This document shows, in pieces, positions 1 through 64,000 of a DNA stretch of 64,000 bases. Source of the stretch: Magnetococcales bacterium (lineage in GTDB: Bacteria; Pseudomonadota; Magnetococcia; Magnetococcales; Magnetaquicoccaceae). Where the stretch lies: NCBI GenBank assembly GCA_015231755.1, contig JADGAZ010000004.1, positions 1 through 64,000 of the forward strand, given 5' to 3'. Positions within the stretch are counted from its first letter, which is position 1. Each line of letters begins with the position of its first letter. A program made the translations under genes and the position numbers. The notes beneath the pieces are model-generated. The model was not told the DNA's origin. It saw nothing but the letters and a program-made list of their open reading frames with translations, and searched no databases.

Positions 1-345
1 CGCCGGGGCCGCTTGCGCCGGGGCCAGGGCCGGGGCCGCCGTCTTGCTCGCAGGCTGCGCCGGGGCCGAAGATTTGGCTTCAGGCGACGCCGGGGCCGCC
101 GTCTTGCTCGCGGGCTGCGCCGGGACCGCTTGCGCCGGGGCCGGGGCCGCCGTCTTGCTCGCAGGCTGCGCCAGGGCCGAAGATTTGGCTTCAGGCGACG
201 CCGGGGCCGGAGACTTGCCCGCAGGCTGCGCCGGGGCAGCTTGCGCCGGGGCAGCCGTCTTGCTCGCGGGCTGCGTCGGGGACGCCGAGGCCGGAGATTT
301 GGCTTCAGGCTGGGCCGGGGCCGGAGATTTGGCTTCAGGGGACGC
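1..345. repeat. In-frame tandem repeat encoding Pro/Ala/Lys-rich tail
   Basis: About 60-base units built around cttgctcgcaggctgcgcc and gatttggcttcaggcgac recur with small changes through the first 345 bases. They encode PAQPASKTAAPA/SPEAKSSAPA repeats of the DUF2066-type protein on the minus strand. The array runs off the window edge. Units this similar can change copy number by slippage. Confidence 0.8.
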
Positions 346-1539
346 CGGGGCCGCCGGGGCGGATTGGGCGGACGCCGGGGGTTTGGACGCGGTCGCCAGC
401 CAAAGGGTGAAGCCTTCCGCGTTTTTCTCCTTGCGGGTCACCCATTTCGCCAACGACTGCTCCAGGAGTTCATCATGCCCCTGATACTCGCAGGAAAACA
501 GGGTCTCCCGGGCCGTGGCCTGCACCACCTGGGGATCCTTGACCCCTGGAATGGCCTTCAAGGCGTTCAAAAACTCGGTGAGCCGGGCCAGTTGCGCCTC
601 ATGGATCACCCGCAAACGCAGTTGATGTTTCATGCCCGGCTGCACCGCGTGCCCGCCGAGCCACTGTTCCACCGCCTGCTGAACCAGTTTGCCCGCCACC
701 ACAGGATACAAGGCGGTGGCGAGTTCTTCGGGAGTGGCCCCGCTTTTTTCCTCCCGGGCCTGAAAGGTGACAGGGGCGCTGTTGGGACGACTCACCACCA
801 AGGTGCCGGAAACCCGCAGCCGGGCACCCCCCTTGCTGGCGGTCAACGGGGTGGATTCGGCCTTCACCACCCAGGCGTCCGAGGCGCCATAACGGGTGGA
901 GGCCCAGTTCAACACCTCCGGATCCCCCTTCAGGGCCTTGTCCCAGTTCAGATGGGTCAAATCCTCCACATCCCCCAAAGGCTGCAACAACGATACCCCG
1001 TGTTCCTGCGCCACGTTGGGCATGGCCTTCCACAACCAAGTGGAAGGCCCTTCGGTGGCCTCCTCACGGGCGATCAGTAGCGCCAGCGGATAGGCCACCT
1101 CCCCGTGGGGAATCCCCTCCTTGACCAAGGCCGCCGTCACCTCCTTGCGGGAAAAAAACAGATCCACGGTCATGTCGAGCCGGTCGCCGACCTGTTTCTT
1201 GCTGCGCACCACAGTCCGTTCGGTCAGCCGTTTGGACTCCTTGAGCAAACCGGCAAGAAACTCCTTGCGGGCTTCCCGTTCCGGGGTGGGGAGCATGCGC
1301 TTGAACAGCCGTTGCAATCCCTCCCTCTGGGCCTGGGCCACGCCGGCATCCTGCATCACCTCGACGCTCTTGCCTCCCAGAAGCAACGAAATCTCCACAT
1401 GACGCACCTCGTAAATCGATCCGCTTCCGGTCTCCGGCGCAGCCGACCACGCCACGGAACCCGGCATCAGCATCAAAACCCACAACACGATCAGCCACCA
1501 CCCGGGAAACCAGCGGCCAGGACCGGAAAAATTGTTCAT
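1..1539 (-). CDS. DUF2066-type exported protein, C-terminus cut by window edge
   Basis: The minus-strand frame is open from the ATG at 1539 to position 1 (513 codons) with no stop, so the gene continues past the left edge. A GGGGGAG ribosome site lies about 11 bases before this ATG. Residues 1-33 form a signal peptide or anchor (Trp/Leu/Val-rich, ending near SVAWSA). The middle part (LLLGGKSVEVMQDAG, QREGLQRLFKRML, LLIAREEATEGPS) resembles DUF2066 proteins, which are commonly encoded next to purM; purM is divergent here, 115 bases away. From about residue 380 the protein becomes a Pro/Ala/Ser/Lys repeat built of PAQPASKTAAPA and SPEAKS units. DUF2066 function is unknown; export is inferred. 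The family call is from memory of the family and its context. Confidence 0.7.
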   Translation of the reverse strand, partial: MNNFSGPGRWFPGWWLIVLWVLMLMPGSVAWSAAPETGSGSIYEVRHVEISLLLGGKSVEVMQDAGVAQAQREGLQRLFKRMLPTPEREARKEFLAGLLKESKRLTERTVVRSKKQVGDRLDMTVDLFFSRKEVTAALVKEGIPHGEVAYPLALLIAREEATEGPSTWLWKAMPNVAQEHGVSLLQPLGDVEDLTHLNWDKALKGDPEVLNWASTRYGASDAWVVKAESTPLTASKGGARLRVSGTLVVSRPNSAPVTFQAREEKSGATPEELATALYPVVAGKLVQQAVEQWLGGHAVQPGMKHQLRLRVIHEAQLARLTEFLNALKAIPGVKDPQVVQATARETLFSCEYQGHDELLEQSLAKWVTRKEKNAEGFTLWLATASKPPASAQSAPAAPASPEAKSPAPAQPEAKSPASASPTQPASKTAAPAQAAPAQPAGKSPAPASPEAKSSALAQPASKTAAPAPAQAVPAQPASKTAAPASPEAKSSAPAQPASKTAAPALAPAQAAPA

Positions 1540-1654
1540 GATTGACCAGACTCCCCCATTTTGAATTCGATCATTCCACATCTCGTCCGGCTAGTGTACC
1601 CTTTCCGGATCAAAAAGACCAAACCCCCTTTGCACCGAAGGATGCATCCGCCCC

Positions 1655-2749
1655 ATGTCCGCCACCGAAACTCCCGGCTTCACCCCTCCAGGGGACAGAC
1701 CTTCCCTCACCTACCGCGATGCGGGCGTCGATATCGACGCGGGCAATCAAGTGGTCCACCTGATCCGTGACGCGGTGGCCTCCACCCGTCGTCCCGGCGT
1801 GCTGGGAGGTCTGGGGGGCTTTGGCGCCCTGTTCCGGCCCGAATGGCAAAAATTCACCGATCCCCTGCTGGTCTCCTCCACCGATGGGGTGGGCACCAAA
1901 CTCAAACTGGCCTTCCTCACCGGTCGTCACGATACGGTGGGCATCGATCTGGTGGCCATGTCGGTGAACGATCTGGTGGTGCAAGGGGCCGAACCCCTCT
2001 TCTTTCTCGATTATTTCGCAACCGGCACCCTGAATCCAGAAGTGGCCGCCATGGTGATTCAGGGCATTGCCGCCGGCTGCCGTCAGGCGGGTTGCGCCCT
2101 GGTGGGAGGGGAAACCGCTGAAATGCCCTCCTTCTATCCCCCCGGCGAATACGATCTGGCGGGCTTCGCGGTCGGCATCGTGGATCGGCCCAAGCTGATC
2201 GACGGCTCCCGGATCACCCCCGGCGACGCGGTGATCGGCATCGCCTCCTCCGGTCCCCACTCCAACGGCTACTCCCTGATCCGGCGTCTGGTGATGGAAC
2301 CCCACGGACCCGGCCTCAACGCCCCCTTCACCACACCCGAAGGGACAAAAACCCTCGGCGAGGTGTTGTTGACCCCGACGCGGATCTATGTCAAGGCGGT
2401 CTTGGAGCTGGCCAAACAGGTCACGGTCAAAGGACTGGTCCACATCACCGGTGGCGGATTCACCGAAAACATCCCCCGGGTCCTGCCGGATGGCACATCG
2501 GTCATTTTGGACGCAAAAAGCTGGCCCCGTCCAGCCATTTTCGACCTGTTGCAGCAATTGGGCAACATCGAGGAATCCGAGATGAATCGCACCTTCAATT
2601 GTGGACTGGGCATGGTGGCGGTGGTGGCGGAAACCGAATGCGCCGCAGCCCTGGCCAGCTTGAACGCTTCCGGAGAACAGGCCTGGCGCATCGGTTCGGT
2701 GGTGGCCCAGGCCAGCGCAGAGGATGCGCGGGTGATCATCCATGGCTGA
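1655..2749 (+). CDS. purM: Phosphoribosylformylglycinamidine cyclo-ligase (AIR synthetase)
   Basis: This enzyme closes the imidazole ring of FGAM with ATP to give aminoimidazole ribonucleotide, the fifth step of de novo purine synthesis. The 364-residue product carries the family signatures [24 protein letters not shown] and [12 protein letters not shown], and the C-terminal [16 protein letters not shown] block. It is about 15-20 residues longer than usual because of a Pro/Ser/Thr-rich N-terminal extension before SLTYRDAGV. purN starts inside the last codons (8-base overlap), so the two are translationally coupled. The 115-base gap to the divergent DUF2066-type gene should hold both promoters. 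Confidence 0.97.
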
Positions 2750-3407
2750 ACCCCTTCTGGCCGTCGGTGTGTTGATTTCGGGCAGCGGCAGCAATCTCCA
2801 GGCCCTGATCGACCGGATGGCGGATGGCACGATTCCGGCCCGCATCACCCTGGTGATCAGCAATCAGGCGGACGCCTATGGTCTGGAACGGGCCCAAATG
2901 GCGGGCATCCCCACCCGGGTGATCCACCACCAAGCCTTCCCGGACCGCCAAAGCTTTGAACAGGCCATGATCACCGCCTTGCAAGAGGCGGGAGTGGAAC
3001 TGGTCTGTCTGGCTGGATTCATGCGGGTGCTGACCCCCTGTTTCATTCGCGCCTTTGAAGGGCGACTGCTCAACATCCATCCCGCCCTGCTGCCCGCCTT
3101 TCCCGGTCTGCACGTGCAACAGCGGGCCATCGACTCGGGGGCGCGTTTTTCCGGGGCCACGGTCCATTTCGTCACCGAAGAGGTGGATGCCGGTCCCATC
3201 GTGGCCCAGGCCGTGGTTCCAATCCTCGACCACGACACGGCCCAGACCCTGGCCGCCCGCATCCTCAGGCAAGAACACCGCATCTATCCCATGGCCGTCT
3301 CCCTGTTCGCCCGAAAACGCCTGCACATTTCAGGACAACGGGTCCACATCCTGGATGGCCGGGAAGAACCGGAAGCGGCGTTGATCGTTCCCACACCGGA
3401 GCCGTAA
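2742..3407 (+). CDS. purN: Phosphoribosylglycinamide formyltransferase (GART)
   Basis: PurN transfers the formyl group of 10-formyltetrahydrofolate to GAR in purine synthesis. The 221-residue protein starts with the typical [16 protein letters not shown] glycine-rich loop and contains the folate/catalytic block [15 protein letters not shown], the catalytic stretch [16 protein letters not shown], and [16 protein letters not shown]. The start overlaps the purM stop by 8 bases (ATGGCTGA). Length and motifs are complete. The pair purM-purN forms a two-gene operon that converges on the Sel1-repeat gene. Confidence 0.97.
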
Positions 3408-3417
3408 CCCCTCGCCC

Positions 3418-3458
3418 AAAAAAAAGGGGTCCGGAGAACACTCTTCCCCGGACCCCTT
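3418..3458 (-). terminator. Rho-independent terminator of the Sel1-repeat gene
   Basis: A perfect 11-bp stem (AAGGGGTCCGG / CCGGACCCCTT, arms 3424-3434 and 3448-3458) has a 13-base loop. On the minus strand it is followed by eight T residues (A run 3418-3425). It sits between convergent purN and the Sel1 gene. The plus-strand side lacks a T run, so it mainly serves the leftward gene, though the stem may slow transcripts from purN too. Confidence 0.85.
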
Positions 3459-3523
3459 GTTCATGAATGTTGTCAACCAATCCAGCCAACAGCCTGTCGA
3501 GCATCCGCGTCGCCAACCGCTTG

Positions 3524-4165
3524 TCACGCGGCGACCGACCACTCGGCGGCCAACGCTTCGGCGCAGGCCAGCTCTGCCGGAGTCATCTCTTCGGCGGACA
3601 GTTGCAGATTTTCCAAAGCATCCGCCAGTCCCCCATGGGCGGCCAGCAGAAACCACGCCCGGGCCTGCACCATCTCCCGGGTCACCCCGTCACCGGTGGC
3701 ATACAAAATGCCCAGATTGTTCTGAGCCTTGGGATCCCCCTGGCGGGCGGCGGCCAGAAACCAAGCGGCAGCGGTGGCCGGATCCGGCTCCACTCCCAAT
3801 CCTTCCAGGTACATGGTCCCCAGATCATGCTGGGCCGGCGCATACCCCTGCCCGGCGGATTGACGATGCCAATGCAAGGCCATGTCGTAATCCAGAGGCA
3901 CTTCCACCCCTTCCAGGTACATGGCCGCGAGATTGTGCTGGGCCTTGGCATCGCCCCATTCGGCCAAAGTGGACAAGGTGGCGGCATACTCCCCCTCGTC
4001 GAGGTTGTAAAGGCCGTTCATATGGATGGATGGATTGGAAAGAAGCGTGTCAACGTTCAATACCGTGCAACCGCCTTGGGTTCCTCTGTTGACAAAAAAT
4101 GATGAATCAACGACATTCCCCAACGTCAACAGCACAAACAAGCAACAAACAGGCCAAAAAAGCAA
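3524..4165 (-). CDS. Sel1-repeat (TPR-like) protein, possible N-terminal frameshift
   Basis: The frame encodes at least three Sel1-like repeats, recognisable by AQHNLAAMYLEG, AQHDLGTMYLEG and AQNNLGILYATG each followed by A..W....A.QG. Such solenoids mediate protein-protein contacts, often in the periplasm. The listed start is a TTG at 4165 followed by a hydrophobic segment. A better start exists in another frame: ATG at 4172 with GAAGGA six bases upstream encodes MRVAFLACLLLVC, a textbook signal peptide, but it stops after 21 residues. Removing one base from the six-T run (4156-4161) would join it to the Sel1 frame. A shorter ATG start at 4021 would give a 165-residue leaderless form. Partners are unknown. 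Confidence 0.8.
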   Translation of the reverse strand: MLFWPVCCLFVLLTLGNVVDSSFFVNRGTQGGCTVLNVDTLLSNPSIHMNGLYNLDEGEYAATLSTLAEWGDAKAQHNLAAMYLEGVEVPLDYDMALHWHRQSAGQGYAPAQHDLGTMYLEGLGVEPDPATAAAWFLAAARQGDPKAQNNLGILYATGDGVTREMVQARAWFLLAAHGGLADALENLQLSAEEMTPAELACAEALAAEWSVAA

Positions 4166-4276
4166 CCCGCATCTCCATTCCTTCGGCTTCCAGGGCGCAT
4201 GGGTGCTGATTTCTGTTGAGAAAAGGCAAGGACAGAAAGGAAACCTTAATGCGGCATGACCAGCGCCATCAAAGCC

Positions 4277-4326
4277 AAAAAACGACCGGGGATTGCCAAG
4301 CCAAACAAACGCCTGACAATCCCCGG
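4277..4326 (-). terminator. Rho-independent terminator of the S8 protease gene
   Basis: A perfect 10-bp stem (arms 4286-4295 CCGGGGATTG and 4317-4326 CAATCCCCGG) with a 21-base loop lies just beyond the protease stop codon. On the minus strand it is followed by TCG and six T residues (A run 4277-4282). Confidence 0.8.
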
Positions 4327-4347
4327 CCCTGACCCGTCACCCCCTCG

Positions 4348-6891
4348 TCATTTGAGGGCGTCGATCGTGGCAATGACCGAATCGTTGGTTTGACCCGCGG
4401 GCAGCACCACACCCGTATCAATGGTGGAGCCGCCATTCAAGCGCCGCAAGATCAATACCCCGTCCGTGGCATCCACGACGCCGCTTTTGTCCACATCCAA
4501 TTTCAGACCAGCCCCTTCGATGCTGGCCTTGACCGAAGCATTATCCTGCCCGGCAGGCAACACCACTCCGGTATCGATGGAAGAGGCCCCGTTCAACCGT
4601 CTCAGAATCAACACCCCATCCGAAGCATCCGTTCCAGCACTCTTGTCCACATTCAAGGTACCGGCATTGGACGATGCGTTGGTGAGGTTCGCGGAACAAT
4701 TGACGCTGGTTCCACCGCTGACCCCGGCACAACTCCAGGTCCAAGGTCCGGTACCGGATACCGCGGAAGCGGTACCGGTGGCACACAGATTGGCGGCGGG
4801 AGCGGTGGCCACGGTCTGGTTATGGGCGGTTCCGCAGACGCCGTTCGCGGTGCCACTCACCGAACGCACCGCCGCGGCCGCGTCCATGGCGCCATAACCC
4901 CAGGCATCATTCGGATTGGTCGGCATCTCGACCCCGGAGGCGTAGGTGGGCAGATTGGCCGCCTGGGTATAGGTGTTGCTCTGCAAGGAAGTAAAAAGAT
5001 GCCGCTTCGCTTCCTCCGGTGTGAGCTGCGGATTGGCCTGGAGCATCAACGCCACGGTTCCCGTCACATGGGGGGTGGCCATGCTGGTTCCCATGTAGGC
5101 CACATGCACTCCATCCGCCTCCACGTCAGACGCGGTCGCGGCCGCCGTGGCCGCCTTGGACAGGCTGGACATGATATAAGAACCCGGCGCGGTCAAATCC
5201 GGTTTCATGACCGGTTTTTTGCATTCGTCGGCGTTCTTCTGCCCCGCGGTGGTGTTGATATCGACGTATTTGGCGTTGGCGCTGCACACACGACGGGGAC
5301 CGCGACTACTGAAGCCCCCCACATCTCCCAAGGGGCCGTTGTCGGCATTCTTGTCGGTCTCCCCGGAGGCCGTGCTCCAGACATAATTGGTGTTCAAGGC
5401 GGCCACGGCGATGGCCCGACGGGCGCTGGCCGAATCCGTGAGAATCCCTTTGGTGACCGCGGTCTTGTAGGTGCCGGTAAACACCGCGCCGGATTCGGTC
5501 TCGCCGCAAATGACGCCAAGCTTTTCGTTGGCCACCGGTACGGCGTCCGCACGAATGTTGAGGGTCCAGTTGCCGGTCGCCAAGGCATTGGTGCCTTTGC
5601 CCAAGGTGATCAGATACTGACGATCCCCGTTGGCGGAACTCGGCGCCGACGACGTGACATTGATCTTGCCGCAACCGACGGCATCGTAATCGGTCAAGGC
5701 GTTGCCAGCGGTGGTATAGGCGGTGGTGGTGCCGTTCGGGCAGACCAGTTGCACCGCATACTGATTGTCTCCGTTGCTCCAGAACTCCAATTTCTCTTCG
5801 GTGCGACCCGCCGGAATGGAAAAAGTCACCCCTACGGTTTGATCCTGGGTCATCGGGGCGAGTTCGGCGCGAATCGCCGCGTTGCCTTCATTGCCCGCCG
5901 CCGCCACCACGATCACGCCAGCCCCGGAAACGTTGTCGATACCCTTCTGGAAACTGCCCGTGCCGTCCCGGCTCCCAAAATAAGAACCCAGACTCAAATT
6001 GATCACCAACGGCTTGTTGAGCTGCTTGGCGACCCGTGTCATCCAGGAGATGGCGTCAAGCACCGGATCCCCGTTGGCCGCGACCGACTTGTCCAGGGCG
6101 TTGGCCACCAGCAGACCCGCCTCGGGAGCCACGCCGACGAAGCGTCCCGCCGCTTTCGCGTTGCCCGTGCCGCCACCGCTTCCAGCGGCAATGCCAGCCA
6201 CATGGGTGCCGTGATTGTTGTTGTCATCCGGATTGCAGGCGCTGGTGCCGCTGGCGGTGGTGTCCAGCACCTGATTGATCGCCGCCGTGTCACACTCGGC
6301 GCCATACAACGCCGCGCCATCCGCGCCCGTGGGGGGAGTGGCACCGGTGACAGTGCGCTGATTCCACAACCGCACGATGCGGGTTTTGCCGTTGGCATCC
6401 CGGAAATCCCCATGATTGATATCAATACCGGAATCGATGACCCCCACCAGCACATCCTTGCCGGTGTTCCCCCCCCACCCTTGCGCCAACGAACCGGTAC
6501 GCAGTTGATCGGCCTTGATGAAGGGCACACTCTTGTGCAAACGGGCAACCGGACGACTGGGGGTTTCCAGCCGCAGCACCTCCGGAAGGGCCGCCACTTG
6601 CGCTAGGCGGTTGATGGGAATCAAAACCGTCGCCACATCCCCCAATACGGAACGGACCACCACATCCAAAGCGCGCATGGCCACCAGTCCGTTGCCGGAA
6701 AATTGCACCGTGGCGGCCACCAGATCCTGTTTGTCCTCTGCCGCCCGCAGGGGATGGCTGCCGGAAGGGGGCGTGTAGGCCCGCAACTTGGAAGCGAGAC
6801 CCGCATCCAGTTTATGGCTGGATTCGGCCCAGGCCGTTGTACTCACCGCAAGACTCAACACGGAGATGCCAAGAAGACGCCATAAAAACAT
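4348..6891 (-). CDS. Secreted subtilisin-like (S8) serine protease with dockerin-like tail
   Basis: The start chosen is the ATG at 6891, seven bases after GGGAGA; in-frame TTG and ATG codons at 6906 and 6897 are alternatives. The 847-residue product has a 22-residue signal peptide ending TTAWA. The catalytic triad is complete: Asp153 in GVIDSGID, His227 in NHGTHVAG, Ser603 in GTSMATPH, with oxyanion Asn334 in AAAGNEGN. A Cys-bounded module near 685-735 (CGTAHNQ...PWTWSC) precedes two about 50-residue repeats, each with D.D.S....DGVLILRRLNG, which look like dockerin type I/EF-hand calcium loops. Export to the periplasm or outside is inferred. The gene stands alone between two terminators. Substrate is unknown. 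Confidence 0.93.
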   Translation of the reverse strand: MFLWRLLGISVLSLAVSTTAWAESSHKLDAGLASKLRAYTPPSGSHPLRAAEDKQDLVAATVQFSGNGLVAMRALDVVVRSVLGDVATVLIPINRLAQVAALPEVLRLETPSRPVARLHKSVPFIKADQLRTGSLAQGWGGNTGKDVLVGVIDSGIDINHGDFRDANGKTRIVRLWNQRTVTGATPPTGADGAALYGAECDTAAINQVLDTTASGTSACNPDDNNNHGTHVAGIAAGSGGGTGNAKAAGRFVGVAPEAGLLVANALDKSVAANGDPVLDAISWMTRVAKQLNKPLVINLSLGSYFGSRDGTGSFQKGIDNVSGAGVIVVAAAGNEGNAAIRAELAPMTQDQTVGVTFSIPAGRTEEKLEFWSNGDNQYAVQLVCPNGTTTAYTTAGNALTDYDAVGCGKINVTSSAPSSANGDRQYLITLGKGTNALATGNWTLNIRADAVPVANEKLGVICGETESGAVFTGTYKTAVTKGILTDSASARRAIAVAALNTNYVWSTASGETDKNADNGPLGDVGGFSSRGPRRVCSANAKYVDINTTAGQKNADECKKPVMKPDLTAPGSYIMSSLSKAATAAATASDVEADGVHVAYMGTSMATPHVTGTVALMLQANPQLTPEEAKRHLFTSLQSNTYTQAANLPTYASGVEMPTNPNDAWGYGAMDAAAAVRSVSGTANGVCGTAHNQTVATAPAANLCATGTASAVSGTGPWTWSCAGVSGGTSVNCSANLTNASSNAGTLNVDKSAGTDASDGVLILRRLNGASSIDTGVVLPAGQDNASVKASIEGAGLKLDVDKSGVVDATDGVLILRRLNGGSTIDTGVVLPAGQTNDSVIATIDALK

Positions 6892-7241
6892 ATCCATTTC
6901 TCCCAATAGGGGGCCCTTTCAACAGGACCATTCTTGCCAATTCTATCGAGGGCCGCATCACATGGCCATCCATTAAGACCATTCCTTAAAGTCCATGCAC
7001 CGTCAAACCGATTCCTCTCAGGAATAATTAAGCAGGCAGATGATAATGGCCCATTCAAAAGAATCAAGTCCATTTGCGGACAATCGGCACAGAAACCCCA
7101 AAAAAGAGAAGACACCTGTCAGAATTTTTCTCCACACCAATACGTACCAATCATTAACACGGACTCACACATCGGCACCCAGCTTGCCTGTCTGATCCGC
7201 ATCGGATTGCAGCAAAGCGATACGCCGGTGTATTCATCCCC
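6892..7241. other. Intergenic stretch upstream of the S8 protease
   Basis: No convincing gene was found between the protease start (6891) and the fmdB-like terminator (7242); together with the terminator and 3-prime flank the gene-free stretch runs to 7348. It is more AT-rich than its surroundings and must hold the leftward protease promoter, but no clear -35/-10 pair was recognised. Open frames here lack ribosome sites and family resemblance. Confidence 0.5.
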
Positions 7242-7280
7242 AAAAAAAACGCCGCCCGTGCAGACAACGCACGGGCGGCG
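7242..7280 (-). terminator. Rho-independent terminator of the ribosomal/fmdB-like cluster
   Basis: A perfect 11-bp GC-rich stem (7250-7260 CGCCGCCCGTG with 7270-7280 CACGGGCGGCG) and a 9-base loop are followed on the minus strand by eight T residues (7242-7249). It lies 69 bases beyond the stop of the fmdB-like gene and probably ends the whole rpsF-to-fmdB transcript. Confidence 0.9.
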
Positions 7281-7348
7281 ACAATACTTCCAATCGTCCA
7301 GCCTTCTCTTCGACAACGGCTGGCGTGCCGATTCGGCACACCGTTGCC

Positions 7349-7579
7349 TCAACCCAGGCCGCACATTCCGCCGGCGCAACCACCGGACGCGCAAGGAGGC
7401 GGCGAGGCAGAGGGGGCCGCGCTGCGGGAGCCGGCGACCTGCACTCCACCGGTGGACAGGATCTTGCGAACCTTTTCCGCGCCACACTCCGGGCAGACAC
7501 GCACCGGGGGGGCGGACATGGGATGATCCTGCTCGAAACGCAGGCCGCAACCATCACACTTGTAGTCGTAGAGCGTCAT
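7349..7579 (-). CDS. FmdB-family zinc-ribbon protein
   Basis: The 76-residue protein begins MTLYDYKCDGCG and has a second CPECG knuckle, giving the CxxC-CxxC zinc ribbon of the FmdB regulatory-protein family. The remaining part is Ala/Ser/Pro-rich and ends in a Cys/Gly-rich tail (PPCASGGCAGGMCG), typical of this family. GAGGTGATGAA lies just before the ATG. It follows rplI by 36 bases and may be cotranscribed. FmdB proteins are annotated as putative regulators, but the molecular role is not established. Confidence 0.9.
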   Translation of the reverse strand: MTLYDYKCDGCGLRFEQDHPMSAPPVRVCPECGAEKVRKILSTGGVQVAGSRSAAPSASPPPCASGGCAGGMCGLG

Positions 7580-7615
7580 TTCATCACCTCACGGGAACCG
7601 TTTTGCCGATTGATC

Positions 7616-8068
7616 TCAACGATTCACCCGGCGTTCCACCCGGACCTTGACTTCGGGGATGATGTCGGGATGCAGACGGATGCGCACCGTGTGATCACCG
7701 AGGGTCCGAATGGGATAGGGCACATCGATGGAACCCCGGGGGGTCTCGATGCCCCGCCCCAAAAAGAAAGCGGCAATGTCGGAATTGGTGACCGAACCGA
7801 ACAGTTTGTCGGAGGATCCGGCGGGACGATCCAGCACCACCTCCACGTCGGCGATCTTGGCGGCCAGGGCCTGGGCCCGCTCGAAGATCTCTTGTTGACG
7901 GGCCTCGAAGGCGAGCCGTTCCACCTCAAAGCGATCCCGATTCTTCCGGGTGGCGGGCAGAGCCTTGCCTTCCGGGATCAAGAAGTTGCGGCCATAACCG
8001 GCGCGCACCTGGACCACGGCGCCCAGATCACCCAATTTGCCAATCTTTTCCAAAAGTATCACTTCCAT
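7616..8068 (-). CDS. rplI: 50S ribosomal protein bL9
   Basis: bL9 is a two-domain large-subunit protein that contacts the L1 stalk region. The 150-residue product starts with the signature MEVILLEKIGKLGDLG and the family block VRAGYGRNFLIPEGKALPAT. A helical linker and a C-terminal rRNA-binding domain (SVTNSDIAAFF...HPDIIPEVKVRV) follow. Length is normal. It ends the bS6-PriB-bS18-DUF2232-bL9 order and lies six bases after the DUF2232 gene. Confidence 0.97.
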   Translation of the reverse strand: MEVILLEKIGKLGDLGAVVQVRAGYGRNFLIPEGKALPATRKNRDRFEVERLAFEARQQEIFERAQALAAKIADVEVVLDRPAGSSDKLFGSVTNSDIAAFFLGRGIETPRGSIDVPYPIRTLGDHTVRIRLHPDIIPEVKVRVERRVNR

Positions 8069-8074
8069 GGCTTA

Positions 8075-9040
8075 TTAGCTCCCAGGGGGATTCCCCCCCT
8101 CCTTGCTGGTGCGGAAAAACCGAGTGCGAAAATCGACCCAGATATCAAACAGGCCCAGAGCCGTCACCACGAGGACGACCTGGTACCACAAAAACATGGC
8201 CAGATAGAAAAAACTCCGCACCACCCCGGAAACCGGGTAGCGGCGGAAAGCGGCCTGTACGATCGACATCCCCTGCATGAAATAGAGGATGGCCAGAACC
8301 AAAACCAGATTGGCCCCCAGCATGTGGAGAAAGCCGGAAGCGGCGAAGGCCGGCAAGGCCGCGCCGATGACCACCCAGACCAGGGGGAAAGGCAGACGCC
8401 ATTCGGTCAGGTCCTCGACGGCGAACAGGGTGGTTCCTCCCCATTTGCCCACCAGGGTACGGGCTGCCAACAGGTTGCCCGCATGCAACAAAAACCACCC
8501 CGACACCACAAAGCCCGGCAGAAGCAGGGCCATGACGGCAAGCACCGGCTCCAAGACGGTACGGGCGTCGGCCAAGATTACGGCATCCCCTCCCTTCTTG
8601 GCAATGGTGGCCAGCACATGGGTCTTGAAGGTATCGAGTTTCAGCGCGGTTTCGGCCTGAAAATCGATGCCCATGAACAGCGTCCAGACAAAAAAGAGCA
8701 GCATGATGCCGACGCCCGACAAAAAGGCGACGCCCAGACAGTGGCTCACCTTCCACCCCGCCCGTACCATCCGGGCCGCCAACAGCGGGAAGCCGAAAAA
8801 GAGCAGGAAGGCGGTGAGGGGAAAACGCAGCCCATCCCCCAGGAGAAAGGCTCCCACCACGGGAATGGCCGCTCCGATCCACCCGGACCGGGAGCCACCC
8901 CACAGGGCGGTCAGGAGTACGGGCAAGGGGGCGACCATCTGCAACGGCACCAGCAGAGGCAGTCCCATGGGCAGGATCATCAAGACCAGGGCCTGCGTTC
9001 CCGCGACCACCGGATTGGTCACCCAGCCGAGGGGAGTCAT
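8075..9040 (-). CDS. DUF2232 (YybS-like) integral membrane protein
   Basis: The 321-residue protein is almost wholly hydrophobic, with roughly eight membrane segments (for example residues 12-50, 55-75, 100-125, 165-190, 225-270, 280-305). Its place between rpsR and rplI is the usual location of DUF2232/YybS-family genes in several proteobacteria. The family is uncharacterised; some members resemble energy-coupling-factor S-like membrane proteins. The ATG at 9040 has no strong ribosome site. It is probably cotranscribed with rpsR and translationally close to rplI. Confidence 0.8.
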   Translation of the reverse strand: MTPLGWVTNPVVAGTQALVLMILPMGLPLLVPLQMVAPLPVLLTALWGGSRSGWIGAAIPVVGAFLLGDGLRFPLTAFLLFFGFPLLAARMVRAGWKVSHCLGVAFLSGVGIMLLFFVWTLFMGIDFQAETALKLDTFKTHVLATIAKKGGDAVILADARTVLEPVLAVMALLLPGFVVSGWFLLHAGNLLAARTLVGKWGGTTLFAVEDLTEWRLPFPLVWVVIGAALPAFAASGFLHMLGANLVLVLAILYFMQGMSIVQAAFRRYPVSGVVRSFFYLAMFLWYQVVLVVTALGLFDIWVDFRTRFFRTSKEGGNPPGS

Positions 9041-9134
9041 GACAGGTCATCCGACCGGGTTGGGGCTACCCGGAGGCACCCCTTCATTCCGATCGACAAA
9101 CGGCATGGCCCCCCGGATGACCAAGCCGTCCGGT

Positions 9135-9560
9135 TCACTTGACGAGGTGAGGCAACAAAGCGATGTTGCGCGCCCGTTTGATCGCCTTGCTCAGACGGCG
9201 CTGGTGAGGCGCACAGACACCGGTGATGCGGCTCGGGACGATCTTGCCGCGCTCGGTGATGAAACGAAGCAGCAGCTTGGGATCTTTGTAGTCGATCTGG
9301 AGCGCCTTGTCCGCACAGAACACGCACACCTTGCGACGGCGAAAGAAGGGACGACGGAATCCCCCGGCGGCACCGGCGGCGCCGGCAGGCCCCGCGGGAC
9401 GGGCACCGGGTCCACCGGAAGCCCCACCAGCCGGACGGCCCCCCATGCGACCACCGCCACCACCGGGACGACCCGCCCCAAAGGAACGACCCGCGCCACC
9501 GAACGAACGGGCTGGCTGGGAGTCGAAAGTCGAATTGGAGTCATTGTCTTGATCGGACAT
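9135..9560 (-). CDS. rpsR: 30S ribosomal protein bS18 with long Gly-rich N-terminal extension
   Basis: The start is the ATG at 9560, preceded by GAGGAAG at good spacing, giving 141 residues. bS18 normally has about 75-90. The conserved core begins near [17 protein letters not shown] and continues through [24 protein letters not shown] and [16 protein letters not shown]. The first 65 or so residues are an added low-complexity tail, Asp/Ser-rich then Gly/Ala/Arg/Pro-rich ([14 protein letters not shown]). Gly/Arg-rich tails are often RNA-binding and disordered; the role here is unknown. bS18 binds bS6 in the 30S platform, and rpsF is two genes upstream. Confidence 0.95.
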
Positions 9561-9626
9561 GTCAAGCTTCCTCAATCCATGTTGACGCGCGGTTTGATTG
9601 CAAAGCCACACGTGATTCTAAAGGGG

Positions 9627-10028
9627 TCAGGACGGATCCGCGGAGGCGAGCATCCGGATCTCCATGGCGACCAGTTCCAGACGGCCCCAGCGGACCTTGC
9701 CATCCTTGACCCAACGTTTCTGATTCAGGCGTCCGGTCACCCGCAGCGTGCAACCGGGTGTCAGGGAGCGACAGCGGAGGGCGAGGTCTCCCAGAGCCAT
9801 CACCGGCATGCGCGCTTCCAGACACAAGGATGAATCCGGCTGCTCGTGACGGGAACCATGTTCCATTTCCAAGAAGAGTACCGGACGGCCAGCCGGAGTC
9901 ACCCGATAATCCACGGGTGCCAGGAGCTGGCCTTCCAGAAGCACCTGATTGGCCGCCGGGTGTGGGGAGTCCGGGGAGAGGCCGCATCCCGACAGAGATT
10001 CCGTCGCGACTTGGTCATCTCCCATCAC
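9627..10028 (-). CDS. priB: Primosomal replication protein N (PriB-like OB fold)
   Basis: The 133-residue frame has an OB-fold core (NQVLLEGQLLAPVDYRVTPAGRPVLFLEMEH, then LRVTGRLNQK) resembling single-stranded DNA-binding PriB. PriB joins PriA and DnaT in replication restart. The gene sits between rpsF and rpsR, the characteristic priB position in beta- and gammaproteobacteria. About 25 N-terminal residues precede the core, so the true start may lie further in. Sequence similarity is modest; context carries much of the call. Confidence 0.82.
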   Translation of the reverse strand: MMGDDQVATESLSGCGLSPDSPHPAANQVLLEGQLLAPVDYRVTPAGRPVLFLEMEHGSRHEQPDSSLCLEARMPVMALGDLALRCRSLTPGCTLRVTGRLNQKRWVKDGKVRWGRLELVAMEIRMLASADPS

Positions 10029-10061
10029 ACCCCCCGAAGCCCCGTTGAACCCGTGATCGCA

Positions 10062-10496
10062 TCACAGGTCCAGGTCGTCTTCTTCCTCTTCTCCGTACTC
10101 CTCGTCGTCATCGTCCTGGGCGTCGTAATCGTCGTCGCCAGGCAAGAGGACATCGGGGGCATCGGCGGCCCGTTCACCGAACGGAGCCAGGGGAGAAGGC
10201 ACCAGATTGGCCTTTTTGACACGGATGTTCTGGAATTTCAGCACATCCTCGTCGATCATCAAGCGGGCTTCCAGGTTGGCGATCAGGGGACCGCCGCCTT
10301 CCACCAGATTGAAGATGTAAAACCCCTTGGTGTTTTTCTTGAGCGGATAGGCCAATTGACGACGGCCCCACAGCTCGTTTTGAAGGATGGTTCCGCCACC
10401 GGCAGTGATGATGTCGGCCACGCGGGTGGCGACCTGTTCAACCTGTTCAGTGGTCAGATCCGGACGTACAATGAAGATGGACTCGTAAAAAGCCAC
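10062..10496 (-). CDS. rpsF: 30S ribosomal protein bS6 with encoded acidic C-terminal tail
   Basis: The start is a GTG at 10496 preceded by AAAGGAGG at short spacing, giving 144 residues beginning (M)AFYESIFIVRPDL. An upstream in-frame start is unlikely because it would precede this ribosome site. The core has RRQLAYPLKKNTKGFYI and the bS18-contact surface. The last 24 or so residues are nearly all Asp/Glu (from GDDDYDAQ to the end). In E. coli, RimK adds Glu residues to bS6 after translation; here an acidic tail is encoded directly. First gene of the leftward ribosomal operon; divergent from pgeF. Confidence 0.96.
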   Translation of the reverse strand: MAFYESIFIVRPDLTTEQVEQVATRVADIITAGGGTILQNELWGRRQLAYPLKKNTKGFYIFNLVEGGGPLIANLEARLMIDEDVLKFQNIRVKKANLVPSPLAPFGERAADAPDVLLPGDDDYDAQDDDDEEYGEEEEDDLDL

Positions 10497-10572
10497 GGCG
10501 CCTCCTTTCGGCTTGGTTCGTAACGGCTGGCCCCAAGGCACTCATACCCAGGAGCAAGGAGTTAATAAGGCC

Positions 10573-11481
10573 ATGATGAAGAAAACACACCATTGTCACA
10601 GACAGGAATCCGGAAATCAAGAAAATATCCTCTTCCCCTGGAAAAATTCCCCACCGGTCTCCGGAATCGTCCCTTTTTTCACCACCCGGCAGGGAGGGGT
10701 CAGTCAGGGGAACTGGGACAGTTTCAATCTCGGGGATCATGTTTCAGACCGGCCCGACCACGTGAACACCAACCGGGAACGGCTGTTGCGCTCCCTGGCG
10801 CCCCACGGGCGGGAGTTGGCTTTGGTGAATCAAGTGCATGGAATCCGGGTCGAACGGGCGGGATGGCACGGCACCCGCCCGGACGCCGACGCGGTGGTGA
10901 CCGATCGGGAGGGGGTGGTGGTGGGGGTGCTGACCGCCGATTGCGCACCGGTACTGCTGGCCGACCCGATGGCACGGGTGGTGGGAGCGGCCCACGCGGG
11001 TTGGCGCGGAGCGGTAGCCGGCATTGTGGAAAACACTATTGAAGCGATGGAGACGTTGGGCGCGGACCGAAATCGAATGCTGGCCATTATCGGTCCGTGT
11101 ATCGGACCGGATTGCTATGAAGTGGACCTGACATTCCGGGATCAATTATTGAAATCCACGGAAAATAAAATGGAACAGGAGTGGCAAAAATTCTTTTCTA
11201 GGGAAAAGAAACCTGATAAAGTGAATTTCGATTTACCAGGATACGTCCTTGCACGGCTCATCAAGACCGGAATTGACGCTCGACAAATCATCAATCTGGA
11301 ACAATGTACCTATGCGCTCGAATCCCTTTTCTTCAGTCACCGTCGGGCGGTCCATCGCGGACAAACCCCGTGCGGCAGACAACTCTCCGGGATCTTCCTG
11401 GTTCCGGATCGCCCATCCACTGACCGCCCTGCTTGTGGCCACGGTCCTTTTCCCCCTCGGCGCATCGACCGCCCAGGCTGA
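10573..11481 (+). CDS. pgeF: Peptidoglycan editing factor PgeF (YfiH/laccase-domain family)
   Basis: The family marks are NWDSFNLGDHVSD, LVNQVHGIRV, PDADAVVT, GVLTADCAPVLLAD, GAAHAGWRGAVAGI and GPCIGPDCYEVD, including the metal-site His and Cys residues. Members remove mis-incorporated residues (L-Ser for L-Ala) from peptidoglycan precursors; older annotation is polyphenol oxidase. The start is taken at ATG 10573; ATG 10576 is equally possible. The family normally ends near GRQLSGIFL. Here about 30 extra residues follow and overlap the next gene out of frame by up to 170 bases. The lytic transglycosylase downstream gives a cell-wall context. Confidence 0.93.
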   Translation: MMKKTHHCHRQESGNQENILFPWKNSPPVSGIVPFFTTRQGGVSQGNWDSFNLGDHVSDRPDHVNTNRERLLRSLAPHGRELALVNQVHGIRVERAGWHGTRPDADAVVTDREGVVVGVLTADCAPVLLADPMARVVGAAHAGWRGAVAGIVENTIEAMETLGADRNRMLAIIGPCIGPDCYEVDLTFRDQLLKSTENKMEQEWQKFFSREKKPDKVNFDLPGYVLARLIKTGIDARQIINLEQCTYALESLFFSHRRAVHRGQTPCGRQLSGIFLVPDRPSTDRPACGHGPFPPRRIDRPG

Positions 11482-12124
11482 CTCACCCCTGGATCGACTT
11501 ATCACCAAAATCGCCATCCAGGAAAATCTCGACCCCGAACTGCTACGGGCTGTGGTGGCCACGGAATCGGATTTCAATAACGAAACCATATCCCCGGACG
11601 GGGCCGTGGGCCTGATGCAACTCATGCCGGAAACCGCACGCATTCTGGGAGTCAAAAACATCCACAACCCGGAACAGAATCTGCGCGGCGGCGCCCGTTA
11701 TCTGGGCCGAATGCTCAAGCAGTTCCCCAACATCCCCCACGCGCTGGCCGCCTACAACGCCGGCCCCAAAATGGTCGAACGGTTCCAGGGTGTCCCTCCC
11801 CTGGCCGAAACCCAACGCTACGTAGGCAAGGTCTTAAGCTATTACAAAAAGAAACCCACCATCAAAAAACGTATCGATGCGGATAAAATTTTTCTTGATA
11901 AGTCCCCACTCGCCGATCCCCGGTTGAAACCTCAGAAAAACGCCCACATCGTCGCCAGGGTCGCCCCTCCGCTGCCCACACTGTCGATCCATCGCGCCAA
12001 TATCCAGGCACGTCACGAACTGGTTTCGCCGAACGCCAATGGCAGACGAATTCCCCAATTCGCCCTGGCCTTGAGCGAACCGATCGAAGGAGAGAGCGTT
12101 CCGGTTTTGCGTGCCGCCCGTTGA
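11312..12124 (+). CDS. Soluble lytic transglycosylase (SLT domain)
   Basis: The SLT domain is clear: catalytic Glu85 in VVATESDFN, then GAVGLMQLMPETA, NPEQNLRGGARYLG and ALAAYNAGP, the lysozyme-like fold that cleaves glycan strands to 1,6-anhydro-muropeptides. Starting at ATG 11312 leaves a Ser-rich lead and a hydrophobic segment (HPLTALLVATVLFPLG) ending ASTAQA, a likely signal peptide of about 56 residues, which is long. An in-frame start at 11249 would be longer still. The C-terminal 90 residues carry no recognised domain. The N-terminal part overlaps pgeF in another frame. Confidence 0.9.
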   Translation: MRSNPFSSVTVGRSIADKPRAADNSPGSSWFRIAHPLTALLVATVLFPLGASTAQADSPLDRLITKIAIQENLDPELLRAVVATESDFNNETISPDGAVGLMQLMPETARILGVKNIHNPEQNLRGGARYLGRMLKQFPNIPHALAAYNAGPKMVERFQGVPPLAETQRYVGKVLSYYKKKPTIKKRIDADKIFLDKSPLADPRLKPQKNAHIVARVAPPLPTLSIHRANIQARHELVSPNANGRRIPQFALALSEPIEGESVPVLRAAR

Positions 12125-12161
12125 TCCCATTCTTCCTTGAACCATCGGGATTATCGGGATC

Positions 12162-12743
12162 TTGACCACCTTCTTGACACCGGCGATCCTCGCCTCCTGT
12201 CTAGATGAAAAAATCGGGCCAACCTGGCAAACCCTGTCACGCCAGGTTGCAACCCCGTCTCTGCTGCCGGCTGCGGTGATCGTGCCCCTGGTGCCACGGG
12301 ACCGGGAGTGGGATCTGCTTTTCATCCGTCGCACCCAGACCGTCTCCCACCACAAAGGCCAGATCGCCTTTCCCGGTGGTCGCGCCGAATCCGCCGATAC
12401 CACCCCCCTGGCCACCGCCCTACGGGAATTCCAGGAGGAGTTGGGCCTCGATCCGCTCCAGATGCATATTCTGGGCCGTCTGCCCCCCACGCCGACCCTG
12501 CAAACCGGTTACCTGATCCATCCTTTCGTGGGTCTGCTCCCCGCCCCGCCGATTCCGCGACCGGATCCGGCTGAAGTGGCTGGCACCCTGCTCATTCCCT
12601 TGAATGTTTTCCTGGAAAGGGTCAAACTCAACCCGGATACTCCACACTTCGACCATCAAGGCGAAGTGGTTTGGGGGGCCACAGCCAGAATCATGACACA
12701 ATTCAGCGTCGCCATCTTGACGAGGTCCACATGCGCATCCTGA
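12162..12743 (+). CDS. NUDIX hydrolase, CoA pyrophosphatase type
   Basis: Residues 72-96 form the NUDIX box (GGRAES.....ALREFQEELGL), with metal-binding Glu residues in REFQEE. The preceding LLFIRRTQTVSHHKGQIAF matches the extra motif of the CoA/acyl-CoA diphosphatase group (NudL/YeaB-like), which hydrolyses CoA to 4-phosphopantetheine and ADP. The only usable start is TTG at 12162; the in-frame stop at 12138 and lack of a nearby ATG force this. The following gene overlaps its end by 13 bases. Confidence 0.9.
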   Translation: MTTFLTPAILASCLDEKIGPTWQTLSRQVATPSLLPAAVIVPLVPRDREWDLLFIRRTQTVSHHKGQIAFPGGRAESADTTPLATALREFQEELGLDPLQMHILGRLPPTPTLQTGYLIHPFVGLLPAPPIPRPDPAEVAGTLLIPLNVFLERVKLNPDTPHFDHQGEVVWGATARIMTQFSVAILTRSTCAS

Positions 12744-13015
12744 TTTTCTTGACGCTGGGTATCGTCTCTTTAGTGGGACTCTTTTACGGTGTGCGCCTGG
12801 TATGGCTGGCCATCCATCCCGACTCGGCCCCCAAACCCCTGCCCGTACCCGACTGGTTCGATGAACGCTCCAGTCGCTGGATCCTGGTGGGCGGACTGAT
12901 CGTGCTGGTGACCCTGGCCCTGGTGGACATCACCTCGACCCAGAAAGACCCCGGAGAACATCAACCCCCCCCCTCCGTCCCCTCCGTCCCGATCACACCC
13001 CGGACGCCCCACTGA
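12731..13015 (+). CDS. Small two-helix membrane protein, unknown (DUF6111-like context)
   Basis: The 94-residue product starts MRILIFLTLGIVSLVGLFYGV, a first membrane helix, has a second near ILVGGLIVLVTLALV, and ends in a Pro-rich cytosolic or periplasmic tail. Starting at ATG 12731 overlaps the NUDIX gene by 13 bases, suggesting coupling. In some alphaproteobacteria a small DUF6111 membrane protein follows this type of NUDIX gene; I could not confirm homology. Function unknown. Confidence 0.6.
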   Translation: MRILIFLTLGIVSLVGLFYGVRLVWLAIHPDSAPKPLPVPDWFDERSSRWILVGGLIVLVTLALVDITSTQKDPGEHQPPPSVPSVPITPRTPH

Positions 13016-13022
13016 AAACCGT

Positions 13023-13403
13023 TCAGCCCCGTTTCGCCAGCCAGTTTTGATAACAACGGGCGAAATACTCCTCCAACTGGTCGATCACCTCTCGGTCCGC
13101 CACCCCCATCACTTTGCCCATCAAAATCCGCGACGCCTCGGCCAACACCCCTTCGTCCGCCTCGATCATGGGATAACGCTTCTTGAGCCGTTTCAATCCC
13201 GCCACCGCGCTTTCCGTGGCAGGCCGGGGAATCTCCAACGGAACCTCCGGAATGACCGGTCCGACGGCCTTGTCCGACTCCCCGGCCTGTTCGCTGGCCA
13301 GAAAACGAGCGAAGCTCAGCAGCGTGCGTTGTTTTTCGGAATCCAACTCCCGCCAGATTTCCAATAACGCCTTTTTCTCCCGATCCACACTTCCCATCAT
13401 CAT
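13023..13403 (-). CDS. Conserved-looking hypothetical protein (126 aa)
   Basis: The product is soluble, charged and helix-rich (LLEIWRELDSEKQRTLLSFARFLASEQ then LKRLKKRYPMIEADEGVLAEASRILMGKVMG). No family was recognised. AGGGGA lies seven bases before the first of three consecutive ATG codons (13403, 13400, 13397). It follows the giant caspase-tailed gene by 27 bases on the same strand, so it may be cotranscribed and functionally linked. Codon usage matches its neighbours. Confidence 0.65.
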   Translation of the reverse strand: MMMGSVDREKKALLEIWRELDSEKQRTLLSFARFLASEQAGESDKAVGPVIPEVPLEIPRPATESAVAGLKRLKKRYPMIEADEGVLAEASRILMGKVMGVADREVIDQLEEYFARCYQNWLAKRG

Positions 13404-13430
13404 GCCATCATCCCCTGTTCCGACTGCGTT

Positions 13431-16400
13431 TTACTGAAAATAATAGTCCCCGCCCGGCTCATGTCCGGCGGACAACATGGCCCCATACTGGGGCGTCTGC
13501 GGAGAACGCTCCACCACGGAGCGGCGCACCTTCAAGAACAGATCGAACCCCGTCTGTCCCGATCCCATGCCCTTCAACTGCTCGATCAGACGGGAGGCGA
13601 AAACCGAATGGCCATCCCCGCCCCCATCCATCACCGGCTCCTCGCCTCCCGAAGACATCATCATCACCGACCGCTTGGCTTGGATCTGCTCCCGAGTCAA
13701 ACCGGCACTCTCGGAAGTGAAGGTGAATTCCCGGGTCAAGGTGCCGGAAAAACAGCTATCCGAAATCACCATGGTATGACGCGCCTTCACCTTGGCCAGA
13801 AAATCCGACAAATGGCGGGTGGAAATCCACTGGGAAGCACTTCCGGCACTGGCGTCGGACAACAACCAGTAGCCGTTCCCGGTCTCCGGCTGGAGATAAC
13901 CGTGTCCGGCATAATAGATCAACAGATCCTGATGGGGCTTGATCTTCGATCCCACCGCCCGGAAAGCCTCCACCACCCGATCGTGGGTGGCATCCGGCAT
14001 CACGATGGCCTGATACCCCCGGGCGCGCAACAAGGCCGCGATCACGTTGACATCATTCACCGGGGTATACAACGCGGGAATCGGCTCTTGATACCGATTG
14101 ACCCCGATCAACAACGCGATCCGCTCCCCGGTCAAGGGCGGAAACCAGGAGTCATCCCTGCCCTCCGCACTGTCCGTGCCGGTTTCAAAGGGATTTTCCC
14201 GGTCCCGTTGCGCCAACTCCGACACAGCCCCCGCATACAGTTCGGTGCGCGCCTCCTTCTGGATCTGAATGAAATCCCGCAACACCTGCATCATCCGCTC
14301 CCGGTCCGCGCCACCTTGCTCCAACAGATCGATCAGATCCGCCTGCTGCACCGGTTCCCCATGGGCGACCCGATCCAACACATCCCCCACCGCCTGGGTC
14401 AAAGAGTCGGGACTCTCCAGATACCCCTGAATCACCGCCCCCGGATCCGTCGGAACCCTCTCGCTCCCCTCCGGTACACGATCACCACTCCCGGATCCAC
14501 TCTCCCAGGGGGCAGGATCCAAAAACAACGGCCCCGGTTCCCCAACCACGACCGCCGGCATTCCCTCCGGACTCCCGCCCCCGGTCACCGCCATCGGCCC
14601 CTCCGCCACGACCACCGGCGGCGACCACTCCAAAGCCGTGGTCCCCTCCACCTGCTCGTTGACGTTGATCACCGGCACGATCCATCTGGCCTCCCGATAA
14701 GCCCCGGCCAGATCCGTGACCCGCACCGTGACCTCATAGGCGCTACGACGTTCGTAATCCAGCACACCGTCAAACAGCAGCAATTGATCCCGGTTCGGCC
14801 CGCCGATGGCAAACAGATGGGCATCCACCCCTCCGGCCACGGAAAAAACCAATCCGTCTCCGGCGTCCACATCCACCGCGCTCAACCGCCCGGCGATCAG
14901 ACCGTTCACGCTGGAGGTGTTCTCCCGGAGGATCTCGGGCAATAAGGTCAGGCTGACCGGCGCTTCGTTCTGATCGGTCACGACAATGGCGAAGGTCTCC
15001 TCGCCATGGGCGCCCTGGAGATCCGTGGCCCGCACCGTGACCGAATAGCGATCCCGGCTCTCGAAATCCAACCGTTCCCCCACCATGTACAATTGCCCGG
15101 AGTCCGCTCCTCCCAACCGGAATACGGCGCTGTCCGCCCCATCGACCAGGGAATAAACCACCCGATCCCCGGTATCCACCTCGATGGCAGACAACACGCC
15201 GATCAGAACACCCTGGGTGGTATCGGTATTTTCGACAATGGAGGCGGAACTCAACGTCAGATCACGGGGAGGATCGTTGCCGGGGGTGACCTGAATCCGC
15301 TTCACCCCCACCAAAGGATCCGCCACGCCGTCACTCACCACCACCGTGAGGGTGAAATCCCGATCGTGGTCCAGGGCCGGCATGAACGTCAATCCCGCCA
15401 GCATGGCGTTGACCTGATCCGGAGATCCCGCCAGCGTCCATGCGGTACCGTCACCGGTCAAATCCACGCCGGTCTGGGTACGAAACAACAACCGTCCCGC
15501 CGCGCCTTCGGAAAGGGTCAAGGTGGTGGTCACACGGGGGCTGTCGTCGGTGATGACGATGCTGTCCAACGCCAGAAACGGATCATCCTCCACCATGGAT
15601 TCGGCCGTATCCAGATGGGTGGCCGTGGGAGGGGTGTTCACGGCGATCATGGAGATGGGCTTGGCACCGATCACATTCGGGGTTACGCCATCCCCAACCG
15701 TGGTGATCAGGGTGAAATCCCGCTTCCACCCGGCAGACGGGGTAAAACGCACCGCCGCCAACAGGGCATTGACCGCGTCGATCCCTCCGGACGCCTGCCA
15801 GACCCCCCCCGCGAAAGTCGAAGCCACCCCATCGACAACCCCGGTGGAAAGGATTCCCGCACCCGGATCCGAAAGGGTCAGGGAGGCGATCACCGTGGCG
15901 CTGTCGGTACCGGTGATAACCATATCGGTCAAGTCGATCCCTGGACCATTCTCCAGCACACTTTCCGGGGCGGAAAGCTGCGAAACCAACAGGTTGTCAT
16001 GGACCGGAATGACCGTGACCGGTTTGACGCCGGTGATCTCCGGAGCCTGTCCATCGCTGACCGCAGTGGCGATGGTGAAATCCCGATCCCAGTTCTCCGC
16101 CGGGGTAAAGCGCACGCCGGTCAACAGCGCGTTGAGCGCTGCCAACTCGCCGGAACCGCGCCAATAGGTGCCATTGCTGCTCAACGTGGCCCCGGCATCC
16201 AGAAGGGTGCTCAAACTGCCTGCCGCCGGATTTTCCAGGGTCAAGGTGACGGTGGCCGATGCACTGTCCACATCCGTCACCACGATCGGAGTCAGATCAA
16301 AGGGGGAGGCATCCTCGATGAAGCGTTCCGGGGCGTTCAGGTTGGTGGCGGTGGGAGGGTCGTTGACAGCGGTCATCACCACATTCCTGAATCCGGTCAA

Positions 16401-19400
16401 CGTCGGGGCCTGACCGTCATCGATGGCGATGGCGATGACGAAATCCTGATCCCAGTCCCGGGACGGAATGAACGCCACCGCGGCCAACAGCGCGTTGACA
16501 TCGGCCACCGGCCCCAAGGCTGACCAGGTTCGTCCGTCAAAGGTGGAAGTCACCCCCTGGGAGGTGGAAGTGGTCAAAACGCCTGCCGCACCATCGGCCA
16601 GGGTCAAAGTCACCCCTACGCTGGCACTGTCCACGTCGGTAATCACCAGATCGATCAAATCATGACGCGAAACATCCTCCAGGATTCGTTCCTGACCGAA
16701 CAGATGGATGGCGGTGGGGGCATCGTTCACGGCGGTCACCCCCACCCGCTTGACCCCGGTCACCATCGGGGTCACCCCATCGGTCACTGTGGCGGTGATG
16801 GTCAGATCCTGATCCCAATCCGCAGCCGGAGAAAAGAAGGTTTCAGTCAACAAAGCGTTGACATCAGCCAACGCACCGGAAGCACGCCAAACCAACCCAT
16901 CAAAAGTGGCGCTCACTCCTCCCGACTGACCGGCAGACAACGTTCCCGCGCCACCCTGGCTCAAGCTCAGGGTGACAGTCACAGCGGCGGAGTCTGGATC
17001 CTGAATCACGATGGGCGCCAACAGAAACGCAGCACCATCTTCGATAAAACCCTCGGGAGTCGTCAACCCGCTGGCAACCGGCAAATCATCGGCCCCGTCT
17101 ATGGTGACCATCAGAGTGGCGGCAGTACTCAGGGAACCATCAGAAAGGGTATAAATAAAGGCCTCGGACAGGCTTTGACCGCTCTGCAAGGCGTTCACCG
17201 TGGGATTGGCATCGTTCACCACATAGACATAAGCGCCACTGCTGGAAATGGTCAGGGTGCCGTAACTGCCCGTCAGGGTGGTGGCCACGGCACTCAACGT
17301 GGCACTTTCCGGATCGGAATCATTGGTCAGCAGATTGCCCGTGGCGCTACTGCCGGCGCTGCTGCCGGTTTCAATGGCGGTTGCGGTATCGTTGCTGCCG
17401 AGAGGGGTATCATTGGCACCCTGGATGGTGACGGTGAGGGTGGCCGTGCTGGTCAAGGAGCCGTCGGACAGGGTATAGGTGAAGGCATCCGACACGCTTT
17501 GACTACTCTGCAAAGCGTTCACCGTGCTATTGGCATCATCCACCACATAGACATAAGCGCCACTGCTGGAAATGGTCAGAGTGCCATACGTGCCGGTCAA
17601 CGTCGTAGCCACGGCGCTTAATGTAGAAGATTCCGGATCGGAATCATTGGTCAGCAGATTACCCGTGGCATTGCTGCCGGCGCTGCTGCCGGTTTCGATG
17701 GCGGTTGCGGTGTCGTTGCTGCCGAGGGGGGTGTCGTTGGCACCCTGAATGGTGACGGTGAGGGTGGCGATATCGGTCAAGGAGCCATCGGACAGGGTAT
17801 AATTAAAAGAATCCGACACACTTTGACCGCTCTGCAAGGCGTTCACCATGCTGTTGGCATCATCCACCACATAGGTAAAACTCCCGTCCGCCAGCACGGT
17901 CAACGCCCCATAACTGCCGGAAAGGGCACTGCCAACCGTCCCGGCCACGCCGCCACCCGCCACACTGCCGGTACGAATGGCCGTCACCGTCTTGGTGCCT
18001 GTGGTCACATCGTTGGTCACCAGAGTACCCGACCCGTTGGCTCCGGCCGCACTCCCGGTTTCGGTGGCGCTGGCGGTGTCGTCGATGGCCAGCGGCGACA
18101 ATGACTCATAGGCGCCGATATCAATCAACGTATTGAAATAACGCGTATAACCGGTTCCCCTCTGATCGGTGGTGGAGCTGCTGCTCACCTGGGTCGAAGT
18201 CCAGCGGTCCAAAGCCGGACTGGTGGTGCCCAACGATAGGGTTTTGGTTGTCCCTCCATTGTTGGCCAGACTCCCCAGCACCGGATCCACACCGGTCACA
18301 TTGCTGGTGGTGGTGTTGATGGTGGCTCCGGTCGTGTTTTCGATCAGGCTGTAGTTGGCGGTGATCGTCCCTGACACATCGGCGGTGGTACCGGTATTGT
18401 CCGCAATCAAGGTATTGGTCGCCGACACCACCCCCCCAGCCGCAATCGAAAGTCCTCCCCCGGCACCGGTGGCGGTGTTGGCCGCCACGGTGGTATTGGT
18501 CAGGGTCAGGGTGCCGCCCCCCACCCGGATGCCCGCGCCAAGCGCTGAACTGTTGTCGGCGATGGTGCTGTTGTCGATGGAGACCGTCCCGGCGATGACG
18601 ATCAAGCCCCCTCCGGATCCGACACTGCTATTCCCGGAGATTGTACTGTCGGTGATGGTCAGGGTACCGCCCACCGCCTGATAAATGCCTCCACCGGTAC
18701 CACTCGCCGCCCCGGTGGGAGCCGAGTTGCCCGAAAAGGTACTGCGGGTGATGGTGACCACTCCCCCATCGTTGCGGATCCCGCCACCGAACGTGGCCGA
18801 ATTGCCGCTCACGGTGCTATCGATCACCTGCAACACGCCGTTGGCGTTCAGGTAAACCCCGCCGCCAAAGGTGCTGAACCCGGCGGTCGGCGTGATGGAA
18901 CTGTTGGAAATGGTGGAATAATCCAGCACCAGAGTCCCTTTCCCGATCAGCACCGCCCCACCTCCGGTGTTGGACGAGGCGACATAATCAAAATTATCGA
19001 TCGTCACGCCGTTGACCGTCAGGGTATTGGTGCTTGCGCTCATGTTGACATACAATCCGCGCAGGTTGGCCCCGCCACCACTCACGGTGATGTCGGCGAC
19101 CTGATCCCCATTGGTATCCCCCTGAATGACCAAATCATCCGTGACCGTGAGCATACTGGTCAGGGTGATGGTGCCGGTCACGGAAAATTGAATGGTATCC
19201 GTCACGCCCGACGTGGCATTGGCGTTGAGAATCGCCTGACGCAGACTCCCGGCCCCGGTATTGTTGAGATTGGTCACGGTATAGGTGGCCAGCAAACCAT
19301 CATACTCCGCCTGCGCCCTGACCGAAGGTGACAAAGCGCTCTCCACCACCCCTTCGGTCCACTCCAGATCCCAGTTGCCTCCCAGACGCGCCGCCCCGGT

Positions 19401-20033
19401 GGCATCCCGGGAGGCGGCCACATCCGCGCCGGTCAACTCCGCAATCCGCCGGACCAGCGTCTGTCCCTCCGCGCCAGCGGCCACGTCGCAGCCATAAAAC
19501 AAAATATCCCCCTCCCCGCTCAAACCCGAACCCCAGGCCCGAACCGTTTCGGCATACACCGACAGACTCTCCAGGGAGAGTTCCGCATTGCCCAAACGCA
19601 CCCTTCCATCGGAACCGTGGGTGATCAGATGCACCGCATCCACTTTTTCCAGACCCGCCAAGGTCTGGGCAATCCGGGCCACGCCATCCTCGTTGGACCC
19701 CAACACCACCACCGTGCGCTCCATGGCGGGATTTTCCAGCAACACCCGGTAATCCGCCACACCGGCATCCACAAACACCACCTCCCGCCGCCGATCCACC
19801 CCAGACGGCTCCACCGCAGGCACCAAAGCGTGCAACAGAGCCAATGTGGCGGACCCGGTGGTGGCCTCCCCATGAACCCCGCCATCCTCCCAGACCCGCA
19901 GCGCATCCCCCACGCCGGCGGCATCCAGCAACAACCGCTCCTCCAAAGCCAGCATCACGGGAAAAATCGGCGCGCCAGGCCATTTCGAAGACCGGAAGCC
20001 AAAATGGGAGTCACATTTTTGGTCAGTGTCCAT
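13431..20033 (-). CDS. Giant surface-type repeat protein with C-terminal caspase-like C14 domain
   Basis: The 2200-residue protein reads, in order: a LEERLLLDAAG motif at 30-40 (LEPR-XLL type, seen at the start of giant secreted repeat proteins); DUF4347 at about 84-248 (HLITHGSDGRVRLG, ILFYGCDVAAG); a Ser/Thr/Gly-rich right-handed beta-helix at 250-640; three VCBS/bacterial-cadherin-like repeats at 647-984; five Ig-like repeats of about 120 residues at 985-1588; two cadherin-like repeats at 1589-1793; an acidic Pro-rich linker; and a peptidase C14 domain at about 1970-2200. The caspase His (2044, YYAGHG) and Cys (2094, SDSCFSG) are present. No classical signal peptide is visible; type I secretion is typical for LEPR-XLL proteins, but no exporter is encoded here. 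Start ATG 20033 has GAGAG upstream. Confidence 0.9.
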   Translation of the reverse strand: MDTDQKCDSHFGFRSSKWPGAPIFPVMLALEERLLLDAAGVGDALRVWEDGGVHGEATTGSATLALLHALVPAVEPSGVDRRREVVFVDAGVADYRVLLENPAMERTVVVLGSNEDGVARIAQTLAGLEKVDAVHLITHGSDGRVRLGNAELSLESLSVYAETVRAWGSGLSGEGDILFYGCDVAAGAEGQTLVRRIAELTGADVAASRDATGAARLGGNWDLEWTEGVVESALSPSVRAQAEYDGLLATYTVTNLNNTGAGSLRQAILNANATSGVTDTIQFSVTGTITLTSMLTVTDDLVIQGDTNGDQVADITVSGGGANLRGLYVNMSASTNTLTVNGVTIDNFDYVASSNTGGGAVLIGKGTLVLDYSTISNSSITPTAGFSTFGGGVYLNANGVLQVIDSTVSGNSATFGGGIRNDGGVVTITRSTFSGNSAPTGAASGTGGGIYQAVGGTLTITDSTISGNSSVGSGGGLIVIAGTVSIDNSTIADNSSALGAGIRVGGGTLTLTNTTVAANTATGAGGGLSIAAGGVVSATNTLIADNTGTTADVSGTITANYSLIENTTGATINTTTSNVTGVDPVLGSLANNGGTTKTLSLGTTSPALDRWTSTQVSSSSTTDQRGTGYTRYFNTLIDIGAYESLSPLAIDDTASATETGSAAGANGSGTLVTNDVTTGTKTVTAIRTGSVAGGGVAGTVGSALSGSYGALTVLADGSFTYVVDDANSMVNALQSGQSVSDSFNYTLSDGSLTDIATLTVTIQGANDTPLGSNDTATAIETGSSAGSNATGNLLTNDSDPESSTLSAVATTLTGTYGTLTISSSGAYVYVVDDANSTVNALQSSQSVSDAFTYTLSDGSLTSTATLTVTIQGANDTPLGSNDTATAIETGSSAGSSATGNLLTNDSDPESATLSAVATTLTGSYGTLTISSSGAYVYVVNDANPTVNALQSGQSLSEAFIYTLSDGSLSTAATLMVTIDGADDLPVASGLTTPEGFIEDGAAFLLAPIVIQDPDSAAVTVTLSLSQGGAGTLSAGQSGGVSATFDGLVWRASGALADVNALLTETFFSPAADWDQDLTITATVTDGVTPMVTGVKRVGVTAVNDAPTAIHLFGQERILEDVSRHDLIDLVITDVDSASVGVTLTLADGAAGVLTTSTSQGVTSTFDGRTWSALGPVADVNALLAAVAFIPSRDWDQDFVIAIAIDDGQAPTLTGFRNVVMTAVNDPPTATNLNAPERFIEDASPFDLTPIVVTDVDSASATVTLTLENPAAGSLSTLLDAGATLSSNGTYWRGSGELAALNALLTGVRFTPAENWDRDFTIATAVSDGQAPEITGVKPVTVIPVHDNLLVSQLSAPESVLENGPGIDLTDMVITGTDSATVIASLTLSDPGAGILSTGVVDGVASTFAGGVWQASGGIDAVNALLAAVRFTPSAGWKRDFTLITTVGDGVTPNVIGAKPISMIAVNTPPTATHLDTAESMVEDDPFLALDSIVITDDSPRVTTTLTLSEGAAGRLLFRTQTGVDLTGDGTAWTLAGSPDQVNAMLAGLTFMPALDHDRDFTLTVVVSDGVADPLVGVKRIQVTPGNDPPRDLTLSSASIVENTDTTQGVLIGVLSAIEVDTGDRVVYSLVDGADSAVFRLGGADSGQLYMVGERLDFESRDRYSVTVRATDLQGAHGEETFAIVVTDQNEAPVSLTLLPEILRENTSSVNGLIAGRLSAVDVDAGDGLVFSVAGGVDAHLFAIGGPNRDQLLLFDGVLDYERRSAYEVTVRVTDLAGAYREARWIVPVINVNEQVEGTTALEWSPPVVVAEGPMAVTGGGSPEGMPAVVVGEPGPLFLDPAPWESGSGSGDRVPEGSERVPTDPGAVIQGYLESPDSLTQAVGDVLDRVAHGEPVQQADLIDLLEQGGADRERMMQVLRDFIQIQKEARTELYAGAVSELAQRDRENPFETGTDSAEGRDDSWFPPLTGERIALLIGVNRYQEPIPALYTPVNDVNVIAALLRARGYQAIVMPDATHDRVVEAFRAVGSKIKPHQDLLIYYAGHGYLQPETGNGYWLLSDASAGSASQWISTRHLSDFLAKVKARHTMVISDSCFSGTLTREFTFTSESAGLTREQIQAKRSVMMMSSGGEEPVMDGGGDGHSVFASRLIEQLKGMGSGQTGFDLFLKVRRSVVERSPQTPQYGAMLSAGHEPGGDYYFQ
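17097..17732 (-). repeat. Two near-identical VCBS-type repeat units in tandem
   Basis: Two consecutive 318-base units (17415-17732 and 17097-17414) encode 106-residue repeats that differ at only about 15-20 positions, both starting PLGSNDTATAIETGSSAGS. DNA similarity is also high across the units. The neighbouring units on both sides are much more diverged, so this pair probably arose by recent duplication. Confidence 0.85.
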
Positions 20034-20071
20034 TGTTTTTACATCTCTCGGTTGGTTCCATAACCATTTAT

Positions 20072-20091
20072 TGAATCAACCTATTGATTCA
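20072..20091. promoter_or_regulatory. 8-bp inverted repeat, candidate operator
   Basis: TGAATCAAcctaTTGATTCA is a perfect 8+8 inverted repeat with a 4-base spacer in the 178-base AT-rich region between two divergent genes. It lies 16 bases upstream of the sigma-54-like promoter for the rightward gene and about 40-60 bases before the giant gene start. It could bind a dimeric regulator of either gene. Binding protein unknown. Confidence 0.4.
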
Positions 20092-20106
20092 TATAACATC
20101 ACATGA

Positions 20107-20123
20107 TTGGCACCCAGTCTGCA
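20107..20123 (+). promoter_or_regulatory. Sigma-54 (RpoN) type -24/-12 promoter
   Basis: TTGGCACCCAGTCTGCA matches the consensus YTGGCACGNNNNTTGCW at all but two positions. The invariant GG (20109-20110) and GC (20121-20122) are separated by exactly ten bases. It points at the exported-protein gene starting at 20212, giving a leader of about 80 bases. Sigma-54 promoters need an enhancer-binding ATPase; none is encoded in the window. Confidence 0.65.
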
Positions 20124-20211
20124 CACTGTAATAACAACCAAGAAACGGACCACATTTCAACACCGTGACGGTCCATTTCAAATCAGGCTTCACACAAAGA
20201 AGGAGATTACC

Positions 20212-20907
20212 ATGAAACGCATCGCTTTCTGGAGCCGACTGGGGATGGTGATGGGCATATTGGCCAGCGGATCGCTGCTGGCCAGTGAACTCGTGGTGTA
20301 CAAGGCCGAAGGGATCCAACTGACCCCTGGCCAGACCATCAACACCACGCAACCCCTGACCCTGACCGCCGGACAGCGGGTGACTTTACTCTCTTCCAAC
20401 GGGACCGCCATCAATCTGGAAGGTCCTTTTCAAGGTCTGCCTATATCCAAGACTCAGGCCAGTACGGATACCGGAGTGGTCAACACCTTGAAAATGCTCG
20501 TATCCGCCCCAAAGACCCGTTCGGGGGGTCTGGGGACCACCCGGGCCATTCCTCAAATTCTGGATGTGACCCGCAGTGGTCATTACTGCCTGAACGAGGG
20601 GCAACCGTTGGTGTTCTGGCGTCCATCCAGTCAGGAGAATGCCCTCATCACCGTGCGACTGGGCCAACAACAATGGAAAGCCCACTCCCAATGGCCGGCG
20701 GGCACCAACCAGCTCACACCGCCCCCCACCATGCCCATAAGCGATGGGGCGGTCTATCGACTGGAGTTGGATGGTCAACCCAGCACGACCACGCTGCATC
20801 TGATTCCGTCCAACCTGACCACCCCCAAGGAGCGAACCGCCTGGATGACCGCCAAGGGATGCGATGCCCAATTGGCCTCCCTGAACCACCTCCAGGCCAC
20901 GCAATGA
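20212..20907 (+). CDS. Exported protein of unknown function behind a sigma-54 promoter
   Basis: The ATG at 20212 follows AAGGAGA at ideal spacing, giving 231 residues. Residues 1-25 form a signal peptide (MKRIAFWSRLGMVMGILASG, cleavage near LLAS). The mature part contains LTPGQTINTTQPLTLTAGQRVTLL, beta-rich and somewhat FecR-like, and a second half with GHYCLNEGQPLVFWRP and RLELDG. No family is recognised. It is transcribed divergently from the giant caspase-tailed protein and followed by a response-regulator gene. A periplasmic or surface role beside the giant protein is a guess from position. Confidence 0.8.
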   Translation: MKRIAFWSRLGMVMGILASGSLLASELVVYKAEGIQLTPGQTINTTQPLTLTAGQRVTLLSSNGTAINLEGPFQGLPISKTQASTDTGVVNTLKMLVSAPKTRSGGLGTTRAIPQILDVTRSGHYCLNEGQPLVFWRPSSQENALITVRLGQQQWKAHSQWPAGTNQLTPPPTMPISDGAVYRLELDGQPSTTTLHLIPSNLTTPKERTAWMTAKGCDAQLASLNHLQATQ

Positions 20908-21004
20908 CATTTCCATTCGGCCCGTGGTGTTGTATCCTGTGATCTGAATCCAAAAAGATGCAGCACCACTTGGGCCAAGGTCTATCGCGGGGGTGAAGGG
21001 CAAC

Positions 21005-21808
21005 ATGAAAATTCTGATCGTCGATGATGATCCCGGACAACGGGAGAAACTGACCACCATTCTCTCCCCCCTGGGTTCCTGCGACCAGGCCGGAGACGGC
21101 GAAGCGGCACTGGCCCTCTTCGAGGCGGCACTGGAGGAGAAAGCCCCCTACCATGTGGTGTGCATGGATATCGAAATGCCTCGCCTGGATGGCCATCAAG
21201 CCCTTTACGCCATCCGCGACATGGAAAAAAACTGGGCGGTTCCGGGCAAAGGCCAGACCATCGCCATCATGATCACCGCCCGCAACACCGCCGACGACAT
21301 TCTGGACGCCTTCCACGGCACCTGTCAGGGATACGTCAACAAGCCGGTGGATGGGGAATACCTGATCCACCGCATCCGGGAACACCTGCCCAAACGGCTG
21401 GAAGCCACCTGGGACAACATCCCCCGACGGGTTCCCCCGGGTCACAGCACCTCCCGCAAGCTGGTGCCCGAGGATCCGGAAAAACTGGCTCCGCAAATGA
21501 TCAATCTGGTCAAACGCTTCGCGAAGAAATGGCCCGACCGTCCCATCGTGGCCACCCCCATCCTGGAAGAAAAAAAACAGCTTGCCAACGACTTCACCCG
21601 TCAACTGGACCTGGCCTTGAACCAGGCCATCGCGGAAATCGGTCTGGACGAGGCCGGCGGGGAGAGCTTGAGGTTAAACGGGGTGTATGATTTCGTCTCT
21701 GGCGGGGTGGTGCTGAAGCTGACCCTTCTCGAAGGACAAAACCGCCTGCTCGATGGGGTGCGGGTGCCCTTGCGGGCGCTGTGGGTCAAGGTGCCCGCGG
21801 GGGGCTGA
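21005..21808 (+). CDS. Response regulator with unrecognised C-terminal domain
   Basis: Residues 1-130 form a CheY-like receiver: acidic DDD at 7-9, phosphoacceptor Asp55 in VCMDIEMP, TA in MITARN, and Lys in YVNKPVD. The remaining 135 residues (from about KLVPEDPEKLAPQMINLVKRFAKKWPD, with DFTRQLDLALNQAI and NGVYDFVSGGVVLKL) match no output domain I know; there is no DNA-binding, GGDEF or EAL motif. Start ATG 21005 has GAAGGG four bases before; an upstream GTG at 20993 would bury it. A partner could be the CHASE2 hybrid kinase convergent at 22.6-25.5 kb. Confidence 0.85.
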   Translation: MKILIVDDDPGQREKLTTILSPLGSCDQAGDGEAALALFEAALEEKAPYHVVCMDIEMPRLDGHQALYAIRDMEKNWAVPGKGQTIAIMITARNTADDILDAFHGTCQGYVNKPVDGEYLIHRIREHLPKRLEATWDNIPRRVPPGHSTSRKLVPEDPEKLAPQMINLVKRFAKKWPDRPIVATPILEEKKQLANDFTRQLDLALNQAIAEIGLDEAGGESLRLNGVYDFVSGGVVLKLTLLEGQNRLLDGVRVPLRALWVKVPAGG

Positions 21809-21822
21809 ACACACACAATTCT

Positions 21823-22590
21823 CTAAATCGCTCCCCGCCATCCGGACCACAGCAGTCCCAGATACTCATGGACCGCCGCGTGGACCGCTTCCAACTGGCG
21901 GGGCGCGATTCCGTTCCACAACGCCAGCCAATCGGATCCGAACGCCTTGGCCCGGTGGTCGGTGGGGGCGGGAATCGGCGCCATGCCCCGCTTGCGGAAC
22001 AGGGCCATGGAGCGCGGCAGATGGACCGCCGAGGTGACCAGCACAAACGGCTCGTTGCCCACCAGATCCTGGATCAAACGGGCCTGATTCTCGGTATCCC
22101 GGGCCACCTCTTCCAATACAATCCGCTCCCCGGGCACCCCCAATCCCAAGGCGACCTGCCCCATGATCCGGGCCTCGGTGAACGCCGCCCTCACCCCGCC
22201 GCCGGACAATACCAGACGACTGCCCGGATGCAGCCGCGCAATGCGGATCCCCTCCACCAGTCGCGTCAGACTTTCGGTGGAAAGCTGGCTGGTCACCGGC
22301 AAGGCGGGATCATCCACCGCTCCGCCCCCCAGCACCACCACATGGGACACCACCCGCTCCGGATAGGCCACATACGCCCCATACCGTCCTTCCAGAGGTC
22401 GCACCAGGGCATCGGCCACCGGCTTGAAACTGAGCAGCGTCAATCCAAGCAACACGCCGCTCACCAGCCAACGTCCCCAATCCCGCCTCCGGCCCCCCCA
22501 CCACAGCAACAACACCCCCACCACGCCTGCCAGCAGCAACGCGGGCAACGGCATCACCAGAAAACCGACGATCTTCTTGAGAACGAACAG
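21823..22590 (-). CDS. YdcF/ElyC-family (DUF218) membrane-anchored protein
   Basis: Two N-terminal membrane helices (residues about 8-28 and 36-55) precede a DUF218 domain with VVVLGGGAVDDP, GSRLVLSGGG and FVLVTSAVHLPRSMALFRKRG, the ElyC/SanA/YdcF signature. E. coli ElyC affects peptidoglycan and envelope integrity. The likely start is unusual: CTG at 22590, two bases past the kinase stop codon, has GGAGGT six bases upstream inside the kinase gene and gives the family's normal N-terminus. The first ATG (22554) has no such site and trims the first helix. The gene is coupled to the upstream hybrid kinase. Confidence 0.88.
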   Translation of the reverse strand: MFVLKKIVGFLVMPLPALLLAGVVGVLLLWWGGRRRDWGRWLVSGVLLGLTLLSFKPVADALVRPLEGRYGAYVAYPERVVSHVVVLGGGAVDDPALPVTSQLSTESLTRLVEGIRIARLHPGSRLVLSGGGVRAAFTEARIMGQVALGLGVPGERIVLEEVARDTENQARLIQDLVGNEPFVLVTSAVHLPRSMALFRKRGMAPIPAPTDHRAKAFGSDWLALWNGIAPRQLEAVHAAVHEYLGLLWSGWRGAI

Positions 22591-22591
22591 C

Positions 22592-25513
22592 TCACACCTC
22601 CAGGCCCAGTTGCCGGGCAATCCCCAACACCGTATCCCGCCCGCTGTCGAAATCGAACTCCTCCAACTGCTCCGCCAAGGCACGGGTCTCTTCGACCGCC
22701 ACCAGACCATCCGCCGCCGCGATCAAGGAAGGCAACACCCCACGGGCCGCCTCCAGATCCCCATCATCGATGGCGGCCAACATCCGCTCCACCACCACGC
22801 CGCTCTCCTCCCGCGCCAAACGACGACAAGACTCCACCACCACCCCCATGGCCGTCTCCACCGCGGCCACCAGCGGCAATCCCTCCTCCCCGTTGCGCAA
22901 GGCGGTATCCAACACCTTGGCCGCCTCGGCCAACTCCACAGCCGCCAGATTGCCCGCTCCCCCTTTCAAGGCGTGGGCGATCCCCTTGGCCGTGGCCGCG
23001 TCCCCCCCGGTCAACGCCTCCCGGATGCGGGCACCGTCGTCGGCCCTGGTCATGGCAAAACGGATCAAGGCGCGACGATACGCCTCCCAATCCCCCCAGG
23101 CCTCCAAAGCCGCCCCCACATCCACCCCGGCCACCTCCGGCAAGACCACAGGAGTCTCGGGAACGCTCTTTGCCATGATGTCTACCGTCTGCGCTTCCCC
23201 CTGGGACTCCCCGGGCAAAGGCTCCCCCGCCCCCTCGGGCACCACACGGGCGATCACCGCGAACAAGGCGTTAAAATCGATGGGCTTGGTCACATACTCG
23301 TCCATGCCCGACTCCAGACACCGCTCCCGATCTCCCTTCATGGCATTGGCGGTCATGGCCACGATGGGCACCCGCCCGCCATTGCTGGCCTTTTCCCGGG
23401 CCCGGATCCCCATGGCCGCGTCAAAACCGTTCAAACGGGGCATCTGCACATCCATCAACACCAGATCGAAACGGCCCGGCGCGAACATCTCCACCGCCTC
23501 GGCCCCATCCCGGGCCACCGTCACCCGATGCCCCGGACGGGTCAAGCGGATCATCACCAGTTCGATGTTGGCCTCCACATCCTCCGCCAACAAAATCGAC
23601 AACGAACGCCTGGAACCCGACGAGGTGGTCGCCAGACCCATGGGGGCCAAACGGCATTCCGTCACCCCGCGGGCTTCGGGCAGACGAATCCGGAAGTGAA
23701 ACACACTCCCCTTGCCCACTTCGCTGGTTACCCAGATGCGCCCATCCATGCGTTCGACGATCTTTTGACAAATGGTCAATCCCAGACCGGTCCCGCCGTG
23801 ACTGCGGGTGGTGGAGCCATCCGCCTGGGTGAAACTCTCGAAAATGGCATCCAACCGGTTGGCCGGAATGCCGATGCCGGTATCCACCACGGTGAAATAC
23901 AAAAAATCCTCATCCCGCCCATCCCGGCTCACCCCCACGGTCACGCTGCCATGCTCGGTAAACTTGATGGCATTGCCCGCCAAATTGACGATCACCTGTC
24001 GCAGCCGGGCCGGATCCCCGGTGAAACAAGGCCCCAACGCCTCATCCACCGCCAACTCCAGGGAGAGTCCCTTCATGCGGGCCACGGCGATCAGGGTCTC
24101 CCGGGCGTCGGAAAGCATCTGGCGCAGATCGAACACCACCTGCTCCAGGGTCATCTTGCCGGCTTCCATCTTGGAGAAATCCAGGATATCGTTCAACAAG
24201 CCCAGCAACGCCTTGGCCGAGCGCATCACCGTGGCGAGCAATTTCTGCTGTTCTTCGGACAAAGGGGTTTCCAGCAGCAGTTCGGTCATACCGATGACGG
24301 CATTCATGGGGGTGCGGATTTCGTGGCTCATGTTGGCCAGAAATTCCGACTTCATGCGGGTTTCCTCCTGGGCGCGCTGCTTGCGTCGCCGCTCCTCCCC
24401 CCCCACCTGGAGGGTGGTGAGCAGAAATCCCAGCCAGAACGCCAAAGTCGGCGTCACCAGAGGCAACAGGATGCCCAGATGGGCAAAAAACAAAAATCCC
24501 CCTCCCCAGCAGACAATGGTGCCCGCCAAGGCCAATCCCGCGTTCAGGATGAACGCGGTCTCCAATCGCGCCAACAGAATGCCGGAAGTGGTCGCCACAG
24601 CCAGAAGAATCCACCGTGCCAGGGGGGCTGCCTCGGGAAAACGTCGTCCGTCCAAAATCTGGGCCAAGGCATGGGCCAGAATCACCACCCCCGCCATGTT
24701 GCCCCCCTCATCCCCCCGGGACTGGGCCACCAGACTCAATGGGGTGCGGTGACGATCGCTCAAGGGCAGATCCCCACCGATCAACACGATGCGATTTTCC
24801 AGCCACGCATCCGGCAACACCGCGGCGATGTGGGCCGGAAAGGTCACGAACGGGGATTCTCCGGGTTTGGGAGCGCCACGCCAGGCGATGCGCGTGGTCT
24901 CGGTGGGGGGCGCAACCCCCAGACGCGCCGCCAAAGCCCCCACCGCCCCATGCATGCGATGGCCATCCGGCAGCGTCCGACCCGGATAAAGCCAACGCAC
25001 ACTGCCATCGTGGGCATCCTTGATCATGTCCGACAAACCCCGCATCTCCACGGGAAGAAAGTCGTCCAGAAAGGTCATTTGCGCCGCGCTCAAGGTGTGA
25101 CCGAAACGGTCCAGACCGTAACTGGCCACCAGCGGAATCCGCATGGCCCGCAACCGCTCCTTGAGCAACGCATCCTTGGCCGGCTCGGTGGCCTGGTCCA
25201 GCAGCACATCCAGAAACACCGCCCGGGCCTTTTTTTTCTCCAGGGTTTCCAGCAGGGTGGTCAGAAAGGCCCGATCAATGGGGGAACGATACGGAAACAT
25301 GCGCAAGGTCTCTTCCGTGATGGCCAGGACCACGATATCCGGATGCACCGGTTCCGGAGGAGAGAGGGCGGCGATGCGGAAATCATCCACCCAGTTGTCC
25401 ATGATGCGGAAAAAAGGCAGATATTCCATCACCACCACCGCCAGGGCCATGGAAATGAACGCCACAGCCCCCAGACGCATCAGTGGACGACTCCAGATCG
25501 GCGCCCCCCTCAT
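22592..25513 (-). CDS. CHASE2-domain hybrid histidine kinase with REC and Hpt
   Basis: In order: N-terminal membrane helix (12-32), periplasmic CHASE2 domain (about 35-295, with [10 protein letters not shown] and [16 protein letters not shown]-like motifs), a block of helices (300-370), HisKA with His397 in [10 protein letters not shown], HATPase with Asn514 in [12 protein letters not shown] and DTGIGIP and GGTGLGL boxes, receiver with Asp688 in [13 protein letters not shown], and Hpt with His847 in [11 protein letters not shown]. All phosphorelay residues are intact. CHASE2 senses an unknown extracellular cue. An output regulator is not fused; the receiver protein at 21005 is a nearby candidate. 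The stop codon overlaps the ribosome site of the YdcF-type gene. Confidence 0.95.
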
Positions 25514-25523
25514 CCCGATCTCC

Positions 25524-25838
25524 TCAACCCCACCAGATCATGTCCGGTTTAAGACGGGGTTCAAAGGCGATGGTGGCCTGTCCCCCGGTCTGATTCTGTT
25601 GTTCCCGTCGGATTTCCGCGGCCTCCAGAAGGTGCTGACGGGCCAGAAATTCGGCGATTTCCAACACCCAGACGGACTGTTTCGGTTTCAGGGGTGGACC
25701 GAGCCGCTGGGTGACCACCCGCGTCACCAGATCCACCTCCGCCTCCACCCCATGGCCTAACGTCATGCTCACCGCCACCGGCACCGCCCCGTCCAGACGC
25801 ACCTCGTGACGGGTCACCCCCCCGAAACCCCGGCTCAT
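25524..25838 (-). CDS. Hypothetical protein (104 aa) between yhbY and the CHASE2 kinase
   Basis: The ATG at 25838 overlaps the yhbY stop (ATGA), and the stop lies 10 bases before the kinase start, so it is embedded in an operon and very likely real. The sequence has beta-strand-like stretches ([23 protein letters not shown]) and a helix ([23 protein letters not shown]), with no signal peptide or membrane segment. No family recognised. Confidence 0.65.
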
Positions 25839-26164
25839 GGGCGTTGCGGCAACACGATGAGCCGCTTGGCGATCTCGGCGCGGGGACGGTAAAAAATGGC
25901 CACATGACCGATCATTCCGGCCAGGGCGCTGCCGGTCTCCCGGGCGATCACCTCGGAGAGGTTTGCTTTTTCCTCTTTGTGATCGTTGAACTTGATCTTG
26001 ATGAGTTCATGATCCTCCAGGGCGCGATCCACCTCCCGCAGCAACGTCTCCCCCAGACCATCCCGACCCACCCAGACCACGGGTTGCAGGGCATGGGCCT
26101 GGCCACGCAGAAACTTGCGTTGGAATCCGCTCAAGGGGGCGGAACCTGGGTTGTTCATTTCCAT
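25835..26164 (-). CDS. yhbY: Ribosome assembly RNA-binding protein YhbY (CRM domain)
   Basis: The 109-residue product has the CRS1-YhbY (CRM) fold: LSGFQRKFLRGQAHALQPVVWVGRDGL, the family's GxxG-type loop region, then DHELIKIKFNDHKEEK and ARETGSALAGMIGHVAIFYRP. YhbY associates with pre-50S particles. Length is normal. It is first in a leftward run with the 104-residue protein, the CHASE2 kinase and the YdcF-type protein, an unusual neighbourhood for a ribosome factor. Confidence 0.93.
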   Translation of the reverse strand: MEMNNPGSAPLSGFQRKFLRGQAHALQPVVWVGRDGLGETLLREVDRALEDHELIKIKFNDHKEEKANLSEVIARETGSALAGMIGHVAIFYRPRAEIAKRLIVLPQRP

Positions 26165-26201
26165 GATTGAATGATTTCCTCACTAAAAAAAATCGGCATG
26201 A

Positions 26202-27263
26202 TCACATGAACTCGTCGTTCAATCCCTCGTGCAGGGCGACCCCCAGGGTCTCCTGCACCATCTCCTGCAACGCCTCGGCATCCGGGACAAAAGCCACATG
26301 GAACAACGCATCTCCCTGATTGACCAGGGGATGGTTGGTATGACCAATGATCACCCCTTCCCGTTCGGCGCGCACCTCAATCCTTTCGCTGCCCAGAGGG
26401 TTGGCGATGTGACCGAGCAACTCTCCCTTGCGTACATGGGAGCCGGCCCGTTTGACCGCCCACATCATGCCACTTTCCGGGGCCCGCACCCAACGACTGG
26501 AGTGGGCGGTCCACCATTTGGACCAGACGGGGGTGGATTTGGTCCCTTCGGCGAGCATGCCCAGATGGCGCATCACCCCCAGAATACCTTTCAAACCGGC
26601 CTGGATCGCCACCTCGTCGAAACGCATGGCCTCCCCCCCCTCGTACAGCAACACCGGCACTCCCACCGCATGGGCCGCCCCCCGCAAGGAGCCGTCCAGA
26701 AAATCGGTATACAGATGGACCGGGGCATGAAAGGCCTTGGCCATCTCCTCCACCACCACGCTGCCGGCCTTGCCCCGGGTCTGGGGCAGGTTGAAACGCT
26801 GCCGGGTGCCCGCGTGCAGATCGATGCCATGGGTGCAGCGGGCCACGATCTGGCGCATGAACAATTCCGCGGTACGTGCGGCCAATGAGCCGTTGGCCAG
26901 TCCCGGAAAGGAACGATTGAGATCGCGATGGTCGGGGAAATAACGGCTGTGATGCAAGAATCCCAACACATTCACCACCGGGATCACCAACAGCGTCCCC
27001 CGCAATCCCCGCAAGGCCCGCTCCCGCATCAACCGGCGGCAGATCTCCACGCCATTGAGTTCATCGCCATGCAGCGCCGCACTCACGAACAGACACGGCC
27101 CCACCCGCCGTCCCTGAAAGACATGCACCGTCAGATCGATGGGGGTATGGGTGTGCAACCGGGTCACTGGAATGTTGGCAACCGCATGCTCTCCGGGCTT
27201 GACCCGGATCCCGGCGATTTCAAAAGGGTCGTTTTTTTTTTCGCGCTCGCGCCGTTCCGCCAT
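26202..27263 (-). CDS. Succinylglutamate desuccinylase/aspartoacylase-family (M14-like) deacylase
   Basis: The metal-binding signature is HGDELNGVEICRRLM (His and Glu ligands), followed by ARCTHGIDLHAGT with the third His, as in AstE/AspA zinc amidohydrolases. Residues before it (KPGEHAVANIPVTRLHTHTPIDL) match the subgroup often found beside rimK-type ligases. The 353-residue length is normal. A C-terminal lipoyl-like half-barrel (ESGMMWAVKRAGSHVRKGELLGHIANPLG) is present. It hydrolyses an N-acyl amino acid or similar amide; the substrate cannot be told. It appears to be a single gene. Confidence 0.88.
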   Translation of the reverse strand: MAERREREKKNDPFEIAGIRVKPGEHAVANIPVTRLHTHTPIDLTVHVFQGRRVGPCLFVSAALHGDELNGVEICRRLMRERALRGLRGTLLVIPVVNVLGFLHHSRYFPDHRDLNRSFPGLANGSLAARTAELFMRQIVARCTHGIDLHAGTRQRFNLPQTRGKAGSVVVEEMAKAFHAPVHLYTDFLDGSLRGAAHAVGVPVLLYEGGEAMRFDEVAIQAGLKGILGVMRHLGMLAEGTKSTPVWSKWWTAHSSRWVRAPESGMMWAVKRAGSHVRKGELLGHIANPLGSERIEVRAEREGVIIGHTNHPLVNQGDALFHVAFVPDAEALQEMVQETLGVALHEGLNDEFM

Positions 27264-27615
27264 GGCCTGCCCCGGTTCCCAAGGAATCCATTCATGCCCA
27301 TCGACACGATCCGGTGGGTAGATTATCCGATTGTCTCGTCTTTTTGAAGCGGAAACGCTCCCAAGGAGGGTTCTTCGATACTAAGGAGACACGTCTGAGG
27401 GCCATTCCCTATGATATTCAGGGAAGATCAACGAAAAAAACGGATGACACCACCTGCAACGCTGCAATCTCTGCCACAAAAATCCGGCGCTACCCACACA
27501 ATCCGGGACAACCAATCAAGATCCGAAAAAAATCACCCCCCCAATGATGAGCCATTCGTGTCCTTCTGAGGGCGCACGCCTCTGTTTCCACACGCGCCAT
27601 CGTCAGCATACCCCC
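27264..27615. other. Intergenic stretch between thiL and the aspartoacylase-like gene
   Basis: This 352-base stretch lies between a gene that starts leftward and a gene that ends leftward. It must hold the promoter of the aspartoacylase-like gene and the end of the thiL transcript. A short inverted repeat TTCCCTatgatattcAGGGAA (27405-27425) is the only structure seen; it lacks a T run. A 77-codon plus-strand frame here has no family resemblance and is not called. Confidence 0.5.
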
Positions 27616-28626
27616 CTAAAAATGCCGCCACCCTTTGTGTTCCAACACCAATGGCTGACCATCCGACACCACTTCCATCTCTGGAGTGGCGATGATCTCG
27701 CCGATTTCGGTCAATTGAACGCCGGTTTGCCGGGCCAAAGTGACCAGCATTTCCAGTGCCCCTTCGGCAGCGGTGACGATCAGTTCATAATCCTCCCCAC
27801 CGGTCAGAAGCATGGACAACAGGGTCGGATCCTGGGTCAGTTGCCGTTGGGCGGCGTCGGAGAGGGGAATATGGGCCGCATCGATCCGCGCCCCCACTCC
27901 CGAGGCCTGACACAGATGCCCCAGATCCGCCACCAATCCATCGGAGACATCGATCATCGCGTGAACCGCCGCCGCGTCCGAAACCGCCACCCCGAGAGCG
28001 ACCCGCGGTTCGGGCAGATCCAGACGGGCTTCGAGGAAGGCCCGATCCGCCGGATCCTCGACCGTCAAACGCCCCTGACGCGACGCCAAGCCCAAAGCTG
28101 CGTCCCCGATGGTGCCGGAGACCAGAATCCGATCCCCGACCAACGCCCCCTTGCGGGTCAAGGCGCGATCCTGGCTCACCAGTCCGAACATGGTGACATG
28201 AATCGAACGGCCCGCGGGGGAACCCGTGGTATTGCCTCCGGCGATATGCACGCCGAACGCCTCCCCGGCCACCCGCAACCCCTGGACAAACCCGGTCAAC
28301 CATGGGATCGGGGTGTTTCCCGGCAGTCCCAGCGACAGCAGATACCAACTCGGCTGTCCGCCCATGGCGGCGATGTCCGACAGGTTGACCCGCAACGCCT
28401 TCTGGCCCACCAGGAACGGATCGTCATCCGGGGAGAAATGAATCCCCTCGATCAAGGCATCCACCGTGGCCAGCAACTGCTGGGTGCGGGGCACCGCCAG
28501 CACCGCCGCGTCGTCCCCGATGCCAGTGACCACACCGGGAGCGGCGGGGGTGTGCAGCGGCGCGAAAAAATCGCGGATCAGTTCAAACTCCCCGACTTCA
28601 GCCAGGGTGGATGTTTCCGAGGTCAC
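27616..28626 (-). CDS. thiL: Thiamine-monophosphate kinase
   Basis: ThiL phosphorylates thiamine monophosphate to thiamine diphosphate with ATP. The 336-residue product begins GEFELIRDFFAP, then has GIGDDAAVL, DALIEGIHF, ALRVNLSDIAAMGG, VGDRILVSGTIGDAALGL and IDVSDGLVADLGHL, all AIR-synthase-fold metal and nucleotide motifs. Its ATG overlaps the nusB stop by four bases (ATGA). nusB-thiL is a common proteobacterial pair at the end of the riboflavin operon. Confidence 0.97.
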   Translation of the reverse strand: MTSETSTLAEVGEFELIRDFFAPLHTPAAPGVVTGIGDDAAVLAVPRTQQLLATVDALIEGIHFSPDDDPFLVGQKALRVNLSDIAAMGGQPSWYLLSLGLPGNTPIPWLTGFVQGLRVAGEAFGVHIAGGNTTGSPAGRSIHVTMFGLVSQDRALTRKGALVGDRILVSGTIGDAALGLASRQGRLTVEDPADRAFLEARLDLPEPRVALGVAVSDAAAVHAMIDVSDGLVADLGHLCQASGVGARIDAAHIPLSDAAQRQLTQDPTLLSMLLTGGEDYELIVTAAEGALEMLVTLARQTGVQLTEIGEIIATPEMEVVSDGQPLVLEHKGWRHF

Positions 28627-29183
28627 TTGGCGCCTCCCTCCGGAAGGGCGCCGGGACCCCGAATCTGGTTGGCCACGTTGTCCATGACCCCATTGACGAA
28701 CGAGCCGGAACCATCCCCGCCATAGCGCTTGGACAGCTCGATGGCTTCGTGGATCACCACCTGAATGGGCAGATCCGGTTCGGCGAGCAGTTCATAGATC
28801 CCCTGCCGCAGGATGTTGCGGTCGATGGTGGAGATGCGGGACAAGGACCAGTTCTTGGCGCCGCGGGTGATCCAGTGGTCGAGTTCGTCCAGCCGGCTCC
28901 AGGCTCCGGCGGCCACCTTCTGGAAATATTCCAGATCGGCCCGGCCATCGGCGTTGTCTTCGCACAACTGGCCGACCGCCCGATGGATGCCATCTCCACT
29001 GATGTCGCATTGATACAAGGCCAACAAGGTCAACTCACGCGCCTTGTGACGGCTGCGCACCGGCAGGGCCCCCATACCCGGATCCGGAGATCCGACCGGA
29101 GTGACGAGAGGAACCGAACGGATTGGCGTGCGTCGTGGAATCGGATTCATGGTGCCCGGAGGATCCTTCTGTAAGGATTGCAT
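28623..29183 (-). CDS. nusB: Transcription antitermination factor NusB
   Basis: NusB binds boxA RNA with S10 in antitermination of rRNA transcripts. The core is RHKARELTLLALYQCDISG, then LDHWITRGAKNWSLSRISTIDRNILRQGIYELL and VVIHEAIELSKRYGGDGSGSFVNGVMD. The start chosen is ATG 29183, overlapping the ribH stop as TAATG, giving 186 residues. ATG 29150 would give 175. Either leaves 35-45 residues of Pro/Arg-rich lead before the core, longer than in E. coli. Overlaps link ribH, nusB and thiL. Confidence 0.95.
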   Translation of the reverse strand: MQSLQKDPPGTMNPIPRRTPIRSVPLVTPVGSPDPGMGALPVRSRHKARELTLLALYQCDISGDGIHRAVGQLCEDNADGRADLEYFQKVAAGAWSRLDELDHWITRGAKNWSLSRISTIDRNILRQGIYELLAEPDLPIQVVIHEAIELSKRYGGDGSGSFVNGVMDNVANQIRGPGALPEGGAK

Positions 29184-29662
29184 TATGGATCGATACGTTT
29201 GAAAAGATTGACCATCTCGATCACGCTCAAAGCGGTTTCCCACCCTTTGTTGCCCGCCTTGGAACCGGCCCGTTCAATGGCCTGCTCCAAAGTATCGGTG
29301 GTGAGTACGCCAAACCCCACCGGGATGCCGCTCTCCAGGGAGACCGAGGCCACCCCTTTGCTCACCTCGGCGGAGACATAATCGAAATGGGGCGTGGAGC
29401 CGCGAATCACCGCTCCGAGACACAGCACCCCGTCGAACCGGCCACTGCGGGCCACTTTCTGCGCGGCCATGGGAATTTCAAAAGCGCCGGGCACCCGCAA
29501 GACCGTAATGGCCTCCCGGGGCGCCCCGTGACGGACGAGACCATCCACCGCCCCTTCCAGCAACCGCTCGGTGATGAAACTGTTGAAACGGGCCACCACA
29601 ATGGCAAAGCGGCAACCATGGGCGTCGAAGTGCCCTTCGAGGGTGTTCAACTCATTGACCAT
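29183..29662 (-). CDS. ribH: 6,7-dimethyl-8-ribityllumazine synthase
   Basis: RibH condenses the DHBP product of RibB with the ribityl-aminopyrimidine from RibD to form lumazine. The 159-residue protein shows the substrate-site blocks [53 protein letters not shown] and [17 protein letters not shown]. Length and motifs are normal for the icosahedral or pentameric enzyme. It lies 21 bases after ribBA. Confidence 0.97.
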
Positions 29663-29683
29663 ACAAGGAAAACTCCATGATCG

Positions 29684-30916
29684 CTAGCGGTTTCGACCGG
29701 AATCGGCGAACTGTTGCAAGAGATGTCCCATCTTGTGGTGCTTGACCTCCAGATAGGCCGCATTGCCCGAGCGCGCGGGCATCTCGATGGGAACGCGCTC
29801 GACCACCTCCATGCCATACCCTTCCAGGCCAATGATTTTTTTCGGATTATTGGTCATGATGCGCAGTCGGCGCACGCCCAGGTCTTTCAGAATCTGGGCA
29901 CCGATCCCATAATCCCGCAGATCGGGGGGGAAACCCAGTTCCAGATTGGCCTCGACCGTATCCCGGCCTTGATCCTGCAAATTATAGGCGTGCATTTTGT
30001 TGACCAATCCAATGCCTCGCCCTTCCTGACGCAAATACAGCAAAATCCCCTGTCCCTCCTCGCCGATGCGCCGCATGGCAGCCTGAAGCTGACTGCCACA
30101 GTCGCAACGCTGGCTGCCGAACACATCCCCGGTCAGACACTCGGAATGGACCCGCACCAGCACCGGCTCTGCGGGATTGATCTCTCCTTTGACCAAGGCG
30201 ACGTGCTGAAAATCATCCACCTGGTTGGCAAAGACGATCAGACGCCACTCCCCCCCGAAATCGGTGGGCAGACGGGTCTCCACCACCCGATGGATCAGTT
30301 GTTCATGGGAAGTGCGAAACGAGATCAGATCCGCGATGGTGGCGATTTTCAGTCCCATGCGTCGGGCCATGATCATCAAATCCGGCACCCGGGCCATGGT
30401 GCCGTCTTCCTTGAGGATTTCGCAGATGACCGCCGCCGGTTTCAGTCCCGCCAGCCGGGCCAGATCCACCGAAGCCTCGGTATGACCGGCACGCACCAGC
30501 ACCCCTCCGTCCCGGGCCACCAAGGGAAACACATGGCCCGGACGCACCAGATCACACGGCGAAGCGTGATCGGCGATGGCCACCGCCACGGTACGGGCCC
30601 GGTCCTGGGCGGAAATGCCGGTGGTCACGCCGGTTTTGGCTTCCACCGAGACCGTGAAGGCGGTCTTGAACTGGGCATTGTTGTCCGAGACCATCAGGGG
30701 CAGTTGCAACTGACGCACCCGCTCGCCGGTCAGGGCCAGACAGATCAACCCGCGACCGTGCATGGCCATGAAGTTCACCGCCTCGGCGGTGGCATACTCG
30801 GCGGGGATGACCAAATCCCCCTCATTCTCCCGGTCCTCGTCATCCACCAGGATCGCCATGCGGCCCTGCCGGAACTCTTCCAGCACCGACTCGATCGGAT
30901 CAAAACGCAATGACAT
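29684..30916 (-). CDS. ribBA: Bifunctional DHBP synthase / GTP cyclohydrolase II
   Basis: The N-terminal domain (1-200) has the RibB motifs VDDEDRENEGDLV, FMAMHGRGLICLAL and RPGHVFPLVARDGGVLVRAGHTEA and makes 3,4-dihydroxy-2-butanone 4-phosphate from ribulose 5-phosphate. The C-terminal domain (205-410) has the RibA zinc ligands SECLTGDVFGSQRCDCGS and the LRQEGRGIGLVNK block and opens GTP. Both active sites look intact, so one protein supplies both branches of riboflavin synthesis. It sits 12 bases after ribE in the leftward rib operon. Confidence 0.96.
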   Translation of the reverse strand: MSLRFDPIESVLEEFRQGRMAILVDDEDRENEGDLVIPAEYATAEAVNFMAMHGRGLICLALTGERVRQLQLPLMVSDNNAQFKTAFTVSVEAKTGVTTGISAQDRARTVAVAIADHASPCDLVRPGHVFPLVARDGGVLVRAGHTEASVDLARLAGLKPAAVICEILKEDGTMARVPDLMIMARRMGLKIATIADLISFRTSHEQLIHRVVETRLPTDFGGEWRLIVFANQVDDFQHVALVKGEINPAEPVLVRVHSECLTGDVFGSQRCDCGSQLQAAMRRIGEEGQGILLYLRQEGRGIGLVNKMHAYNLQDQGRDTVEANLELGFPPDLRDYGIGAQILKDLGVRRLRIMTNNPKKIIGLEGYGMEVVERVPIEMPARSGNAAYLEVKHHKMGHLLQQFADSGRNR

Positions 30917-30928
30917 CTAAAACCCTTA

Positions 30929-31594
30929 TCAAAAACCCTGTTGACGCAAGAAGGTCTCGTCCAGTCCACGCCGTTCCCGATCCTGACCGCATGCCGCGCC
31001 ACGGGCGAGCAGGCGTTCCACGTAACGGCCCAGAAGATCGCTCTCCACATTGACGACAACACCCGGAGAGAGCGCGGAAAGAGTGGTCCCGCGTTGCGTG
31101 TGGGGGATGAGATTGATGGAAAACCGTGTCTCCTCCCCGACATCCACCACCGTATTGACGGTGAGACTCACACCGTCCACCGCGATGGAACCCTTTGGAA
31201 TCAAATAGCGTCCCACAGCCCCCGGCACCCGGAACCAGATTTCCAGGGAACGTCCCCTGGGGGTGATGCGTTCCACCCGTCCCATGGCGTCCACATGTCC
31301 TTGAACCAGATGACCATCCAGCCGTCCACCCAAAGCCAAGGCCCGCTCCAGATTGACACGGGAACCGGCGGTCAAGTTCCCCAATGTGGAGACTTCCAGC
31401 GTGGCCGCGGAGACCTGTACCGCGAAACCGCCGGAGTCCAGCACCTCCACCACCGTGAGGCAAACCCCGGAAACCGCGATGGAGTCCCCCAGCCGTACCC
31501 CCTGGAAACCGCAACCGATCCGCAACAGCCACTCCGCCGAGGAGCGCTCCACCGCCCGGATCACCCCCACCTCTTCGATCAGCCCAGTAAACAT
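30929..31594 (-). CDS. ribE: Riboflavin synthase, alpha type
   Basis: The enzyme dismutates two lumazines to riboflavin. The start is ATG 31594, which gives the invariant MFTGLIEEVG; it overlaps the end of ribD by 16 bases. The 221-residue product shows the two homologous barrels: GDSIAVSGVCLTVVE with LERALALGGRLDGHLVQGHVD, and GSIAVDGVSLTVN with FSINLIPHT. The last 20 residues (CGQDRERRGLDETFLRQQGF) complete the trimerisation helix. Confidence 0.96.
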   Translation of the reverse strand: MFTGLIEEVGVIRAVERSSAEWLLRIGCGFQGVRLGDSIAVSGVCLTVVEVLDSGGFAVQVSAATLEVSTLGNLTAGSRVNLERALALGGRLDGHLVQGHVDAMGRVERITPRGRSLEIWFRVPGAVGRYLIPKGSIAVDGVSLTVNTVVDVGEETRFSINLIPHTQRGTTLSALSPGVVVNVESDLLGRYVERLLARGAACGQDRERRGLDETFLRQQGF

Positions 31595-32718
31595 CGGGAC
31601 CCCTCGAAATCCCCCTCGACCAGCAGATCCTCTCCCACCTGGGTAACCCGCATGTTGACCAGTCGCTGGGCATCCGCCAAAGAGCCGATGCCCACGCTGT
31701 CCAGCAGACCCGGAGAGTCGTGGCCACCGATCAGTTTGGGAGCCAGAAACAACGCCATGCGATCCGCCAGACCCGCCTCCAGCAAGGCACCGGTCAGGAC
31801 CGATCCGGCCTCGCACAACACACTCGTCAGATCCATCTCGCCCAACCGGGACATCAGATCAGCCAGATTCACCCGCCCGTCCGGGGTTTCGCGACAGGGG
31901 ATCACCCGCACATTGGCCCGGGAACCCAAAGCCTCGGCCCGGGCGAAATTGGCCCCCCGTCCGGTGGCGATCCACAGAGGGGAGACCACCGACGAATCGA
32001 ATACCCGCGCCCGATCCGGAATGCGCAACCGGGAATCCACCACCACCCGGATCGGATCCCGTCCATTGGGCATGCGACAGTTCAGACGGGGATCGTCGGC
32101 CAAGATCGTGCCGATGCCCACCATCACCGCGTCGTGCTGATCCCGCATCCGTTGCACCCAGGCCCGGGCGGCAGGTCCGGTGATCCATTGGCTTTCGCCG
32201 GTGCGTGTGGCGGTTTTGCCATCCAGGGAGGCGGCCAGTTTCAGGGTGATCAGGGGGCGTTCCTGCTCAATCCAGGTGACGAAGGGACGATTCAGCTCCT
32301 GGGCCTCTTCGGCCCGCACCCCCACCACCACTTCGACACCCGCCGACCGCAACCGTTCCACGCCCCGACCCGATACCTGCAAATTCGGATCGATCATGGC
32401 GATCACCACCCGGGCGACTCCGGCCCGAATCACCGCGTCGGCGCAAGGCGGCGTGCGGCCATGATGGGAACAAGGCTCCAGGTTGACGTACAAAGACGCC
32501 CCTCTGGCCCGCTCACCGGCCTGACGCAAGGCGTACACCTCGGCGTGGGGCGCTCCGGCACAGGGATGAAATCCCTGCCCCACAATCTCGCCGTCACGCA
32601 CGATCACGCACCCCACCACCGGATTGGGTCGAGTCCGCCCCGTGGCCCGCGCCGCAAGACGCAAGGCCAGGGCCATGTAACGGCGGTCGTGGTTCACGAG
32701 GCGTTCCGGCCCTCTCAT
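31579..32718 (-). CDS. ribD: Bifunctional riboflavin deaminase/reductase RibD
   Basis: The N-terminal cytidine-deaminase-like domain has the zinc site HAEVYAL and PCSHHGRTPPC. The C-terminal reductase domain follows from about residue 150 (PLITLKLAASLDGKTAT, DAVMVGIGTILADDPRLN, VLCEAGSVLTGALLEAGLAD). It deaminates and then reduces the GTP cyclohydrolase product. The 379-residue length is normal. It lies 20 bases after glyA. No FMN riboswitch was recognised upstream, so control by flavin is not evident. Confidence 0.96.
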   Translation of the reverse strand: MRGPERLVNHDRRYMALALRLAARATGRTRPNPVVGCVIVRDGEIVGQGFHPCAGAPHAEVYALRQAGERARGASLYVNLEPCSHHGRTPPCADAVIRAGVARVVIAMIDPNLQVSGRGVERLRSAGVEVVVGVRAEEAQELNRPFVTWIEQERPLITLKLAASLDGKTATRTGESQWITGPAARAWVQRMRDQHDAVMVGIGTILADDPRLNCRMPNGRDPIRVVVDSRLRIPDRARVFDSSVVSPLWIATGRGANFARAEALGSRANVRVIPCRETPDGRVNLADLMSRLGEMDLTSVLCEAGSVLTGALLEAGLADRMALFLAPKLIGGHDSPGLLDSVGIGSLADAQRLVNMRVTQVGEDLLVEGDFEGSRCLLG

Positions 32719-32738
32719 TCAAGATCCATTCAGATCCA

Positions 32739-34004
32739 TCACATCCCTGTATACACGGGAAACCGGTCACACAACCCGGAAACCTGACGCCGGGTTTCCG
32801 CCTCCACCACCGAATCCCCCTCGGGATGGGTGGAAAGGGCATCCACCATGCCCACGATCAATTGGCCGATGGTGACGAACTCCTCTTCCCCGAACCCCCG
32901 GGAGGTGGAGGCCGGAGTGCCCAGCCGAATGCCCGAGGTGATGAAGGGCGAACGGGGATCGTTGGGAATGGCATTTTTGTTGCAAGTCAATCCCGCCCGT
33001 TCCAGGGCTTTTTCCGTATCCTTGCCGGTGATGTTGCGGGAGGTGAGATCCACCAGCATCAGGTGATTGTCCGTGCCCCCGGAGACGATGCGCAATCCCC
33101 CGGCCACCAGGGTTTCCGCCAGCACCCGGGCATTGCTGCGCACCTGCTGGATATAGCCTTTGAACTCGGGACGCAACGCCTCGCCGAAAGCCACGGCCTT
33201 GGCGGCGATCACGTGCATCAAAGGTCCCCCCTGAATGCCGGGGAAAATCTTGGAATTGATCCTCTTGGCCAAATCCTCCCGGTTGGTCAGGATCATGCCG
33301 CCCCGGGGACCCCGCAGGGTCTTGTGGGTGGTGGTGGTGACGATGTCGGCGTGGGGGAAGGGATCCGGATGCTCACCCACCGCCACCAGTCCGGCGAAAT
33401 GGGCCATATCCACCAGCAAGGCCGCCCCGCAGGCGTCACAGATGCGACGGAACCGCTCGAAATCGATCACCCGACTATAGGCCGACGCCCCGGCCACGAT
33501 CACCTTGGGCCGATGCTCCAGGGCCATGGCCTCCACCCGGTCGTAATCGATGCACTCCGTGGCCGGATCCAGACCATACTGCACGGCCCGGAACAACTGT
33601 CCGGAAAAATTGGGAGCCGCTCCATGGGTCAGATGCCCCCCATGGGCCAAAGACATGCCCAACAACAACTCACCCGGTTCCATCAAGGCCAGCAACGCCG
33701 CCATGTTGGCCTGTGAGCCGGAGTGGGGCTGAACATTGGCGAATTGACAACCGAACAGAATTCTGGCCCGCTCGATGGCCAGATCCTCCGCCTTGTCCAC
33801 GAACTCGCAACCGCCGTAATAGCGCTTGTGGGGATAGCCTTCGGCATACTTGTTGGTCAACACGCTGCCCTGGGCTTCCAGCACCGCACGACTGACGATG
33901 TTCTCCGAGGCGATGAGTTCGATCTGGTTGCGCTGCCGTCCCAACTCTTCGCCGATGGCGGCATAAATCTCGGGGTCCACGAATTGCAATCCGTCCATCT
34001 TCAT
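32739..34004 (-). CDS. glyA: Serine hydroxymethyltransferase
   Basis: GlyA interconverts serine and glycine with tetrahydrofolate, the main one-carbon source, which links it to purN upstream in metabolism. The start is ATG 34004 with GAGGA five bases before. The 421-residue PLP enzyme has [38 protein letters not shown], the PLP lysine in [14 protein letters not shown], and [10 protein letters not shown]. All active-site blocks are present. Placed 29 bases after rpiB in the same leftward run. Confidence 0.97.
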
Positions 34005-34033
34005 GATGTTCCTCAATCAAAATCAAGAAATAA

Positions 34034-34498
34034 TCAGGAGTTCCCGCCATCTTGCCCCTGCGGGAGCGTTTCCATCTTTTCCAGACGCCGCTGGTGACGC
34101 CCCCCCTCGAAAGACTCCTCCAGCCACACATCCACCAGATCCCGGGCCACGCCCAATCCGGTGACCCGTCCCCCCAATACCAGCACATTGGCATCGTTGT
34201 GCAGACGGGACATGCGGGCGGTATAGGCGTCGTGACACAAGGCGGCCCGCACTCCGGGCCAACGGTTGGCCGCGATGCTCATACCCAGTCCGGTGCCGCA
34301 CAACAAAATGCCCCGGTCTTGCGGATCCCCGGCCAACAAGCCCCGACACAATTGCGCGGCCAGATCCGGATAGTCCACCGACACGGAGGAATGCACACCG
34401 AAATCCACCACCTCCAGCCCATGCCGATCCCGGATCCAGATCACCAGATCGTTTTTCAGTTCCAACGCGCCGTGATCCGCGGCCATGAATACACGCAT
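34034..34498 (-). CDS. rpiB: Ribose 5-phosphate isomerase B
   Basis: RpiB interconverts ribose 5-phosphate and ribulose 5-phosphate; the latter feeds RibBA two genes downstream. The start is ATG 34498 after AGAGAG, giving 154 residues: MRVFMAADHGALELK, VDFGVHSSVSVDYPDLA, the catalytic Cys in ILLCGTGLGMSIAANR, and HNDANVLVLGGRVTG. Family motifs are standard. rpiB-glyA adjacency is common in proteobacteria. Confidence 0.94.
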   Translation of the reverse strand: MRVFMAADHGALELKNDLVIWIRDRHGLEVVDFGVHSSVSVDYPDLAAQLCRGLLAGDPQDRGILLCGTGLGMSIAANRWPGVRAALCHDAYTARMSRLHNDANVLVLGGRVTGLGVARDLVDVWLEESFEGGRHQRRLEKMETLPQGQDGGNS

Positions 34499-34545
34499 GC
34501 TCACTCTCTTTTCAGGCCCACCCACCGGCCCGCCCCCCGAAGGGG

Positions 34546-35736
34546 TCACAATAAGGGTTCCATGGTGTCCCACTGGTGACACTGGGGACATTTCCAGTAG
34601 ATATCCTGCGACTTGAAGCCGCACCGGGAACACTGAAACGCCGGTTGCACGGAGAGCAAATCATCCATGCGACGCCGGGCGATTTCCAACGCCTCCTGCC
34701 ACCGTTCCCGCCGGGCCAGCAACTGAATCAAAGGAGAAACGATGGCCAGGGAGCGGGGATGATTGGCCATCCCGGAACGCAACACCGCCACCGCATCATC
34801 CCATTGTCCCCGTTGTTCCAGCAGCGCGGCCCACTGGATCACCAACCGGGGGGAGGAGGCCAAAGCCGCCAGGGAACCGCTCATGCCGCGAAAGAACCCC
34901 TCCTCGTCCCCGGCCCGTTCATGGGCGCGACGCAAGGCGTCCGTCAGCATGAAAAAATGGCTCGGACGGGTACTCTTCAACGCCTCGAAGGTTTCGATGG
35001 CCTCCCGGGTCCGGCCCAGGGCCAACAAAGACTCCCCCAACAACCGGCGGGCCTCCACGCAACCGGGAAAAACCCGGATCGCCTCGCGGAAGTGGACCAT
35101 GGCCCCTTCGTCCCCCACTCCGGCGGAGGGTGGACGTTGCGCCTCCAGTCCCATGCGCACATGGATGTGGGCTTCGCGACGGGGATCCGGGGTACCGGTC
35201 ACCGCCTCCAATCGTTTCAGCATCTCCAGGGCCATGTCCCAGCGCCCTTCGCTTTCGTGCATCGCCTGCAAACCCGCCAAGGCGGCCCGATGGTCCGGAT
35301 CGACGTTGAGCACCTGCCGATAGGCGTCCATGGCCCGATCCACAAAGCCCCCCTGACGAAAATCCTCGGCCAGGGCGTGCAAAGCGGCGATGCGATGGTC
35401 TTGCGACAAATTGGGCCGGGCAATGAGGGTCTGATGAATGCGGATCGCTCTGCCCACTTCGCCCCGGGCCCGGAACAGCTTGCCCAAAGACAGATGAATT
35501 TCAACGGTCTCGGAGTTGATCCGGACAAACTTGATAAATTCCTCGATGGCCTTGTCCGGTTCGTCCGCCAACAGGAAATTCAGGCCACGCAGATAAAACG
35601 CGGACTCTTCCCCGAGTTCGCCCCGGCGTCTGCCCTGGGTCTCCTCCTCCCGACCCAAACGGCGACCCGCGCCAAAGACGATCGCCCCCAGGGTGACCGC
35701 CAAGGCCGCCCAACCCGCGAGATGAGGAAAATCCAT
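34546..35736 (-). CDS. lapB: LPS assembly regulator LapB (YciM), TPR protein with rubredoxin-like end
   Basis: A single N-terminal membrane helix (residues 6-22) anchors a long TPR solenoid (for example YLRGLNFLLADEPDKAIEEF, HLSLGKLFRARGEVGRAIRIH, AMDAYRQVLNVDPDHRAAL). A C-terminal zinc ribbon has two CxxC knuckles (FQCSRCGFKS and WKCPQCHQWDT). In E. coli LapB brings LpxC to FtsH for degradation and so limits LPS synthesis. The 396-residue length matches the family. It follows lapA by 16 bases. Confidence 0.95.
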   Translation of the reverse strand: MDFPHLAGWAALAVTLGAIVFGAGRRLGREEETQGRRRGELGEESAFYLRGLNFLLADEPDKAIEEFIKFVRINSETVEIHLSLGKLFRARGEVGRAIRIHQTLIARPNLSQDHRIAALHALAEDFRQGGFVDRAMDAYRQVLNVDPDHRAALAGLQAMHESEGRWDMALEMLKRLEAVTGTPDPRREAHIHVRMGLEAQRPPSAGVGDEGAMVHFREAIRVFPGCVEARRLLGESLLALGRTREAIETFEALKSTRPSHFFMLTDALRRAHERAGDEEGFFRGMSGSLAALASSPRLVIQWAALLEQRGQWDDAVAVLRSGMANHPRSLAIVSPLIQLLARRERWQEALEIARRRMDDLLSVQPAFQCSRCGFKSQDIYWKCPQCHQWDTMEPLL

Positions 35737-35752
35737 CAGGAAGATCCTGTCA

Positions 35753-36052
35753 TCACAAATCGTTGGTCAAGGGGAGATTACGCAGATTGATCAACTCTCG
35801 TTCCAAGGCCCGGTTCTGATCGCGCAAATGGTCCATGCTCCGATTCTGTCGCCGACCGCCCGCCCACCCGGTATACGCCCCGAGAATGAAACCAAAAAAC
35901 AAGGGTACAAAAACCAACACGAACAGTGGCACCTCGGCCAGGGTCCACCCACCGGGAAGATGCACCGACACCTCATCCGGATTGCCGAGGGCAAAAACAA
36001 AAGCCGCGATCCCGAGGATCGATGCGGCGATCAGACGGAACCAGCCGTGCAT
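35753..36052 (-). CDS. lapA: LapA-domain membrane protein
   Basis: The 99-residue product starts at ATG 36052 (MHGWFRLIAASILGIAAFVF) and has two membrane helices with the LapA signature ALGNPDEVSVHLPGG between them, then LFVLVFVPLFFGFILGAYTG and a C-terminal coiled coil (NRSMDHLRDQNRALERELINL). LapA partners LapB at the inner membrane. ATG 36097 is an alternative start that would add a Cys/Gly-rich lead. The gene order ihfB-lapA-lapB is widespread in proteobacteria. Confidence 0.9.
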   Translation of the reverse strand: MHGWFRLIAASILGIAAFVFALGNPDEVSVHLPGGWTLAEVPLFVLVFVPLFFGFILGAYTGWAGGRRQNRSMDHLRDQNRALERELINLRNLPLTNDL

Positions 36053-36136
36053 GCCCGGTCCGCCATCACAACACCCATCCACGCTCTCCCCGACCATCGT
36101 TCTTCCCGTCATCCATCGATCCGACAGGCATGAAAC

Positions 36137-36197
36137 GGCGCGGGTCCAAGGGGAATCGGTCCACGTTCCGGCCAACCGATTCCTTGTGACCCGCGCC
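36137..36197 (-). terminator. Long imperfect hairpin between ihfB and lapA
   Basis: Arms GGCGCGGGTC (36137-36146) and GACCCGCGCC (36188-36197) pair perfectly; the stem then continues after a 4-base mismatch with GGAATCGGT/ACCGATTCC around a 14-base loop. On the minus strand it is followed by only a short T stretch (CGTTTCATG). It may be a weak terminator or attenuator separating rpsA-ihfB from lapA-lapB, or a processing signal. Confidence 0.5.
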
Positions 36198-36205
36198 TAG
36201 TTTCA

Positions 36206-36481
36206 TCACACATCCACCCGTTTGCGGAGTTCTTTCCCCGCCTTAAAAAACAAAACCCGCTTCGCATCCACCAGGACGTGATCCCCGGTCTTGGGATTGC
36301 GGCCATCCCGCGAACGGCGCTGTTTGACGCCGAAGCTGCCGAATCCCCGGAGTTCCACCCGATCATTGCGATCCAGCGAGGCGCTGATGGTTTCAAACAC
36401 CGTGTTGACCGCCACTTCCGCTTCCTTGCGCGAAAGCTCCATCTTCACCGCAATGGCACTGATCAGCGACGACTTGGTCAT
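36206..36481 (-). CDS. ihfB: Integration host factor, beta subunit
   Basis: The start is ATG 36481 after GAGGTGT, giving 91 residues (MTKSSLISAIAVKM). The DNA-bending arm ELRGFGSFGVKQRRSRDGRNPKTGD contains the Pro-Lys tip that intercalates at DNA kinks, and VLFFKAGKELRKRV closes the fold. IHF-beta pairs with IHF-alpha (gene not in the window). Position after rpsA is the classical one. IHF commonly assists sigma-54 promoters such as that at 20107. Confidence 0.93.
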   Translation of the reverse strand: MTKSSLISAIAVKMELSRKEAEVAVNTVFETISASLDRNDRVELRGFGSFGVKQRRSRDGRNPKTGDHVLVDAKRVLFFKAGKELRKRVDV

Positions 36482-36512
36482 GGGACACCTCGTATCGAAG
36501 CGCGGGGCAACA

Positions 36513-38237
36513 TTACCGTTTCCCCAGGTCACCGGCCTGTCTTTCCAGGGCCTGACTCAACAGCTCGCCCAGACTGCTCGTGGCACTGCCCGGATCGGCA
36601 GCGTACTCTTTGAGGCTCTGCCGTTCCTGACTGATCTCCATGGATTTGATGGAGAGCATGACCTTGCGTTTTTGACGATCCACCTGGATCACCTGAGAGG
36701 TCACTTCGCCACCCACCTTGAAGTCGGCCCCGTCCCGATCATCCCGGGAATACTCGGACTTGCGCAAGAACCCTTCGATTTCGTCTCCCAGTTGAATCAC
36801 CACACCGGCCTGACTCACCTCTTTGATCACGCCATTCACCGAGTCACCCTTGCCATGGGCGTCGGCCCACTGGGTCCAGGCATCCGGGGTGGCCTGCTTG
36901 AGGCCCAGGGAGATGCGCTCTTTTTCGGGATCGAGGGACAACACCACCGCCTCGACCTCCTGGCCGCGCTGATAGCTCTTGAGCAGATCTTCCGGAGGAT
37001 TGGGATCCCAGGTCACGTCCGACAGATGGACCAGACCATCAATGTCCCCATCCAGACCGACGAACAAACCGAATTCGGTGATGTTCTTGATCTCGCCCCG
37101 CACCGTGGTACCCACCGGATACTTCTCGGCAAAGGTCTGCCACGGGTTTTCCAGGCACTGCTTGACACCGAGAGAGATACGGCGACGCTCGGCATCCACA
37201 TCCAGCACCATCACCTCCACTTCCTGGCCCACATTCAGCACCTTGGAAGGATGGAGATTCTTTTTGGTCCAGGCCAGTTCGGAAACATGGGCCAGACCTT
37301 CGACACCCGCTTCCAGTTCCACGAAGGCGCCGTAGTCGGTGATGTTGGTCACCACACCGCGGAAACGGGCGCCAGCCGGATACTTGGCCCCGATCCCTTC
37401 CCACGGATCGGTCTGCAACTGCTTGATACCCAACGAGATACGCTGAGTTTCCGAGTTGAACTTGATCACCTGCACGCCCACGGTGTCGCCCACCGTGACC
37501 ACGCTGGAGGGGTGCTTGACCCGCTTCCAGGACATGTCGGTGATGTGCAACAGACCGTCGAGTCCACCCAGGTCCACGAAGGCGCCGTAGTCGGTGATGT
37601 TCTTGACCACGCCATCCAGGATCATTCCTTCGTGCAGGGTCTCCAACAGGGCGGTACGGGCACTCTCGCGCTGCTTTTCGATCACCGAGCGACGGGAGAC
37701 CACGATGTTGCCCCGACGACGATCCATTTTCAAGATCTCGAAGGGCTGCTCTTCGTCTTGCAGGCGGGAAATGTCGTGGACCGGACGCACATCCACCTGG
37801 GAACCAGGGAGGAAGGCCGCCAGGGTGTTGATGTCCACGGTATAACCGCCCTTGACCTTGCCCATGATGCGACCACGCACCACGGCGCTTTCGTTGAAGG
37901 CCTTCTCCAGAGAGATCCAGGCCTCTTCCCGTTTGGCTTTCTCGCGCGACAGCACCGCTTGACCATTCTGGTCTTCGCAGCGCTCCACAAACACGTCCAC
38001 CTTGTCGCCCACAACCAGGGTCAAGGTGCCATCGGCGTTCAAGAACTCCTTGACGTTGAGCCGGCCTTCCGACTTCAGGCCCACATCGATGACAAACTCC
38101 TCACCCTCGCGCTGGATGATGGTGCCGGTGATAACCTGCCCTTCCTTTCCCACCCCCTTGCCGAACGACTCTTCCAACAACGCGCCAAAATCTTCATCTT
38201 CAAATTCAAAGTCGAGATTCAATGATTCAGAAGCCAC
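36513..38237 (-). CDS. rpsA: 30S ribosomal protein bS1
   Basis: The 574-residue protein contains six S1 OB-fold repeats, recognisable by GTIIQREGEEFVIDVG, GRIMGKVKGGYTVDI, GVVKNITDYGAFVDLGGLDGLLHITDMSW, GVVTNITDYGAFVELEAGVEGLAHVSELAW, GEIKNITEFGLFVGLDGDIDGLVHLSDVTW and GVIKEVSQAGVVIQLGDEIEGFL. It binds mRNA leaders during initiation. Length is slightly above the usual 557. The start ATG 38237 gives MASESLNLDFEFEDEDF, the normal acidic lead. It lies 157 bases after cmk. Confidence 0.97.
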   Translation of the reverse strand: MASESLNLDFEFEDEDFGALLEESFGKGVGKEGQVITGTIIQREGEEFVIDVGLKSEGRLNVKEFLNADGTLTLVVGDKVDVFVERCEDQNGQAVLSREKAKREEAWISLEKAFNESAVVRGRIMGKVKGGYTVDINTLAAFLPGSQVDVRPVHDISRLQDEEQPFEILKMDRRRGNIVVSRRSVIEKQRESARTALLETLHEGMILDGVVKNITDYGAFVDLGGLDGLLHITDMSWKRVKHPSSVVTVGDTVGVQVIKFNSETQRISLGIKQLQTDPWEGIGAKYPAGARFRGVVTNITDYGAFVELEAGVEGLAHVSELAWTKKNLHPSKVLNVGQEVEVMVLDVDAERRRISLGVKQCLENPWQTFAEKYPVGTTVRGEIKNITEFGLFVGLDGDIDGLVHLSDVTWDPNPPEDLLKSYQRGQEVEAVVLSLDPEKERISLGLKQATPDAWTQWADAHGKGDSVNGVIKEVSQAGVVIQLGDEIEGFLRKSEYSRDDRDGADFKVGGEVTSQVIQVDRQKRKVMLSIKSMEISQERQSLKEYAADPGSATSSLGELLSQALERQAGDLGKR

Positions 38238-38321
38238 GGGACCAGCACCTTCGGTTGAATGTTGTGGGGATCACTTCCCCAGGGGCAACCCGTCGGACCC
38301 CTCCGACAGGTTTCTCATGAC

Positions 38322-38343
38322 ATCGGAACACGCCGGTTCCGAT
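38322..38343 (-). promoter_or_regulatory. Inverted repeat in the cmk-rpsA gap
   Basis: ATCGGAAC and GTTCCGAT form a perfect 8-bp stem around a 6-base loop in the 157-base gap upstream of rpsA. There is no T run, so it is not a terminator. rpsA leaders in proteobacteria are structured for autocontrol by S1; this hairpin could be part of such a leader, or an operator. Confidence 0.35.
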
Positions 38344-38394
38344 GATTCATTTTCGGTTTATTTTCATTAGTTGTCGATGCCTTGCCGGTCCGGA

Positions 38395-39090
38395 TCAGGA
38401 GCGGCGCAGCACCGGGGCGATTCTGGCGATCACCGCTGCGCAGCTCTCTTCCATGGTCATGGCGGTGGTATCCACCACCACCGCTCCAAAAGCCGGTTCC
38501 ATGGGAGCGTGGGCGCGGCCGGCGTCGCGGGCATCCCGCTCCGCCATGCTGGCGATCAATTCAGCCAAATTAACAGCTTCTCCCCGCGCTTGCAACTCCA
38601 AAGCCCTGCGTCGCGCCCGTTCTTCGAGAGAAGCGGTCAGAAAAATTTTCAAATCCGCGTCCGGCCAGACCACACTGCCCACATCCCGGCCATCCAGGAT
38701 CAGATTCAACCCCGCGCCGTAACGACGCTGAAAGCCCAACAACGCTTGGCGCACCTCGGGCAAAGCCGCCACACGGGAGGCCGCCTGTCCCACCGCTTCG
38801 TCACGCAGGGCCAGCGAGACATCCTCCTCCCCCAAAAAAGCCCCGTGCCGTCCTTCTCCCAAAGGGCGATAGGCGAAGGGCATCGCCGCCGCCGCCCGCG
38901 CCAACTCCGCCGGATCCGACAGCCCCCCCCGGGCGGAGATCAGTCCCACGGCCCGATACAACGCCCCGGTTTCCAGATAGGCCAACCCGAAATGAAATGC
39001 CGCCGCACGACACACCGCCCCCTTGCCCGCTCCCGCCGGACCATCCACCGCCACCACCACCCGTTCCCCCTTGGGCGTCTCGGACATCAT
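38395..39090 (-). CDS. cmk: Cytidylate kinase
   Basis: Cmk phosphorylates CMP and dCMP. The 231-residue product has the P-loop AVDGPAGAGKGAVCR (usual Ser replaced by Ala), LETGALYRAVGL, LILDGRDVGSVVWPDADLKIFLTAS and ERDARDAGRAHAPM. The start ATG 39090 overlaps the aroA stop (ATGATG/TGA), indicating coupling. The order aroA-cmk-rpsA is classical in proteobacteria. Confidence 0.95.
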   Translation of the reverse strand: MMSETPKGERVVVAVDGPAGAGKGAVCRAAAFHFGLAYLETGALYRAVGLISARGGLSDPAELARAAAAMPFAYRPLGEGRHGAFLGEEDVSLALRDEAVGQAASRVAALPEVRQALLGFQRRYGAGLNLILDGRDVGSVVWPDADLKIFLTASLEERARRRALELQARGEAVNLAELIASMAERDARDAGRAHAPMEPAFGAVVVDTTAMTMEESCAAVIARIAPVLRRS

Positions 39091-40424
39091 GATGCGCGCT
39101 CCCCGGTCCAACGTTCGATCCGTCCGCCCAGTCCGATCATGGTTTCGGCGAAACCCGGAAACGAGGTCTCCACATTGGCCCGTCCGCTCACGGTCACGGG
39201 ATTGCGGGCCGCCAGTCCGGCGACCATCAGGGTCATGGCCACCCGGTGATCCCCGAAAGCCTCGGCGATTCCACCACCATCCAGCCCCTCGGAACGCCCC
39301 TGAATGCGCAGGCCATCCGGCAACTCCTCGATCCAGGCCCCCTGACTCCCCAATCCCAGGGCGATGGCGCGAATCCGGTCGCTCTCTTTGACCCGCAACT
39401 CCTCGGCTCCGGTCACCACCGTCTCTCCTTCGGCGCAGGCCGCGGCCAAGGCGAAGACCGGAAACTCATCGATGGCCCTCGGCACCACCTCGGGGGGAAC
39501 CTGGATCCCCTTCAACCGAGAGTGACGCACCCGCAGATCCGCCACCGGCTCTCCCCCGGCGGCGCGGGAGTTGAAAAGGGTGATGTCGGCTCCCATCTCC
39601 AGCAACAGATCCAGCAACCCGGTACGGCTGGGATTGATCCCGACTCCGGTCAAAGTCACCTCCGAGCCGGGCACCAGCAGGGCCGCCACCATGGGAAACG
39701 CGGCGCTGGAGATGTCACCCGGCACCGTCAGTTCCAATCCCCGCAGACGCGGACGCCCCTGAACCGCCACGGTCAGGCCATTTTGTTCCACCTCCACGCC
39801 GAAAGCGGAGAGCATGCGTTCGGTGTGATCGCGGGACAGGGCCGGCTCGGTCACGGAGGTGCGCCCCGCGGCGGTCAGACCCGCCAGCAGCAGCGCGGTT
39901 TTCACCTGGGCCGACGCCACCGGACTGATATAATCGATGCCGATCAATTCCGTGCCCTGGATCGCCAACGGCGCGAAACGGCTGTTGTCCCGACCCAGCA
40001 GACGAGCTCCCATGCGAGCCAGGGGCACGGCCACCCGTCTCATGGGACGGCTCCGCAGGCTTTCGTCCCCGGTCAGCACGGAAAAGAAGGGCTGACCCGC
40101 CAAAAGTCCCGCCAGCAGACGAATGCCGGTACCGGAGTTGCCCATGTCCAGAATGTCCATGGGTTCGCTCAGACCGTCGATTCCCACCCCCTGAATGCAC
40201 CAAGCTCCCGCTTCGTCACGATGGATCGGCACCCCCATGGCCCGGAAGGCGGCCACGGTGCGCAAGACATCCTCGCCTTCGAGCAGATGGTGAATGACAC
40301 TCACCCCGTCCGCCAGGGCGCCGAAAATCACCGCCCGATGGGAGATGGATTTGTCTCCGGGAAGCTCGATCTCCCCACGCAACGGCCCACAGGGGTGGGC
40401 GATCAACCTGGATTCCACTGGCAT
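39087..40424 (-). CDS. aroA: 5-enolpyruvylshikimate-3-phosphate synthase
   Basis: AroA joins shikimate 3-phosphate and PEP in the shikimate pathway. The 445-residue protein has LPGDKSISHRAVIFGALADG, DMGNSGTGIRLLAGLLA, GDESLRSRPMRRVAVPL, SSAAFPMVAALLVPGS, EELRVKESDRIRAIALGL and FGDHRVAMTLMVAGLAA. ATG 40424 or the adjacent GTG 40427 starts it. The upstream gap to tyrA is occupied by an inverted-repeat element, so aroA may be transcribed separately from tyrA. Confidence 0.97.
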   Translation of the reverse strand: MPVESRLIAHPCGPLRGEIELPGDKSISHRAVIFGALADGVSVIHHLLEGEDVLRTVAAFRAMGVPIHRDEAGAWCIQGVGIDGLSEPMDILDMGNSGTGIRLLAGLLAGQPFFSVLTGDESLRSRPMRRVAVPLARMGARLLGRDNSRFAPLAIQGTELIGIDYISPVASAQVKTALLLAGLTAAGRTSVTEPALSRDHTERMLSAFGVEVEQNGLTVAVQGRPRLRGLELTVPGDISSAAFPMVAALLVPGSEVTLTGVGINPSRTGLLDLLLEMGADITLFNSRAAGGEPVADLRVRHSRLKGIQVPPEVVPRAIDEFPVFALAAACAEGETVVTGAEELRVKESDRIRAIALGLGSQGAWIEELPDGLRIQGRSEGLDGGGIAEAFGDHRVAMTLMVAGLAARNPVTVSGRANVETSFPGFAETMIGLGGRIERWTGERAS

Positions 40425-40463
40425 CACCGCAAGCGACTCGAAAAGGTTTGAAACGATTAAAAG

Positions 40464-40610
40464 AAAAGAGAGGGTCTGGGGGATTCTTCCCCCAGGGTTT
40501 TGACTTTAAGGTTTTTGAATTTTAAAAAAATAATTTTTCATGATGTTTTTTTCAGAACAACAAAGATCAAAATCCTGGGAGATGAATCTCCCAGACCCTC
40601 TCTTTTTTTT
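40464..40610. repeat. MITE-like element: two inverted copies of a self-complementary 45-base arm
   Basis: The left arm (about 40464-40507) and right arm (about 40563-40609) are inverted copies sharing AAAGAGAGGGTCTGGG, GATTC and TTTTGA, with four substitutions and one indel in about 44 bases. Each arm also folds alone (CTGGGGGA TTC TTCCCCCAG on the left, CTGGGAGA TGA ATCTCCCAG on the right). The 55-base centre is strongly AT-rich. There is no open frame inside and no obvious target-site duplication. It sits between tyrA and aroA, which are on the same strand, and the hairpin next to the T8 run at 40603-40610 could terminate plus-strand transcripts. Confidence 0.8.
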
Positions 40611-40634
40611 CAATGATGGAAGGACGGATTTCGC

Positions 40635-41531
40635 CTATTCCGATTCCACTTTCTTCTTGTGGGCCTGGAGAATGCCGTCGCGGGTGCGCTTGGAACGGGC
40701 GAAGGTTCCATACAGCCCATCCCGATCCCCATCCCGCACCCGTTGGGTCAAGACCTCCAAAGCATCCCGGAAGCGGGTCAGGATGTCCAGGATCGACTCG
40801 CGATTGGACAGACAAATATCCCGCCACATGGCCGGATCCGACGAGGCGATACGGGTGAAATCACGAAATCCCCCGGCGGCATACCGGAACACCTCGGCAC
40901 GGATGTCGTCCTCCAGATCGGACAGGGTATTGACCACATTGTAAGCGATCAGATGGGGCAAATGACTGGTCGCCCCCAATACCCGGTCATGGGTGACCAC
41001 ATCCATGATTTCGACATGAGACCCCACCGCCTCCCACATCCGCCGCACCAACGCCAAGGCTCCGGGATCGGTTGTGGCCGTGGGGGTCAAAATGGTCCGG
41101 CTTCCCTGGTAGAGAGTGGCGAAAGAGGCCTCCACCCCGGAATGCTCGGTGCCGGCAATGGGATGCCCCCCGACAAAATGAACCCCCTCCGGCATCAACG
41201 CCTCGCAAGGACCGACCACGGTTCCCTTGACGCTTCCCGCGTCGGTCACCACACAGCCAGAATCCAACGCCTGGGCGAAATCCTCGACAATGCGGGGAAT
41301 GGTCAACACCGGCGTCGCCACCAGCACCAACTCCGCACCCCGCACCCCCTCGGAAGCCGAAGTGGTCCAACGGTCGATCACCCCCAGTTCCAAGGCTTTG
41401 GCCAGGGAGTCGCGGGTACGGTTCACCCCCACCACCTCCCCCACCATCTGCCTGGCCTTGAGCGCACGGGCCAAAGAGCCGCCGATCAGGCCGACTCCGA
41501 TAATCGTCAAACGCTTAATAAAAAAAGACAT
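40635..41531 (-). CDS. tyrA: Prephenate/arogenate dehydrogenase
   Basis: The enzyme makes the tyrosine precursor by NAD(P)-dependent oxidative decarboxylation. The product has the Rossmann loop LTIIGVGLIGGSLARALK, ATPVLTIPRIVEDF, VTDAGSVKGTVV, FVGGHPIAGTEHSGVEAS with catalytic His, and HDRVLGATSHLPHLIAY. ATG 41531 gives 298 residues beginning MSFFIKRLTIIG. A GTG at 41567 overlapping the pheA stop would add 12 residues. It has no fused chorismate mutase or ACT domain. Downstream lies the inverted-repeat element. Confidence 0.95.
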   Translation of the reverse strand: MSFFIKRLTIIGVGLIGGSLARALKARQMVGEVVGVNRTRDSLAKALELGVIDRWTTSASEGVRGAELVLVATPVLTIPRIVEDFAQALDSGCVVTDAGSVKGTVVGPCEALMPEGVHFVGGHPIAGTEHSGVEASFATLYQGSRTILTPTATTDPGALALVRRMWEAVGSHVEIMDVVTHDRVLGATSHLPHLIAYNVVNTLSDLEDDIRAEVFRYAAGGFRDFTRIASSDPAMWRDICLSNRESILDILTRFRDALEVLTQRVRDGDRDGLYGTFARSKRTRDGILQAHKKKVESE

Positions 41532-41563
41532 CTTGGCACAATCTTTCACGGTTGTCGAAAGGA

Positions 41564-42673
41564 TCACAAGGCGCGCACGGGATAGGAACCGAGAATCCGT
41601 ACCGTCACCCCGGCCAGAGCCATCAACTCTTCCAGCGCCCCGGCCACCGGAGGATCGCTCATGTGCCCGGCCAGATCCAGGAAAAACAGATATTCCCAGG
41701 CCTGCTTGCGGGAAGGACGGGATTCGATCCGACTCAGATTGATCTGACGCCGGGCGAAAATCCCCAAAACCTGATGCAAAAAGCCCGGCTGATCCCGCAA
41801 CGCGAACATCACACTGGTCTTGTCCCGGCCCGAACGGCTCGGCTCGCCACGACCGATCACCAGAAAACGGGTCTCTTCGGCCCGATCCTCGATATGCCCG
41901 GCCAACAGTTCAAACCCCTCCAGATCCGCCAGCGGGCTGGGAGCGATGAACGCGGCTCCGGTCTCTTCCCGGGCCATGCGGACCGCCTCGGCCATGCTTT
42001 CGACCATACGGGTCGCCACACCGGGCAACGACCGTTCGATCCAGGCCCGACAGCGGGACAATCCCAAACGGGTGCCCACCAGCACCCGCACCCCGTCGAT
42101 GGCGCCCACGCTGGACAGCAACGCGTAGGAGACCTCCAGATAAATCTCGCCGCGAATCGACAAAGGCGAGTCCACGAACCGGTCCAGGGTGTGGGTGATC
42201 ATGCCGTCGTTGGAATTTTCCACCGGGGCCACGCCAAAATCCGCCCGGCTCACCTCCACCTCGTGGAACAAGGCGTCGATGGAGGCGGCGGAGGCGAGAT
42301 GACACGAAGAACCGAACTGCTTGAGAGCCGCCAGATGGGTAAAGGCGTGTTCGGAACCGAGATAGACCACCGACAGCCGTTTTTCCAGACTCAGGGAGGC
42401 GGAAATGATCTCCCGATAGATCCGATGCAAGGCGGCCTTGGGCAACGGTCCCCGATGACGGGCCTCCAGACGGCGATGGATCGAGGCCTCCCGTTCCGGA
42501 CGATAAAACGACAGATCGGAAGCGCTTCCCTTGCCCTTGAGTCGCCCCACCTCCATCACCCGTTCGACCCGCGCCATGAGCAGGTCATGGATGTGATCGT
42601 CGATGGCGTCGATGGCCTGTCTCAGGCCTTGCAGGGTCAATTCTTCCGAATGTGGGGGTTCGACGGTCGCCAT
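41564..42673 (-). CDS. pheA: Bifunctional chorismate mutase / prephenate dehydratase (P-protein)
   Basis: Residues 10-95 form an AroQ chorismate mutase (LRQAIDAIDDHIHDLLMARVERVMEVGRLK). Residues 98-280 form the dehydratase (VVYLGSEHAFTHLAAL, GVAPVENSNDGMITHTLD, ETRFLVIGRG). Residues 290-365 form the ACT regulatory domain (PGFLHQVLGIFARRQINLSRIESRPS), which in E. coli mediates phenylalanine feedback. The 369-residue length is normal. First gene of the pheA-tyrA pair; 155 bases after fliP on the same strand. Confidence 0.96.
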   Translation of the reverse strand: MATVEPPHSEELTLQGLRQAIDAIDDHIHDLLMARVERVMEVGRLKGKGSASDLSFYRPEREASIHRRLEARHRGPLPKAALHRIYREIISASLSLEKRLSVVYLGSEHAFTHLAALKQFGSSCHLASAASIDALFHEVEVSRADFGVAPVENSNDGMITHTLDRFVDSPLSIRGEIYLEVSYALLSSVGAIDGVRVLVGTRLGLSRCRAWIERSLPGVATRMVESMAEAVRMAREETGAAFIAPSPLADLEGFELLAGHIEDRAEETRFLVIGRGEPSRSGRDKTSVMFALRDQPGFLHQVLGIFARRQINLSRIESRPSRKQAWEYLFFLDLAGHMSDPPVAGALEELMALAGVTVRILGSYPVRAL

Positions 42674-42828
42674 GGATCAATCGCATTCGACGCAGGAGTG
42701 GACACCCGAAGCACGCACCGCAAGTCACGCCGACCCAGGGCGCGCACCGGATCATGATCGCTTCCGCCGCATTCTACACGGGGATCGCAGCAGACACCAG
42801 AGATCCCGGCACGACGGAGCGGCAACGC

Positions 42829-43605
42829 CTATTTGAAGGATTGCACCAGGGAACCCACCACCAAAGCCCAGCCATCCACCAGGACAAACAGAATCAGCTT
42901 GACCGGCATGGAGATCACCAAAGGCGGCAGCATCATCATACCCATGGACATGACCACGCTGGCCACCACCATGTCGATGACCAAAAAAGGCAGATAGATC
43001 ATAAAGCCGATCTGGAACGCGGTTTTGAGTTCCGAGATCATGAAGGCGGGAACGATCAGACGCAGAGGGGTTTCGGCTGGACTGGGGGCCTGTTTGATGC
43101 CCGCCAGACGCATGAAGAGTTCCAGATCCTTGGAGCGGGTCTGACGCAGCATGAAGGCCCGGACCGGAGCGACCGCCCGTTCCAAAGCCTGCTCCTCGCC
43201 GATGGATTTGGACAGATAAGGCTGGATGGAGTCCTGGTTAACCCGGTCGAATACCGGTCCCATGACAAAAAAGGTGATGAACAGGGCCAAAGAGACCAGC
43301 ACCTGATTGGGGGGTTGTCCCTGAAGGCCCATGGCCTGACGGACAAACGACATGACCACGATCACCCGGGTAAAGGAGGTCACCATGATCAACAGGGCCG
43401 GAGCCAGGGAAAACAGGGTCATGAACCCCAGGATCTGGAGTCCGACCCCTACCTGTTCCGGATCCGCCCGACCGGCGGCGTCCCCGGTGGAAAGCTTTAC
43501 GCCGGGCAAGGCCACGGTGCCCGCTTCCACCAACTGGGGCCAGACCAGCCAGCAGGTGGCGGCCAGAACCGACAACACAATCAAAATCGTGGCGCGTGCC
43601 TTCAT
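42829..43605 (-). CDS. fliP: Flagellar type III export gate protein FliP
   Basis: The ATG at 43605 (258 residues) gives a cleavable signal-like first helix (ATILIVLSVLAATCWLVW), a short periplasmic stretch, then the FliP domain: LQILGFMTLFSLAPALLIMVTSFTRVIVVMSFVRQAMG, PPNQVLVSLALFITFFVMGPV, and helices ELKTAFQIGFMIYLPFLVIDMVVASVVMSMGMMMLPP. FliP forms the FliPQR core of the export gate. fliQ, fliR and flhB are not downstream here; pheA follows. Confidence 0.96.
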   Translation of the reverse strand: MKARATILIVLSVLAATCWLVWPQLVEAGTVALPGVKLSTGDAAGRADPEQVGVGLQILGFMTLFSLAPALLIMVTSFTRVIVVMSFVRQAMGLQGQPPNQVLVSLALFITFFVMGPVFDRVNQDSIQPYLSKSIGEEQALERAVAPVRAFMLRQTRSKDLELFMRLAGIKQAPSPAETPLRLIVPAFMISELKTAFQIGFMIYLPFLVIDMVVASVVMSMGMMMLPPLVISMPVKLILFVLVDGWALVVGSLVQSFK

Positions 43606-43610
43606 AACCC

Positions 43611-43994
43611 TTAAGGATCCTTCAAGGGGGGGAGATCCTCCGGGGCCATTTCGGCCAGGAGCGTGACCCGATCCCGGGAGACCCCCAGCAGCCAAGCACG
43701 GGATCCCACCCGCACCAGACGGACACCCACCCCCGGCGAAAAGTTGCGACCATCCTCGATGCGAATCGGGCCACCCCCGCCCAGACGGGGGGAATATTTC
43801 TGGCTGACACGCACCGCAACCGCCCCGAGGGCCATGAGCAGCAACAAATACCCGGCCACACGGGCCGCCTCCCCGGCGTAATCCACAGAGTCGGCCCCCG
43901 TCGAGGCCCACACCGTGGAAACCCCGAGCATCAGCCATCCGACTCCGGCCAGGAGGGTTCCCTGCCAGAAAGCATGCCCCATCATCGGCCTCAT
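43611..43994 (-). CDS. fliO: Flagellar biosynthesis protein FliO
   Basis: The 127-residue protein has one or two membrane helices (residues 8-30 and 44-62) and the short conserved cytosolic FliO domain (VRLVRVGSRAWLLGVSRDRVTLLAEM). FliO helps assemble the FliP ring. The ATG overlaps the fliN stop (ATGA) and the stop is five bases before fliP, so all three are coupled. FliO proteins diverge widely; context supports the call. Confidence 0.9.
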   Translation of the reverse strand: MRPMMGHAFWQGTLLAGVGWLMLGVSTVWASTGADSVDYAGEAARVAGYLLLLMALGAVAVRVSQKYSPRLGGGGPIRIEDGRNFSPGVGVRLVRVGSRAWLLGVSRDRVTLLAEMAPEDLPPLKDP

Positions 43995-44359
43995 CGGCGC
44001 AGATTCTCCAACCGTTCGGCCAGGGAGACGATATCGGTGATGCGGATGCCCAGTTTATCCTTGATCATCACCACCTCGCCATAGGCCAGCAGGCGGTTGT
44101 TGACATGGATTTCCAGCGGATCATCCGCCTCCTTGCCCAACTCGATCAAGGCGCCCTTGTTGAGTTTCAGGAGGTCACGAATCTGCATTTTCACCTGTCC
44201 GAGGCGTACCGAAACCTCCAGGGGCACATCCATGAGGAGTTCCATGTTTTTGGGCATGCCATCCGCGCCCAAGGCTCCCATGCTGCTGCTCGGTTTGTCT
44301 CCTCCCATTTCCAATTCCCTGAGAATATTGGGATCCAACAACGCACCCGAATCGTCCAT
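43991..44359 (-). CDS. fliN: Flagellar motor switch protein FliN
   Basis: Start ATG 44359 with GAGGA five bases upstream gives 122 residues; ATG 44380 is possible. The SpoA/FliN domain is clear: ELLMDVPLEVSVRLGQVKMQIRDLLKLNKGALIELGKEADDPLEIHVNNRLLAYGEVV. FliN builds the C-ring with FliM and FliG and binds phosphorylated CheY. An acidic/Gly lead (1-35) is typical. Confidence 0.96.
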   Translation of the reverse strand: MDDSGALLDPNILRELEMGGDKPSSSMGALGADGMPKNMELLMDVPLEVSVRLGQVKMQIRDLLKLNKGALIELGKEADDPLEIHVNNRLLAYGEVVMIKDKLGIRITDIVSLAERLENLRR

Positions 44360-44396
44360 AGTATCCTCGTTTCCAATCATTAACCGTTTGTGCGTG

Positions 44397-45392
44397 TTAC
44401 TTGTCGAGCGGGAGCTTCTGGGTGATGCGGATCGCCCGCTTGCCATCCACGATCCCAGCCAGCCCCTTGTACTTGGCCTGTCCCTCCACTTCCACGTCCA
44501 TCTCTTCCGAGAGGTCATGGGTCAAGGGCAGCACGTCCCCCACCTGCAGATTCAACATCTCCCGCACCGACATGCGTTCCCGGGAGACCACCGGGGAGAG
44601 TTCCAGCGGCACCAGACCCAACTGATGGAACAGGGTTTCGATCCAGGCCGTGGAGCCTTCCACCAGATCCTTCTGCTGGAAACCCACTTTCAATTGTTGC
44701 TTGAACAGTTCCAGGATTACCGAAGGATAACAGATGGTCAACGTCCCTTCGGAATCCCCCACCTCCACCGCGAAGGAGATGAGAAACACGGTCTCGTCCA
44801 GAGGCATCACCGCCGCAAACTGGGGTTGATTCTCCCAGCGGGTCAGGACCAGCTTGAACGAGTTGTCGAGTTTTTTCCAGGAGAGTTCGATCTGCTCCCG
44901 GGTCACATCCATGATGCGGTCGATGACCTTCATCTCGAAGGGCGAGAAGTTGCGGAACGGTCGTTCCGAATCCCCGGATCCGCCAAAAAAGCCTTCGAGA
45001 ATATGGTAGACCACCTCCCCGTCGATGGCCAGCAGGCTCATGGACTGGGAGGGTTCGACCCGCAGAATGTTGATGAAGATCGGCGGATCCAGACCGTGCA
45101 GAAAACGACCGAAAATCTGGTTGGTCGTGGATTTGGGCTGCACATGGACCTCCCGTCCCACCTTCTGGGTGAGCTTGAAGGAGAGTTGCGAGGCCAGATG
45201 TTCATTGATCAGATCCAATCCGGGCAAAGCGCCGACCCGAATGGCCGTCTTTTGCCCAAAGAAAAAGGAGGTGACCTTTTTTTCTTCTTTTTCGGACTTG
45301 GCGCTCTCCTCGCCACCGTCGAGGTTGATAGAGCCTTCGTCCAGCCCCGCCATCAGGGCGTCAATCTCTTCCGAGGAAAGGATTTGAGTCAT
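44397..45392 (-). CDS. fliM: Flagellar motor switch protein FliM
   Basis: The N-terminus has LSSEEIDALMAGLDEG, the conserved CheY-P-binding EIDAL segment. The middle CheC-like domain follows (VHVQPKSTTNQIFGRFLHGLDPPIFINILRVEPSQSMSLLAIDGEVVYHILEGFFGG) and a C-terminal SpoA domain (LPLTHDLSEEMDVEVEGQAKYKGLAG). The 331-residue length is normal. It lies 30 bases after fliL. Confidence 0.97.
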   Translation of the reverse strand: MTQILSSEEIDALMAGLDEGSINLDGGEESAKSEKEEKKVTSFFFGQKTAIRVGALPGLDLINEHLASQLSFKLTQKVGREVHVQPKSTTNQIFGRFLHGLDPPIFINILRVEPSQSMSLLAIDGEVVYHILEGFFGGSGDSERPFRNFSPFEMKVIDRIMDVTREQIELSWKKLDNSFKLVLTRWENQPQFAAVMPLDETVFLISFAVEVGDSEGTLTICYPSVILELFKQQLKVGFQQKDLVEGSTAWIETLFHQLGLVPLELSPVVSRERMSVREMLNLQVGDVLPLTHDLSEEMDVEVEGQAKYKGLAGIVDGKRAIRITQKLPLDK

Positions 45393-45422
45393 CGTATTTC
45401 CGATCGAGAATCAACCGCCCGA

Positions 45423-46004
45423 TTATTGAATGACAAATTCCGTAAAGTAGACCCGGGTGATGGAACCATTCACCAGGAGCGCATTGATCCTGGCCAAAAG
45501 TTCCTCCCGCAGCCGGAACTTCCCTTCCAGGGCCTGCAACTCCCTGGAGGATTTCGAGGTCAGAAGCGCCAGGATCACATCCTGCAACTGGGGCTTGCGC
45601 CGTTCCAGTTCCTGTTCCAGGGGCGACTTGCTGGCGGAAGAGGCTCCCTCTTTGCCGTGTTCTTCTTTCTTCTCGCCGCCCTTGCCGGCGGGTTCGCCTT
45701 TTTTGCCGCCGTCATCCATTTCCAACTGGATGGTGGTCTTGAGATAACGGTTGCCCTTGGGCTCGTTCAAGTTGACCACGAACGGGTCCAGCTTGAACAT
45801 CACCCCGACCATCTCTTCGGGTTTTCTGGATTTCTGCTCCGGCGTGGGTTCCAGTTTCTCCGCCTCGGCGGCCTGCTTGCCACCCATGGACGAACCGAGA
45901 AAATAACCCCCACCCACTCCCAACAACAAGGCAACCACCGGGAAAATGATTTTCATCAATCCCCCTTTGCCACCTCCCGACTCCTGCTCCGCATCGTCTG
46001 CCAT
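45423..46004 (-). CDS. fliL: Flagellar basal body-associated protein FliL
   Basis: FliL surrounds the stator at the inner membrane. A single helix (residues 18-38, MKIIFPVVALLLGVGGGYFLG) leads to a periplasmic domain with KLDPFVVNLNEPKGNRYLKTTIQLEM and a C-terminal half ending in YFTEFVIQ. A Lys/Glu/Gly-rich insert (about residues 97-125) interrupts the domain. AAGGAAGG lies five bases before the ATG. A TTGACA-like element and an ACCGAT/ATCGGT inverted repeat (46026-46046) lie in the 107-base upstream gap, possibly a fliLMNOP promoter, but no good -10 was seen. Confidence 0.93.
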   Translation of the reverse strand: MADDAEQESGGGKGGLMKIIFPVVALLLGVGGGYFLGSSMGGKQAAEAEKLEPTPEQKSRKPEEMVGVMFKLDPFVVNLNEPKGNRYLKTTIQLEMDDGGKKGEPAGKGGEKKEEHGKEGASSASKSPLEQELERRKPQLQDVILALLTSKSSRELQALEGKFRLREELLARINALLVNGSITRVYFTEFVIQ

Positions 46005-46111
46005 GAGACCCTTCCTTTATTTCGTACCGATTGTGTTGGGATCGGTGTCAAGTTAACAAACCGCAGCGCCATGCACAAAGCCTTTTTCCCCGCGGGGCAA
46101 AAAAACCGGCA

Positions 46112-47563
46112 TTACCGCTTGAGGGAGATCAACTCCTCCAGCATGCCGTCCGTGACCGAAACGATGCGGGAGTTGGCCTGGAATCCGCGCTGCGTGGTGA
46201 TCATGCGCACAAACTCGGCGGACATGTCCACGTTGGACTGCTCCAGGGAGTTGGAAAGGATGCTCCCCAACCGTCCGCTCTGGGCCGTACCCACCCGGGG
46301 CAGACCGGAATTGATGGTCTCTTTGTAAAGATTGGAACCCGTCTGCTCCAGGGCCAGTTCGTCGTTGAAGTCCACCAGCGCGACCTGGAAAAGCTGCTTG
46401 GTCTGTCCGTTGGTGTAATATCCACTGAGAATGCCATCCTGATTGACCGCCAACTTGTCCAGGAAGCCAGAGGGGAAACCATCCTGGCTGAGACGCAGGG
46501 TGGCGAAACCGCTGGAGACCTGAATGCTGCCCTCGCCACCGGTATTGTCCGTGTCATCCGCCACGGTTCCCGCGCCGAAGAGCACATCCAGGGTCTTTTT
46601 GGAAAAGTCATTGGTGGAGTCGGCCTTGGTGCCGATGGCATCACCGAAATCAAACAGAATCTCCTGGGGTTCGGCACCGCTGAAATTAAACAGCAACGGG
46701 GTGGAACCTTCGCTTTCGAGTTTTCCCATGGCGTTGAACTTCAATTGACCCGCCGTGTAGGTGGCCCCGGTCGGGGTGGCCTTGACGTTGGCGGCGGTCA
46801 GGTCCACGGCCTTCAGATCGCCAGTGCCCGCCTCATCGGTAACCGCGTGCCACTCCCAGGTATTGTCATCCGTGGTGTTGAGCTTGCGGAACTGGATCTC
46901 CACGTTGTGACCCTTGCCACGGGAGTCGTAGACCCGGATCGAGGTGGAAAAATCATAGCTGGCGGGATCGGTGGCGCTGTAGGGCAGATCCGCGCTTTTG
47001 GCCACAGTATTGGAGTCCAGATTGACCCCCACCACCGCCTTGCTGGTGGGCATGGGATCGGCGTTGTTGGCCGTGGAGATGTTGATGGCGGTCAACCCCC
47101 CCGCCTTCTGGTTGCCATCCACATCCAGCTCCCACCCCTGGATCACCAAACCGCTGGAGTTCACCAAGTCACCCTTGATGTCCTTGCGGAAGGAACCCGC
47201 CCGGGTATAGAAGGTGTCCATGGGACGTCCCGACACATCCAGCTTCGTGCTCAAAGCCGGATCCTTCACCATGAAAAACCCCTTGCCGTCGATGGAGAGA
47301 TCCGTCACGCTGGCGGTGGAAAGAAACGCACCCTGAGACATGTTTTGGGTGATGTCGGCCAAACCCACACCGGTACCCACCTGTTTCTGGGCACCGGATC
47401 CGGTACTCCCCACAGACTGGACCAGCACATCCTCGAACGAGGAGGTACTCGCCTTGAAGGCCGTGGTATTGGCGTTGGCCAAGTTGTTACCGATCACGGT
47501 CATGGCTTCGCCGAAGTTGATCAAGGCGCTCGAACCGGAATACATCGCTTGCATGATGGACAT
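46112..47563 (-). CDS. flgE: Flagellar hook protein FlgE
   Basis: The 483-residue protein has the N-terminal rod-type motif MSIMQAMYSGSSALINFGEAMTVIGNNLANANTTAFKAS. The FlgE D2 domain lies in the middle (around 160-300). The C-terminal coiled-coil motif is SNSLEQSNVDMSAEFVRMITTQRGFQANSR. Hook subunits are exported through the flagellar type III gate and polymerise under the FlgD cap. GGAGAG precedes the ATG. It follows flgD by 56 bases. Confidence 0.96.
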   Translation of the reverse strand: MSIMQAMYSGSSALINFGEAMTVIGNNLANANTTAFKASTSSFEDVLVQSVGSTGSGAQKQVGTGVGLADITQNMSQGAFLSTASVTDLSIDGKGFFMVKDPALSTKLDVSGRPMDTFYTRAGSFRKDIKGDLVNSSGLVIQGWELDVDGNQKAGGLTAINISTANNADPMPTSKAVVGVNLDSNTVAKSADLPYSATDPASYDFSTSIRVYDSRGKGHNVEIQFRKLNTTDDNTWEWHAVTDEAGTGDLKAVDLTAANVKATPTGATYTAGQLKFNAMGKLESEGSTPLLFNFSGAEPQEILFDFGDAIGTKADSTNDFSKKTLDVLFGAGTVADDTDNTGGEGSIQVSSGFATLRLSQDGFPSGFLDKLAVNQDGILSGYYTNGQTKQLFQVALVDFNDELALEQTGSNLYKETINSGLPRVGTAQSGRLGSILSNSLEQSNVDMSAEFVRMITTQRGFQANSRIVSVTDGMLEELISLKR

Positions 47564-47619
47564 AACAGCTCTCCGTGGACAATGGACCCGCGAGGTCTCT
47601 TAAAATTGGACTATGAATG

Positions 47620-48279
47620 CTATCCCTGTTCAACCTGGCGCACGTCGGCCAGATTCACCCGCCGCCCGTTCATTTCCAGGATGACTCCAGAGGTATCGTT
47701 GATCACCGCCTTCACCACACCGGACTCCAGGGTGGAAACCGCTACAGAGTTCCCCTCCGAATCCTGCCTGGTGACGGAAAATTGATAGTTGCCATTCGGG
47801 ATGGCCGTATCCCGCACCGTATAACTTTGGGATCCGCTGTCAAAAGTTTGCGCGGGAATGGTCTTGACCACCTGACCGGTCTCATCCAACAGGTTGATGG
47901 TGACCGCTCCGGTCTGGGGCATGTCGAAACGCAGTTTCCCCTCCCCGCTGGCCATGGTCATATTGTTGCCTTCCACCACCGCCACCTTGCCGATATAGGA
48001 GACCGCCTGATTCATCTGACCGACATTCTGGGACTTCACCAGTTGTTCCAGCAGTTGATTGCTTTTCTGTTGTTCGTTCAAGCCGGTGAACTGGGCCATC
48101 TGACTGGTGAATTCGGTGTTTTCCACCGGTTTCATCGGGTCTTGATACTGCAATTGCGCGGTCAACAATTTCAGGAAATCAACCCGCAACTGATCGGCGT
48201 CCTGAGTGGTCTGGGCGTACTTGGTCGAGGTGGTATCCACCGTAGGAATGCTGCCATATACTCCACTCGTGCTGCTCAT
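47620..48279 (-). CDS. flgD: Flagellar hook capping protein FlgD
   Basis: The N-terminal motif is QLRVDFLKLLTAQLQYQDPMKPVENTEFTSQMAQFTGLNEQQKSNQLLEQL, diagnostic for FlgD. Residues 95-215 form the Ig/tudor-like part (GAVTINLLDETGQVVKTI, GNYQFSVTR). FlgD caps the growing hook. Length (219 residues) is normal. It lies between fliK and flgE, the common order. Confidence 0.96.
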   Translation of the reverse strand: MSSTSGVYGSIPTVDTTSTKYAQTTQDADQLRVDFLKLLTAQLQYQDPMKPVENTEFTSQMAQFTGLNEQQKSNQLLEQLVKSQNVGQMNQAVSYIGKVAVVEGNNMTMASGEGKLRFDMPQTGAVTINLLDETGQVVKTIPAQTFDSGSQSYTVRDTAIPNGNYQFSVTRQDSEGNSVAVSTLESGVVKAVINDTSGVILEMNGRRVNLADVRQVEQG

Positions 48280-48398
48280 CGTCCATACTCCCGTCTGTCG
48301 TCGGAACCCATGTCAGGGTCGGTTCCCGCCGGGGCGATCATCGACCCTGAAGCTGTTTCATTCACATTTCGCGCCAAAATTGCGTCTTTTTCAGACAA

Positions 48399-49754
48399 TC
48401 AGGCAAAAAGACTCAAACCTGCGGCCCCTCCACTGCTGGCGACAGGCGGCGAACGCAAGGATTCCATGGACAACTCTCCACGATCACTCCCCCGTCCACC
48501 CCACCAAATCTGGGATTGCTGCCGTTCGTCATCCGCCGGATTGCCCCCCTGGAATCCCCACTCCGGAGCGTTTCCGCCACCGCTGCCGTCATCCACATGG
48601 ACGATCACCTCTCCCATTTCAAGATTCTGGCGGGCCAACGCTTCCCGCAACTGGGGCATTTGACGGTTCAGGATATCCCGTGTCGCTTCCGATTCGGTGG
48701 TGATCATCAAATGGACCTGACGCTCATCGTCCACCACCAGCCGCATATCCAGCCCTCCCAGATCCCGGGGATGCAGGGAAATCCGCACCTGTTCCGCACC
48801 GCCGGGACGGGAGATGACCCGCAACCGCCCCACTTCGTCGGCCAGATCATCGGCAAAGGTCGGAGAGTTGGCCGAAAGAGGGGTCTGGGAGGTGAGTCCC
48901 GGCTTGCCCGGGGCGGTGGGACTGCCATCGGAAACCAGACGCATGGCAAAAGCGAAATCGTTCTTGTCGTCGCCGGAGGTCAAGGCTTGCAGATGAGAGA
49001 CTTCGGGACGGGTCATGCCCCGGGCACCCATGGTTTCGGCGAGCCGTTGGGCCGGGGAAGGAGGAACGGCGAATTCGTGGACAGGAGACGGACCCGGAGA
49101 CGCGGGGGCTTGTCCCGTCGGATTGGGTTGACCCGGCGCCACGCCCTGACCCGGCAGTGACGGTATATTGGCGGAACCTGGAGACGCGGTTCCTTCCGTG
49201 GTGGGCGTACCGGACAAGGCGGCCACATGACCCTCCACAGGGACGATCAAGGCGCCATGGGGCAAGGCCAGCCACATTTCATCCCCTTTTTTCCGGTTGG
49301 AACGGGGTTTCCCCGGAGAACCGGCACTCTCTTGCAACGGTTTTTCTCCGGTCATCCCGGCGCAAGCCGTGGTCTCTGCGGATTCGGTGGTTTGCCCGGC
49401 GGCTTCGGATTCACTCTCGACATCCCGGGCTTCCCGGGCTTCCCGGGCTTCCCGGACTTCCCGGGATTCCTGGGAAACCCGCGCCTCCCGGGCCTCGCCG
49501 GATGCGCGGGTTTCCCGGGCTTCACTGACGTTTGCGGCATTTTTTTCAGACTCTTCCACCTCGGAACGGGAGCGGGCCGATTCGGTCTGGCTCTCGTCCT
49601 GTCCGGCAGCGGACTTGCGGGCCTCGGCCCGTTGCAACGCCTTCTCGAAATGGCGGGCGCTCGCCTCCTCGGCGGACCTGGTGACCGTTGTCCGCTCCGC
49701 ACTGGCGGGCGGACGCATCTCCACCTGGGGAATGGACATCTTCAACAAGGTCAT
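48399..49754 (-). CDS. fliK: Flagellar hook-length control protein FliK
   Basis: ATG 49754 after GAGAG is taken as start (451 residues); frames upstream have TTG or ATG without ribosome sites. The C-terminal FliK domain (from about 320) has RISLHPRDLGGLDMRLVVDDERQVHLMITTESEATRDILNRQMPQLREALARQNLEM, the substrate-switch region. The N-terminal half is low complexity: an Arg/Glu/Ala repeat (residues about 80-115), then Pro/Gly-rich. Such disordered ruler regions are typical and diverge fast. Confidence 0.93.
   Translation of the reverse strand: MTLLKMSIPQVEMRPPASAERTTVTRSAEEASARHFEKALQRAEARKSAAGQDESQTESARSRSEVEESEKNAANVSEARETRASGEAREARVSQESREVREAREAREARDVESESEAAGQTTESAETTACAGMTGEKPLQESAGSPGKPRSNRKKGDEMWLALPHGALIVPVEGHVAALSGTPTTEGTASPGSANIPSLPGQGVAPGQPNPTGQAPASPGPSPVHEFAVPPSPAQRLAETMGARGMTRPEVSHLQALTSGDDKNDFAFAMRLVSDGSPTAPGKPGLTSQTPLSANSPTFADDLADEVGRLRVISRPGGAEQVRISLHPRDLGGLDMRLVVDDERQVHLMITTESEATRDILNRQMPQLREALARQNLEMGEVIVHVDDGSGGGNAPEWGFQGGNPADDERQQSQIWWGGRGSDRGELSMESLRSPPVASSGGAAGLSLFA
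49423..49520 (-). repeat. Short 9-base tandem repeats in fliK encoding REA units
   Basis: Imperfect copies of a 9-base unit (gggcttccc on the plus strand) recur about ten times and encode Arg-Glu-Ala/Val triplets in the disordered N-terminal half of FliK. Copy number probably varies between strains. Confidence 0.75.
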
Positions 49755-50004
49755 GGCAAGACTCTCGACGATGGAGTTGGCACAAAAAAGACGGGTATCC
49801 AACTCCATTACATTCAAACATCATGCCATATTGACAATTCAACCCCGACGCCATCCCCTGTCCCCCTGAACGGGACCGGGAGGCAAGATCCTCCACACCG
49901 GGCATTTTCTGCCCGAACCGGAAGCGCCGGTTTTGCCGACCCGGCAATCCCACCCTGCTTCCGATCTGCCGAATGGCGAACCGGAGGTCAAACCATCCCC
50001 CCCA

Positions 50005-50997
50005 TCACAACCGCGCAACCAACTCCCGCACGATCTCCGCCGCCGGCTGAATGGAACGCACCATGCCCACGCTCTGCCCGGCCATCACCGAACCGTGTTC
50101 CACATCGCCATCGATGGCGGCGCGACGCAAGGCGCCGGCCCAGAAATGTTCCAGCTCCAGTTGGGCTTCGGCCCGGGCCTTGCGGCCTTCCCGTACCTCC
50201 TGCACCAACTCCAACTGCAAGCGGTTGAACTGCTCGGTTCCCTTGTTGAACAGGGCGCGTACCGGAATCACCGGCAGCACCGGATCAAACTGCACCGTCA
50301 CCACCGCGTCCCGGGCCTGGGCCTGAATGAAACGCTGCTTGAATTTTTCATGGGCCACGCACTCCGTGGCGCAGACGAACCGGGTGCCCACCTGCACCCC
50401 CGCGGCCCCCAGGGCCACCATGGCCGCCGTGGTGGCCCCATCGGCGATCCCTCCGGCCACGAACACCGGCACCTCCGAGATGTGCGGCAAAATCTCTTGG
50501 GCCAGCACCAGCGTGGAGACCGGTCCCACATGCCCCCCCGCCTCGTGACCTTCGATGATCAGGGCGTCGGCCCCCCGCTGGATCAGCCGTTTGGCCAAAG
50601 CCAGGGAGGGAGCGAACAGGATCACCTTGACCCCGGCGCCACGCAACGCATCGACGGTCTCACGGCCCGGAAGCCCGCCGGCCAGCACACAATGGCTCAC
50701 CTTCTCTTCGATGACCATGTTCACGAACTCCGGCAAGGCCGGATTCATGACAATCAGATTGATGCCGAACGGTTTATCGGTCAGAGAGCGCACCCCCCGC
50801 ACCTCCTCCCGGGCCAGTTCCACCGGCATGCTGCCCGTGGCCAGCACACCAAATCCCCCGGCTTCCGAGATGGCCGCCACCAAATGACGTTCGGAAAGCC
50901 AAGACATGGCTCCCCCCATCACGGCGTGCTGCACACCGAGAAACGCCATGCCCCGTCGCCAGGAGTCCGGAACCGTTTCAGTGGTCATAGTCTTCAT
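50005..50997 (-). CDS. Nitronate monooxygenase / FabK-like flavin enzyme
   Basis: A TIM-barrel 2-nitropropane-dioxygenase-family protein of 330 residues: FLGVQHAVMGGAMSWLSERHLVAAISEAGGFGVLATG, PFGINLIVMNP, ADALIIEGHEAGGHVGP, VPVFVAGGIADGATTAAMVALGAAGVQVGTRFVC. It binds FMN. Members are nitronate monooxygenases or enoyl-ACP reductase II (FabK); the sequence alone does not separate these. ATG 50997 after GGAG is taken as start; TTG 51006 and ATG 50988 are alternatives. It lies between fliK and the 51.1-kb hairpin and is probably monocistronic. Confidence 0.88.
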   Translation of the reverse strand: MKTMTTETVPDSWRRGMAFLGVQHAVMGGAMSWLSERHLVAAISEAGGFGVLATGSMPVELAREEVRGVRSLTDKPFGINLIVMNPALPEFVNMVIEEKVSHCVLAGGLPGRETVDALRGAGVKVILFAPSLALAKRLIQRGADALIIEGHEAGGHVGPVSTLVLAQEILPHISEVPVFVAGGIADGATTAAMVALGAAGVQVGTRFVCATECVAHEKFKQRFIQAQARDAVVTVQFDPVLPVIPVRALFNKGTEQFNRLQLELVQEVREGRKARAEAQLELEHFWAGALRRAAIDGDVEHGSVMAGQSVGMVRSIQPAAEIVRELVARL

Positions 50998-51095
50998 ATT
51001 CTCCAAAAAGGTCTGCCTGTTAAGAAAACTTTAAAGAGGGGCGGAATACGGAACCGGGAATCCCCGTCGCACGAGGGGATAAAGACCGGGTACCC

Positions 51096-51137
51096 AAGAC
51101 GAAAAGACCGGGCACCAAGGCCCGGTCTTTTCGTCTT
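51096..51137 (-). terminator. Strong 18-bp hairpin terminator downstream of the 129-aa gene
   Basis: A perfect 18-bp stem (51096-51113 paired with 51120-51137, core AAAAGACCGGGC) has a 6-base loop ACCAAG. Each arm ends in A/T-rich bases rather than a separate T run, so it can act in both directions. A partial copy of the arm (AAAGACCGGGTACCC at 51081-51095) stands just beside it. It separates the 129-residue gene from the nitronate monooxygenase gene. Confidence 0.7.
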
Positions 51138-51219
51138 GCCATCCTTCGGATCGAAAAAAGTCACCGCTGCCCTTTGGTTGCGGATTCCAAAGGAAGGGCG
51201 CCTCTTGAACCCTTTGAAA

Positions 51220-51609
51220 TCAGGCGGCGGCCGCGATGGCGGCGAGATCGATGTCATCCGGATCCTGGAGGTCCAGACACGACTGGCCGGCTTGTTTCTT
51301 GCTTGCCGGTCCAAGGCAGACTTTCAAACGCTCTTCCAGGCGGTTCAAGGCCCATTTGGGATCGATGTTGACCAGGGAACAAATCCAGTTGAAAGAACCC
51401 GGCTCCATGGAGGAGGAGTGAAACCATTTCCGCAAGGTGCGATAATCATAACGAAACACCGGATCCTCCATCACGGCCGGATCCTGACGATACCGCTCCA
51501 GGGCCACGAGATCACGCACCGCCCGATCCATGACGGCCATCCAGAGATGGGTGTCATTATTGTCCACGGCAGGCTCATGCAACAGTTCCGAAACGACCGA
51601 TTTGTTCAT
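51220..51609 (-). CDS. Hypothetical protein (129 aa)
   Basis: ATG 51609 has GGGAGAG seven bases before. The soluble product has HLWMAVMDRAVRDLVALERYRQDP, YDYRTLRKWFHSSSMEPGSFNWICSLVNIDPKWALNRLEERL, and an acidic/Ala tail (DPDDIDLAAIAAAA). The middle, with a WF..S..EPGSFNWIC pattern, looks like a helix-turn-helix or DNA-contact region, but this is only an impression. No family recognised. It is divergent from the cheA operon with a 425-base gap and ends in a strong hairpin, so it is an independent unit. Confidence 0.65.
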   Translation of the reverse strand: MNKSVVSELLHEPAVDNNDTHLWMAVMDRAVRDLVALERYRQDPAVMEDPVFRYDYRTLRKWFHSSSMEPGSFNWICSLVNIDPKWALNRLEERLKVCLGPASKKQAGQSCLDLQDPDDIDLAAIAAAA

Positions 51610-52034
51610 AGTACAACTCTCCCTGTCAGACCCGATGGCCCGTCTTTACTAGATGATTTTAAACGAGAACAACGCCCATGGGCGCAGTCCGGACAAAACG
51701 ATAACCGCGCTCTCTTCGTCCCATCGCGGCCCGCGGCGTACAGGGGGATTCCACCCCCTTCGCCATGGCCACGACCCATTTGTAACATAGCGTAAATGGG
51801 AAAAATGCATCCAAAGCGCGTTAATCATAGCCGAAACATTCCAAAAATGATATAGAAATTTTCGCCGCGATCCATTTTCACGCGGCCAGACGTGCCTGTG
51901 GGGGAATGCCTCCTTGTCCATCTTGATTTCTCGGATGGAATCCCGATACACTGATAAAGTCCGCCTCTTAAAAAAAGGGTTGCGGTCCGTAACAACCCGT
52001 AACAAGCGTCGCGCGTTCAGGGGAAATTGTCGTC
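51610..52034. other. Divergent intergenic region upstream of the cheA operon
   Basis: This 425-base region carries promoters for the leftward 129-residue gene and the rightward chemotaxis operon. A weak TTGATT-18-TACACT pair (near 51924-51953) is the best sigma-70-like candidate upstream of cheA. A direct repeat CCGTAACAA/CCGTAACAAG (about 51987-52006) follows. No convincing gene, sigma-54 or sigma-28 site was found. Confidence 0.4.
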
Positions 52035-55000
52035 ATGGCCGAGGAAGATGATGAACTATTGGGCATGTTCGTGCAGGAAGCCACCGAGCATTTGGAGACC
52101 ATCGAGCCTGACCTTCTGACCCTGGAGGAACGAGGCGACAGCACGGATCCGGAGATCATCAACCGGCTGTTCCGCAGCGTGCACTCGATCAAAGGCTCGG
52201 CCGGATTCTTCGGACTTTCCAGCATCACCAAGCTGAGCCACACCATGGAGAATCTCCTGGGCAAGGTGCGGGACAAGTCCATGTCGGTGTCGCCAGCCGT
52301 CACGGACAGTCTGCTCTCCGGGCTCGACAAGCTGCAAACCATGATCCACGACGTGTCGGCCAGCGAATCCGTGGACGCCAGCGAACAGATCGCCACCATC
52401 CAGGCCATCCTGGAAGGCAGCGGCATGGGGGGGGGAGCGGCGCCGAAAGTGCTGGCAGCCCCGGCTCCCAAACCCGCGCCCACCCCGGAACCGGCTCCGG
52501 AACCCGAACCGGTCCCCGAGGCCGATCCCGGGGAGTCCGACGACGCCCCTGCGGCAACCGGGACGGAAACCAAAAAGGTGGTGCTCAAGACCTTCGACCT
52601 GCAAAAATATCCGGAGGCGGTGGCCGATGCGGTCACCCATGGACGCCGGTTTTTCTCCATCACCATGGATCTGCCGTCTGGCAAGGACGAGCGGATCGAC
52701 CTGTTCAACACCACCAAATCCTTGATGGAATCGGTGGGATCCATCGTGGCCACGGATCCGTCCTTCCAGTCCAACAAGGAACTGGAAGCCCTGGAAACCA
52801 CCTCTTTGGCGGTCCTGCTCTCCACGGTCTTGGAGGATGATCTGCTGCTGTCGCTGCTACAGGTGGCGCCGGACCACATCCAGAAGCAGGCCCTGCCCGC
52901 CGGCGCGGCCCAGACCGCCCAGGTCACCGCGACCCGCAAGGCCTCCGGACCGATTGTCGTGGCCAGCAAACCCCGGGAGATCAACAACAACGACGAAGAC
53001 GAGGACGAAGACGACTCCGGCCAACGGACCAAAAGTCCCCACACCCCCCGTCTCAAAAAACCCAAATATGCCGCCACCCCCAAGCGCAGCGCCACCCCCC
53101 GCACCGGAGCCCCCACCACCAAAAGTTCCAGCCCCACGGTGGAAGAGACCCTGCGGGTCAGCGTCTCCTTGCTGGACGAGCTGATCAACAACGCGGGAGA
53201 ACTGGTGCTGGCCAGAAACCAGCTCTCCCGCGCCGCCGTGGAGGTGCAGGCCAAATTCCCCCACTTCGGACCTTTGGTGCAAAATCTGGACTCCATCACC
53301 AGCCGCATCCAGGAACGGGTCATGCAGGCCCGCATGCAGCCGGTTTCGGTGGTGTTCAACAAGTTTCCCCGCATCGTGCGGGATCTGGCCCACAAACTGG
53401 GCAAAAAAATCGATCTGGAACTGCGGGGCGGCGACGTGGATCTGGACAAGTCGGTGATCGAACATCTCTCCGATCCCCTGACCCACATGATCCGCAACGT
53501 GGCCGACCACGCCATCGAAATGCCCCAGGACCGTCTGGCCAACAACAAACCCGAAGCCGGACAGGTGGAACTGGCCGCCTATCACGAAAACGGCATGGTG
53601 AACATCTCCTTGGCCGATGACGGTGGCGGCATCGACGCGGAACGAGTCAAGGCCAAGGCGCTGGAACGGGGCGTGATCACCGAACGCCAGGCCGACACCA
53701 TGAGCGAAGAAGACGCCCTGGATCTCATCTTCGCGCCGGGTTTCTCCATGGCCAAGAAGATCTCCGATGTCTCGGGCCGCGGCGTGGGCATGGACGTGGT
53801 GCGCACCAATATCGAAAAACTCGGTGGCACGGTTCAGATCCTCTCCAAGGTGGGCAAGGGGACCACCATCATTCTCAAGCTTCCCCTGACCCTGGCCATC
53901 ATTCCGGCCATGATCGTGTCCGCGGGCAACCAGCGTTTCGCCATTCCGGAGATCGGACTGGTGGAAATCGTGCGGGTGGCGGAATCCGACCGTGCCCAAC
54001 AGATCGAAATCGTTGGCAACGCCCCGGTGCTGCGACTGCGCAACATGCTGCTGCCTTTGGTGGATCTCACCGAAGTGTTGAACATTCCGCGCGTCTGGCC
54101 CGCCGACAGCCAGGAACCCGACCGCCGGGAACGGCTTTCCGACCGTCGGGGCGCCATGCGCAAGGCCAAGGAAGCCTCCATCAACAGCAAAAACCACACC
54201 GATCCCCTCACCGATCGCCGGGATCCCCACACCCTGGTGGCCTACGTGATGGTCCTCAACGTAGGCGGCAACGAGTTCGGCATGGTGGTGGATGAAGTCC
54301 TCGACAGCGAAGAGATCGTGGTGAAGCCCCTGCCCGCCTTCTTCAAGGACAACCCCTGTTTCTCGGCCACCACCATTCTGGGTGATGGCAGCGTCTCCTT
54401 GATCATCGACTACGCCGGACTCATGGAGCAGGCCCAGATCAACTTCAGCAACGTGGAACGGGCCACCCGCATGGATCTGGACGAGGAACGCCGGGCCGCC
54501 TTGCGGGAGAGACAGAACATCATCCTGCTGGAAACCGGTACCGGACTCATCATGGGTATTGTCCACAGCATGGTGCGCCGGGTGGAGAAGATCTCCCCCA
54601 AACTCCTCGACACCATCGGCGGACTCCCCTATGTACGCTACGACGGCAAGACCTTCCGGGCCATCTACCCGGATCACGTCCTGGGACTCGAAGGCATGGG
54701 GCTGTCCCGCAACAGCAGCGACTCCGAGGAAGAGGAGGATCTCAACCTCTGCATGGTGGTGCCCAACATCCCGGACATCCAGGCCGGTCTGATCTTCTCG
54801 CGCATCCTCGACACCCGGGAGACCAACATCGATCTGGATTGCCGCGCCATCCAGGCTCCTGGCCTGTTCGGTTCGGCGCAGATCGACGACCGGGTGGTGC
54901 TGTTCCCGGATGTCAACGCCGTGTTCGAGATGGCGGGCATCCGTCCTCCCTGGCTGCCGCCTCAGGTGGAAGGCTCGGGATTCCGCGCCTTGGTGGTGGA

Positions 55001-55337
55001 CGACACCCCGTTCCTGCGGGTACTCACCAGCAACTATCTGAGTTCGGTGGGCTTCGAGGTGGATCAGGCCGAAGATGGCCAGGCCGCCATCAGCATGCTC
55101 AACCGCAGCGACTACGACTTGTTGGTGACCGACCTCAACATGCCGGTCATGGATGGCTTCGAGCTGGCCAACGAGCTGAATGGCACGCCCCATGCGGAAA
55201 TCCCCATGATCGCCACCACATCCTCCATCTCCTCGGAGCTGGAAGATCGTTGTACCCGTGCCGGGTTCGTCAGTTGTGTGCCCGCCATCGACAAGAACCG
55301 ACTGCTCAAGGTGGTCTCCACCCTGCGCCCCCGTTGA
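52035..55337 (+). CDS. cheA: Hybrid CheA histidine kinase with two CheW domains and C-terminal receiver
   Basis: The 1100-residue protein has: Hpt (1-130, phosphorylated His50 in RSVHSIKGSAGF), a Pro/Ala/Glu linker, an extra domain (about 180-285) that may be a second, His-less Hpt-like or P2-like part, a Pro/Lys linker, the dimerisation helices (365-440), HATPase (450-620; Asn488 in HMIRNVADHAIE, DDGGGID, GRGVGMDVV), CheW-like domain 1 (620-800, with a charged insert near 693-730), CheW-like domain 2 (about 825-965), and a receiver (985-1100; Asp1033 in VTDLNMPVMDG). The receiver lacks the conserved Lys before Pro (CVPAIDK instead of KP). It opens the che operon; cheW follows after 43 bases. 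Confidence 0.93.
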   Translation: MAEEDDELLGMFVQEATEHLETIEPDLLTLEERGDSTDPEIINRLFRSVHSIKGSAGFFGLSSITKLSHTMENLLGKVRDKSMSVSPAVTDSLLSGLDKLQTMIHDVSASESVDASEQIATIQAILEGSGMGGGAAPKVLAAPAPKPAPTPEPAPEPEPVPEADPGESDDAPAATGTETKKVVLKTFDLQKYPEAVADAVTHGRRFFSITMDLPSGKDERIDLFNTTKSLMESVGSIVATDPSFQSNKELEALETTSLAVLLSTVLEDDLLLSLLQVAPDHIQKQALPAGAAQTAQVTATRKASGPIVVASKPREINNNDEDEDEDDSGQRTKSPHTPRLKKPKYAATPKRSATPRTGAPTTKSSSPTVEETLRVSVSLLDELINNAGELVLARNQLSRAAVEVQAKFPHFGPLVQNLDSITSRIQERVMQARMQPVSVVFNKFPRIVRDLAHKLGKKIDLELRGGDVDLDKSVIEHLSDPLTHMIRNVADHAIEMPQDRLANNKPEAGQVELAAYHENGMVNISLADDGGGIDAERVKAKALERGVITERQADTMSEEDALDLIFAPGFSMAKKISDVSGRGVGMDVVRTNIEKLGGTVQILSKVGKGTTIILKLPLTLAIIPAMIVSAGNQRFAIPEIGLVEIVRVAESDRAQQIEIVGNAPVLRLRNMLLPLVDLTEVLNIPRVWPADSQEPDRRERLSDRRGAMRKAKEASINSKNHTDPLTDRRDPHTLVAYVMVLNVGGNEFGMVVDEVLDSEEIVVKPLPAFFKDNPCFSATTILGDGSVSLIIDYAGLMEQAQINFSNVERATRMDLDEERRAALRERQNIILLETGTGLIMGIVHSMVRRVEKISPKLLDTIGGLPYVRYDGKTFRAIYPDHVLGLEGMGLSRNSSDSEEEEDLNLCMVVPNIPDIQAGLIFSRILDTRETNIDLDCRAIQAPGLFGSAQIDDRVVLFPDVNAVFEMAGIRPPWLPPQVEGSGFRALVVDDTPFLRVLTSNYLSSVGFEVDQAEDGQAAISMLNRSDYDLLVTDLNMPVMDGFELANELNGTPHAEIPMIATTSSISSELEDRCTRAGFVSCVPAIDKNRLLKVVSTLRPR

Positions 55338-55380
55338 CGCATTGACACCGTGAAACCAGAACCGCCGGAGTAACCCTGCC

Positions 55381-55872
55381 ATGCTCGTCAGCACTTTCAC
55401 CCTGGGCGACCTCTATCTTGGGATCGATATCCTCTTGGTCCGGGAGATCAACCGCTCCATGGAGTGTACCCCGGTCCCCGGCTCTCCGGACTACATCCGG
55501 GGCATGCTGAATATTCGCGGTCGTGTCATCACCCTGTTCGATCTGAAATCCCGACTCTGCTGGTCGAAACCCGACTCCGGCGAAAGCCGGGTCAAACAAT
55601 ACAACGTCATCATGAAGACCCGGGACGAAGTGTTGAAAATCGACCACGAACTGGCCATGACCAAATGTCCCTGGGAGGATCCGGTGGGATTGGCCGTGGA
55701 TCAACTCGGGGACGTGCGGGACATCGTGGATGACAACATTCTGCCGCCACCGGCCAACCTGACCGGCATCGCCGCCGATTTTGTCCACGGAGTGGTGGAG
55801 TTCGAGCGCAATCTTCTGATCATCCTCGATGTGGCCACAGTGCTGGGGCTGAACAATCAGGCTTCAAGTTGA
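55381..55872 (+). CDS. cheW: Chemotaxis coupling protein CheW
   Basis: The 163-residue protein is one CheW domain: STFTLGDLYLGIDILLVREINRSMECTPVPGSPDYIRGMLNIRGRVITLFDLKSRL, VGLAVDQLGDVRDIVDDNI, and FVHGVVEFERNLLIILDVATVL. It links receptors to CheA. A somewhat long central loop (CWSKPDSGESRVKQYNVIMKTR) is unusual. Its stop overlaps the lead of the receptor gene. Confidence 0.95.
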   Translation: MLVSTFTLGDLYLGIDILLVREINRSMECTPVPGSPDYIRGMLNIRGRVITLFDLKSRLCWSKPDSGESRVKQYNVIMKTRDEVLKIDHELAMTKCPWEDPVGLAVDQLGDVRDIVDDNILPPPANLTGIAADFVHGVVEFERNLLIILDVATVLGLNNQASS

Positions 55873-55877
55873 CAGTG

Positions 55878-56849
55878 ATGAGCGGCCGGAACGACCAGCT
55901 CCTCCGGGAGATCCGCGAAGAGGTCACGCGCGAAGTGGACAGCGTGCGCGTGGAAATGGGCCAGATCCGCTCGCTGGTGCAAGATGCCATTGTCAAGTTG
56001 ACCGACAGTTTCAACGGACTGCGGGACAAATCCAACGATCAGCATCAGCTTGTCTCCTCGCTCACCCAATCCATGGACATCTCCAAGGATGCGGACGATT
56101 CAGCGATCAGCATTCGTAAGTTTGTCAGCGAGACGGACAAGATTCTGCGTACCTTTGTGGATCACATCATTCTGGTGAGCCGCCAAAGCATGGAGATGGT
56201 TCACCGGGTGGACGCCCTGGCCAGTCAGATGAACGAAGTGGTGATCCTCATCAAAGACATCAACGGCATCGCGGAACAGACCCATGTGCTCTCCCTCAAC
56301 GCCCGGATCGTGGCGGCCCGGGCCGGCCAGGCGGGACGCTCCTTTGCCGTGGTGGCCGACGAGGTGCGCAAACTGGCGGGCAACTCCCACGCCTTCAGCG
56401 GCAAGATCAGCGATGTGATCGATCAGGCCCGGGAGAACATCATGGCCACCAAGGAGATCATCGAAGTGATGGCCTCCAAGGATATGAGCTTTGCCATCGA
56501 ATCCAAAGGCCGGGTGGACTTCATGATGGAAGAGGTCAATGCCATCGACCAGTTCACCGCCGAAACCATCGGCAAGGTGGCCGAGATCACCGAAGAGATC
56601 AACATGCGAGTGGGCATCGCGGTGATGTCCTTGCAGTTCGAGGACATGGTCACCCAATTGACCCACAGCATGGAGCGAAAGTTCGCGGTACTGGAACAAC
56701 TGTCGGCGCTGTTTCCCTCCGATCTTGGGGAACACGACGCCGATTCCATCCAGGAAGCGCTCGTCCATCAGATAGAGCGCTTCAACATCGCCGACCGTCA
56801 GGCTGTGCAACAGACCAGCATGGATGAAGGCGGCATCGAGTTGTTTTAA
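55878..56849 (+). CDS. Soluble methyl-accepting chemotaxis protein with divergent signalling tip
   Basis: The 323-residue product (ATG 55878) has no membrane segment or recognised sensor domain; it is almost entirely coiled coil. The signalling hairpin tip is at about 127-170 (DINGIAEQTHVLSLNARIVAARAGQ, GRSFAVVADEVRKLAGNS). The usual EAARAGE segment reads VAARAGQ here, and charged residues are lost. The C-terminus (residues 265-323) has FEDMVTQLTHSMERKF. A cytosolic receptor in the operon of a CheA with two CheW domains suggests a dedicated intracellular signalling array. Confidence 0.88.
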   Translation: MSGRNDQLLREIREEVTREVDSVRVEMGQIRSLVQDAIVKLTDSFNGLRDKSNDQHQLVSSLTQSMDISKDADDSAISIRKFVSETDKILRTFVDHIILVSRQSMEMVHRVDALASQMNEVVILIKDINGIAEQTHVLSLNARIVAARAGQAGRSFAVVADEVRKLAGNSHAFSGKISDVIDQARENIMATKEIIEVMASKDMSFAIESKGRVDFMMEEVNAIDQFTAETIGKVAEITEEINMRVGIAVMSLQFEDMVTQLTHSMERKFAVLEQLSALFPSDLGEHDADSIQEALVHQIERFNIADRQAVQQTSMDEGGIELF

Positions 56850-56948
56850 AAAAGCGTTCGGAAAACCCCGAGGTTCGGGTTGCGTTCCCCGACGCCGAGA
56901 TCATCATACTTTTTTTCTACTCACCATTCTGAACACGAGGAGAACCCC

Positions 56949-57263
56949 ATGTCTGGAACCATTCACGTCAGCCGCAGCGACAAGGAGACCGTCATCGGAG
57001 TCAAAGGTCGCTTCAACTTCGAGATGCACTCCCAGTTCCGCGCCGCCTATCAAAGCGACTCCGGAGAGGACAACCAGGGCAGACGGTTCGTGATCGATCT
57101 GGCCGGCACCGAATACATCGACTCGTCGGCGCTGGGCATGCTGTTGCTGCTGCGGGAAGAGGCCGGAGCCAACGAATCGGACATCGAGATCATCAACACC
57201 CGTCCGGAAATCCGCAAGATTCTGGAAACCGCCAATTTCCAACGCCTGTTCAAAATCGCCTGA
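56949..57263 (+). CDS. STAS-domain anti-sigma factor antagonist (HsbA/SpoIIAA type)
   Basis: ATG 56949 with GAGGAG upstream gives a 104-residue single STAS domain: TVIGVKGRFNFEMHSQFRAAY, RFVIDLAGTEYIDSSALGMLLLLREEAG. The switch serine is in the DSSALGML motif, phosphorylated by a kinase and dephosphorylated by a PP2C phosphatase in partner-switching systems. The next gene encodes a protein with both such activities. It resembles HsbA of Pseudomonas aeruginosa, which binds the anti-sigma factor FlgM. The target here is unknown. Confidence 0.93.
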   Translation: MSGTIHVSRSDKETVIGVKGRFNFEMHSQFRAAYQSDSGEDNQGRRFVIDLAGTEYIDSSALGMLLLLREEAGANESDIEIINTRPEIRKILETANFQRLFKIA

Positions 57264-57316
57264 CCGAAAATACCGCCCCCTTTTTTGAATGCGAAAGTTT
57301 GAATGCGAAAGACGGC

Positions 57317-59029
57317 ATGAAGATCCTGATCGTCGATGACGACCCAATCAACCGGACGATTTTGCAACGGTTGCTGGGCAAGGAAGGACACGAGGTCATC
57401 ACGGCCAACAATGGTCGCGACGGCGTGGAGGCGTTTGCGCTCCATCATCCGGATCTGGTGCTGATGGACATCCGCATGCCAGGGATGAACGGTTACGAAG
57501 CGGCGCGGGAAATCAAAACCCTGCACGCTTCCCATTTCACGCCGATCATCTTTCTGACCGCGGTGACCGATGAAGAGGGGCTGGTGCAATGCATCGACTC
57601 CGGCGGTGACGACTTTCTGACCAAACCGTTCAACCGCACCATCCTGCAAGCCAAGATCGGTGCCATGGAACGGATCCGCCAATTGCACGCCCGTTTGCGG
57701 TTGCAAAAGGAGGAACTGGAACTCCATCAGGAACGGGTCCATCAGGAACTCGAAGTGGGCAAGCATATTTTTGCCCACATCGTGCGGGCGGGCAATCTGC
57801 TGGACGCCCCGTGCCTGAACCACTGGACCTCGCCGATGACCCTGTTCAACGGCGATCTCCTGGTGGCCAGTTACAATCCCGCCGGTGGTCTGCACATCAT
57901 GCTGGGGGATTTCACCGGTCATGGTCTATCGGCGGCGGTGGCGGCCATGCCGGTGGCGGATATTTTCTATGACATGACGGCCCAGGGATTTTCCATCGGC
58001 GACATGGCCGAGGCAATGAACGTCAAGCTGTTGTCGATCATGCCCCGACGGATGTTCTGCGCCGCCTGCCTGATCGAGGTGGACCATCGACAACAAAGTC
58101 TCGTGATCTGGAACGGTGGACTGCCGGATGTACTGATCGTGGATGGATCGGGGCGTCTGGTGCAACGCATCCCCTCGACCCACATGCCCCTGGGGGTGGC
58201 TCCCATGACCCGGGAGGACCGCAAGGTGGAAATCCTGGAAATCCGTCCGGATTACCGGGTGTTTCTGCACTCCGACGGCGTGACCGAAGCCACGGCCACC
58301 AACGATACCATGTACGGTTCGGAACGCCTGGAGAGCCATTTCGACGGCACCCATGGTCCCGAAACCCTGTTTCACGCCATTCTCGACGATCTGGAACAAT
58401 TCCGCGGCACCGCCCAGCAGACCGATGACATCAGCCTGTTGGAAATCGTCTGCGACCGGGCCGGAGAGGAACCCCGGGGCATCGAGGAGAAACGTCAACG
58501 CACCGCCATTCCCCCGACCCCCTGGGAGGCCTCGTTCACCTTCAGCGCCCACACCCTGAAAAGCGTGGATCCCCTGCCGACGGTCATCAACACGGTGATG
58601 AATCTCCAGGCTCCGAGCGGGCATCGGGAACGGTTGTATACCATTCTGGCGGAGCTGTTCTCCAATGCCCTGGATCACGGCCTGCTGAAACTGGACACCC
58701 GCACCAAAAAAACCCCCGAAGGATTCATCCAGTACTACACCCAGCGGGAGGAACGTCTGGCCCGGCTGGAGGAGGGAACCATCCGGCTGGAACTCTCCCA
58801 CCGGCCCCGACCGCCGGAACAGACCGGCACCGAACCCAGAGGCGGCGAAATTCACATTCTCATGGAGGACACGGGCTGCGGATTTGAACTGGATCAGGTT
58901 CACTCCCAACTGCAAGGCAATGTCGGCCATGGTGGACGGGGCATCGCGCTGGTGAAATCCCTGTGCCACTCGTTGGAATATCAGGGGCGCGGCAACCGCG
59001 CCAAGGCGGTTTACCGATGGACGCTATAG
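57317..59029 (+). CDS. REC-PP2C(SpoIIE)-HATPase partner-switch regulator (HsbR-like)
   Basis: ATG 57317 gives 570 residues: receiver (1-125; Asp51 in LVLMDIRMPGMNG, Lys in LTKPFN), coiled-coil linker (125-160), SpoIIE/PP2C phosphatase (about 170-385; metal site in MLGDFTGHGLSAAV, HSDGVTEA, QQTDDISLLEIV), and a SpoIIAB-like HATPase kinase domain (about 420-570; LAELFSNALDHGLLKL, MEDTGCGFEL, GGRGIALVKSL). Thus one phospho-regulated protein holds both the phosphatase and the kinase acting on the STAS partner 53 bases upstream. The order matches P. aeruginosa HsbR. The direct repeat TGAATGCGAAAG precedes the start. Confidence 0.93.
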   Translation: MKILIVDDDPINRTILQRLLGKEGHEVITANNGRDGVEAFALHHPDLVLMDIRMPGMNGYEAAREIKTLHASHFTPIIFLTAVTDEEGLVQCIDSGGDDFLTKPFNRTILQAKIGAMERIRQLHARLRLQKEELELHQERVHQELEVGKHIFAHIVRAGNLLDAPCLNHWTSPMTLFNGDLLVASYNPAGGLHIMLGDFTGHGLSAAVAAMPVADIFYDMTAQGFSIGDMAEAMNVKLLSIMPRRMFCAACLIEVDHRQQSLVIWNGGLPDVLIVDGSGRLVQRIPSTHMPLGVAPMTREDRKVEILEIRPDYRVFLHSDGVTEATATNDTMYGSERLESHFDGTHGPETLFHAILDDLEQFRGTAQQTDDISLLEIVCDRAGEEPRGIEEKRQRTAIPPTPWEASFTFSAHTLKSVDPLPTVINTVMNLQAPSGHRERLYTILAELFSNALDHGLLKLDTRTKKTPEGFIQYYTQREERLARLEEGTIRLELSHRPRPPEQTGTEPRGGEIHILMEDTGCGFELDQVHSQLQGNVGHGGRGIALVKSLCHSLEYQGRGNRAKAVYRWTL

Positions 59030-59065
59030 ATCTGACGGGACCGATGCAAGCGATGGGAGCGATGC

Positions 59066-60319
59066 ATGGCTGAATTCATCAATGCCATGGTGGTGGATGA
59101 TACCATCACCTATCGCATGATCATGAAAAAAGTCGCGGAGAGCATTCCCGGCATCCGCGTCACCAACACCTCTTCCAACGGCAAGCTGGCACTGGACAAA
59201 ATCGTCGCGCAATTCGCCTCCAACGACCCGGAAAGACCCCATGTGGTGCTTCTGGACGTGGAGATGCCGGTCATGGATGGCCTGACCACCCTCAAAGAGC
59301 TGCGCAAACGGTTTCCCAGGCTGACGGTGGTGATGGTGAGTTCCACCTCCCGATCCAACGCCAACATCATTGTCGAATGCCTCAACGCCGGCGCCATCGA
59401 CTTCATCACCAAGCCTCTGGAAAACAATGTGGAGCGGGCCAAGGCCGCCTTGCGTCACAGCCTGGAACCGATCCTGTCGCTGCTGTTGCAAAACACCGAC
59501 AACGATCAACCACCCGCCTCCGCCCCGACCCCGTCCGCTGCGGCCCCGGGTCCGGCCTCGGGTCCGGCCTCGGCGGCGACCTTTCCGGCACCCGGAGCGG
59601 CTTCCCGGCCTCCCCTGTCGCCTCCGATCCGACCACCGGTGCTGCCCCGTCCGACGGAACGCTTGGTCACCCCCCCCACACCCGCGGTCTCCTTCGCCCC
59701 CCGCTCCGCCGTCTCCTTGAAAAGTCCCAACCTGCCGGACCTGCTGCTGATCGGCTCTTCCACGGGGGGTCCGGCGGCATTGACGACCATCTTCTCCATT
59801 CTCAAGGAAAAATTGCCCATCCCCACCCTGATCGTTCAGCATATGCCTCCGGTTTTCACCACATCCCTGGCCGCGCAATTGAGCCGTGCGTCGGGTCTGA
59901 CGGTGAAAGAGGCCAGGGACGAGCAACCTCTGACACCCGGAAGTGTCACTATTGCCATGGGAGGACGACATATGACCTTGCAAAATCGCGAAGGAAGCTT
60001 CAAACTGATTCTCAACGACGGACCCAAGGTCAACGAATGTCGTCCGGCGATCGATGTGTTATTTATGTCTGTGGCCGCTTCCTTCACGGGAAGCGTTTTG
60101 AGCATTATCCTCACCGGCATGGGACGGGACGGGACCAACGGTGTGGACGCACTGAAACGCGGAGGCAAAACGTGGTGTATCACTCAAGACAAGCAATCCT
60201 GCGTGGTGTACGGCATGCCCCGTTCCGTTGAAGAAAAAGGCCTTTCCGACGAAGCCCTGTCTCTGGATGCCATCGGTCCCAGGATCATTCAACTCTGCAA
60301 CCCATCAGTGGCCCGCTGA
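59066..60319 (+). CDS. cheB: Chemotaxis methylesterase/deamidase CheB
   Basis: The receiver (1-130; Asp64 in VVLLDVEMPVMDG) is followed by an unusually long Pro/Ala-rich linker (about 148-215) and the methylesterase domain (223-417). The catalytic triad is Ser232 in GSSTGGPAAL, His259 in VQHMPP and Asp355 in GMGRDG. CheB removes receptor methyl groups when phosphorylated by CheA. The linker is longer than the roughly 20 residues of E. coli CheB. Confidence 0.95.
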   Translation: MAEFINAMVVDDTITYRMIMKKVAESIPGIRVTNTSSNGKLALDKIVAQFASNDPERPHVVLLDVEMPVMDGLTTLKELRKRFPRLTVVMVSSTSRSNANIIVECLNAGAIDFITKPLENNVERAKAALRHSLEPILSLLLQNTDNDQPPASAPTPSAAAPGPASGPASAATFPAPGAASRPPLSPPIRPPVLPRPTERLVTPPTPAVSFAPRSAVSLKSPNLPDLLLIGSSTGGPAALTTIFSILKEKLPIPTLIVQHMPPVFTTSLAAQLSRASGLTVKEARDEQPLTPGSVTIAMGGRHMTLQNREGSFKLILNDGPKVNECRPAIDVLFMSVAASFTGSVLSIILTGMGRDGTNGVDALKRGGKTWCITQDKQSCVVYGMPRSVEEKGLSDEALSLDAIGPRIIQLCNPSVAR

Positions 60320-60321
60320 CC

Positions 60322-61149
60322 ATGGCCATCACTCAAGAAGAATTCGACGCCATCCGTCATTTCATCAACGAGCACAGCGGTATTCAGATCAATCCCGGCA
60401 AGGAGTATCTGATCGAAAACCGTCTGACCGTCCTGCTGGTGCAGAACGGCTGCGAGAACTTTCTCCAGTTGCACGCCAAATTGAAAGCCGACACCGGCCC
60501 GTTGCGGACCAAGGTGATCGACGCCATGACCACCAACGAAACCTTGTGGTTCCGCGACGACTCCTTCGCTTCGGCCCTGTCCGATCATGTAGTCCCGGCC
60601 CTGGTCAAAAAAGCCCGTACCGCGCCCCAGGTCCGCATCTGGTCGGCGGCCTGTTCCACGGGTCAGGAGCCTTATTCCATCTCCATGCTGATCAACGAAG
60701 AGTTGAGCAAGGTGGATGCGCCCCCTCCGATCAGCAAGTTTTCCATTCTGGCCACGGATCTCTCTCCCTCGGCCATCGTGCTGGCTTCTTCGGGGCGCTA
60801 CAGCCAATTGGCCATCTCCCGGGGCATGCGTCCGGAGTTCCTGGAACGCTACTTCAAAAAGAATGGCATGGTCTACGAAGTGGCCCCGGAAGTGCGCAAT
60901 CTGGTCAAGTTCCAACAGTTCAATCTCATGAGTCCCTTCAAGGAACATGGAATCTTCGACTTTGTGCTCTGCCGCAATGTGTTGATCTACTTCTCGGATG
61001 AGTTGAAGCGTCAAATCTATGGCAAGATTCATGACAGTCTTCAAAAAGACGGACTCCTGGCGATCGGTGCGTCGGAATCACCCAGGGGGTATACGAACGG
61101 GTTTCAACAAGTCATGATGGGCAGCGCCGCACTGTACCGCCCAACCTGA
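60322..61149 (+). CDS. cheR: Chemotaxis methyltransferase CheR
   Basis: CheR methylates receptor glutamates with S-adenosylmethionine. The 275-residue product shows an N-terminal helical domain and DAMTTNETLWFRDDSFASAL, WSAACSTGQEPYSISMLI (AdoMet site), ILATDLSPSAIVLASSGRYS and FDFVLCRNVLIYFSDELKRQI. All motifs are standard. It starts two bases after the cheB stop. Confidence 0.96.
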   Translation: MAITQEEFDAIRHFINEHSGIQINPGKEYLIENRLTVLLVQNGCENFLQLHAKLKADTGPLRTKVIDAMTTNETLWFRDDSFASALSDHVVPALVKKARTAPQVRIWSAACSTGQEPYSISMLINEELSKVDAPPPISKFSILATDLSPSAIVLASSGRYSQLAISRGMRPEFLERYFKKNGMVYEVAPEVRNLVKFQQFNLMSPFKEHGIFDFVLCRNVLIYFSDELKRQIYGKIHDSLQKDGLLAIGASESPRGYTNGFQQVMMGSAALYRPT

Positions 61150-61202
61150 AGACATGCAAGTGAGTCGCAACCTGGAAACACGTTTTGAAAAAGTGAAACC
61201 TC

Positions 61203-61580
61203 ATGAAACTACTCACCATTGACGACTCCAGAACCATTCGTCGCGTCATCAGCGGCATCGGAGCCATGGTCGGCTTCGAGGTGCTCGAAGCGGAAAACGG
61301 CGACATGGGCATCAAAGTCCTGGAAAAACATGGCGAAGAGGTCGCCCTGATCCTTCTGGACTGGAACATGCCCGGCATGAATGGTCTTGAAGTGCTGAAA
61401 CTGCTCAAGGCCGATCCACGCTGGGCGCACATTCCGGTGATGATGGTCACGACCGAAGGCGAAAAAGACTACATCATCAAGGCGATTCAGGCCGGTGCCA
61501 TCCACTATCAGACCAAACCCTTCACACAAGAAGAGATGGCGGCCCGTATCATGGAAGCCTTGGGCATGGGCGGTCTTTAA
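61203..61580 (+). CDS. cheY: CheY-type single-domain response regulator (first copy)
   Basis: The 125-residue receiver has DDS at 7-9, phosphoacceptor Asp53 in LLDWNMPGMNG, Thr in MMVTTEGE and Lys in YQTKPFTQEEM. DWNMP and TTEG are typical of motor-type CheY. It is the first of two CheY proteins in this operon that differ by about half their residues, so one may act on the motor and the other as phosphate sink. Confidence 0.92.
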   Translation: MKLLTIDDSRTIRRVISGIGAMVGFEVLEAENGDMGIKVLEKHGEEVALILLDWNMPGMNGLEVLKLLKADPRWAHIPVMMVTTEGEKDYIIKAIQAGAIHYQTKPFTQEEMAARIMEALGMGGL

Positions 61581-61625
61581 GCGTCGGTTGTCAATCCAGC
61601 ATCCCCACCCTTCACGGAGCGTCCC

Positions 61626-62102
61626 ATGAGCGGATCCGATACTGCCGAACTGATGCACAAACTCTTGAACGGCCTGCGCCTAGCGGTCACGGAAATGATG
61701 ACCTCCATGGCCATGTCCGAAGTGGTCTTCGCCGGCCAGGAGAGCGCGGATTCCTTCACCCTCACCAACGAAGTGGTGGGACTGGTACGGTTGGACGGAC
61801 AATTGCATGGCATGGTGGGTGTGTCATGCAGCCAGACACTCTTGCGTGAGATTGTTTCCCGCATCGTGGGGCTCACACCCGATGATCTCACCATGGAAGA
61901 TCTGCTCGACGGCGCCGCGGAACTGGCCAACATGGTGTGTGGCGGCATGAAAACCAAAGCCCAGATCGGCAGTGTCAATCTCTCCCCCCCGGTCGCCATC
62001 GTCGGCCAGGAGTACACGGCCCAATGGAAAACCAATCACCCGACCACAGTCTTCACCTTTCAAATGGATGAAGGCGTGCTCATGGTCCATGCCAGCCTGT
62101 AG
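61626..62102 (+). CDS. cheX: CheX-type CheY-P phosphatase
   Basis: The 158-residue protein has a single CheC/CheX active-site helix with the ExxN pair Glu99/Asn102 in GAAELANMVCGGMKTK. It also shows VVGLVRLDGQLHGMVGVSC and a C-terminal beta strand (VFTFQMDEGVLMVHASL) resembling dimeric CheX. CheX dephosphorylates CheY-P; no cheZ or cheC is present in the window. It sits between the two cheY genes, consistent with such a role. Confidence 0.85.
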   Translation: MSGSDTAELMHKLLNGLRLAVTEMMTSMAMSEVVFAGQESADSFTLTNEVVGLVRLDGQLHGMVGVSCSQTLLREIVSRIVGLTPDDLTMEDLLDGAAELANMVCGGMKTKAQIGSVNLSPPVAIVGQEYTAQWKTNHPTTVFTFQMDEGVLMVHASL

Positions 62103-62213
62103 AATCACCTGGGCCAGAAAAAACTTGAACCTTTGGCACTTTTCTGCGAAGGTATTGATTTTGACTTGATCGTATATCGTTTCAACCAGACCGACGGATT
62201 GCAGAGAGGGAAT

Positions 62214-62588
62214 ATGCGCGTATTGATCGTTGACGACTCCAGCGTCATGCGGAAAATTGTGGCTCGTGGCCTACGTCAGGCCGGTTTCAAAATCACGGAC
62301 ATCCTGGAAGCCGGCGATGGCCAGCAAGGCATGGACCTGCTCAAAACCGACACCAACTTCAAGCTGATCCTCTCGGACTGGAACATGCCGATCATGGATG
62401 GCCTGAATTTCGTCAAATCGGTCCGCAGCGGTCCTCCCGCCATCAAGAACATCCCCATTGTCATGGTTACCACCGAAGGTGGCGAAGCCAAAGTGGGTGC
62501 CGCCATGGAAGCCGGTGCCAACGGTCACATCAAAAAACCGTTCACCCCGGAAACCCTCCAGGTCGAACTGGAACGGTTCCTGAAATAA
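62214..62588 (+). CDS. cheY: CheY-type single-domain response regulator (second copy)
   Basis: ATG 62214 after GAGAGGG gives 124 residues: DDS at 7-9, Asp55 in LILSDWNMPIMDG, Thr in VMVTTEGGE and Lys in HIKKPFTPETL. It is closest in style to canonical motor-binding CheY. A frame extending upstream to 62133 is unlikely because the ribosome site precedes 62214. Last gene before a strong terminator. Confidence 0.93.
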   Translation: MRVLIVDDSSVMRKIVARGLRQAGFKITDILEAGDGQQGMDLLKTDTNFKLILSDWNMPIMDGLNFVKSVRSGPPAIKNIPIVMVTTEGGEAKVGAAMEAGANGHIKKPFTPETLQVELERFLK

Positions 62589-62617
62589 CACGCCCACCCC
62601 GCTTCACACATGAGGTC

Positions 62618-62684
62618 GGCAGAAACACCATTGTTCGCAACCCGTTTCCCGGGTGCAGGCAATGGTGTTTCTGCCTTCTTTTCC
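62618..62684 (+). terminator. Terminator of the che operon
   Basis: A perfect 16-bp stem (62618-62633 GGCAGAAACACCATTG with 62660-62675 CAATGGTGTTTCTGCC) encloses a 26-base loop and is followed by TTCTTTTCC. It lies 29 bases after the second cheY stop. Confidence 0.8.
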
Positions 62685-62822
62685 GCCGACTCGTTCCATC
62701 CCGCCTCGGTTTCATCACCCTGTCCGTTAGTGCCAATTTTTTGAATGGTATAAAATTTGCTTTAAATCCCTCGCCAGATCCTTGGATCACACCCATGTGG
62801 ATATATGAGCGAGCGTTAAGCG

Positions 62823-64000
62823 ATGGAAACACCCCAAGATATCGTAAAAAGGGCACGTCCCTTTTTCCTGAACTATGTCACCAAACTGGGTAACGACCTC
62901 AACACCCTGACCGCTGCGCCTGTGGTCTGCTCGCTCCAGGAGATCGAGTTGAACAGAGGTCGCGACGATCTGGAGTTGTTGTTCGAGTCGGATCGCAGCG
63001 TCGCCTATGTCACCGAAGATGGCATGAACTCGGGCGATATCCACCTGATTTTTGACATTGCCACCTCCATTGCCCTGACCGGCCTCATGATGATGATGGG
63101 GGCTTCGGTCATTCAAAGCCAGGTCAAGAACAGAGAGTACAACGAAGAGATCCAGGAGGGTTTTCAGGAAGTCTCCAACCAGGTGGTGGGTGCCCTCAAC
63201 GACCTGGTGGAAAAAAAGCTCAGCGAAGGGGGCCATCTGTTTCTGGTCAGCACCACCCATGTCACCTATGGGGACTTCCCCACCACCTTCAAGGAGAACA
63301 CCACCTATCTGGCGGTGAAGGTTCAGATTCAGGTTTCCGACTTTCCGCCGCAAGACGCCTATTGGGTGTTGTCCCGAGGGTTTGCCGAAACCTTGTTGAA
63401 GGTCAAGATTCCCGGATCGGACGCCGAAATCGCCGCAGACACCCAACGTGGAAAAGGGGGAGGAGAAGCTGCCGCCAAGTCGGCGCCCGCAGCCGTGGAA
63501 CCCCCACCGCCTCCACCACCACCTCCGCCGCCTCCACCGCCGCCTCCGCCGCCCCCACCGCCGCCTCCACCGCCGCCTCCACCCCCACCGCCGCCTCCGG
63601 CCAAGTCTTCCGGTGCCGCCAAGGCTCAGGGTGGCAAAGGCCAGACCGGCAGCGCGCAGGGCAAGGGCGGCGCGTCGGCGGGAGCTGCCAAGGGGTTGGC
63701 GGGGGGAGGTGGTGATGACGAAGGGGAAATCGCCTTCCTGGATCCTTATGATCCCGGGGCGGGTCCGGGACGGGAAGTGATCGACAGTTCCATGGAAGAG
63801 GCGGGGAGCATGACCCGGGGAGGACTGGGGCCAAGCGGAAAATCCGGGGGCAAGGCCTCCATCGCCCAGGGCCAGATTTTCAGCCCCATCCCGACGATTC
63901 AATACGTCAAGGATTCCCTGCCCACTCCCAACGACGCAGGCAGTGTGGCGACGGTCATCACCGAGTATCCTTTCACCTTGAAGGAAGACGAACGGGTGAT
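62823..64000 (+). CDS. CheX/CheC-like protein with 33-residue polyproline run, cut by window edge
   Basis: The frame opens at ATG 62823 and is still open at 64000 (392 codons). Residues 1-200 resemble a CheC/CheX-type domain: IHLIFDIATSIALTGLMMMMGASV, then an ExxN helix with Glu116/Asn119 in GFQEVSNQVVGALNDLVEKKL. From residue 227 there are 33 consecutive prolines, followed by a Gly/Ala/Lys-rich stretch and a second part (from about 330, IFSPIPTIQYVKDSLPTPNDAG) that runs off the edge. It lies 139 bases after the che terminator region with a TATAAA-like element near 62749. A CheY-P phosphatase-like function is inferred from the helix. Confidence 0.8.
   Translation, partial: METPQDIVKRARPFFLNYVTKLGNDLNTLTAAPVVCSLQEIELNRGRDDLELLFESDRSVAYVTEDGMNSGDIHLIFDIATSIALTGLMMMMGASVIQSQVKNREYNEEIQEGFQEVSNQVVGALNDLVEKKLSEGGHLFLVSTTHVTYGDFPTTFKENTTYLAVKVQIQVSDFPPQDAYWVLSRGFAETLLKVKIPGSDAEIAADTQRGKGGGEAAAKSAPAAVEPPPPPPPPPPPPPPPPPPPPPPPPPPPPPPPPPAKSSGAAKAQGGKGQTGSAQGKGGASAGAAKGLAGGGGDDEGEIAFLDPYDPGAGPGREVIDSSMEEAGSMTRGGLGPSGKSGGKASIAQGQIFSPIPTIQYVKDSLPTPNDAGSVATVITEYPFTLKEDERV
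63501..63599 (+). repeat. 99-base run of 33 proline codons
   Basis: Every codon from 63501 to 63599 is CCN, with CCG, CCA and CCT interleaved and only a few CCC. Mixed codon choice makes simple mononucleotide slippage less likely but keeps a CCN-periodic repeat. Translation of such a run depends on elongation factor P. Confidence 0.95.

What the first reader, a model, noticed from the sequence alone, without database searches (positions are those of the whole stretch)
13431..20033. Giant DUF4347/VCBS/cadherin-type protein carrying an intact caspase-like C14 domain at its C-terminus
The sequence shows one continuous 2200-codon frame joining a LEPR-XLL-like start, DUF4347, a beta-helix, three VCBS-type, five Ig-like and two cadherin-like repeats to a C14 domain with His2044 and Cys2094 both in canonical motifs. 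Caspase homologues are usually cytosolic effectors or small secreted metacaspases; placing one at the end of an adhesin-like stalk suggests a surface or contact-dependent protease, a self-processing tail, or an effector released on cleavage. The C-terminal position also displaces the usual type I secretion signal, so the export route is open.
Basis: partly seen in the sequence, partly recalled or inferred. Interest (0 to 1): 0.78.

Follow-up and report, generated by a model that had tools for sequence, protein, structure and literature searches.

The report
Giant exported protein with caspase-like tail
A magnetotactic bacterium makes a very long, apparently exported surface-type protein whose last 220 residues are an intact caspase-like protease, and because the same head-and-tail design recurs in 16 related genomes it looks like a real, conserved machine part rather than an assembly accident.

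Summary
A single 2200-codon gene on the MINUS strand (13431-20033) of a Magnetococcales genome joins an LEPR-XLL-like start, DUF4347, a beta-helix region, VCBS, Ig-like and cadherin repeats to a Peptidase_C14 domain (E 2.5e-21; H2044, C2094). Fourteen complete single-frame copies of this design occur in 12 Magnetococcales genomes, with incomplete copies in four more. The catalytic His and Cys, and acidic residues matching the MALT1 arginine pocket, are invariant, and selection is purifying. So it is neither an assembly join nor a dead domain.

DUF4347 genes, including most C14-tailed ones, sit by a four-gene set (TolC-like OEP, HlyD, GAF-type HlyD, M50-HlyD), a SecA-less relative of a published T1SS-like locus. 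Complete C14-less DUF4347 giants also lack a C-terminal RTX array, so C14 displaces no usual signal. The nearest C14 relatives outside the group tail two-partner-secretion exoproteins (Azospirillum and others) or carry a signal peptide.

Best reading: an exported paracaspase-like, arginine/lysine-specific protease module. The substrate (own stalk or others) is unknown. DUF4347 itself may be caspase-fold (weak evidence). Activity and export are inferred, not shown.

The parts
13431..20033 (-). giant gene, 2200 codons: LEPR-like start, DUF4347, beta-helix/anchor Q, VCBS, Ig-like, cadherin, helical linker, Peptidase_C14
19920..19946 (-). LEPR-XLL-like motif LEERLLLDA (residues 30-38), candidate N-terminal export motif
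   Evidence: same place in all 14 complete relatives as LE[PDSE]R; role inferred
19290..19781 (-). DUF4347 (residues 85-248) with invariant H139-G and G-C182
   Evidence: weak caspase/legumain fold match
18102..19256 (-). beta-helix-like region ending in choice-of-anchor Q domain (about residues 260-644)
   Evidence: NCBIfam NF041518 at 583-644; Chlam_PMP repeat hits in relatives
17094..18098 (-). three VCBS/Cadherin_4-type repeats (about residues 646-980)
15264..17066 (-). five Ig-like repeats of about 115 aa (about residues 990-1590)
   Evidence: read from the translation
14634..15251 (-). two cadherin domains (about residues 1595-1800)
14199..14396 (-). conserved helical linker before C14 (about residues 1880-1945), a version of which precedes exported C14 domains elsewhere
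13473..14123 (-). Peptidase_C14 caspase-like domain (residues 1971-2187); H2044 at 13902-13904, C2094 at 13752-13754; acidic S1 candidates D1994, D2092, E2131/E2132
20212..20907 (+). divergent partner gene (231 aa from ATG at 20212, N-terminal signal-peptide-like stretch, no known domain), linked to C14-tailed DUF4347 genes or their export genes in Magnetococcales

Best explanation
The gene encodes an exported, surface-type protease. Shown: the architecture, its conservation in 16 genomes, the intact catalytic and S1-type acidic residues, purifying selection, and genetic linkage of DUF4347 genes to an ABC-less T1SS-like locus. Inferred: (1) the N-terminal LEPR/DUF4347 part sends the protein through an M50-HlyD / GAF-HlyD / HlyD / TolC-like apparatus; in this genome parts of it are on contigs C7 and C27, with a TolC-like gene beside the other DUF4347 gene on C21; (2) the beta-helix and VCBS/Ig/cadherin stalk stands off the cell or binds matrix, metal ions or neighbours; (3) the C-terminal helical segment plus C14 domain is a paracaspase/metacaspase-like cysteine endopeptidase cutting after Arg or Lys, acting outside the cytoplasm on surface or matrix proteins. 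It belongs to a sub-clade of C14 domains that is used repeatedly as an exported module: on DUF4347 giants, on TpsA exoproteins and as a small protein with a signal peptide.
For: C14 hit well above cut-off; PDB sequence and fold matches led by the paracaspase MALT1, E 6e-6 by phmmer, 4.6e-8 by profile, 6.9e-9 by Foldseek. His/Cys invariant in all tails; residues at the MALT1 Asp365, Asp462 and Glu500 positions, which PMC4357240 names as the arginine S1 pocket, are present in all DUF4347 tails. Fourteen complete single-frame copies in 12 genomes. dN/dS against the nearest relative 0.095 for linker+C14, 0.28 for DUF4347. Head and tail distances agree, Mantel r 0.85, 0 of 5000 permutations. DUF4347 genes lie within 25 kb of the strong M50-HlyD class in 38 of 137 cases against about 5 by chance, including 9 of 15 C14-tailed ones; gene order giant-OEP-HlyD-GAF/HlyD-M50/HlyD. 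Nearest outside C14 relatives: TPS exoproteins L034, L054 (TpsB gene next door), Azospirillum H1-H4, and a protein with a signal-peptide-like start, L055; they and the DUF4347 tails are split with 100/100 support from eight other Magnetococcales C14 domains.
Against: No export, localisation or protease activity is shown by any tool. No signal peptide is evident in the giant. In the window the export genes are not adjacent. The AF2 model is only moderate (mean pLDDT 65.6, pTM 0.69) and poor past residue 216 of the query, so the p10 half rests on sequence. P1 specificity is inferred from three acidic positions. The gene is patchy, found in 16 of 48 genomes of the order, so its role is dispensable for many. 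The chance expectation for linkage is a simple estimate for 4-Mb genomes that ignores contig breaks. The energy source of the export locus is unknown. The tree has long branches, and the DUF4347 tails as a group of their own are not supported (28/0).
Confidence: 0.6

Rival explanations
1. Self-processing tail: after export the C14 domain mainly cuts its own polypeptide, in the linker or stalk, to release the stalk or shed itself, so it is a maturation domain rather than a protease for other targets.
For: It is always C-terminal and preceded by a conserved helical linker with a Q-K-x-x-R/K-T-like motif in most copies; metacaspases and gingipains are listed as activated by proteolysis and/or calcium (PMC4357240).
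Against: The R/K is replaced by Y in L024 and N in L026, so no invariant cut site is seen; MALT1, the nearest solved relative, is listed as activated by dimerization rather than proteolysis (PMC4357240).
Confidence: 0.22
2. Cytosolic effector: the giant is not exported, and the C14 domain acts inside the cell as other prokaryotic caspase homologues may, for example in stress or cell death.
For: No signal peptide; no export genes adjacent in the window; many Magnetococcales C14 proteins are smaller proteins of unknown location.
Against: VCBS, cadherin and beta-helix domains are typical of exported proteins; linkage of DUF4347 to the OEP/HlyD/M50 locus; nearest C14 relatives are TPS exoproteins.
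Confidence: 0.1
3. Structural or dead domain: the caspase fold is kept as a binding or anchoring module without catalysis.
For: Bacterial pseudo-orthocaspases exist (PMC6426788, abstract listed).
Against: His and Cys, and the acidic pocket positions, are invariant in every copy, and the tail is better conserved than the head, mean identity 58% against 43% for DUF4347.
Confidence: 0.08

Closest known systems
Prokaryotic caspase homologues / orthocaspases / bacterial metacaspases (Peptidase_C14; PMC3501461)
   Same: C14 domain with His-Cys dyad and multi-domain architectures
   Different: The section of the 2012 survey read here lists WD40, TPR, Sel1, FGE-sulfatase, NACHT and others; a word search of that paper for cadherin, adhesin and secreted found nothing. 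Here C14 ends an adhesin-like giant.
MALT1 paracaspase (PDB 3V4O, 7A41)
   Same: best sequence and fold match; acidic residues at the same S1 positions; MALT1 also carries Ig-type domains
   Different: Bacterial, C-terminal on a stalk, no death domain; only about 25% identity over about 130 residues
Two-partner-secretion exoproteins with a C14 tail, e.g. WP_247894518.1 of Azospirillum sp. B510 plasmid pAB510d
   Same: exported stalk ending in the same C14 sub-clade with a related helical segment
   Different: TPS export domain and, in L054, an adjacent TpsB, instead of LEPR/DUF4347
T1SS-like locus with secondary SecA_DEAD (Kamneva et al. 2015, PMC4452313)
   Same: M50-HlyD, GAF-type HlyD and HlyD/biotin_lipoyl proteins, sometimes OEP, no ABC transporter
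   Different: No secondary SecA in the window genome; where secondary SecA genes occur in relatives they sit beside a more diverged M50-HlyD class. A word search of the paper for DUF4347 and C14 found nothing.
BapA/LapF-type large adhesins
   Same: VCBS/Ig repeat stalk; partial NCBIfam NF045619 match
   Different: Below that model's cut-off (81.9 against 180 bits); no RTX/T1SS C-terminus

Membership tests
Peptidase_C14 (clan CD, caspase-like) | Pfam C14 match above gathering score | tested here: met
   76.8 bits against 21.4
Peptidase_C14 (clan CD, caspase-like) | catalytic His and Cys in motif | tested here: met
   H2044, C2094; invariant in relatives
Peptidase_C14 (clan CD, caspase-like) | caspase fold | tested here: met
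   Foldseek best match MALT1, E 6.9e-9, 188 matches at E<=0.001; p10 half poorly modelled
C14B, Arg/Lys specificity (paracaspase/metacaspase) | acidic S1 pocket residues | tested here: met
   D1994, D2092, E2131/2132 at the MALT1 D365/D462/E500 positions by alignment and motif, not by a bound structure
C14B, Arg/Lys specificity (paracaspase/metacaspase) | measured cleavage after Arg or Lys | not testable with these tools
   needs enzyme assay
LEPR-XLL / DUF4347 giant proteins | DUF4347 near the N-terminus | tested here: met
   E 2.6e-53
LEPR-XLL / DUF4347 giant proteins | LEPR-XLL N-terminal motif | tested here: inconclusive
   LEERLLLDA aligns with LEPR in relatives, but no curated model was hit
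RTX adhesin / canonical type I secretion substrate | C-terminal RTX repeats and ABC-type T1SS | tested here: not met
   no RTX family hit in the giant; C-terminus is C14; no ABC gene identified in the linked locus
Kamneva SecA_DEAD T1SS-like locus | M50-HlyD, GAF-HlyD, HlyD, OEP gene set | tested here: met
   in relatives; in the window genome the HlyD-type genes are in trans. The GAF domain itself was not hit by Pfam in the two copies scanned
Kamneva SecA_DEAD T1SS-like locus | secondary SecA_DEAD gene in the locus | tested here: not met
   only one SecA_DEAD in the window genome, on C1
Two-partner secretion | TPS domain | tested here: not met
   absent in the window protein, present in L034, L054, L070
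DUF4347 as a clan CD peptidase | caspase-type fold with HG and C after successive strands | tested here: inconclusive
   H139-G and G-C182 invariant in 14 copies; Foldseek top hits are caspases and legumain but E only 4e-4; profile comparison with C14 gave 4% probability

The most novel reading that the evidence does not exclude
Bacteria have an exported arginine-specific paracaspase module that has been fitted to at least two unrelated export chassis. In the DUF4347 version the same polypeptide carries caspase-fold protease domains at both ends: an N-terminal DUF4347 peptidase that may process the export signal, and a C-terminal C14 effector. Export would go through an ABC-less, SecA-less M50-HlyD-TolC machine.
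Probability: 0.2. Interest if true: 0.82.

Novelty: new variant of a known kind. Interest (0 to 1): 0.6.

Why it matters
Bacterial caspase homologues are usually discussed in connection with stress and programmed cell death. A conserved sub-clade that tails exported giants points to an extracellular role, and it gives a testable substrate class for a kind of export locus whose biological role was called completely unknown in 2015 (PMC4452313). A related TpsA protein in Azospirillum sp. B510, a named strain with a complete plasmid record, gives a place to test it.

Tried and rejected
Assembly fusion of two genes: rejected by 14 single-frame copies in 12 genomes. Degraded domain: rejected by invariant residues and dN/dS. 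Canonical T1SS with RTX signal: no RTX hit, and complete sister DUF4347 giants lack RTX arrays too; one truncated frame, L063, has 11 GGxGxD motifs, so this is not universal. Polymorphic-toxin logic (variable tip): rejected, since the tip is the best conserved part. Magnetosome function: in three f6-family loci the giant lies next to mamE- and mamK-like genes, but the window genome has its magnetochrome genes on other contigs, so no link is claimed. Direct sequence homology of DUF4347 with C14: hhalign 4% probability, not supported. Paper searches for DUF4347, LEPR-XLL or caspase with adhesin or two-partner-secretion terms gave nothing on this design, so absence from the literature is only as good as that open-access library. 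No library of predicted structures of cellular proteins was on hand for the fold search.
Full report
Observation. The gene is on the minus strand, 13431-20033, 2200 codons. Domains: DUF4347 85-248, VCBS/Cadherin_4 repeats, two cadherin stretches, Peptidase_C14 1971-2187; choice-of-anchor Q 583-644 and three VCBS repeats.

It is real. The eight loci found by a scan of public genomes are all Magnetococcales. Across the order, cross-reading the C14 and DUF4347 searches shows single frames with both domains. After fetching them there are 14 complete LEPR-DUF4347-stalk-C14 frames of 1093-2386 aa in 12 genomes, three more cut by a contig end, and one broken into two frames, L007/L033. With the linker+C14 profile, 16 of the order's 48 genomes carry the full-length tail. 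Catalytic residues never vary. Window against L002: dN/dS 0.28 in DUF4347, 0.083 in the beta-helix part, 0.095 in linker+C14. Head and tail distances correlate, r 0.85, none of 5000 permutations as high. The architecture therefore seems to have been inherited as a whole, while the stalk is remodelled.

Fold and chemistry. AF2 on nine sequences gave mean pLDDT 65.6, good through the core up to about residue 210 of the query and poor after. Foldseek's first 34 matches are MALT1, then a Geobacter protein (GSU0716), metacaspases and caspases. Sequence search says the same. PMC4357240 names Asp365, Asp462 and Glu500 as the MALT1 P1-arginine determinants. By my reading D1994 aligns with Asp365 and D2092, two before the catalytic Cys, with Asp462; E2131 or E2132 lies in the matching loop. 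All are conserved in the DUF4347 tails. I infer Arg/Lys specificity.

The other end. DUF4347 also has an invariant HG and GC pair across 14 copies, each following a predicted strand. The model's best PDB matches are caspases and legumain, at only E 4e-4; the profile comparison with C14 is negative. A PDB chain labelled DUF4347, 9QPE chain G, has the same HG and GC in a weak alignment, E 0.048. A caspase fold at both ends is possible but unproven.

Export. Around the C14-tailed giants of family f6 the order is giant, OEP (with AMIN in the copy scanned), HlyD adaptor, HlyD with a long N-terminal part like the GAF-HlyD protein of the published locus, M50-HlyD; the adaptor and M50 genes are also near the giants of family f14. 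The strong class of M50-HlyD occurs in 42 of 48 genomes and DUF4347 in 44; they co-occur in 41 (Fisher p 0.004). Of 137 DUF4347 genes 38 have M50-HlyD within 25 kb, about 5 expected; many contigs are short, so 38 is probably a lower bound. In the window genome M50-HlyD genes are on C7 and C27, the latter with HlyD partners, and an OEP gene lies beside the second DUF4347 gene on C21. Kamneva et al. 2015 (PMC4452313) described a relative of this locus with a secondary SecA. In the seven Magnetococcales genomes tested the secondary SecA genes sit about 2 kb from a more diverged M50-HlyD class, and the window genome has none. Complete DUF4347 giants without C14 end in varied sequence with no RTX array.

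Relatives of the tail. Beyond the order, the best matches to linker+C14 are a small protein with a signal-peptide-like start (L055) and a 2152-aa TPS exoprotein with a TpsB gene upstream (L054). In the same genus as the window one genome has a TPS-GLUG-C14 protein, L034. On plasmids the four best hits are Azospirillum proteins annotated as filamentous haemagglutinin N-terminal; the one examined is TPS at 53-314 and C14 at 1507-1719. A helical stretch with an R-T-x-x-[FY] core precedes C14 in these too, sometimes with an inserted domain between. In a tree these and the DUF4347 tails are split from eight other Magnetococcales C14 domains with 100/100 support; long branches advise caution.

Partner. 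A gene of about 231 aa from ATG at 20212 lies divergently next to the giant. Relatives of it are next to the giant, or at the far end of the export set, in most loci. No family model matches. It looks periplasmic or exported by its N-terminus, judged by eye.

Verdict. An exported giant with a functional-looking paracaspase-like tail; new in combination, built from known parts. What it cuts is the open question.

Noticed in passing
L025:10726-15018, L027:9571-14069, L028:1462-4622: In three f6-family genomes the DUF4347-C14 gene lies next to and divergent from a MamE-like gene (trypsin, PDZ and magnetochrome domains in L027) followed by a MamK-like actin gene, a cation-efflux gene (L027) and a LemA-type gene (L025), i.e. 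at the edge of a magnetosome gene cluster.
   Followed up: partly
window 20212-20907 +: A conserved gene with a signal-peptide-like start and no known domain, linked to C14-tailed DUF4347 genes or their export genes across Magnetococcales; candidate new family.
   Followed up: partly
L034:9450-16118 -: TPS + GLUG repeats + C14 tail in the same genus as the window; a second exported chassis for the same protease clade.
   Followed up: yes
order-wide, search results: Two classes of M50-HlyD genes: one beside DUF4347 giants without SecA, and a diverged one beside secondary SecA_DEAD genes, some on contigs that also carry very long DUF4347 genes.
   Followed up: partly
PDB 9QPE chain G: A solved chain named DUF4347 domain-containing protein, with the HG and GC motifs kept in a weak alignment; the entry's context was not available here.
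   Followed up: no
L007 4228-10768 / L033 3972-10512: A copy of the giant split into two overlapping frames: pseudogene or assembly frameshift, left as found.
   Followed up: no
window 22592-25513 - and 20948-21808 +: CHASE2 histidine kinase with receiver and Hpt, and a response regulator, near the giant; the regulator is also near it in L002, L004 and L005.
   Followed up: no

Follow-up and report, generated by a model that had tools for sequence, protein, structure and literature searches.

A predicted HsbR/HsbA-type partner switch encoded inside a flagellar chemotaxis operon of Magnetococcales

The window analysed here, the first 64,000 nucleotides of contig JADGAZ010000004.1 from a Magnetococcales genome, contains a chemotaxis operon with the gene order cheA-cheW-MCP-like-STAS-RSH-cheB-cheR-cheY-cheX-cheY, every gene being on the plus strand and RSH denoting a receiver-SpoIIE-HATPase protein (Table 1). 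Neighbouring genes overlap by 4 bases at the closest and lie 99 bases apart at the widest, and no promoter- or terminator-like site within positions 51600-62700 scored above the shuffle mean. The open reading frame list and Pfam matches bear out the first-pass annotation in placing a lone STAS gene ahead of the receiver-SpoIIE-HATPase gene, the 3′ end of which precedes cheB. A receptor had been annotated on the other flank; an MCP-fold gene does lie 5′ of the STAS gene, but it encodes a short soluble McpA/CttP-like protein and no ordinary receptor. Divergent flagellar genes lie to the left of the operon; their names are presumptive, taken from family features.

Table 1. Coordinates of the chemotaxis operon, its domains and motifs, and the flagellar neighbours in the window.
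Feature	Position	Strand	Basis or remark
flgD and fliK-type hook-length gene, divergent flagellar neighbours	47620..49817	-	presumptive names
cheA: Hpt, dimerisation, HATPase, and CheW domains, C-terminal receiver; 1100 aa	52035..55337	+	
Hpt domain of cheA	52053-52349	+	
cheW	55381..55872	+	Pfam
McpA/CttP-like MCP-fold protein, 326 aa, without hydrophobic segment	55869..56849	+	MCPsignal 2.1e-20
CheZ-type motif F257-E-D259-M-V-T-Q263 in McpA-like protein	56637..56657	+	
Conserved C-terminal tail QQTSMDEGGIELF of McpA-like protein	56808..56846	+	
STAS protein, predicted HsbA-type anti-sigma-factor antagonist, 104 aa	56949..57263	+	S59 codon 57123-57125
RSH, receiver-SpoIIE-HATPase protein, predicted HsbR-type	57299..59029	+	TTG 57299 or ATG 57317 start
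Receiver domain of RSH	57323..57658	+	D51 codon 57467-57469
SpoIIE-type PP2C phosphatase domain of RSH	57881..58447	+	
SpoIIAB/RsbW-like HATPase (serine kinase) domain of RSH	58607..58999	+	HATPase_c_2
cheB	59066..60319	+	Pfam
cheR	60322..61149	+	Pfam
cheY1	61203..61580	+	Pfam
cheX-like phosphatase	61626..62102	+	CheX 1.3e-20
cheY2	62133..62588	+	Pfam

RSH is 576 amino acids long when read from TTG 57299 and 570 when read from ATG 57317. Residues are numbered here from the ATG, and if that codon is the start, Asp51 is correctly named as the receiver phosphorylation residue. RSH matches Pfam families Response_reg (3e-30), SpoIIE (9.5e-38), and HATPase_c_2 (1.9e-06), and the STAS protein matches STAS_2 (6.8e-11) and STAS (1.1e-10). 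The catalytic residues of the receiver, phosphatase, and kinase (N/G1/G2) are identical in 40 of 40 Magnetococcales RSH proteins, with the exception of G540, which is a serine in three. None of the 40 carries inactivating changes in the phosphatase or kinase motifs, which the first-pass annotation had named beforehand as evidence against its proposal, and the intact RSH active-site residues rule out a degenerate enzyme. Among 72 named gammaproteobacterial and Nitrospira relatives the motif residues are nearly constant (single replacements of H202 by Y, H454 by Y, and R541 by K), and positions D9, N178, and S319 are variable. S59 of the STAS protein and the preceding D58 are kept in all 123 paired STAS proteins. 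By counting along a Pseudomonas protein, S59 corresponds to serine 56 of HsbA, given as the HsbA phosphorylation site in PMC5085249.

The nearest named relatives of RSH are from Magnetococcales assemblies and are 66-85% identical over the whole protein; identity to named proteins outside the order is 37-45%. The RSH receiver scores 160 bits with an HsbR receiver profile versus 52-66 with profiles of CheY1, CheY2, and CheB. Within the searches made, no other protein of its genome combined the three domains of RSH, and the other SpoIIE proteins encoded there match just RSH residues 8-385 or less. Searches of solved structures returned receiver-domain or receiver-containing entries only for RSH (among the best 60 of 280 matches), one STAS relative, TM1442, for the STAS protein, and chance matches only for the HATPase domain alone. 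Shared domains, gene order, pairing, catalytic residues, and sequence similarity agree with the HsbA/HsbR-like identity first given to these proteins, and on these grounds STAS-RSH is classified as an HsbR/HsbA-type pair. Four Magnetococcales genomes (loci L085, L086, L087, and L088) encode a second full-length receiver-SpoIIE-HATPase paralogue with no STAS gene called alongside; its kinase is degenerate, with H454 changed to W or Y in three of the four and R541 kept in one.

Full-length RSH is present in 40 of 48 Magnetococcales genomes. In one more, G017, two contigs each hold part of the gene; the seven genomes without an RSH match are 57-82% complete. The open reading frame calls place a STAS gene next to RSH in 39 of the 40 full-length loci, tblastn found one in the fortieth (L079), and che genes surround the pair in 33 of the 40. 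Che-embedded pairs also occur in 10 of the 72 named relatives (L119, L120, L121, L125, L127, L128, L130, L131, L139, and L148), eight of which continue into fliK and its neighbours, several with the order cheA...cheB-hsbA-hsbR-hptB-fliK, and in two of nine more distant relatives (L053 and L055). Loci L277, L278, L287, and L288, from the same phylum, read cheA-cheW-mcp-cheR-...-cheB with STAS-RSH at the end. Pseudomonas loci read fliG-fliH-fliI-fliJ-STAS-RSH-hptB-fliK, and PMC5085249 likewise places hsbA-hsbR-hptB at the fliK-side flagellar site in species other than P. aeruginosa. In P. aeruginosa, according to the same paper, the hsb genes adjoin cheR, a cheW-like gene, and flgM. With cheR and cheW beside the P. 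aeruginosa pair and 10 of 72 named relatives che-embedded, the che setting looks less special than the first-pass annotation had suggested, and the pairs in other Magnetococcales and other lineages rule out an arrangement unique to this organism. No description of a che-embedded HsbA/HsbR pair, or of STAS-SpoIIE genes in che operons, was found in the open-licence literature. PMC9239204 includes a lone STAS gene in gene orders that it gives for other F classes, and the available parts of PMC5907407 and PMC6374484 hold nothing on the pair within che operons. Two more STAS genes in the genome studied adjoin cheA of other che operons (C1:283748-283987 and C11:74117-74356).

The seven Magnetococcales loci in which STAS-RSH has no linked cheA represent two independent lineages, genus g2 and genome G037. 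In g2 (G011-G017, seven of seven genomes), six full-length loci and the one split gene lack che genes at the locus, the G013 locus being readable for just 1 kb on the upstream side and 5.4 kb on the downstream side. Gone from the g2 and G037 loci are cheA, cheW, the MCP-like gene, cheB, cheR, and cheY, and STAS-RSH still lies beside flagellar genes, those of flgD/fliK type. An RSH tree was built by a quick method with SH-aLRT support after nine duplicate records had been removed and 20 Pseudomonas-type rows thinned out. In it Magnetococcales form one clade (100), the six g2 rows fall together (100), G037 is placed beside the che-linked G024 (100), and the branches nesting g2 within the che-linked set have support of 86-93. 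Receiver dN/dS is 0.010-0.059 in five che-less g2 pairs versus 0-0.096 in eight che-linked pairs, where several synonymous distances in the other domains were saturated and the G037-G024 pair gave no ratio; the g2 receiver is under strong, undiminished purifying selection without linked che genes. Directly downstream of RSH, g2 genomes encode a conserved protein of 373-374 amino acids whose sole Pfam match is to one CBS domain (L073:7090-8211, L071:5376-6497, and L084:599-1717, all on the minus strand).

Since STAS-RSH has been kept intact without linked che genes in two lineages, the pair does not need a linked CheA. The che-less genomes encode a CheA 52-60% identical to that of the window elsewhere, in che clusters that lack STAS-RSH in the stretches read, and because a CheA persists in these cells it could still act as a donor. 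The separation of the pair from che genes without its loss is also what would be expected of a passenger, inherited beside fliK and caught among che genes with no functional link to them. We consider such a passenger improbable, given that 33 of 40 loci in a single order retain the che linkage, which several other lineages also show, and that purifying selection is strong.

The Hpt domain of CheA is the only one within the che operon of the window, and CheA, named by the first-pass annotation as the natural phosphodonor, may be one donor to the RSH receiver. A gene for HptB lies beside STAS-RSH in 54 of the 72 named relatives versus none of the 40 Magnetococcales loci. Hpt matches in the genome studied number 60; three lie in frames of 104-138 codons, and these stand-alone Hpt-sized frames could serve RSH in place of CheA. 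An unlinked Hpt or a hybrid kinase would then be the donor, as HptB is in Pseudomonas, and the site in the che operon would reflect co-expression only. This alternative has an appreciable chance, short of even, of being right: such Hpt-sized frames exist in Magnetococcales, all RSH catalytic residues are kept in the two lineages lacking linked che genes, the receiver dN/dS of che-less loci stays within the che-linked range, and hptB follows the che-embedded gammaproteobacterial pairs in 10 of 10 named loci. The lack of hptB beside any of the 40 Magnetococcales pairs counts the other way, as do the retention of a same-family CheA in the che-less genomes and the gene order with cheA kept across 33 loci.

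Most che-linked Magnetococcales, and a further 12 loci, six of which (L106, L123, L132, L135, L149, and L171) have no che genes in the stretches read, encode a member of the family of this MCP-fold protein directly upstream of STAS-RSH. The family has an MCP signalling domain, is short, and has a conserved C-terminal tail and no CheR pentapeptide; the name McpA/CttP-like is based on gene position and the tail as described in PMC7184735, and not on the PA0180 sequence. That source treats the McpA-like receptors of F7 systems (CttP/McpA/PA0180 and VCA1088) as uncategorised and not needed for the array, describes them as having a conserved C-terminal region and no CheR pentapeptide, and lists early-stage F7 clusters with cheY and no cheZ. 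The tail [VIL]-[EDS]-L-F ends 47 of 50 MCP proteins adjoining STAS and two of 32 that do not adjoin it, both of them McpA-like members for which the open reading frame calls had missed the STAS gene or had it overlapped. An alignment of 12 divergent members shows L255, Q256, F257, D259, Q263, and the final L-F to be invariant.

The motif F257-x-D259-xxx-Q263 has the spacing of F141-Q-D143-LTG-Q147 in E. coli CheZ, in which D143 and Q147 are the catalytic residues. It occurs in 47 of 48 family members versus none of 32 other MCPs, at a distance from the C terminus of 70-82 residues in 45 members and 46 in two (74 in E. coli CheZ). Comparison of a CheZ profile with one of the McpA-like C-terminal part placed the motifs in register at an E value of 0.012, which taken alone proves nothing, since a control with other MCPs gave 0.032. 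In a search of 10,445 open reading frames with a CheZ profile built from six sequences, one incomplete, McpA-like proteins took the first six ranks (best E value, 0.044). Pfam CheZ (PF04344) matched three of 10 members below the cut-off (E values, 0.0098, 0.034, and 0.12) and the other seven not at all, and one of 12 members at an E value of ≤0.01; solved-structure searches with the family returned MCPs. These scores are not significant, and homology to CheZ is not established.

McpA-like genes also occur away from STAS-RSH. Among 16 loci outside Magnetococcales read around such a gene, it adjoins cheY or STAS in 11 and neither in five; the 11 would suit an enzyme acting on receivers. In g2 the gene lies by another che cluster, away from STAS-RSH, and G037 gave no McpA-like match over the threshold, which argues against a tie to RSH. 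The g2 gene is doubled in tandem by that cluster (L282:7609-9610, L283:10822-12817, and L284:10294-12303), one copy lacks the E-L-F tail, and the pair in L284 forms one 669-codon frame. Across 80 loci outside Magnetococcales, nine have the McpA-like gene without hptB, three both, 56 hptB only, and 12 neither (L162 was dropped as a copy of L049, and L150, with a generic MCP, was counted as lacking the McpA-like gene); the association with hptB absence (Fisher p, 1.7e-4) is not relied on, the rows being related and Pseudomonas over-sampled.

The best new lead from the locus is that this neighbour may be a CheZ-like phosphatase. We propose tentatively, judging it a possibility that falls somewhat below even chances, that the McpA/CttP-like protein is a receiver phosphatase built on an MCP hairpin and not a receptor. 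Its own hairpin tip would anchor it in the array, it would fill the place of the CheZ that F7-type systems lack, and where it is encoded 5′ of STAS-RSH it would determine how long RSH stays phosphorylated. The protein keeps the conserved sequence of the MCP hairpin tip, the region that binds CheA and CheW. If the proposal holds, a sigma-28 partner switch would receive chemosensory signals directly and in resettable form. The proposal would also give a testable function to a receptor family that the array can do without according to PMC7184735, and the systems listed there without cheZ would gain a candidate phosphatase.

The outputs described for P. aeruginosa in PMC5085249 and PMC6482189 are FlgM, RpoS through HsbR, and HsbD. 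FlgM is present in 45 of 48 Magnetococcales genomes and, being so common, discriminates little. The sigma-70 family matches in the genome studied are two RpoD-like, two RpoH-like (one confirmed as RpoH, the copy in C12 based on a single search), one RpoE-like, and one FliA/WhiG-type protein. Its RpoD-type matches at C2:2212-3000 and C2:8924-9712 have identical scores and lie about 6.7 kb apart, as a duplication or an assembly effect. RpoS matched over the cut-off in none of the 48 genomes and in one control genome, and on this ground an RpoS output is rejected. As the sole P. aeruginosa-type output with a target found here, FlgM/FliA is by analogy the best transferable candidate and the first to test. 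Alternatively, the STAS protein might act on the motor, the array, or a c-di-GMP enzyme instead of FlgM, or the RSH HATPase might itself be an anti-sigma factor. We give this, too, an appreciable chance, short of even. In P. aeruginosa HsbD, a diguanylate cyclase, is a binding partner of phosphorylated HsbA, and RpoS is one of HsbR D3 (PMC5085249 and PMC6482189), and in a second che operon of the genome studied a gene for an HD-GYP protein comes after a SiaABC-type switch. Set against these are the lack of RpoS matches, the description of HsbD as a P. aeruginosa acquisition (PMC5085249), and the constant flagellar neighbourhood of the pair, which favours a flagellar output.

By analogy with Pseudomonas, we put at about even the chance that Magnetococcales have retained an HsbR/HsbA-type partner switch within their flagellar chemotaxis operon and that it tunes flagellar output through FlgM and FliA. 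The HATPase domain of RSH would phosphorylate STAS S59, and the SpoIIE domain would remove that phosphate. Phosphorylation of D51 would shift the balance of RSH, by analogy toward phosphatase, and the STAS protein, once unphosphorylated, would capture a partner. FlgM is the likeliest one, and its capture would release FliA (sigma-28) to act on late flagellar genes. In this way flagellar output would slowly follow the state of the chemosensory array or of an unlinked Hpt, with CheY acting fast on the motor, and the McpA-like protein would sit in the array and help dephosphorylate receivers (CheY and possibly RSH). Were this coupling real, a serine switch would link chemotactic state directly to the expression of flagellar genes, both in several gammaproteobacteria and in an order made up of magnetotactic bacteria that are mostly uncultured. 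The loci that naturally lost che genes and kept STAS-RSH offer a ready comparison for what the switch requires.

Of the known systems, HsbR-HsbA-HptB of P. aeruginosa is alike in its receiver-SpoIIE-HATPase protein and lone STAS protein with a conserved serine, and in its flagellar neighbourhood, next to fliJ and fliK in Pseudomonas and beside flgD and fliK in Magnetococcales. Full-length relatedness with flagellar synteny was found against Pseudomonas loci other than that of P. aeruginosa's own HsbR. The Magnetococcales pair differs in lacking an adjacent hptB and lying inside cheA-cheW-...-cheB, and no RpoS was found and no HsbD-type partner is known in Magnetococcales. CrsR-CrsA of Shewanella oneidensis is a homologous system with a STAS partner, but its target, according to PMC6482189, is RpoS, not found in the 48 Magnetococcales genomes. 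McpA/CttP (PA0180) and VCA1088 of F7 chemosensory systems, as described in PMC7184735, resemble the MCP-fold neighbour as short MCPs without a CheR pentapeptide, with a conserved C-terminal region and a position at the che-cluster edge; the Magnetococcales copies differ in lacking an N-terminal hydrophobic segment and lying directly before STAS-RSH. CheZ has the F-x-D-xxx-Q motif too, similarly far from a short C-terminal tail that ends in F, but in the McpA-like protein the motif is embedded in an MCP hairpin and the profile scores are not significant. SiaABC of P. aeruginosa likewise combines a SpoIIE phosphatase, a kinase, and a STAS-like substrate, but its kinase, SiaB, is separate, and the SiaABC-type set of the genome studied sits in another che operon. 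That second operon, L092 (C11:58000-74000), carries the set after cheB at 4978-9320 on the minus strand, with a receiver-SpoIIE protein, a SiaB-family kinase (NF038262 over the cut-off), and SiaC (Pfam SiaC, 1.5e-39). The set ends with a GAF-HD-GYP protein, a c-di-GMP hydrolase-type neighbour in place of the SiaD cyclase.
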